This document shows, piece after piece, positions 1 through 31,186 of a DNA stretch of 31,186 nucleotides. The notes below the pieces were generated by a model that worked only from the letters and a program-made list of their open reading frames with translations, did no database searches and was not told where the DNA came from. Source of the stretch: Thoreauomyces humboldtii. Lineage: Eukaryota > Chytridiomycota > Chytridiomycetes > Spizellomycetales > Powellomycetaceae. The stretch is taken from NCBI GenBank assembly GCA_027596035.1, contig JADGJA010000197.1, positions 1 to 31,186 on the forward strand, in the 5' to 3' direction. The stretch's first letter is position 1. The number at the start of each line of letters is the position of its first letter. The translations under genes and the position numbers were made by a program.

Positions 1-72
1 GCCCCCTACATGTACCGTGGCCCTGCCGGGTGCTTGGTTCAACTCCAACACCTTGGCTTCATCTAGCCCATT

Positions 73-1176
73 CTACAGCTCGCGGTGAGCTCCCGTCCAC
101 TCGACGAAAGGTTCATGTAGTTTGTTGACAGTGACGGACGAGTCGTTCCCCCTCCTCACAACAGTCGCATAGTCCAGAAACGTCATGAACCATGAAATAC
201 AATATGCTATGTACTCCATGCGTCGAGCAATTTCCCTCTCTTGAACTATATCCCAGGCTGCGTGATTCCGCGCGAACGAAGCAAACACCTTCGGACGGAT
301 CCTTAGACCCGTTGATGAGGCAAATGGCAGGGACGTGTACATCATCGGAAGAAGCATGGGAGCAAGTCCAGCCTCGAAAAACGACAGCTCTTCTCACCAA
401 ATCCCATCTATGTAGGTAGTCCAAAACGCAGCTGTCTCTTGCATCTCGCGTAGAGTCCCGAAAAACCACTCCCGATGTCCCTTTCCGTTTCCTTTCTGAC
501 ATCTGCATGGTAGATTTCCCAACCACCGCCTACGGAGCTTGAGCTCCTTGTGAATCAAACTTTAACAGAACATGTTGTACTTGACTGGAATCTGAGCGGC
601 TAGGACTGGTCGTTGGCCACATTTCCTGGCCCATTGCTGGATACGCTTCTCCAATTTCGAAGCAGTACATCCAACTTTCCAGTTCCTCTTGGTTACCCTC
701 GACGACGTCGCACTCTCGTGACGATAAATGTAGATGAAACCCGGTCCATCTTTGGATCTTGGCCCTTGCAGCAGGCGCTTGAAGAGGGGAAGCAAGTAGC
801 ATCGTTGTACGCGCTTTGAGACCCTGTTGAAGTCGTTTCGCACGACCTTGGGTTCTGGAATGTATACGGGCTTAGTCGACGACTTTTGCGGTTCTTTGTT
901 TGCAGTCCTTTTCTGTGCTTTCATACTTCTGGTGTATGGCAGCATATGTATGCCTGATTCCATGGCTGAGAGATCTTGTCGCTCATGTGGGCATTCCATC
1001 GCGGATTTATGCGGTGCTCGTATGGTGCATTTTTTCTTACCCTCTGGCTTGCCCTCTGGCTTGCCCTCAACGTCCTGTGTGTGTCTGATATATATTTCTG
1101 CGAGAGCAGGTTTTGACAGCAACCATAGTGCTACGACAAACGAGGCTAGCAGTACAAGCAGTGGCAGCAAAGTCAT
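73..1176 (-). pseudogene. GIY-YIG (T5orf172-type) nuclease with N-terminal membrane segment, interrupted by two in-frame stops
   Basis: One minus-strand frame runs from an ATG at 1176 to a stop at 73, broken by TAA at 562-564 and TGA at 394-396. It starts with a hydrophobic segment (MTLLPLLVLLASFVVALWLL), then a Lys-rich stretch with an EGKP repeat. A T5orf172/GIY-YIG core follows: GFIYIYRH, WKVGCTASKLEKRIQQW, and beyond the TAA, LIHKEL, a CxC pair and HREWF. These are the expected motifs of this nuclease family, in the expected order. The TAA falls where the family normally has a Glu just before LIH, which is thought to be catalytic. The same frame stays open after the TGA and looks coding. 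T5orf172 proteins are common in large DNA viruses, phages and fungi. An upstream extension to 1365 encodes a GT microsatellite and is probably not translated. I infer a decayed nuclease; read-through or a sequence error is possible. Confidence 0.7.
1036..1075. repeat. 12-bp tandem repeat inside the GIY-YIG frame
   Basis: GGCTTGCCCTCT is repeated about two and a half times. On the minus strand it encodes the EGKP repeat of the nuclease linker. Confidence 0.7.
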
Positions 1177-1201
1177 GTGTGTTTGTGTGTGTGTGTGTGT
1201 T
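1176..1201. repeat. GT microsatellite
   Basis: An almost uninterrupted run of GT dinucleotides (one TT interruption) lies immediately upstream of the proposed ATG at 1176. On the minus strand it would read as Thr-His repeats, which argues against a start further upstream. Confidence 0.9.
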
Positions 1202-1460
1202 CCGCGTCTTCTCTGCATACCAGCGCTTATCTGGATGTAGAAGAAAGCAAAATTGTGTTCCCTCTGCAGATCGTGGTCTAGACTAACGCAGCGAAACATT
1301 AAGAAGGGCAGCCCCAAGCGATCGGCGCATGAACAGAGCTCAGGTGCGGTCAACTTGGTCTGCAACGGTTGTTTGAAGCTCAGCTGGTGTTCAGGTGAGC
1401 TTCAAAGAAGAAACAGAGATTGATGTGACGGAATGGACCCGAGGAGTGAGCAGCTTAGGC

Positions 1461-1898
1461 CTAGATGGCCCGTGTCGTAGACGTAGTGGCCTTTCGATGG
1501 TTTACAAAAACTCGCTTGATGCAGACAGCAACGTACGATTGCCGCCTTTCAACCGTTATGTTTGCTGATGGGAACCTTAATTGCGTTCTCATTGCCAGTG
1601 CATCGGCCATGGCTTCAGCGTTTGGGTCCGACATGTGAAGCTCGTTCGAACTTGAGAGCTGAGTGGTTTCAATGTTGATGTTAACCGTCTGGGAATTGGA
1701 GCGTGTACTGGCACCGATAATCAACAGCGTTGCATAGTCCTGAACCAAAGCGGCAAACGCTTCTTGATCCTCTCCGCTCTGGCCCGCAAGGCAGATGGCC
1801 GCACTCAAGGAATCCAGGGACCCTCGGGTCATATTGGTCGACGACGTGGTTCGTGGCATTATTTCAGAAAGATGGTGGGTTGTCTCGGTTCTTACCAT
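1461..1898 (-). CDS. hypothetical 145-aa protein of the viral-like block
   Basis: I do not recognise this protein. The N-terminus is Ser/Thr-rich. Residues about 42-65 form an amphipathic stretch (EDQEAFAALVQDYATLLIIG). After it come alternating hydrophobic segments suggesting beta-strands (TVNINIETT; ITVERRQSYVAVCIKR). No membrane segment, signal peptide or known catalytic motif is visible. The start at 1898 directly follows a TTTTTTTTT run and CATACAG; a second Met (MPRTT) at residue 14 is an alternative. It lies between the GIY-YIG gene and the small helical gene, all on the minus strand, so it probably belongs to the same element. It is an uninterrupted frame of reasonable length, but there is no independent support that it is expressed. 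Confidence 0.45.
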   Translation of the reverse strand: MVRTETTHHLSEIMPRTTSSTNMTRGSLDSLSAAICLAGQSGEDQEAFAALVQDYATLLIIGASTRSNSQTVNINIETTQLSSSNELHMSDPNAEAMADALAMRTQLRFPSANITVERRQSYVAVCIKRVFVNHRKATTSTTRAI

Positions 1899-2055
1899 CT
1901 GTATGAGAAAAAAAAAGAGTCCTTTGAACCGCGGTTCTTCGTTTGGGCCGACAAAGCGTCCAGTCCGACAAGAGCCTTCTTTGGTTGGTACGGTTTCGAC
2001 GAAAAGTACTGTCTCTTTTCGTGGAAGTATTGAAAGCGCTCAGCTGTTATGACTG

Positions 2056-2283
2056 TTATGTTGTCCCTTGAAGATGGTATGGCACAAGTCGCTCTCCGTA
2101 CCTGTACAAGCGATACTGATCGATGTCGATCAGCTGAATATCATGCTTCTCGAGAAGGGGTGCTATCTGCTGCTCCAAACTCTTTCGCTGAGCCTTGGCG
2201 GATTTGAGCTGTTCTTGCGACTGTCGGACAGACGCGTGTGCGGCCAGATACGCTCGAAGCATTCCTTGAACCTGAGTGTCCAT
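2056..2283 (-). CDS. small helical protein with RLYRY-RLVPYHL tail (left paralogue)
   Basis: This 75-aa protein starts at the ATG at 2283 (MDTQVQGMLRAY), just downstream of AAAAAAAGTAACC. Residues about 5-45 are a charged, heptad-like helix (SQEQLKSAKAQRKSLEQQI). The C-terminus is a likely beta hairpin or tail, IDQYRLYRYGERLVPYHL. A clear paralogue lies at 15389-15781 on the other strand. They share the pattern LLR/LRA...VRxxQxxLKxAKxxRxxxE...RLYRYxxRLVPYHL. In the 14-codon tail most codons differ only synonymously, which shows that the reading frame has been under protein-level selection. I do not know its function. The helix-plus-short-tail form resembles small structural or nucleic-acid-binding proteins of DNA viruses, but that is only an analogy. 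Confidence 0.75.
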   Translation of the reverse strand: MDTQVQGMLRAYLAAHASVRQSQEQLKSAKAQRKSLEQQIAPLLEKHDIQLIDIDQYRLYRYGERLVPYHLQGTT

Positions 2284-2469
2284 GGTTACTTTTTTTGCTG
2301 TCGTTCTTTGTTCCTTGTCTATTGCCTTCCGAAAATAAAAGCCTGTCCGGTTGCGTTTGCAAAAGATTTTTATATGTCGCAAGGTCGAAGGCCGTTTCCC
2401 TTTGCCAACTCGACACCGCTTCTGCCGAGGTAGTGCGCATCTCCGAGTTCACCTGCCTCCTTCTACCTG

Positions 2470-2829
2470 CTACAGCTCGATGAGCAAGATATCCAGGCCT
2501 TCTACGGTTGAAGTAACACGTTCGATCATATGTAAGAGCAGGTGGACTTGACAAAGAGTTTCCTTATGCACTTCCGAATCGGTTTTACCTACGTGCTTCG
2601 GCAGCCTGTAAACCATTTCGGTAGCGATGTGAAGGGCACTGAGGTGTTTCCTTACGTTGGTAAGGCCAGCGCACAGCCTGTCAGAGAAATCAAGGATACA
2701 CCTCTCAGATCGCGCGTCTCCCTCCTCGGATTTTGCATCCCCCTGGGCAGATCGTGCGTCTCCCTCGTCAGATCTTGCGTCTTTCTCCCATTGGTTGCCA
2801 TCACGGCGCAGGTTCTGTGAATGGGTCAT
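2470..2829 (-). CDS. hypothetical 119-aa protein with DARSxxG heptapeptide repeats
   Basis: The N-terminal third contains about 3.7 copies of a 7-residue acidic/basic repeat (DARSDEG, DARSAQG, DAKSEEG, DARSE). The C-terminal 75 residues are predicted helical with regularly spaced hydrophobics (LTNVRKHLSALHIATEMVYRL and HLLLHMIERVTSTVEGLDILL). The ATG at 2829 lies about 50 nt downstream of a nine-T tract. It sits head-to-tail with the small helical gene at 2056-2283. I recognise no family. The repeats look intrinsically disordered and could be a flexible charged linker; that is inference. Confidence 0.5.
   Translation of the reverse strand: MTHSQNLRRDGNQWEKDARSDEGDARSAQGDAKSEEGDARSERCILDFSDRLCAGLTNVRKHLSALHIATEMVYRLPKHVGKTDSEVHKETLCQVHLLLHMIERVTSTVEGLDILLIEL
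2701..2781. repeat. 21-bp minisatellite coding the DARSxxG repeat
   Basis: About 3.7 tandem copies of an imperfect 21-bp unit remain in frame within the 119-aa gene. The copies vary at several positions, so the array is not recent. Confidence 0.75.
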
Positions 2830-3303
2830 CAGTTATAAGTTCTCGTTGTATATGACAGTGAGTGCCCGAAAAAAAAAGGCAGTCAGGCTTCGCGCTTGCG
2901 GTCCGTTACCATTGCTACTCCGCTTTGGCAGGAGCGAGCGAGCGTCGTCGTGTCGACCGGGCACAATGGCTGTTTATTCTTGAATTGGGTTCCGTTTTTA
3001 AAAGCAACAACTACATACTTCAAGGCAACTAGTCTTCATGCCGATTGCTCGAACATGGCGAACATGGCGAAGGGCAACGTGGCAGGATAGGATGGGGAAG
3101 ATCGTGGAAGGAGGCATCTGCCTTACTTAACTGTCGAATGGAATGAGTGTCCTGTTTCGTAATCAGAGGGTTTTTTCTCGATAGTGTCCAAGGGCGCTGC
3201 AGTTTACCCCGCGCGTTTAAATTGGCGCGCTTGAACGCGATCGTAGTTACAAACTTTATATTCGCTTCTGATAGGTTAACACCCTCCGCTTTTCTGTAAA
3301 CCC
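2830..3303. other. intergenic segment with a block homologous to 15011-15063
   Basis: This is the divergent intergenic region between the minus-strand small genes and the plus-strand primase. The block 3099-3151, containing ACTGTCGAATGGAATG, matches 15011-15063 at roughly 85 percent by eye. A second short block (GCGCTGCAG ... CGCGCGTTTAAA) also matches further on. Reading frames here are broken by stops, so it is probably non-coding, shared promoter or leader sequence, or a dead gene remnant. Confidence 0.5.
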
Positions 3304-4380
3304 ATGCCATCATCCAACCCAGACCTGTCCATTCAGGCTTTGACCAAAAAGGAACTCTATGAGATCGTACCGAGATGCTGGCCCGATCGGCTCCTCATCG
3401 CTAAGGATAAGGTGGGCTCAAAGAAGAACAGCAAGATATTTTACTGCTTCCGCACCCTTGCTGACTTTCTCAAAACCCTGCATGACGAATGCTCTGACAG
3501 ATGGTATTACGAGCTGATAGAGGGGGATCAACCGGCCGTGATGTACTTTGACATTGAGTGGTATCAGACGTGTGAGCCCTTTCCGTCCCCGCAAGACATA
3601 GTGCGCGAGATCATCGTGCAATTCCATAACTTCATGTCACTTAACAGCGTGGAACATGCACCAAAAGTAGCTGACTGGCTGCTGCTATGCGCCAACTCCA
3701 CAAAGCAAAAAGTTAAGTACTCATATCATTTGAGTTGCCGGGCAGGGTGGTTCCTCAATAGTTCCGATGAACGTAAAAACCTCCATCGTGCCTTTGCCTC
3801 ATACCTGCAGGAAAGTGACTCGCTTCTGTGCAGATTAATGCGGAAGGGAGGAAGTCAGGGACACCCGCTCGATCCCAGTGTGTACTCCGGATGGCAGCAG
3901 CTTAGGACCATCTGGTCTACCAAAATGGGAAGCGATCGAATGCTGGTACCGGTCGATCTTGACGGTTCTAGGTTGGAGATATCCGGTACACTGCAAAATA
4001 GTAAGTATTTTGTGACGTACATTGAAGCACATGAGAGAGCGTTGGATCTCAGCCTACTAGGAGTTGTAAACCCCACGCACTCGGTCCCAAACAAAAGCAA
4101 GCGTCATCCTCCTATGCGGCACGACGGATCCCTGAAAGTTTCCGACAGCCTCGAGCACCTGCTGGTAACTTCGCCAGTATCGACTAAGACCATTGCGGAC
4201 AATGATAGCACCATAGAGTTCTATCTGAAATGCATACCGAATGACGGAGCAGGGCAACCGTGGGAGGTTTACTTTGGCATTGTTGCCGCCTTCCAACGTG
4301 CGGGAGGTAAATGCAAGCCTCTTGTTAGTCCTTTGTTATGCATTGATGGACTTGAGCGCCCAGCTCGCGTGTATGCTTAA
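3304..4380 (+). pseudogene. herpes/PrimPol-type primase domain (AEP), N-terminal half of a primase-UL9-type helicase gene, truncated by an LTR-like insert
   Basis: This is an archaeo-eukaryotic primase of the UL52/PrimPol type. Motif I is MYFDIEW (D83, E85). Motif II is KYSYHL (S140-H142). Motif III is LDPSVYSGWQQLR with a downstream STKMG (D190, R201, K207), matching the DxxVY...R...K pattern of the family. Residues about 250-336 resemble the post-primase linker (QPWEVYFGIVAAFQRAGG). The genuine frame is lost at 4334, where a ~200-bp LTR-like element begins; the last 15 codons and stop at 4380 come from that insert. The UL9-type helicase resumes just beyond it on the same strand. The natural product was probably one primase-helicase protein of about 1,040 residues, a known architecture in large DNA viruses. 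A 22-nt GT...TTAG segment (4307-4328) could be an intron that puts the two halves in frame. Confidence 0.85.
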
Positions 4381-4530
4381 ACAGCTTGCACAGCCACCCC
4401 TTCCCTGCCTCCATATCTCTTCCCTCTTTTTCGCCTAGCGCTAATAAAAAAATACACATCTTCTGTCAATCTACATAGCGTTGAGCAGTTTCCACCACTG
4501 AGCACTCCCTCCTCGGATCCACGCTCAAGA
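4334..4530 (+). mobile_element. solo-LTR-like element, copy 1 (197 bp)
   Basis: It begins TGTTATGCATTGATGG and ends CACGCTCAAGA. It is flanked by the 5-bp direct repeat TCCTT at 4329-4333 and 4531-4535. A second copy of 205 bp at 17728-17932 is nearly 90 percent identical by eye and has a different 5-bp duplication. TG at the start, TGTT/AAnA ends and 5-bp target duplications fit a solo long terminal repeat of a Ty1/copia or Ty3-type element. The final CA is not intact (AAGA here, AATA in copy 2), which could be independent mutation of AACA. It contains AATAAAAAAA, a possible polyadenylation signal. There is no internal retrotransposon sequence in the window. Confidence 0.75.
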
Positions 4531-6635
4531 TCCTTCCCGAAGACAAGACCACGGTTATAGCCCAGTCTCCAATGGCCAGTGGTAAGACGTATGGGATGGC
4601 ACAGCTGATTCTGGCTACGCGACCAGCTCGCGTACTAGTTGCCGCGTCACGCACCACTTATGCCCAAAACGTGACTGCCGACCTGAATGCTAGGCTGCCG
4701 GTGAAGTTCCGATCTTACCACAAGGTAAGTGGCGACTTGGGCGAGGTCTCCTTCCTCGTAATTCAAATGGAAAGCCTTTGGCGCTTATCAGAAGCTGCAC
4801 CCTACGATTTGTTGCTCATAGACGAGGTTGAAGCTTGTCTCAAACAGTTCAGCTCCCCAACCATGCTCACCGCCTCTGGAAGGCTGATTAACAATGCAGT
4901 TGCATTCCAGAATATCTACAAAGAAGCCAAGCGTAGGGTGCTTTTGGACGCCTTCCTGTCGCAGCGCACAATCGATGTTGCCGAGTCTCTGGCAACCAGT
5001 ATCGACCCATCTGTCGATTCCGAAAGTGTTATTGTTACCGTCAACGAGCAGCTTCCGCCCCCATGTCAAGCTCTTCAGTACGCACGTTACGCAGTCTGGG
5101 AAGCAAATCTGCTGTCCGCTATCAAAGACGGAAAGCGTGTGGTTGTGTTTTGGGGCTCCAAAAACAAAGGAGAAGATTTTGAGAAGAGATTGAGACGCGG
5201 TCACCCCGAAACGAGACTGAAATTCTACCACGGGGCTGCCAACGATGATTTGGACAAGGATTTGAGCAGCGTCCGTGTTAAATGGGTTGAGCTGCAGGTT
5301 CTCATGTACACGTCGAAGGTCACAGTGGGTGTAAACTTTGACGTCAAGAACCACTTTGACCTCATGTTCTTTTACGGCTGTTCGGGAGGCTCTAGCGCTC
5401 GAGATGGGATTCAGGCATCGAAACGTGTGCGATATTTTAATGACAATACATTGCACTACTATATTAGTGGAGGTAGCTCAGGCCAGGTCGGTGCCGCGAC
5501 CATCGAAATGATAAAAGACAAGTTAGCAAACAAAAGAAGGCAGATCCAAGCACTCGATGTGGTGGTGGCCTCTCGCTACGCAGAGGATGCCCGAGAACGG
5601 CTTTATCACCAGCTGGGGCTGTCTTCTGAGTGGGGTGACGAACAGGAATGGCTTATTCGACTCCACTTACAGAACCTTCTCGAGGAACATAAGTCGAGTG
5701 ACAACTTTGCTAAGGAATTCCGGGGCTTCCTGCGGCGAACTGGGTTCACTTGCCACTTTGATGCAGAAACCATCGAAGGCATAGCAAACGTGAAGATGAA
5801 CACAGGTCTGGCCTACGAGGAGATTCCAGAGATTGATCCCGCACGCCTTGACGTCTTCCTGAACCGCACGCTGATCAAGACCGCCACGGCTGTGGAGAAA
5901 CTAATGATAACCAAATATTACTTTCGTTGCCAACTGGTTACGCTGCCCACGGAGGTTGAAGCGCGGCTATGGACATTTTGGATGAATCCTTTAGATCGGA
6001 AGCGGCTCCAGAACATCAAAAAAGAGACAGTGTCGTCACCAGAGCGTATTCACGCTCAGGACCGAAGAAATGTTCGTTTGGTCCCGTTTATGCCTGTCAC
6101 AGGGTCTCAGTTTTATTATGTGAAGAAGCTTTTAGAAATCATTGGGGCCGAGCTGTCGGCAGACACAACCACACTGGTCCCCATGCGGACCATCGAGGAG
6201 CTTCCTGAGAAACTTGATGCGCTGTGGCAAGAGCTTCCTGACGCATTCGAATTCAGGGGCACTCCATCCATGCCCAGCGAATTAAGACCGTGTGACGTTA
6301 AGCGACGGGCGTTAGAACTGACCAACAAGACTCTAACGGCTTGGAGCAATAGTCGGCTTGTTGCGGGCAAAGAAAACCGGCGACAGGTAACGGTAGGTGG
6401 CAAGAAAAGAAACTTTTACGAAAATTACACCATAAGAAATAAGTTCGAAGAAGCGTTAAGCGAAGTGAACGGCTCGGCTTATCCTGTCCATACGCTATGG
6501 CAATCCACGGATCCCGCCTTGAACGCTTCGCGTAACCCTGCTTTGAAAGCCCCCGCCGAACCGAATTCGCTAGAAAATATCATATACTCTGCGCAAGTCC
6601 TCATCCTAGCTATTTTGATTCGATCCCACACTTGA
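4531..6635 (+). pseudogene. UL9-type origin-binding superfamily 2 helicase (Herpes_ori_bp family), C-terminal half of the primase-helicase gene
   Basis: The frame is open from inside the LTR-like insert to 6635. The only early ATG (4572) is the Met of the P-loop itself (SPMASGKT), so it is not a natural start. Numbered from that Met, motif II is LLLIDEVE (residues 81-87, DEVE box), motif V is VLMYTSKVTVGVNFD (243-257), and motif VI is RDGIQASKRVR (277-287). These are characteristic of herpesvirus origin-binding helicases and their relatives in giant viruses and fungal elements. The roughly 380 C-terminal residues are not recognisable; they may bind DNA. The body is free of stops, so the insertion may be recent or the helicase part still under constraint. 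The probable role was melting the replication origin; an array of inverted repeats starts about 50 bp downstream. Confidence 0.85.
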
Positions 6636-6680
6636 GCATGTATATACATACAGCAATGCCAAAAGTAGTGTCTGCATCCA

Positions 6681-7120
6681 AGAAATTAGAGATCTCTTGT
6701 AAATATCCTGTACCGAGCAGGTATAGGTCAATCTCCATTACGGCAAATTAAAAAAAAAATAGTTTAAGCTTCCAGTTTCTCGATCATGCTCTCTTCCTGA
6801 AAAAGAATGGAGATCGACATGCAACTATCTTGTATCTATATACTGTACGGTGCAGGTCGATCTCCATTACGCCACTCGAATGAACGCATCCTTTTTTTTA
6901 TTGACCAGGCTTCTTTTTGAAAAAGGATGGAGATCGACATGCAACTATTTTGAATCTATATACTGATGGGTGCAGGTCGATCTCCATCGCGGCACTCGAA
7001 TTCAATGGGGGCTTTCAAAATACTTCTTTTTTCCATGCAAGACTTCTCTCAGAAATGGAGACGGAGGTCGACCTGTAATTCTCTTGGATTATTACACTTC
7101 TTGGTGCAGGTCGACCTTCG
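6681..7120. repeat. array of four iterated inverted repeats, candidate replication origin or regulatory array
   Basis: Units 2 and 3 have 17-nt arms ATGGAGATCGACATGCA (6807-6823, 6927-6943) and TGCAGGTCGATCTCCAT (6851-6867, 6971-6987). The arms pair at 16 of 17 positions around a 27-nt AT-rich loop, and the units are exactly 120 bp apart. Unit 4 (7062-7077 with 7105-7120) pairs at 14 of 16 positions around GGTCGACC. Unit 1 (6686-6738) is degenerate. Each unit is followed by a GCCACTCGAA- or CGGCACTCGAA-like box, and homopolymeric A or T tracts separate them. The array directly follows the UL9-type helicase. Palindromes with initiator boxes next to AT-rich DNA are typical of origins, but here that is inference; foldback repeats or terminators are alternatives. 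Confidence 0.7.
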
Positions 7121-7149
7121 CAGTGGGGCAGTGTGAATTCGAAGATTTG

Positions 7150-7500
7150 TGATTGACTCGTCTTGATGCTGATGTTGACTTCCGGAGATTCAGTGCGTGT
7201 GAACCGCACCAAACGTAAAGCTGTGTTCAGTTGCTTACGGCAACACAAAAAAAACCGCAGGCTCCCATGCGGTGGTGGGAAGACTTGGAGATGTCGAGCA
7301 ATCGGCAGACCCGGTTACGAATAAATAGCTAATGTAATAAATATGTTAACTAATAGGTTGATTTCAGCGAGCTATATGTACTAGAGTGGCTGCTGTACAG
7401 TGGCCCTAGTCAAATGATCGTCGTTAGAGAAGCGCCTTCACTGTCAAGCAAACAATAAATGCGGTATGTTCTGATACTCCATTTTTACCGTTTAGACGTC
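7150..7500. other. intergenic stretch, possible junction between viral-like block and host DNA
   Basis: No coding potential or clear repeat is visible. Base composition changes from the AT-rich array to GC-rich sequence after about 7500, where host-like codons begin. The element boundary may lie here, but I find no target-site duplication. Confidence 0.3.
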
Positions 7501-7516
7501 CCGTGAGTCCTTTAAC

Positions 7517-7787
7517 TGGGCAGCGGAACGCTCCGTGTCGACCGCGACGTCGCTATCGTGGGTCTCTCGGCGGAGGACCGGCAGAGCCTTCCCGGGACGA
7601 GCAGCTACGAACACGCCTACCACACCAACATGGTCGCGCTGTTCAAGCTCAGGTGATTCACCCGGCATGGGTCAGGGTCGCCGACGACCTCCACAAAAAT
7701 GTGGACTCTGTCCCAAAAGAGGAGACTGATGCTCTGCGGCCTGCGGCTCGACGGCTCCTCCGTCGCAAATTTGCAATCCTGCGCTGA
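7517..7787 (+). pseudogene. remnant of a host-like coding sequence (frameshifted)
   Basis: Two overlapping plus-strand frames both look like real protein and join near 7648. The first reads VDRDVAIVGLSAEDRQSL then HTNMVALFKL. The second continues VIHPAWVRVADDLHKNVDS and RRLLRRKFAIL to a stop at 7787. A single-base frame change is needed between them. Codons are C/G-ending as in the neighbouring ABC transporter. No start codon is visible upstream, so the 5' end is missing. I cannot name the family. It may be the tail of a host gene whose front was lost when the viral-like block arrived. Confidence 0.4.
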
Positions 7788-7793
7788 ATGAAC

Positions 7794-8227
7794 ACGGGAA
7801 CGCTTGGTCTCAAGACTTGGCCCTCCTTTAGGTTACCCAGCGGCTGGGTTCACGGCACATGCCTCACGCGACGTTACGTTCGTGGGGTTCGGAGGATCGG
7901 ACTGGCCTTTGACGGAGGGGCGGAGGGGCGGAGGGCTGTGGACGAGTGCAAGTTGAGCCGCTCTTTTCGACCGCTGTCCCTTCATCACTTTCTTACCGTT
8001 AAACGTGTCCTTTCGTTACCCGGTACGTCCTTGGCGTTGACTCTGACTACTCTTGTCATGCTCATCTCATCTTGCTCCATATAAAAGCCGTTCTCTTTGG
8101 CTTCCATCTGACTTCCCTCTACGCCAAGCCCTAACCCACCATGGGCTCTTTCTCCACTCCTCGCCGCCCCGTCGACAGCGCGTCGGTTGACCTTCTCGCA
8201 CCCACAAACACGACCGTCTCGCGCAAC
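7794..8227 (+). repeat. 434-bp direct repeat, parent copy (ABC transporter promoter and first 29 codons)
   Basis: This segment, from ACGGGAACGCTT to CTCGCGCAAC, recurs at 14317-14742 in the same orientation, nearly identical. The parent copy has one extra 8-bp unit (GGGCGGAG) in a short tandem run near 7917-7935. It covers the promoter with TATAAAAG, the 5' leader and the first 29 codons of the ABC transporter. Confidence 0.95.
8080..8087 (+). promoter_or_regulatory. TATA box of the ABC transporter gene
   Basis: TATAAAAG lies 54 nt before the start codon, which has a good context (CCCACCATGGGC). A pyrimidine-rich leader separates them, as in many fungal promoters. Confidence 0.6.
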
Positions 8228-11200
8228 TTTTTAACCTTCCTCACCTTCTCATGGATGACCCCGCTCCTCAAGCTCGGGAATCAGAGGCCCTTGGAGACAG
8301 AGGACCTCCCCAACGTGCCCCGCTCCAGCCAGGCAAAGAACCTTGCCAACTCCCTCGACCCTTTCTTCCACAGTCTGCAAAGTCATCTCCAGACTCCCAC
8401 CACTGTCGCCAAGCCTTCGTTCGCCCTGTCTATTTTCCGTCTCTACTGGAGCAAGTCGGTCCTCTCGCTCTTCCTCAAGCTGGTCAACGTGGCTTCTAAC
8501 CTCCTCATGCCCTATCTGATCTCGGATGTCATCAAGGTGCTTGCTGCGACGGATGCACCCAAGGATACCTGGTTCCAGAGCATTTATGCTTATGCTGGAG
8601 TCTACTTTGCGCTCTCGCTGTTTGGAGCGGTGGCTGGATATGCGGAACGTGCAATCTGCATCGACATCTTCATCCAGGTGAGCGAGCAAAGGAGACACAG
8701 AGTTATGTACTTCTGCATAGCACTTGTTTTGATTTTTTTCCCACGTCCCCATGCTCACTCTGCTACCTCTGCAGACCCGCGCCATCCTCATCGCAGCAGT
8801 CTACGGCAAGAGTCTCCGTCTGTCCCCAACCGCCCGCGCAACCTACAAGGCCGGCACAATCAACTCCCTCGTCGACGTCGATGCCGTCGCCGCCGCCGAC
8901 TTCAATGAAAACTTCAATGGATGTCTGGCCGCCATCAGCCAGGTCGCTCTGTCCCTCTGGCTTCTCGCTCGAGCCCTCGGGGTGACAACATGGATCGCGA
9001 CAGGCACTTGGCTCTTACTCGGACTCATGATCGGGGGCCTTATGCCCCTGATGGGAAAATCCCAGAAAGCATACCTCGCGGCCTTGGACGAACGCACGAG
9101 GGTCCTCAGAGAGTTCCTGTACGGCGTGTCGGGACTGAAGCTTGAAGGTGCCGTTCCGGGTTTCCTCAAGCGCATCGAGAAGGCAAGGTCACAGCAGCTC
9201 GTCGCATTGTCCGGCCTCACCTTCGTCCTGGCCATGATCTTCTCGTTCCTGGTCGCTCAGCTGACGGCTCTCTCTACCGTCACCATCGTCGGCTACGACA
9301 AACTCGGTGGGCAGATCACGGCAGAGAATGTGTTCCCGATCCTGGGCTACCTTGGCGCCTTGACCGTACCTTCGGGAAGCCTGATGCATTACCTGGCTCA
9401 AACCGTCCAGGTCTTCCCCTCCATCAACCGTCTCACGGCGTTTCTCTCTGCCAACGAGGTCACTCCTGGAGAGCTCACCAATATGGTAGAAGAGAAAGAC
9501 CTCGAGGCTCCTGCAGTGAGCCTCGACGGTGCGTGCTTCAGCTTTTCCCAGGCTGACGAGCCAGAAGACAAAGACACCAAGGAAAAGATCGTCGTCGCGA
9601 AGGTCACTGACACGAAAGAACCTGTTGCCAAGGTCGCGCCTGCGGGTTCGGGCGCGACTGACGGCGACGCCACAACTCCCGCCCCATTCACGCTTTCGGA
9701 TCTTTCACTGTCCATCCCTCGCGGCTCGCTCGCCGTCGTGGTCGGCTCTGTCGGGTCAGGCAAGAGCGCCTTCCTCTCGGCTCTGGCAGGCAGCATGCAC
9801 AAGACCTCTGGCACCGCAACGGTTCGCGGCACCGTCGCTCTGTGTCTCCAATCCCCCTGGATCCTCAGTGGATCGGTCCAGGACAACATCTGTGGTCTCT
9901 TCTCCGCCACGGGTGGCGGACGTCAGGAGGCTCTCGCTGCTGCAAAGAGCGCCTGTCTTGACCAGGATCTGGAGGTCCTCGGGGGATTGGACGCTATCGT
10001 AGGAGAAAAGGGGGTGCAGCTCTCTGGAGGTCAACGAGCAAGAATCGCCCTTGCGAGAGCGATTGCATCAGACAGCTCGGTTCTCCTGCTCGACGATCCC
10101 CTCGCGGCCCTCGACGCTCGTGTCGGAAAGATCATCTTCGAGGACACACTTTGCAAGGAGCTCAAGGACCGCACTCGAGTCATAGTGACCCATCAGCTGC
10201 AGTTCGCGGCACGCGCCGACATCGTTATCGTCCTTGACGCCGGTCGGATCGTTGAGACCGGTGCATTCCGGACCCTTTTAGCCGTCCCCACTTCTCGCCT
10301 TTCATTCCTAATGAAATCGTACCGAATCGATGATCTCGACGCCGACGTCGATGCCCTCACATCTCACGTCCTCGCCGCTAACCTCGTACCTACCATCGCC
10401 GATGATGAACGAGCGAAGTCCAAAGAGAACGATCTTGAAAATGCCCGCAAAGCTGTCAAGGAGTTCCATGCCAAGAAAGCCGTCGCCGAGGATCGTCGAG
10501 TCGGTCGAGTCGGTTCCTCTACCTACGAAGCCTTCTTCCGATCTTCATCACCTACCCTCCTCGCCATCGCGCTCCTGACCTTCCTAGCATCGACCGCCTC
10601 ATCGGCTTGGCAATCCATTCTTCTTGTTCAGTGGAGCGTTGAGTCGTCGAGCTGGACGGACGGACAGTACTTTGAGATTTTCTGCGCCACGGGCGTCATT
10701 CGCGCGGTTACCTACATTGTTCTTATCGTCGCGTATTTCTACTCGACGTTTACTGCGTCGAAACAGTTCCATGACAAGGCTATGGCGGGACTTGCTTGTG
10801 CCCCAATGTCCTGGTACGATGATCAGCCAATCGGAAGAATCATGAACAGGTATGTTATCATCTCTATGTTTCTTTCAATCGAGCAGCCAACTGACTAGTT
10901 TATGTCCATTCAAGAATGACAGCAGACGTCAAGGAGCTCGATCTCGATTTCTCCATGGTGACGATGAACCTCCTCATTACACTTAGTTTCCTTTTGACGT
11001 CTATCATCAACCTCGCATACGCCACGCCTTACATGTTGATAGGATTCGTCGTCCTCACCCTCCCCGGAATCTACATCTTCAAGTATTATCAGAGTTCCTA
11101 CCGAGAACTAAAACGTCTCAACTCGATCCTCCGATCCCCTCTCGCCTCCCACGTCAGCGAATCCCTCAACGGAATCTCAACCATCAAAGCCTACAGGGCA

Positions 11201-12443
11201 TCCAAACGCTTCGTGGAACGCCAGCAGCAGACCACAGATCTCGCCAGCAAAGCCTCGTTTCTGCGAACTTCGGCTGAATTCTGGTTGGGCGTCAGACTGG
11301 CTGTCCTGACCTCGCTTGTCATCCTTGCCTCGTTGCTGCTGGCCGCTGCGGGCGTGTTGTCGAGATCTGCGATCGGACTGTCACTTGTTTCGAGTATGTC
11401 GCTCACGGATATTCTCATTACCACTCTGTCTGCCACCAGTGCGACCGAGGCGGCTTTCAACGCCGTCGAGAGGTTAGACCATTACGCCCATGAGCTGCCG
11501 GCAGAGTCCAAGCAGCTGGATGCGGAGGGCACACCGAAGGACTGGCCGAGGTCCGGTGACATCGTTTTCGAGAGCGTTCAGCTCGGGTATTCGGCCATCG
11601 CAAAACCGGTTGTGCAGGACTTGTCCTTGACCATCGCGTCTGGGGAACATCTGGGAGTGGTTGGAAGAACGGGTGCAGGTGAGTGTCTCTTCGCACGATG
11701 TCATTCGCCTGCGCACTGGTAGTTGACCAACCAATTAACCGAACTTAACCGAACCCGCTATTCTCTCTTTTGTTACAGGAAAAAGCACGCTCATGCTCTC
11801 CCTGTTCCGAATCATCGAGCCCCAAGCCGGTCGCATCTTCATCGCCGGAACCGACATCTCAAGCCTCTCCCTCCAAACCCTGCGAACGGGCATAACCATC
11901 ATTCCTCAAGAACCCGTGCTTTTCTCGGGCTCCTTCCGATACAATCTGGACATGGAATCCATACACACAGACACGGACATCTGGGCCGCGCTTACCCTCA
12001 CAGGGATGAAGGACCACATATCTCGCCTCCCCGACAAGCTCGAGTCCCTTGTCGCAGACTCGGGAACCGATCTATCAGCCGGCCAACGACAGCTCATCTG
12101 TCTCGCCAAAGCCGTCCTTGCCCGACCCCGAATTTTGATATTGGACGAAGCGGCATCCGCGGTGGATTCCGCGGCCGATCAGCTCCTCCTCTCCGCTATC
12201 CTAACCGAGTTCAAGGACACCACGGTCGTTTCCATCGCCCATCGACTTGGGTCGGTGGCTGGGTTCGATAGGATCGCGGTCGTGGATGCGGGGCGGTTGG
12301 TGGAGGTTGGAAGTCCGGCGGATCTGTTGGATGTGGACGGTGGGGGTTTCAAGAGCATGGTGGAGGCGACGGGTATGGCGAACGCGGCGTTGATTGGGGA
12401 GATTGCTAAGAGGAAACGGAATAGGGAGGACCATGGAGAGTGA
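8141..12443 (+). CDS. ABC transporter, subfamily C (MRP/YCF1-like), four exons
   Basis: Exons 8141-8677, 8775-10849, 10915-11678 and 11779-12443 join in frame to 1,346 residues. The introns are 97, 65 and 100 nt, all GT...AG. The product is a full-length exporter with two transmembrane domains and two ATPase domains, without the extra TMD0. The first ATPase domain has Walker A GSVGSGKS, signature LSGGQRARIALARA and Walker B VLLLDDPLAALD. The Asp after Walker B, instead of Glu, is typical of the degenerate first site of this subfamily. The second domain has Walker A GRTGAGKST (split by intron 3), signature LSAGQRQLICLAKA and Walker B ILILDEAASAVD, and should be the active site. Likely role: ATP-driven export of organic anions, conjugates or drugs across the plasma or vacuolar membrane. 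It appears intact, and its 5' end has been copied to 14317-14742. Confidence 0.92.
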
Positions 12444-13785
12444 CCGACTTTTTTTCCTTAACGTCAATGATCATGCATAGATGGTCGATGCTTTTTCTGT
12501 TCGACGTTTTGTTTCCAGCTCATGCAACTACAACTGACGAGGTCTATTGAATTGACCTGGTTAAGCTCAGCAATGAGCAACGATAATAGATGGGGGCTGT
12601 CAGCACGACGATATCTTTGACGCAAACGGCACGTTCCGTCTTGTCCGACATCGCAGGCTTTTGTTCGCCCAGAGTGCCGAACGGTCTGAGAAAGAGAGAT
12701 GGTCGCACACTGGGTCACTCATTCGGAAACGTCCTCCAGACGTATCACGATGACCAGATCTGCGAAGCAACACGAAAGACCGCCGCAGATTTTGTCACGG
12801 GAGATTCTTGGACCCCCTCTCTTATTGAGAGCGGTATCTTTCACTTGACGACTAGAGAAAGCCCTGCTCGTGAAAGCCAATTACGGTGAACGCGCTGGCC
12901 GAAATGTTGCACAAGTGGCTGCGCGACACTTCACTCGCTTTCGCTGGCGTCTGATAGACTACCAACCCTTTCTATGTGAGATCTCGGGCTTAATCATACA
13001 CATTTCTCCGGTTCGCAGCTATAACATAACCCACAATGCACTGACGTTGAGCAAAAAGTCATGTTTCGTTCAGCCTGATGAAAGCGCATCGCCTGATGAG
13101 GGCGCGGCAAAGCTGGAGATGTTGCCCTGGGAGGGTAAAACCTCGCTGAACGAGTACCGCTGATTGCTACTAGCAGAAATGGAAGCTAAGAAGCAGATGT
13201 AAACAGAAAGAGGTGGAATCTTGGTGGAACAAGTGATCGGGTTGCCTCCGAGGAAGGAAGCGAGCTAAATGATTTACTTGAAGACCTGCAGATCTTTGGT
13301 CATCAGCTGACCGACAGCGCGGTAAGAAACTTTTAGTGAAGCCAAGAGAGTGGTAGGGATGGAACACCACAAGTCCAGACCGCATTCGGACCTGACCGCG
13401 AACTGGTGCTCGTCAGCTTTAATTTCGAGTTCCCGGATATAAAGTGTTCGGAACCCCGTCTGGATTTCGGATTTAAATAGATGTTCGATTATGAGGACCG
13501 CGCGTTATACAGCCAGCCCAATGTAGGTGCCGGGTCGGGCGGGGCAGACGCCACTGCAATGTGTGTGGTGTCTTGAAATATGCAGTTGCGCGCGGACGGA
13601 AACTCACTGTTCTCGTTTCCTTCTTCGTAACAAGAGTGCTCGAGCGATTAAGGCCTCACCTCCCAATTTCCATTCTCTTTGCAGAAAGCATCCTCCTTTT
13701 CGGCGCGACGGGTAAGGGTTCGAGAATCTTGAGATCCTGGAAACCACAGCAGCTAACCTATTGTCTCCTTGTAAAGTTGAAATTC
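12444..13785. other. intergenic region without recognised genes
   Basis: Only short open frames without recognisable motifs are present on either strand. A TTTAAATAG box near 13470 could be a promoter element for the small gene at 13786. I see no RNA gene or repeat of note. Confidence 0.4.
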
Positions 13786-14049
13786 ATGCCGACCATTCAA
13801 ATTCCGGCCACCGTCGACCATTCCAACTACGCAGAGCGGGAACGCATCGTCATGGACATCCTTCGAGATTCACAATCCGTCTTGCGTGGGATGAATGATC
13901 TCTGGAGTTTCGTTATGGACGGCAAAAACAACCTTTATGGCGATGGCATGGAGGGCAACAAAGTTCAATATCTCTGCGCATGTAACAAAGTCACAGCCCA
14001 CCTGAGAGCAACCCACGCAGAACTTTACAACCTCACCCGAAAACCTTAG
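13786..14049 (+). CDS. hypothetical 87-aa protein
   Basis: The frame starts at ATG 13786 (MPTIQIPATVDHSNY) and ends at TAG 14049. The product is largely helical by eye, with hydrophobic spacing around IVMDILRDSQSVLRGMNDLW and YLCACNKVTAHLRATHAEL. There is no membrane segment or known motif. The frame is also open upstream to 13561, but that part has little coding character and contains GT...AG-like signals, so the shorter start is preferred. It begins the right viral-like block and lies upstream of a TATA-like ATATAAGG at about 14052. It may be the counterpart of the left 119-aa gene by position, but I cannot show homology. Confidence 0.4.
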   Translation: MPTIQIPATVDHSNYAERERIVMDILRDSQSVLRGMNDLWSFVMDGKNNLYGDGMEGNKVQYLCACNKVTAHLRATHAELYNLTRKP

Positions 14050-14124
14050 CATATAAGGCAGCCCTTTCCCTTTTCACTTTCCGCAACATGATGTATAATC
14101 TTCACATTTCAGACTGGATGTGAA

Positions 14125-14328
14125 ATTCATCAAGATGGGCAAAGCGTGTTGGAAAGAATGATACTCATGTTGACCAGCTCCCCGACGAGATCTTCCAGTG
14201 CGTCCTGCACGTCCTCTGGCCGTGTGTACCGTCCTTCCGCCTTCAGACACTCCCTGAGGCTGTTTACCATTTTGTTCGGCTCCATCGGCACAACCTCATC
14301 AAAGATCTCTTCCTTAACGGGAACGCTT
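14125..14328 (+). pseudogene. F-box-like coding fragment cut off by the ABC promoter copy
   Basis: In the plus frame containing VDQLPDEIFQCVLHVLW the sequence resembles the start of an F-box (LPxEI...VL..LW) and has strongly C-ending codons like host genes. It stays open until TAG at 14326-14328, which is already inside the duplicated ABC segment that starts at 14317. The gene was therefore probably truncated by the duplication. A minus-strand frame over the same bases (14130-14336) is also open and cannot be fully excluded. Confidence 0.3.
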
Positions 14329-14742
14329 AGTCTCAAGACTTGGCCCTCCTTTAGGTTACCCAGCGGCTGGGTTCACGGCACATGCCTCACGCGACGTTAC
14401 GTTCGTGGGGTTCGGAGGATCGGACTGGCTTTTGACGGAGGGGCGGAGGGCTGTGGACGAGTGCAAGTTGAGCCGCTCTTTTCGACCGCTGTCCCTTCAT
14501 CACTTTCTTACCGTTAAACGTGTCCTTTCGTTACCCGGTACGTCCTTGGCGTTGACTCTGACTACTCTTGTCATGCTCATCTCATCTTGCTCCATATAAA
14601 AGCCGTTCTCTTTGGCTTCCATCTGACTTCCCTCTACGCCAAGCCCTAACCCACCATGGGCTCTTTCTCCACTCCTCGCCGCCCCGTCGACAGCGCGTCG
14701 GTTGACCTTCTCGCACCCACAAACACGACCGTCTCGCGCAAC
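14317..14742 (+). repeat. 426-bp direct copy of the ABC transporter promoter and first 29 codons
   Basis: It matches 7794-8227 almost perfectly apart from one missing 8-bp unit and a few substitutions. It carries TATAAAAG, the leader and the start codon at 14656. The match stops abruptly after CTCGCGCAAC, where unrelated sequence starts. The copied start codon opens a 33-codon frame that ends at TAG 14755-14757. Confidence 0.95.
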
Positions 14743-14757
14743 AAAGCTTGCTCATAG
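14656..14757 (+). pseudogene. truncated ABC transporter 5' fragment
   Basis: ATG 14656 begins the same 29 N-terminal residues as the intact transporter (MGSFSTPRRPVDSASVD and onward), then four foreign codons and a stop. No membrane or ATPase part remains, so it cannot be functional as a transporter. Its promoter may still drive a transcript into downstream DNA. Confidence 0.85.
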
Positions 14758-15388
14758 TCTTAGGTCGTCCCATCCGCATTAACTCTTCATCCTTTGGTTG
14801 CCTTCCTCCTCTTCCTCCTCGTCTGATTGCCTTGTTTTCTTGCTACCCGTCCTCCCCTGTCCTTTTCTGTACGTACGCTTGCGTCACCCTCACGCTCAGT
14901 CTGTATGTATCTCAATGCTTTTTCCACAAGCGCTTCGTTCGATCCACATTGTTCCGGACGCCGGACCCGACGAGGCTACGGCTGCACGTGGAGAACGGCG
15001 TTCTTTTGCATAGATCATGGAAGAAGGTATCGGCCGTGCTTCACTGTCGAATGGAATGCGTGTCTCGTTGATGGAATCGGAGGGGGGTTTCCCAAAAGGT
15101 GTCAATACGAGGTTTTAACAGGTCTTTTTGCAAACTGCTTCCTGGTGATGGCCATGCGGAACATGGATCCGAAAGCACATGCGTATGGAAGGAAAGGTAG
15201 CAGGCAAGGTTCCGCATCAGTACAAACGCTTCTACCCACATTTCGAAACGAAGCAGAACCTTCCCAAGCGTGACTTACTTCCTGCGCTGCAGCCTATCTC
15301 GCGCGTTTAAAGCACCAAGTACTCGTGCTCTTAACACTTTGGGATTCACTTGTATTAAATTGTCTCATATTTCAATTCGTACAGGTTA
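14758..15388. other. segment with a block homologous to the region upstream of the left primase
   Basis: 15011-15063 matches 3099-3151. A second short match (GCGCTGCAG...CGCGCGTTTAAA) lies at about 15284-15311, separated by roughly 165 extra bases not present on the left. An ATG at 15018 opens a 33-codon frame whose middle (LSNGM) is shared with the left copy, but the left frame has a stop, so coding is doubtful. Confidence 0.45.
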
Positions 15389-15781
15389 ATGCTTGCATCG
15401 GCGTTGGCTTCCTATTCACCAGGGCCGGGGTCAGCGCCAGAGTCAGCCAACGGTGTCTTTTTAATCAGCTCGCGAAGAGTTCTCAGTATCGCCTCGTGCG
15501 TAAGTACCAAGCAGCTACTTCGAGAGTTCATCGACGGTCATTTAATGGTGCGCGATCTTCAACAGCGCTTGAAAGTTGCCAAGAGCCGTCGACAAACAGT
15601 GGAAAAAGACCTTGCACAAATCTTTGCTGAGGCTAACATTCAGACGGTGGACATACCCGGATTTCGTTTATATCGGTACGACCAAAGACTGGTCCCCTAC
15701 CATCTGCCTCAACGAGCCAAGTCTTGCGGCACCCTGAAACAGACTGCTTTGGTGGGGAAACCTTGTGTAAAAGACTCTTGA
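15389..15781 (+). CDS. small helical protein with RLYRY-RLVPYHL tail (right paralogue)
   Basis: The 130-aa frame starts at ATG 15389. The conserved part is residues 43-108: helix LLREFIDGHLMVRDLQQRLK and following charged heptads, then the tail DIPGFRLYRYDQRLVPYHL. This matches the 75-aa protein at 2056-2283. The N-terminal 40 residues have no counterpart on the left and may be non-native or come from a different exon. Codon differences in the tail are almost all synonymous relative to the left copy, so both were selected as proteins. The function is unknown. It is the only protein-coding gene clearly shared by both viral-like blocks. Confidence 0.7.
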   Translation: MLASALASYSPGPGSAPESANGVFLISSRRVLSIASCVSTKQLLREFIDGHLMVRDLQQRLKVAKSRRQTVEKDLAQIFAEANIQTVDIPGFRLYRYDQRLVPYHLPQRAKSCGTLKQTALVGKPCVKDS

Positions 15782-15946
15782 GCTTGTGTTTTATTTGAAG
15801 TGGGAGTTTCTAGAGTTTAATATCTCTTTTGAAAGACAAAATGCTTTGTCCGTCGGAAATGACAATACAGTGTGTGTGAAGATAGTTATCTTCATCAAGC
15901 CTAAATTGGGGGTCGAACCCGGTAGCTAGCAAAACGTACGGCTAAT

Positions 15947-16171
15947 TCACACGCATCTACCAAGTGAAGCGCTCGCATCCAGCTGTTTTCTCCTCTTCTC
16001 TATCGTGATTGGCATCTTGCCCGTATATTCGCCACTTCCTGCGAGAAGCATGGCGGTGGAGCGACTAATCTTGAGCATCTGCGCCAGAGCTCGCAAACTT
16101 GGCGCCTGAAAGCTTTTTTGAAGGCCATGAATGTCATAGATTGCGATGTAGTCAAACTCTGAGGCTGGCAT
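15947..16171 (-). CDS. NUMOD1-like DNA-binding protein (about 74 aa)
   Basis: From the Met at 16171 (MPASEFDYIAIYDIHG) the protein is a single NUMOD1-like unit. It has a short beta-hairpin, IAIYDIHGLQKSF, then a helix-turn-helix-like part, SLRALAQMLKISRSTAMLLAG, and the typical ending GEYTGKMPITI. NUMOD1 modules are DNA-binding units normally attached to homing endonucleases of the HNH or GIY-YIG type and are common in viruses and mobile introns. Here it stands alone, downstream of the D5 helicase on the same strand. It could be a small regulator or a leftover of a homing nuclease. An upstream extension to 16237 is open but less typical. Confidence 0.55.
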   Translation of the reverse strand: MPASEFDYIAIYDIHGLQKSFQAPSLRALAQMLKISRSTAMLLAGSGEYTGKMPITIEKRRKQLDASASLGRCV

Positions 16172-16367
16172 CAAAGACAGAGAGTTGCGTTGTATGAAAA
16201 CACGCCATAGAATAAAACTGTAATGTTCTGCACGCACTGCTTAGGGCTTGTCATGGCGTATTCAAAATCGCTAGTGCTGTGAAAGAGCTGTCGAAAACCT
16301 ATCACAACGTGAAAATTGTGGCACTGAAAGCTCAGCGAGGGCGTCCCGTCACCGCAATACGAATTGT

Positions 16368-17722
16368 TTATATGAAGGTCGTTGCAGTCAGCCGAAGATT
16401 TTTGTAGCCACTAGAGTTCAAACCGCCAATTTCGAGTCCTTTTGAATAGACGAACCTTGGATCTGTTTTGAGCTTTTCGTTGAATCCCAGTTGTTTAATC
16501 TGGTGCGCCTCAGTCTTTTGCCACTCGGCAAAGGCTTCCCATAGCGGCTTGCTGTGCGTTTTGTACTCAGGACCGATCTGACACTTTTCTGCAAGAAACT
16601 TCCCAGCTGTATCCTGAGATTCCTTGTAATCACGATTGTATTGAGCAATTTTCTCTGGCACGTGTTCGAGACCCTCCTGCAGCCACACGTAATAGTAATG
16701 GATGAGCATGTGCATGAAGGCCACCTTCCAGGGCCCGTTGATTTTTTCCATAACGCTCTTGTCAGCCTCGAAAACAGCATCGCCTTGCGCATCCTGTACC
16801 AGATGTTCAACTGGCTCTACTGGCTCAACCGTGTCAACCGCCTCCTGTGATGTAAGTTTATAAGTCTTGGCCACAAAGCGACTTTCAAACGGAACCATTC
16901 GGATCTTCCGCCAAATTCCGTGGTCCGTCCCCTTTATGGTCAACGGGTTGTTGGTGCACAGGATCAGTTTAAAGTGAGGGTAGAACTCTCGCGCCTCCTT
17001 AAACAGTGGGCGAAAGTCTATCTTATCCGCACCCAAGATACCTTTCATGAATGCTTCGTTGACACTTTCCCCTGAGTTTGTCTCTTGCATCATGAGGGCA
17101 CGTGCCCCTACGGCCTTGTTCATTCCCGGGGTGGCATTGTCGGCAGGAGGCGACTTTTGAGTCAGAATCGTGGCTTTCATCGAAGCTGCATACTGACCCA
17201 GAGTCGCGGTGACAAGCGCGAGCAGGGTACTCTTCCCGTTTGCTCCGCCTCCAATCCATACATGCAATTTTTCGTCGCGCGTATCTCCGGAAACACAAGA
17301 TCCAAGGAGCTTGAGCACGTAATGGCGGACAGCATCGTCGGGAAGGATCTTGCTGATGAAGGCAGTTACCTCGGTAGTATGCTCTTCCACGGATTCCGAG
17401 TAGTCGTAAAGCACCGAGAAAGTGACATAGTCACTGGGCCGCCCGGGCCGGAACCGGCGCTCCTTCAGATCAAAGATGCCGTTAGCAAAGCCAATGAGGT
17501 ACCGGTTCTGATCCAAGTTTCGTTCAAGTTCATCGCTGCGCTCGTTGAAAAACAGCGCACATTCGTCGACAAAGTTACGCTGGCTCCCATGATTTTGGAA
17601 GCTCGTTATCAGCTTGTCAATGTTGAAAGCAATCTTTTTCGGAATGTCATCACCGCTGCGGCTGTATAGCTTGCGTGCTTTTAAGTAAGGCTCGAGGTTC
17701 TCGTCGGACGACAAGTAGCGCA
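16368..17722 (-). pseudogene. D5-type superfamily 3 helicase, C-terminal half of a primase-helicase gene split by an LTR-like insert
   Basis: The frame ends at 16368. It contains a D5_N-like region (LIGFANGIFDLKERRFRP, residues 77-94) followed by the superfamily 3 helicase core. That core has Walker A WIGGGANGKST (157-167), Walker B-like ARALMMQE (209-216), sensor FKLILCTNN (252-260) and an arginine-finger region GIWRKIRMVPFE (270-281). It would form a hexameric replicative helicase like poxvirus D5 and its relatives in large DNA viruses, virophages and plasmids. The 5' end abuts the target duplication of the LTR-like element. On the other side the primase half continues in the same frame, so this was one protein of about 1,045 residues. 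No stop or frameshift is present in this half. Confidence 0.88.
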
Positions 17723-17727
17723 TCAAG

Positions 17728-17932
17728 TGTTATGCATTGATGGACTAGAGCGCCCAGCTCGCATGTATGCTTAGATAGCTTGCACAGCCACCCCTTCGTC
17801 GTCTCCATATCTCTTCCCTCTTTTCGCCTAGCGCTAAAAGAATGACATACAATACACAACAGCTTTGTCAATCTACATAGCGTTGAGCAGTTTCCACTAC
17901 TGAGCACTCCCTCCCAGGATCCACGCTCAATA
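17728..17932 (+). mobile_element. solo-LTR-like element, copy 2 (205 bp)
   Basis: The element is the same family and plus orientation as 4334-4530, starting TGTTATGCATTGATGG and ending CACGCTCAATA. It is flanked by the 5-bp direct repeat TCAAG (17723-17727 and 17933-17937). It splits the minus-strand D5 gene. Removing the element plus one repeat leaves the D5 frame continuous with no other change, so the insertion is later than the gene. Confidence 0.8.
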
Positions 17933-19721
17933 TCAAGTAGGCAGCGCCAGGATCATGCTTCCAGCGGTTACCGTCAAAGACGTGCCACGCTGCTTGTCTT
18001 TCTCTGTTGCTCACAAAGAGGGTACCTTTCAGGTAGTAAAGGTACTTGGCGTAAGCCAAATGCGTGCCTCGAAAGGTGCTTTTGAAAAGCTGGTTGGCCT
18101 CCGCGTCCTCGAAATGTTGTGAATCGTCGTTGATTTCGTCCATAAAGGGGGAGTTCATTGCCAAAGCTTCACCGTCCACAATGATCGTGCGCTGGTCCAC
18201 ATACTGAAAGAGAACGTTAGTCACGCTGCTTGGCATCTGGAGACCGGAGGCACCTGACGGGTAGAATATCGTAGCATCTTGCTTGCAGCCGACAAAGCAC
18301 CCCTTTGAATTTGCTACAAGAAAGTTCTGAGGGTGTTCGTGCTTCTTGTCATGACAGGGACAGTGGGTATTCTCATGTAGCTCGCACACCCAGCCGACGC
18401 CAGTTTCACTGATCTTAGCAGATTTGAACTTCCAGTTCACCGTTGGTAGCTTCTTTGCTAACGCGCGAACTCCAGTTGCAAACGCTTTTCGTCCCTTATC
18501 GGAGGATTTCTCAACATCAACATTGGATATACCGTTATACGCTGCCAACAGCTCTTCCGGAAGATCAGCGAGACGAGTGATCTGCGTGACTGTCTTGCTG
18601 CATTCCGCGTTTGAGCACTTGAACCGGCAGCCATTGCTGGAGATGACTATGTACGGATTGTTGCTCCCATGTGTTCCACCTTTGATGTAGCACCTACGGC
18701 TTTTCGTCGAGAAGACCAGGGCCTTCTTTTCACGGTCCACAATGAACGAGTGGAACTGTTCCGTTAAATTGTATTGGGAACAGAAATAGCTGGTGGCCTT
18801 GTCAAGCAGGGCACTGTGCTCGGGTCCCGAAAGAACTTCTCTGCTGCTGTTGGTACCGGCGCTGCTAGCCCCAGCTGCCAGTGCTGCCCTGACCTTGGTC
18901 GTTCGGCGTGGCCCGGTTGCGGCTTTGCGCAGCTGATGCGCTCGACTGGCTTCATCACAGAGCCGCGTTAGATCTGCTTGGCGCCCTGGAATGATGCTGT
19001 AGTCGTCGAGATCCTTTCTCTCGATTGCACGCCGCACAAATGAAACGGTGTCCACCGGGGTATAAGCATAGCAAAAGGTGCCCTTGCCAAATCTCGCTTC
19101 GTATTCGGTCACATCTGTAAGTTTCAAGCCTTTCCCCTTGTGGCAGCCAAGAACGCGGAGGCCCGCGCCGTTGTACACGGAAGTGTCGAGCCACTCGCTA
19201 GCCTTCTCCGGTGGCAGGCATCCTTTGAACATCAAACGTTCCCGCAAACGCTCACAGAAGAACACTGCAATGCCCTTGTTCACGACTATCGCGGGACAGG
19301 TGACATGAAGCTTTTGAATGCAACCAAGGGAGACGAAGAGAGGTGTATCAGCAAAGTCTGCACCGTAGGTCGCAAGAATTTCTTCTTTGATTCCCTCCAC
19401 AACGGACCTGTTAGTTTGAAAAATTTCGTCCTTGGTTCCCATTTCTCCAGGCTTTACATCCCAATCGATGAACAGACGGAATTGCCCGTCTTCCGGCATG
19501 CGTTCGCTCAATACGCACGGACTCGAATTGATGTTGTCACCCGCAAGCTTGATTGCTGCAAAAAGCTTGTCATAGAGATCTTTGCGTTTCACCTCAGATG
19601 GCACACTCAACTTTGCATAGATGCCCTTGTATCCGGGAAAGTTGAAGTGTGTCTGATGCATCGTGGAGCCTGTCTCCATGCGCATCTGTCTGGTCAGCGC
19701 GCGGTATGCGTCATTTGCCAT
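17870..19721 (-). pseudogene. D5-type AEP primase, N-terminal half of the primase-helicase gene
   Basis: The start is ATG 19721 (MANDAYRALTRQ), after a nine-A tract about 50 nt upstream; the longer open frame to 19847 is less likely. Motif I is FRLFIDWDVKPG (D86, D88). Motif II is KLHVTCPAIVV (H139). Motif III is WLDTSVYNGAGLRVLGCHKGKG (D179, R189, K195). Later come candidate zinc ligands CRFKCSNAEC and a Cys/His cluster around CELHENTHCPCHDKKHEH. This is the primase of NCLDV D5-like proteins. The last 22 codons and stop come from the LTR-like insert. It would make primers for the helicase encoded by the other half. No internal stop is present before the insert. Confidence 0.88.
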
Positions 19722-19891
19722 GTTTGTATTCCTCTTCACGTTGCCTAACATTAGACAACGTTTTTTTTTCGGAGAATTAAAACGCAGCAGATGTTGTCTC
19801 GATTCCGGGTCGTATATGATCCTCAAATCAAGCGGGGCGCATCGCAACGTTTCGCTTGGGGCTCGTTGAAGCTACAAGATCGAAATTTGAA

Positions 19892-20179
19892 GTTACCAGA
19901 CTACCAGCAATCTGGTTAATATGCTGGTCACCGCGGCACACGAAATCGTCCAAAAAATCGAGTGCCGTAAACCACCTGGTAGATATGGTAGATATTTTTA
20001 AGATTTGATCTGAGAAAAATTAAAAGAAACTTTTCTTTAAACTTTTGTGTCTTTTCTTGAGAACAGAAAGACGCTTCATACCTACCAGATCTACCAGTGC
20101 TTTACGGCACGCGATATTTCTGGCGATTTCGAGTGCCGTCGTGACCAGCGTATCTACCATCCGTAGATGGTCTGGTAAC
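19892..20179. repeat. 288-bp imperfect palindrome upstream of the D5 gene, candidate origin or foldback element
   Basis: The ends are GTTACCAGAC (19892-19901) and GTCTGGTAAC (20170-20179). Arms of about 110 bp pair at roughly 80 percent by eye, around an AT-rich centre (about 20000-20070). Boxes related to CGGCACTCGAA occur four times, at about 19934, 19958, 20105 and 20128, in both orientations, and TGGTAGAT/ATCTACCA pairs accompany them. The left edge is about 170 bp upstream of the D5 start codon. I see no target-site duplication. An origin, hairpin terminus or MITE-like foldback are all possible. Confidence 0.7.
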
Positions 20180-22089
20180 CTACCTGACAATATAAGGCGC
20201 GCGATCATCGCAATTGCCCGGAATGATTTCGCACGGTGTTTCTTGCCATATTGGCATGGCGAGAGGGTCTCATTATGCGAGTGCAAATCTGGAGTGAGAG
20301 TCGCACTGATGGAAACCGGGTATGAGCTCGCCCTTCTCGTGTGATATCCAGCTACTAATTTTCAGCAGATGCCTACCACCTTCGCGCCTCCCGTTCCTAG
20401 CTTTTTACTTTGCTCAGATTCCACGTTCCACTGTCATTTTCATAAAGAGCCGGATATTGTTTCCTCTCTTGTAAGACGTGGCTTCCAATACAGTGTTGAT
20501 TGTCGTAAGCAAGGTCTTCAAAGAAAATGGTTTAAAGCTTGGGACAAAAGAAGCGACGACTCTGGAACCAACATTTCCTCGTCGGCAATGGAAGTTGATC
20601 GAACGACATGAAGTAATGGCGATATCGCAATCGCGACAGGTCGTCGGGTAGAACTCAATAATCCGTGTGGCTGCACAAAGGCCTTGCAGTTACCGGACGA
20701 GCGATCGGCAGCTCCAAGCTGTTTTAATAAGGGTGATGTACCGTTGTCTGGCCTTGCTACGGAGGAGGCCATGATTCCCAGCTAGGCTTATGAAGCCGAT
20801 TTGAGGAAGCCTGTTGATTTTGTTAGAAGCGCAGCACGATGACAGACCTGAAAGTGTGAGACAAACAAGCGTTTTCCACCGCGCATCAGTGTCCTGAGAA
20901 TACTAGCGCAACTCTCGGTTCCCGGAAGTCTATCCTGCGAACTCGGTGTTCCACAAAGTCTTCGCGAGCAACCACTCACTCGGCTCTGTTGGAATATGGA
21001 AATGATTACTTAATGAGTCGGAGTCGCTATCGGAATGTTTAACCGACATCGAACGTTTCTCAGTCGCCATTAGATCAATGTGCCTGGCTTGACGTTTGAT
21101 TCCAAATAAGCATAGCTTTCATTTTTAACTATCGCTTTGTATTTTGCTTGCTTTGGCTTTGACCGTCGCAAGTTTCTTTTGGGAAATGGCCTCTGAAACA
21201 GCACTGACCATTGGGGCCCTGATACTCAAGGACCCAACAGTGGTCGTGCCATCCGTGGAACAACGATTTCTTCCCTCTAAGCCTATGGAATGATCGGAAT
21301 TCGATTGCCCGCATATACTACAAGCTCGGTGAGCAATAAATTTTACGATGCGCTGGAATGCATAGGACCGCATATAACACAATGAGTACGGAGTTGTCCT
21401 CCCATTGTCTGCTTACAACATTCTCTTCCTTTTCCATGTAGTATTTGACAGATATCTCTGTATGTGTATCGGCTTACAATCCACACATGTGTTCACTTTT
21501 CGTTCGTTTCGACGAAAGAGATCGTACGTGACTACTCGAAGCGTACGCAAGGAACCAGTAGGAAGAGCACATCGTATCCGAAGGCCGACGTGGAAGGTAG
21601 ATATGATGAATCGAGATTCCTAAGGGTCTGGGCCTGTTGACGAGTATGAATAGATGATTTAGGTATACGGCTATGTGGTGCCGGTTTCGGTGTGACTGAA
21701 TTGCTGATGACGCGTAGAATCTACGCATCAGTTTTCATTTTTGCAGATCCTTCATTGCATGAGGTGGCAGGAAACTCGCTGGTGCTCTTTGGCCAACCTG
21801 GGAAAGCAAAGTTCCTTGAGTGGAGCGTGCAGGAGAGGTTGCATGAGGGCGTCAAAGACGGTTTCATCGAAGAAAGCGAATCTCGAGCGGCTTTATGAAG
21901 GGAATACCTGGCAGGGTATTGGCCATGCTTGAGTACGTGGACGGTCGGAACGGCGTGTTCCCCACGTTCAATGAAGTGTAGATTAGGAGAAGGGTCGCTC
22001 GCCAAATAGCCACTATCAACTACACACTACCGGTAGTCTAACTACGTCTAGTCTGTCCCTGCGAAGGGTATACGCCAATGGCCTAGTGT
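20180..22089. other. intergenic region without recognised genes
   Basis: Open frames are short and carry no recognisable motif. One of 80 codons (20369-20611, plus) follows a TTTTCAGCAG and is the best candidate, but there is no supporting evidence. No RNA gene was recognised. Confidence 0.4.
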
Positions 22090-24161
22090 TTACCACACAG
22101 TGACGGGATCCACCCGTGCGTTCTCAAGCTTAGGCCAAGGTTCAGCATAGGGGGTAGTATCGGGATAGCAGTTGGTCTCGGGATGGGTGGGAACCTTTCC
22201 GTTGAGGATGTAGTCCCTTGCGACGTCGTTCGTGCACTTTGAAGGGAACCTCGAGCAGTGACCGTACCCATGGTGAACGACCAGTCTGGCGTTGTCTCCC
22301 ATCTCCTTTGCCAGTCGTCTTCCGTTCCTCAGAGGCGTGGCGGGATCGTAGGGTTCGGCGATCAAGAGGATGGGGTTGCTGAGCGTGTTGTTCAAGTCTC
22401 CCTGATAGGTCTCAGCTGGGCCAAACGGCCAGTTGGTCGCAAAGTGTCGGCAGGGGATGATGTCGTGGAAGCGAGAGTTGCCGGCTATAAAGCTTTGGGT
22501 TGTCATGTTTTGCCAAAGGTTCAGGTACCTGGATTTCGTAAGATTGATTATTAAGCGAAGAGATACGATGGCAAATGATAAATAGGAATGAAACTCACCA
22601 GTCCAGCGAAGGAATTGCTGATGTAGCGCCAGATGGAACCGGAGCATGGAAGGAATCGGAGCAGATGACGAGGAAGCCCAACTCCCCAGTGCTACCGGTG
22701 GGAAGCTGGCGGCCTCGGGGAAGCTGAGCTTCTCGTTTCGCTTCCTCCGATACAGGATCATACTGCCAAAGTAGGTTCTCGTGGAGCATCTGAAGGGCGG
22801 ACGTTGCGTTTCCTCTCTCAAGCTGGGCCAACATGTCAGCGACGGCCGGCCAGGTAGCAGGGGAATACATTGACTGATACAGCCCTTCAATCAGGATTGG
22901 GTATGTCAGCACTGCGGGTCCGCTCTGAACGGTGTAACCAGGGATGGGACGCAGCATGACTGAATGAAAGAGGTCTTTCATGCGGGATTGCAGCCTAGCC
23001 AGGTCGACACTATAACCGAGAGACGAGGCATGTTTTGGGGAAGAGTTGGCGAGGCTGCAATGATCTGGTCCAGCGCGAACGCATTCGCCCAAGAACCCGT
23101 CATTCCAAGCGTCCGTAGTGTTGTCCAGAGAGGTCCACCCGAACCCTCCGACAAGTCGGTGGTCGCGCACATACTCTGTGCCGTCGAGGACCATGCGCCC
23201 GACCTTGTCAGGAAACATGTTAGCGTAGGTCTGACCAATGCCGGTTCCGTAGCTGAACATCACAGCTGTCAGCTCCTCCTCGTCCAAGGCTTTGCGAATC
23301 TCCTCCAGGTCCCTTGCAACAAACGCCGTGCTGACGAAACGAGGAAAGTCGCCGAGTCGCTGCAAGCAAGCAGCCATAAGGGCTTCGTGCATCGCGTCGA
23401 CAACTTGCAGCTGCGTCCTGGGATTTTCGAACGAAGACTCCAGATAGGGTCTGCCCGTCAGGGCCCAGCGGTCTCGGTCGGCTTTGTAAGGAAAGCAGGA
23501 AGCCGCGGGGAGCGACGCGTTTACACCTCTGGGATCCCAACCAAGGATATCGTACTCGCCGTTGCTATACGTTTGACTGCGGGCTTCGCCCTTGTCCCAG
23601 ATGGACTGAGTGCCGCTGCCTCCCGGACCGCCCGGGTTGACGACGATCGTCCGTTCGCTCTTGCCAGCAGCCGACGGGCCGGCAGGCTGATACTTTGTGA
23701 CGGCTAGCCTGGCGATCCGAGAGTCTGACGCATTGGTATAATCAAGTGGAACGTCGAGGTATCCGCACATGAACAAGCCTCGGCCTGCGTAGGGATCGAC
23801 GCGCGAGGTAAGATTGCTCTGTTTGCCCCAGCTCCAGTTTGCCGGATCCGGGTCGAGCAGGCTCGTCCACGCAGCCAAGGGGTCCGCTTCGTCGAGGGCA
23901 GGAGGAATGGTTTCGTTTGTGCATGGCAGGAACGCAAAGCGATCCTCTTTGCGTGGGAACTGACCGTAAGGCGAAGGAGTGACGGTGTGCGAACGCGACC
24001 GTGATTGCAGGATGAGAATGGAGGAGAGGCCGAGCGCGCTCAGGACGAGGGCGAGGGTGACCTTTGGCGAGGTCAGTCGCAGAGGACTGAACCTTCTGAC
24101 GGTGGAAGATAACTGTGTAGCTGTTCGACCGCTGTTCCCAAGAAGCGGAGCCTGCTCTGCG

Positions 24162-24193
<32 letters not shown>

Positions 24194-24196
24194 CAT
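22090..24196 (-). CDS. TAP-like alpha/beta hydrolase (tripeptidyl aminopeptidase family), membrane-anchored, two exons
   Basis: Exon 1 (24196-22599) and exon 2 (22528-22090) join across a 70-nt GT...CAG intron to 678 residues. After a poly-Gln tract (8 Q near the N-terminus) there is one hydrophobic segment (VTLALVLSALGLSSILIL), so it is probably a type II membrane or secreted protein. Family motifs include VVNPGGPGGSGT (oxyanion region), YDILGWDPRG, the nucleophile elbow MFSYGTGIGQTYANMFP, the acid region AEPYDPATPL, and the histidine GYGHCS. The elbow has Phe where Gly is usual before the catalytic Ser. The C-terminal part is the TAP-C domain, with several NxS/T sites. Likely role: removal of peptides or ester cleavage at the cell surface or in the secretory route. 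The gene appears intact. Confidence 0.85.
24162..24188. repeat. CTG/CAG microsatellite coding poly-Gln
   Basis: A run of CTG triplets on the plus strand codes about eight consecutive Gln residues near the start of the hydrolase. Confidence 0.85.
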
Positions 24197-25489
24197 GATT
24201 GGATGTATGGCGGGTGATGTTGAGGTCCCGTTTCTGCACCGTACCCACCACTTTTGTATGTGCAAACCCCGTAATTTGCCCGCTTGTCCACATGTATCTA
24301 ACGCAGTATTACTTCACAGCATCATGCTCCTTCTACCGTCAACGGAATTGGGTAGTGGAAGCCTTGACCTTTTGTATGACGATTATTCGGACCCAGGAAG
24401 TGGGGGAGACCGGACAGAACGTCATATGGCAAACTCGAGTTGGATGTTAGCAACACATGAAAGTGCTAAAGCGGGGAGTGGACAGGCAACAAAGGGACAA
24501 CAGGCGAAGAAGTTTCCTAGGATTGGAGGTATCATTGGCTGAACATAATCGTGTTCGGCGAGGAAGCTGATAGGTTTCATTCATGTAGATACCTGCTGAG
24601 ATGAACCGGGAAGCAGAGTCAGAGCTATGGATGTGGATGCTTTAGCGGCCTAAGGATGACCTGCTTAGCCAAATTGGGAAAGCTTGCCTGGAAGTCGGCC
24701 TGTGACTGGCTCGGACCAAGCACGTGCTAGGTCGACAATGATTGGTCACAGGTTTTCTTACAAGCTGGATGTGAGCTTGTCGCTCTCGTTGGCTGTCACC
24801 GCCAGGGAAGCTCCTCGTTTACCATCTTGCTTCACATATGGACGTTGAGAAACATGAATCTTATCACGAGATCACACCCAGGCGGGTTGAAGGTCACCCA
24901 CGAACAGATAGGAGGGAGAAATGTTCCCATTCTTGGAGGTAAGCGAACTTTGCTTTAGGTTTCCCATCCTTTGCTTGTGGCAAATTCTGGATTCTAATAT
25001 GCTTCTCAGACGAGGCCACCGGACATCCCAGTCCTGTCAATAGCCCAAAATGGGTCATAAAACTGGCTCAGCACCAAGCAGCTAACTAATTAAGCAGTTA
25101 ACGAGAGGCTCTCAAACCACCAACTCGAATTGGAAGTTGAGGAAAACTAAAGCGTGCAAACGTTAAGCATAAGATGCCATATATTACGCCCGAAACAGCC
25201 TTCTCGTGAGTCGATTCTGCCATGTCAGCCATGAAGAAACTGATGAAGCTGAAGGGGTATCCCGTTAGCTCACGTTGTTTCCCGTGCGCGAACAGAAACA
25301 AAGCTGCAAGTACCGTTGAGCTAATGGGTGCCTGCCGCTGCGTTCCAAACGCATGAGACTGCTGGATCAGCATGGGAGCAGTATCATGAACGCGTGGAGG
25401 ACCTTCTAGCAATGCGAGGGACACACTGCCATAGGGTTTCAGGTGCCCAGGGGCGTCTGGACAGTCGTCGTGCCGACGCTGTTGAAAAG
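24197..25489. other. intergenic region without recognised genes
   Basis: Several short open frames but none with motifs or long coding stretches. It probably holds the promoter of the hydrolase and the 3' region of the velvet gene. Confidence 0.4.
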
Positions 25490-27226
25490 CTAGTCAGTCT
25501 GTTCTGCCTGGATTTGTACAAGGCGGGGATTGCTCCTTACTGTTGTGGATTCGAACCGTACGCATTTGACCGATCGGGTTCCCGACAGAAGGCTATCCAT
25601 TGATATTCGGCTGATCGGTGGACGTGTTACCGCTCCGAATGATAAGGAACAAAGATCATCGCGGTGTCGATGGTGCTGCTGCCTATGCTGATCTTGATAT
25701 TGCACTACTTCCGCAGCGGCCCTGCTCTCACGGAAGAAGGATGGAGAAACGACGGTGATGCGGTCGCTGAGATGAGGTCGGGGTGGTTCCCCGTCGGCTT
25801 TGCCGGTGGACGTGGCGATACTTGAAACCAGGTCGTTTGTATTTGCAGACGAGGGCCTAAACGGGAACGTAAAGAGCGGATGGGCATTGGGCTGACAACT
25901 TTTCCACACTGGGAAAGGTTCGAGCGATGCGATACTCCTTGGCTTGTAGCTTGTCCGCGTTTGATTTTGCGCACTGGGAGAACGCAAACAACTGTGCTTC
26001 ATCAACGCCTCTCTAGCATCAATCTTCTCTTCCGGTAGCCCCTTCCGCTTCATTGGCACAATCCTGCGAGAGCATAAAAAAGATTTTACTTGTTTCCGCC
26101 AGCAAGCTTTCGCGGGGTAAACGAAAAGCAAACTTACTTGCGAAGCTTGGGGGCTCTTTTAACTCTAATTCGAACGCATTGTTCAGCAAAGACGCGAGTG
26201 AGATCAGTGCTTTCTAGGAGACGAAGGGTATTGTAAATGCCATGATTCCGTTGAGGAATACTGTCGGCTTCAATTACCATTGACTCCTGGGAAATCTTTA
26301 CCGTAGGAAGTAAACGGAGCTGTATAGACTTTCCCACGGCAACAGACAACGCCTCTGAAAAAGGTAGCGCAGAGTATGGGCGGTCGGTTCCGGCTCCGTT
26401 CGTATCGAAGACGTCGTCCACTTTTCAAATTACCCATCGATTTCAAATATAGTAAACCCGATCCTGAAGGTGCCCTCGACCATCACGACGATATTGCAGA
26501 AGGGAAATTATGCGCCGTCGATGTTGTTCACGTCCTTGAGACACGACATGGATGTGACGAGCGTGCCCGTGAAGAGTGCATGGCTTCGACCATTTCCCGC
26601 ATCATTCGATACCACTTCCTCGTCCAGATCCTCATGCCACAGTCTGGCATAGCGGAAATAATTTGGGTTATGCAGCAAATCTCTAGATGAAAGTGGAAAG
26701 ATCGAGCAAGAATACAGGTTTTGTAAGTCCGGGAGGAGCTGGTAACGTTGGCGGAACGGCGGTCCAAGAGCCCCTCCTCGCTCCATCTGAAGGCAATCTA
26801 GTAAAACTCACGCGCATTGTTTTCCGGTCCGCGTGCTTGTCAGCATCACTGTGTGGGGTTATTAAGATGAATGCTTCATCTGATTGTACGGGATCTCGGA
26901 GGCGTTGGAAAATCCACTGTCTCACATTCTACTTACATTGCACCACCGGGGGAGGATCCAATGGCCGAGATGCCCCTAGAAGCCCCGTAGTAGAATTCTT
27001 GATAAGTTGATTCAGACATGATAGAATCATACGGCGGGCAGCACATGCGGGTACGAGAAAGTGCGAGCAGTGGGAACCCGACGGAAGCGATTTGGGCTCG
27101 CCTACCCTTCCCCTTGGGACTACCGTCATATGCGCGCGCGCGTTCAGGTTGCTGCTTGACCGAGAGAAAGAGTTGTCTGTCGCCAGAGAAAGACCGGAAA
27201 AGACGCTCATTCAGTGCACTCTTCAT
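25490..27226 (-). pseudogene. velvet-domain regulator gene, multi-exon, with an in-frame stop
   Basis: Velvet-factor motifs appear in order on the minus strand: SVKQQPERARAYDG near 27140, PLDPPPVVQ near 26950, LLHNPNYFRYARL near 26660, LFTGTLVTSMSCLKDVNN near 26540, VEGTFRIGFTIFEI near 26450, and LESTDLTRVFAEQCVRIRVK near 26180. A Ser/Pro-rich tail ends at 25490. Velvet proteins (VosA/VelB/VeA type) bind DNA and control development and secondary metabolism in fungi. A good intron (GTAAGT...CTCGCAG, about 70 nt) precedes the tail exon, and others of 57-130 nt are plausible upstream. However, TAA at 26508-26510 interrupts the conserved core without a suitable intron, and the next exon join does not fit simply. 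I infer decay or a sequence error. Confidence 0.6.
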
Positions 27227-27853
27227 TTAATGAGTGCAAGCCAGCAAGCGTGAGATAAAAATGGGACGACACCGTCAAATGTGCCATGAAGCTCTCTTTA
27301 TACGCAAAAGTGGCGGCCGATTGTGACCTAATGGAAAGGCCCTACACGTTCTCTTCTTACCTCGTCACAGGCTCCCATGTACGCATCGGCGCAGAAGCAT
27401 ACTGGGCATGCGAAACGAAGTGATATGGCGGGTCCTTCCTCGCGACCTCGCCGAAGGCTGCATTGGTTCGCCTTTCCATTGCTCTTTGGTATATGATGTA
27501 CTTTCTGCTAGCCAGTATGGTAATGTTGCTGACTCTGTATTTGGGAGTTTGAAGAGTCTTGTCACAATGGCGAAAGACGTCTTCTATCTACAGGCGATTT
27601 TTTGGGCAAGCCCATTGCGTCTGTTTTTTTTGTTTTTTTTGTAGGTAGATTGCTTAATTCTCGAGATCTTTCGTATCGCCGTGGAAATGGGCGTCCTCGG
27701 GATGAGTCAATCGAACCCATCCCATTCCCTGCCGGTGTCTGCGATTTCGCCTTCGACAGTACGATGGCGGGCGTGCAGCCACGAATTTCAGCCAATCGAA
27801 TCTTCCGGCTATGCTTGATCGTGAAGGCGGTATCCCAGTTTCCGGAAAATCGT
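27227..27853. other. intergenic region
   Basis: No recognisable genes. A T-rich run (TTTTTTTTGTTTTTTTTG) lies near 27625. It should include the promoter of the velvet gene and the 3' region of the peroxidase gene. Confidence 0.35.
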
Positions 27854-30280
27854 CTAAGCCAGGTAACGATCAGTACCAGGGTGGTGGAGTATCAAACCAA
27901 GGATTGAGTGCGGGGCGCTACTGGGACCAAAACCGCCCACGACGCCAAGGAGGGCCGCAAAAACAATCTCGGTTGTGACGGCGCCCATGAGGAGTTGATG
28001 ATAAGCAACCGAGCCGCCGGCGTTTTTCCAGTAGCGAGCAATGTAGATTCCAACTGTGGTGGGCCGAGAGAGCATCAAGAAGAAGTTCATGAACAAGGCA
28101 TTGACACCATAAATAATGCACTTACACGGATATATGAAGCCAAAGCCCGCGTACATGGTAATTTTGCAAATGCTTGCTTCAGTCTTCGTTACTTTCAGGA
28201 GCGCATCGACAAATTTCTCATGCGAACCCATGAAAAACGTTCAGTCTATACAGCCCCGCGGTCTCGGAATTCATAGCAGTTGCGCCGGTATAGAAATTCA
28301 CCATCGCATGCTGCCGACCTTTCACTCCATGGTACGACGGGCTGACGGTTCCACTCGTCGCAAAAATCATCTGCATGTCGTCCCTTGTGATTGCAACATC
28401 GTACGGGTTGCCCGTATTTAAAGCGCGGGAGAACGTCATCTTGTGTGCGTAGATATGCGACGGTACAATCGCAAAATCTAGCACAGAGAGCGCACCGCCG
28501 TATGCTGTGTCGGGTTTGGGTACCTCGAGGTCTTTGCTCCAAGAGTCCTGGCATGTCCAGGTTCCTGCAGCAGTGTCGTGTCGGAAAAGGTATATGTCGG
28601 CGGGAAGCATGTTCTTGCCAAATCCAAACCCGACCCAACAAGAGGCGTCGGTCTCGACGGCAAAGTTGATTTGATCTACGTCAATGCTCCACGAAAGCTT
28701 CATGATTCCCGTAACAATAATCGAGTTTGACAAAGCGTCTGATAGCTTTGTTAGCTGTGCGCCAAGGACGGAATCTGGCGTCGTGACCGTGAACGGATTG
28801 TCGGGAAACACCGTGATGTTGGTATTCATTTTGATCAACATCCCAAGCGTGCCATTGGCTTTGACCTTGAGAAGCTCTTCGGCGGTGAGGACGTTGGGGC
28901 TTTCATACCAGAACCGATCACCGTCGCGCAGGCGCAAGAGCTGCTCGGAAATGATTGCGGTGGATAGAGGACCAAGAGTGGACGAGGACGAGTGATCCTC
29001 GACAATAGCACCGACGTAAGCGTCTACGTCGTCATGTTGGGACACAGCAGCTTGAGTTGAGTGACGAGCGTCTCATCGCTGGACACATCGCCCCACCTGG
29101 TGACTACCGGCAGACCGTAAGCGACCCGTAGCGTTAAGTAATCGGCCATCCCCATCTCCCGGCCGCTAGAAAAAAACCAGAATATAAGCAATGCGCATTA
29201 CGCTGCCATCCACGATCAGGCAGCATGTTTCACAACCCTACCGCTGAATGTCGATCGCGACAAGATCATAATGAGGATGTTCGATGGGCATCTTGTTTCT
29301 AACCACTGGTGCGTAGCGACCGTCGACGTTCTGCTCCGGTTGAGTAGGAAATCCGCGGATGATGCTCTCTATACCGTCACTCAAAAGAAATGGGGTCTGA
29401 TCTTCAAGAAAAACTTCTTCCATGACCTTCGCAAAAGGGGCAAAACGTAAAGTTCGTCAATCGAGATTCAGCACCTTGACAATTCAAAGACCAATGTACC
29501 AGAGGGCCGTTTTTGAAAACTTGACCGTTCGCATCATAGCGGAGTACAAGCGAATTCAGCGCACTGTGGCCATATCGCAAGCCCACATTCGAAAACGCAA
29601 GATCAATCGCTGTGTTGACGGGCGAATTATAGCCCTTGTAGGCAACAGGCACGGTGCCCAGACGCATGAGGTGATAAAAGTTGAGCGTGATGTGCTGAAT
29701 AGTCGCAATTACCATTTTGCGGGCTTTCTGATAGATCTGCTCGTCGTTCTAGTCCGGGTAGGCTGTCTTGATAAGCCGCGCGCGACGATTGTGCTCGCGA
29801 AATACGAGCAGGTGTGGGACCGTCAGGTGCGGAACCAAGCTGATGGGGCCCCAAACCCATTTAAACTCGGCGGCGGCCGAATCGTATGGTGGGGTTTCGC
29901 CGAGGGTGGCCATTCAGTGAGCTGCCTCTCCTGTCTGTTCGACTGCGAGATAGCAAGAGAGACAAATCAAATATTCTTTACAGATCAACATTTCCGAGGA
30001 ATATCATAGGCGGACCGCTCTCCTCTTCGCGTGCAGTCAGGGTAAGATAACCCGCATCATAATAGTATAGCCCAAGGTGGTGCTTATTTTCTTCTTCAAG
30101 ACTCAACTCGAGCGCGGACGAAGAGATTTTCGTCACTACAGTCATTCCATCGGACACGAACTGAGACATTCCGAGGTGGTATGCCACTGCGGGCAGACCG
30201 CCTCCGTCAGGGAGGGTCGCTGGACGACACAGAACAGCTTCGGAATCGGCGAGCGCAACGGTGACCCTGTGCGCGCTCAC
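27854..30280 (-). pseudogene. animal-type haem peroxidase - DOMON - cytochrome b561 fusion, apparently disrupted
   Basis: Haem peroxidase motifs run in order: FREHNRRARL and ARKMVIATIQHITLNFY near 29700-29800, LRYGHSALNSLVLRYD (proximal His) near 29560, DGIESIIRG, DLVAIDIQR then GREMGMADY across a 76-nt intron (29166-29241), and LGPLSTAIISEQLLRLRDGDRFWYE near 28930. A DOMON domain follows (MKLSWSIDVDQINFAVE, CWVGFGFGK), then NVFHGF and GIYIARYWKN, which match a cytochrome b561 core joined by a 72-nt intron (28054-28125). The fusion suggests a membrane redox enzyme using transmembrane electron transfer. TAG at 29749-29751 replaces a residue expected to be Trp, and a one-base frame change is needed at about 29044. 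The 5' part, about 29978-30280, is only tentatively included. Confidence 0.55.
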
Positions 30281-30545
30281 CTTGCTGACTACGAAGCAAC
30301 AGAAGCAGCCATGATGCTCAGCTTCGCGAGTGTTGGGCAGCCGAGAGTTTGGTTCAAGGTTAAACTAGCCAGGGACAAGGCTCGAGTATGGAAAGTTACG
30401 TAATGGACGTGGGTTTGCGAGACGGTTTGCTGTTTGAGTGCACGGAAAGACAGGCGCCGCGTATACTATAAGGTAAAAATAGCTTGATATTATTTTCTGA
30501 TATCTCCCGTATAACCGTCAACATGTTTCGCTTCTTGACCAGGAT

Positions 30546-31055
30546 TCATCCTTGGTATTGACTGAAAGCTTCCTCAAAAGCAAGCATGACAAGTTCCTCG
30601 GCTCCACGTGCTTCAAAATAATTATGAACGACACTGTGGTTGCGTGTTTCCGGGAAGTCCGGGGGATCAGCTACGTCCCTTGCGAAATTGCCTACTTCGG
30701 TGAGCTCATCATCCTCCTGGGACTGTAGCCAGGCTTTGAAGGAAGACACGACGATAGTTGCGAGGGCAGATGTTGACACTAGCGGATCAGCCAGAACGAT
30801 AAGGTACAAGTCAGGCTCCTTGTACACGAGGGATGGGCTCGGTTCGGTACACGTTGACTTATCGGATGTTTGGAGGTCTTCGCGGGTGCGAAGGGGGTGG
30901 TGAGAGAGAGGGCGTGCGCGGAGGTTCGGAGCCTTCGGTGCCGTCCGCCCACAGCGCGTCCGCTCATCGCAAAGCAAGGTTCCAATCGCACCCATCGTCA
31001 TCTTCAGCCTCCACCCTAAAGCCCATCCCTTACGGTTTGCCTGCACATCAGACAT
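30546..31055 (-). CDS. hypothetical 169-aa protein
   Basis: I do not recognise it. The C-terminal 100 residues look coding: an acidic, partly helical region with PDLYLIVLADPLVSTSALATIVV, KAWLQSQEDDELTEVGNFA and VMLAFEEAFSQYQ. The N-terminal part is Arg/Pro-rich and less convincing, and the start at 31055 may be wrong or replaced by an upstream exon. It is close to the window end, so the gene may be incomplete. Confidence 0.4.
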   Translation of the reverse strand: MSDVQANRKGWALGWRLKMTMGAIGTLLCDERTRCGRTAPKAPNLRARPLSHHPLRTREDLQTSDKSTCTEPSPSLVYKEPDLYLIVLADPLVSTSALATIVVSSFKAWLQSQEDDELTEVGNFARDVADPPDFPETRNHSVVHNYFEARGAEELVMLAFEEAFSQYQG

Positions 31056-31158
31056 TCAAGTGTAACGTCGAATAAAGCCAAGGTGGCCGTTGATCGCTCA
31101 ATCTTTTCCACACACAAGCCTTTGCGCCTCCCTTGCGGCTGTTCAATCAGAACATCGC

Positions 31159-31186
31159 ATATATACATATATATATATATATATAT
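31159..31186. repeat. AT microsatellite at the window end
   Basis: An almost pure run of AT dinucleotides extends to the last base; this may be why the contig or window stops here. Confidence 0.9.

What the first reader, a model, noticed from the sequence alone, without database searches (positions are those of the whole stretch)
3304..19721. Two different DNA-virus-type replication modules in one fungal segment
A PrimPol/UL52-type primase with UL9-type helicase and a D5-type primase with superfamily 3 helicase lie 10 kb apart, together with small genes typical of viral or plasmid elements (GIY-YIG/T5orf172, NUMOD1). Both modules are known together in giant viruses, but they are not normal fungal chromosome genes. 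No capsid or packaging gene is visible, so this could be an endogenised virus fragment or a capsid-less plasmid-like element that has not been described.
Basis: partly seen in the sequence, partly recalled or inferred. Interest (0 to 1): 0.85.

Follow-up and report, generated by a model that had tools for sequence, protein, structure and literature searches.

The report
Broken viral replication genes in chytrid
A chromosome piece of the chytrid fungus Thoreauomyces humboldtii carries two broken, virus-type DNA-copying genes of different kinds, one followed by a repeated DNA element built like a herpesvirus replication start site; they are most likely leftovers of small integrated DNA viruses.

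Summary
The window is contig C109 of a chytrid genome (Thoreauomyces humboldtii). It carries (A) a PrimPol-UL9 primase-helicase gene with four small genes and (B) a C962R-type primase-D5 helicase gene, about 10 kb apart with an ABC-transporter gene between. Both genes are broken: a solo Ty1/copia LTR with a 5-bp target-site duplication sits inside each. T5orf172 is supported; NUMOD1 is not.

Block A has a colinear second copy on C234 (dN/dS 0.12-0.43). Relatives occur in Geranomyces and Borealophlyctis. Module B groups with other chytrid proteins and two unnamed environmental ones. Other contigs hold polinton-like genes: C597 a weak capsid match and an A32 ATPase, C681 an integrase. Five of six contigs with a UL9-type gene also hold an SF3 (D5-type) gene or fragment.

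New here: just after the UL9 gene in both A copies lies an array of 57-bp inverted repeats with AT-rich centres, built like herpes oriS; one genome search found it only there.

Best reading: decayed replication modules of polinton-like viruses, the UL9-type protein initiating at the array, the D5-type protein unwinding. Origin function is inferred. Each gene type is known; the pairing with an oriS-like array is a new variant.

The parts
562..1365 (-). T5orf172 / GIY-YIG-type ORF of block A; frame ends early relative to the C234 copy
   Evidence: Pfam T5orf172 2.5e-4; 66% identical to C234 copy, dN/dS 0.43 over 210 codons
1464..1898 (-). conserved small ORF of block A, function unknown
   Evidence: 81% identical to C234 over 133 codons, dN/dS 0.29; no Pfam match over a cut-off
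2056..2286 (-). conserved small ORF of block A, related to the ORF at 15389-15781 in module B
   Evidence: 88% identical to C234 over 75 codons, dN/dS 0.12; 45% identical to module B ORF over 64 aa, E 2e-16
2470..2829 (-). conserved small ORF of block A, function unknown
   Evidence: 82% identical to C234 over 119 codons, dN/dS 0.34
3304..4333 (+). PrimPol-UL9 gene, AEP primase half (the listed ORF runs on to 4380 inside the LTR)
   Evidence: AEP motifs; 86% identical to C234 over 338 codons, dN/dS 0.18; family profile hits human PrimPol
4334..4531 (+). solo LTR of a Ty1/copia element inside the UL9-type gene
   Evidence: 96-97% identical to both LTRs of C654; TSD TCCTT; C654 internal ORF hits RVT_2 5e-48
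4572..6635 (+). PrimPol-UL9 gene, UL9-type SF2 helicase half
   Evidence: Herpes_ori_bp 2.1e-18; 84% identical to C234 over 687 codons, dN/dS 0.16
6719..7120 (+). array of 57-bp inverted-repeat units (3 complete at 6809-6865, 6929-6985, 7063-7119; a partial unit at about 6719); candidate replication origin
   Evidence: one genome search finds it only here and beside the C234 copy
7794..14735 (+). ABC-transporter gene between the modules, flanked by a 0.42-kb direct repeat (7794-8220 = 14317-14735)
   Evidence: ABC_tran 4e-19; repeat
15389..15781 (+). small ORF related to 2056-2286; links modules A and B
   Evidence: similar upstream blocks at 3099-3221 and 15012-15311
16368..17726 (-). AEP-D5 gene, D5_N + SF3 helicase half
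   Evidence: D5_N 2.4e-10, DUF5906 2.1e-7; tree
17728..17931 (+). solo LTR of the same Ty1/copia family inside the D5-type gene, antisense to it
   Evidence: 87% identical to the LTR at 4334; TSD TCAAG
17932..19847 (-). AEP-D5 gene, C962R-like AEP half (the listed ORF begins at 17868 inside the LTR)
   Evidence: 83% identical to Geranomyces variabilis P0012; AEP_C962R 0.0088, below cut-off; AEP-type motifs

Best explanation
The window holds decayed, chromosomally integrated replication modules of small double-stranded DNA viruses of the polinton-like kind that infected or transposed in chytrids. Shown: the domain content; the second copy of block A and selection on its proteins; the LTR disruption; the relatives; and that other contigs of the same genome pair UL9-type and D5-type genes, one of them with capsid-like and A32 ATPase genes. 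Inferred mechanism: the PrimPol-UL9 protein is the initiator. It binds the inverted 15-bp arms of the 57-bp repeat units just downstream of its gene, melts the AT-rich centre and can prime; the D5-type SF3 helicase (with its own AEP primase in the window's version) then unwinds the fork, and a polymerase not present in the window elongates. Two primase-helicases would thus divide initiation and elongation rather than duplicate each other. In the window neither gene is intact, so this copy is a fossil. Odds: viral or PLV-type remnant 0.6; oriS-like role of the array about 0.5.
Against: No capsid, ATPase or integrase was found in the window ORFs that were scanned, and the capsid search of the whole genome did not hit C109. 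The window's genes are distant from those of the polinton-like contigs: D5 31-32%; UL9 21% over 245 aa against C681. No boundary, TIR or target-site duplication of an element was established for A or B. The capsid call on C597 is below Pfam's cut-off and found no relatives in IMG/VR. Covariation in the array is thin: one pair with a both-sides change, in two related window units; shuffles reach the paired percentage in 366 of 500 and the covariation score in 18 of 500. No protein-DNA binding data exist. The C-terminal part of the model is low confidence. Similar inverted repeats in C681 and C597 lie singly between genes, which also fits 3'-end hairpins.
Confidence: 0.6

Rival explanations
1. 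Fragments of an endogenised giant virus (Nucleocytoviricota, asfarvirus- or mimivirus-like) that carried both an F1055L/R8-type and a C962R/D5-type primase-helicase.
For: ASFV encodes exactly this pair (PMC10516667, passages); mimivirus R8 and ASFV F1055L have the AEP+SF2 architecture (PMC11253617, passages). Giant-virus markers are reported in Gonapodya, Allomyces and Rhizophagus (PMC5294986, passages). The D5 profile's best PDB match is C962R.
Against: No match to NCLDV capsid PF04451 or VLTF3 PF04947 in the genome, but neither search rang in any control, so this is weak. The paired modules elsewhere in the genome sit with polinton-like genes.
Confidence: 0.15
2. Block A is a capsid-less, plasmid-like or transposon-like replicon (T5orf172, three small proteins, PrimPol-UL9 initiator, origin array) that spreads on its own or as a passenger; module B is a separate element.
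For: The same five genes and array recur in the same order on two contigs without a capsid gene in what could be read, all under purifying selection. The D5-type neighbour differs: AEP-D5 in C109, a D5_N protein with a different N-terminal half in C234.
Against: C234 1-10319 reads N, so one flank of the second copy is unseen. No mobility gene other than T5orf172 and no TIR or TSD was found. The element-sized unit was not seen outside contigs.
Confidence: 0.2
3. Old viral genes kept by chytrids as host genes (domesticated).
For: D5-B relatives occur in Geranomyces, Fimicolochytrium and Nowakowskiella with a branching order that could be vertical; dN/dS is low.
Against: Both window genes are broken; copy number varies, with fragments on C16, C207 and C539; T. 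humboldtii has two A copies about as far from each other (84%) as from the Geranomyces ones (81-82%).
Confidence: 0.04
4. Assembly chimera joining unrelated contigs.
For: Short-read-like assembly; a 0.42-kb near-exact direct repeat at 7794/14317 and LTR copies could mislead an assembler.
Against: Each LTR has its own 5-bp duplication. The 0.42-kb repeat has both copies inside this contig, so a wrong join there would change the number of ABC-gene copies, not the A-B linkage (inference). C539 independently carries pieces resembling both sides.
Confidence: 0.03

Closest known systems
Prim-S2H replicase of Rhodomonas lacustris polinton-like viruses and a MELD virus (PMC12220804, passages)
   Same: Primase-polymerase, PriCT_2 and SF2 (ResIII-type) helicase in one protein; C234 P0001 shows AEP motifs, PriCT_2 (0.011, below cut-off) and Herpes_ori_bp (1.8e-20)
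   Different: Sequence relationship to those proteins was not tested. Here it is fungal, followed by an oriS-like array and accompanied by an SF3-type gene on 5 of 6 contigs
African swine fever virus F1055L and C962R pair (PMC10516667, passages)
   Same: One AEP+SF2 and one AEP+SF3 protein in one genome
   Different: No other NCLDV core gene seen; whole-genome searches for two NCLDV families found nothing but had no positive control
Herpesvirus origin-binding protein UL9 and OriS (PMC12543377, passages)
   Same: SF2 helicase core and best structural match; inverted boxes around an AT-rich spacer
   Different: Primase fused at the N terminus; arms of about 15 bp with a 27-bp spacer, several units in tandem; no sequence identity of the boxes was tested; binding unknown
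Polinton-like virus integrated in the chytrid Spizellomyces punctatus (PMC7805220, passages)
   Same: Related chytrid host, integrated polinton-like virus
   Different: Not compared by sequence here; the window itself lacks a detected capsid gene
Mriyaviruses / yaraviruses (PMC11253617, passages)
   Same: AEP + UL9-like SF2 helicase in some Yaraviridae
   Different: There SF2 and SF3 helicases are reported as mutually exclusive; here the two kinds are found on the same contig in 5 of 6 cases

Membership tests
Polinton-like viruses (Preplasmiviricota) | double jelly-roll major capsid protein | tested here: not met
   C597 capsid-like ORF searched over the genome: hits C597, C601, C712, C602, C565, not C109; a divergent capsid could be missed
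Polinton-like viruses (Preplasmiviricota) | A32-type packaging ATPase | tested here: not met
   no Pox_A32 among the window ORFs scanned; not all window ORFs were scanned; C597 has one
Polinton-like viruses (Preplasmiviricota) | terminal inverted repeats | tested here: not met
   6 inverted pairs in the window, longest arm 26 nt, none framing the modules
Polinton-like viruses (Preplasmiviricota) | replicase of a PLV type (primase-SF2 or AEP-SF3) | tested here: met
   types as listed in PMC12220804 passages
Nucleocytoviricota | NCLDV capsid (PF04451) and VLTF3 (PF04947) in the genome | tested here: inconclusive
   no match, but no control genome rang either
AEP + UL9-like SF2 helicase proteins (F1055L / R8 / Prim-S2H) | AEP catalytic motifs and SF2 Walker A/B in one protein | tested here: met
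   intact C234 paralogue 1112 aa; D84, S141, H143, D191, G429-K430-T431, D509-E510 invariant in 7 of 7 aligned; PDB matches. The window copy is split
AEP + D5/SF3 primase-helicases (C962R / D5) | D5_N and SF3 helicase with an N-terminal AEP | tested here: met
   D5_N and DUF5906 over cut-off; C962R and D5 hits. AEP_C962R Pfam match of window and P0013 below cut-off, P0014 just over it
Herpes-type (oriS) replication origin | inverted initiator boxes flanking an AT-rich spacer | tested here: met
Herpes-type (oriS) replication origin | bound and opened by the UL9-type protein | not testable with these tools
   needs a binding assay
Ty1/copia solo LTR (4334-4531, 17728-17931) | LTR identity to a full-length element, 5-bp TSD, no internal region | tested here: met

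The most novel reading that the evidence does not exclude
Chytrids carry a replication cassette (T5orf172, three small proteins, PrimPol-UL9 initiator and its own herpes-oriS-like origin array) that moves between different small DNA elements and pairs with unrelated SF3 helicases, or replicates alone as a capsid-less replicon: a fungal element with a two-replicase, herpes-like initiation system.
Probability: 0.2. Interest if true: 0.85.

Novelty: new variant of a known kind. Interest (0 to 1): 0.6.

Why it matters
No DNA virus of fungi has yet been followed through its replication, to my knowledge (recalled). If the array is the origin of a UL9-type PrimPol, herpes-style origin recognition would extend to small polinton-like elements of chytrids and give a sequence that can be tested by a simple binding assay. 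The recurring presence of both an SF2 UL9-type and an SF3 D5-type replicase on one contig (5 of 6) contrasts with mriyaviruses, where the two are reported as mutually exclusive (PMC11253617, passages), and suggests a split of initiation and unwinding. It also adds a chytrid genome in which polinton-like genes are present; a large published survey of integrated viruses left Fungi out (PMC10120064, passages).

Tried and rejected
Ordinary fungal gene family: rejected for the modules because hits are to viral-type families and unnamed metagenome proteins.

Phage origin: tblastn of the AEP half against 50,697 phage records gave nothing. Some IMG/VR contigs with distant UL9-type helicases look like phages (L070: minor tail protein and PolA), so UL9-type similarity alone does not mean a eukaryotic virus.

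IMG/VR scans: 6 of 8 used. A1 gave 9 loci; A2, the C597 capsid, the C681 UL9 and the C234 D5 protein gave none; the wider D5 alignment A5 gave 80 kept of 209, which I did not analyse further.

Array as terminator hairpins: not excluded. In C681 the single inverted repeats lie between genes. For block A, 3 and at least 4 units in tandem after one gene, with conserved sequence and fixed length, fit an origin better. Enrichment check (thresholds chosen): 15 repeats in 59,193 bases of UL9-type contigs (window 1-7300: 2; C234: 0; C597: 6; C681: 3; C16 20-32.6 kb: 4), against 2 in 94,264 bases of control stretches and 0 in the rest of the window. C234 scores 0 because its arms hold two mismatches; some of the 15 are unrelated designs. 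In one search (laxer), the window had 4 against 0 in three shuffles, one of the 4 lying elsewhere (1369-1409).

Circular permutation: in C207 the AEP fragment and the small ORF of module B stand in the opposite order to the window; one case, left as a note.

Vertical versus viral spread of D5: the tree (95 rows, P0100 and P0011 left out, quick method) cannot decide.

Element ends: searched by repeats and by comparison with C234; homology stops at window 509 and about 7117, but no TIR or TSD was seen there. The 77 bp at the window start recurs at 23 places and may be an assembly overlap.
Full report
What is there. The window is the whole of contig C109 (31,186 b) of a 20.67-Mb, 823-contig genome. 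The paralogue on C234 is recorded as HKX48_004612 of Thoreauomyces humboldtii, so the host is a chytrid. Two replication modules are present. Module A, on the plus strand, is an AEP primase half (3304 to the LTR) and a UL9-type SF2 helicase half (4572-6635; Herpes_ori_bp 2.1e-18), preceded on the minus strand by four small ORFs, one of them T5orf172-like. Module B, on the minus strand, is a C962R-like AEP half (to 19847) and a D5_N/SF3 half (16368-17726; D5_N 2.4e-10). An ABC-transporter gene lies between them, and an alpha/beta hydrolase and a haem peroxidase-DOMON gene to the right.

Both genes are broken. A sequence of about 0.2 kb occurs in both genes and at 8 places in the genome. C654 carries two copies about 3.9 kb apart, flanking an ORF with a Ty1/copia-type reverse transcriptase (RVT_2 5e-48) and a 5-bp duplication CCGTG. 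The two copies in the window have 5-bp duplications TCCTT and TCAAG. They are therefore solo LTRs. In the UL9 gene, 71 residues of the C234 protein are missing at the same place. The T5orf172 frame also ends early relative to C234.

Block A is a repeated unit. Window 509-7117 is colinear with C234 (79-87% DNA identity in the long pieces), including five genes and the repeat array. Nei-Gojobori dN/dS between the copies is 0.16 and 0.18 for the two UL9-gene halves and 0.12, 0.29, 0.34 and 0.43 for the small ORFs, so the small ORFs are likely real genes and the copies separated while working. The UL9-type protein has relatives in Geranomyces variabilis (82%) and Borealophlyctis nickersoniae (43%). 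In the tree the Geranomyces protein and an unnamed one (P0002) pair (99/99), while the window and C234 are unresolved next to them.

Module B. Relatives: G. variabilis 83%, Fimicolochytrium jonesii 66%; with the D5 half, Nowakowskiella and two environmental proteins as well. In a 95-row tree these six form one group (SH-aLRT 99). Fragments lie on C16, C539 and C207. A and B share a related small ORF (45% over 64 aa) and similar upstream blocks (58 nt at 83%, 28 nt at 86%), a sign that they come from one element or one kind of element (inference). C539 holds pieces resembling both sides: a D5 fragment, 150 b resembling window 80-228, and a T5orf172-like ORF (52% over 46 aa).

Polinton-like context in the same genome. 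C597 (13.4 kb) has an A32 ATPase (1e-7), a weak Capsid_N match (0.0056, below cut-off), a UL9-type primase-helicase and a D5-type helicase. C681 has UL9-type and D5-type genes and a chromo-domain integrase ORF; a further ORF looks like a tyrosine recombinase by eye only, with no Pfam hit. Relatives of the C597 capsid-like ORF lie on C601, C712, C602 and C565. C234 has, beside block A, a protein of about 900 aa with D5_N (9e-11) whose N-terminal half recalls TVpol by eye (name recalled, no match). UL9-type genes were found on six contigs, and on five of them an SF3/D5-type gene or fragment was found; C601 is the exception. On C16 these are fragments 12-17 kb away. The D5 proteins of C681 and C597 have no AEP part that I could see, so there the UL9-type protein would be the only primase (inference). 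The window's proteins are far from these (D5 31-32%).

The array. 174 b after the UL9 stop begins a set of units of exactly 57 nt: GGAG(A/G)TCGAC-N-TG(C/T)A, a 27-nt AT-rich centre, TGCA(G/T)GTCGA(T/C)CT(C/T)C. There are three complete units and one partial in the window; C234 has four complete units, then N. A genome search found it only at these two loci (that search skips common words). Arms pair in 91.4% of cells against 30-38% when slid. Covariation is weak: one pair changes on both sides, in two window units; the paired percentage is reached by 366 of 500 shuffles and the covariation score by 18 of 500. Spacers are 63-74% AT, arms 33-43%. This is the build of OriS: inversely oriented OBP boxes around an AT-rich spacer (PMC12543377, passages). 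The AlphaFold model of the C234 protein (mean pLDDT only 60.6) has HSV OBP with OriS as its top match. Other inverted repeats with AT-rich centres occur on C597, C681 and C16 with other arm sequences, partly as single copies between genes, so a 3'-hairpin role is not excluded.

How it most likely worked. Initiation by the PrimPol-UL9 protein at the array (inferred), unwinding by the D5-type protein (domain known, role inferred), elongation by a polymerase not in the window. The window copy cannot do this as it stands, because both genes are interrupted.

Known and new. AEP+UL9-like SF2 proteins are known in mimivirus, ASFV, Ostreid herpesvirus and some yaraviruses (PMC11253617, passages) and in PLVs (PMC12220804, passages). 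AEP-SF3 and TVpol-SF3 are known in PLVs (PMC4642659, passages). PLVs in chytrids are known from Spizellomyces (PMC7805220, passages). I found no description of the combination with an oriS-like array in ten searches of the paper library, of which only listings and nine papers' passages were seen, and subscription journals and preprint servers are mostly not held. Hence: new variant of a known kind.

Noticed in passing
window 7794-8220 and 14317-14735: A direct repeat of about 0.42 kb (99-100% identical) flanks the ABC-transporter gene and holds its upstream region and first codons: a recent partial tandem duplication or an assembly effect.
   Followed up: partly
L065 and L066 (IMG/VR 3300037485_001433, 34,654 b): A contig whose two ends give the same match, so apparently an inverted dimer. 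It encodes a UL9-type protein, a telomere-resolvase-like ORF (ResT/TelK 4.5e-11), an A32 ATPase (9e-17) and a GIY-YIG ORF (5e-7): possibly a virus with hairpin ends.
   Followed up: partly
C597 (L031, L032), C601, C712, C602, C565: Polinton-like capsid-type ORFs on five contigs of the host genome; several interrupted by stops.
   Followed up: partly
C234:17547-20321 (L027, L028): ORF of 925 codons with D5_N next to block A; N-terminal half recalls TVpol by eye; fragments on C16.
   Followed up: partly
C207 (L033 5243-7425): AEP fragment and the small ORF of module B stand in reversed order compared with the window.
   Followed up: no
window 1-77: The first 77 b recur at contig ends and elsewhere, 23 places in all with partial ones, and at both ends of C597 in opposite orientation: assembler overlap or a repeat end.
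   Followed up: partly
P0004 (Geranomyces variabilis): The Geranomyces UL9-type protein record is 687 aa, the same length as the window's second half and with the same first residues, so that copy may be interrupted at a similar place.
   Followed up: no
L070 (IMG/VR 3300028761_000003): A phage-like contig (minor tail protein, PolA) with a distant UL9-type helicase.
   Followed up: no
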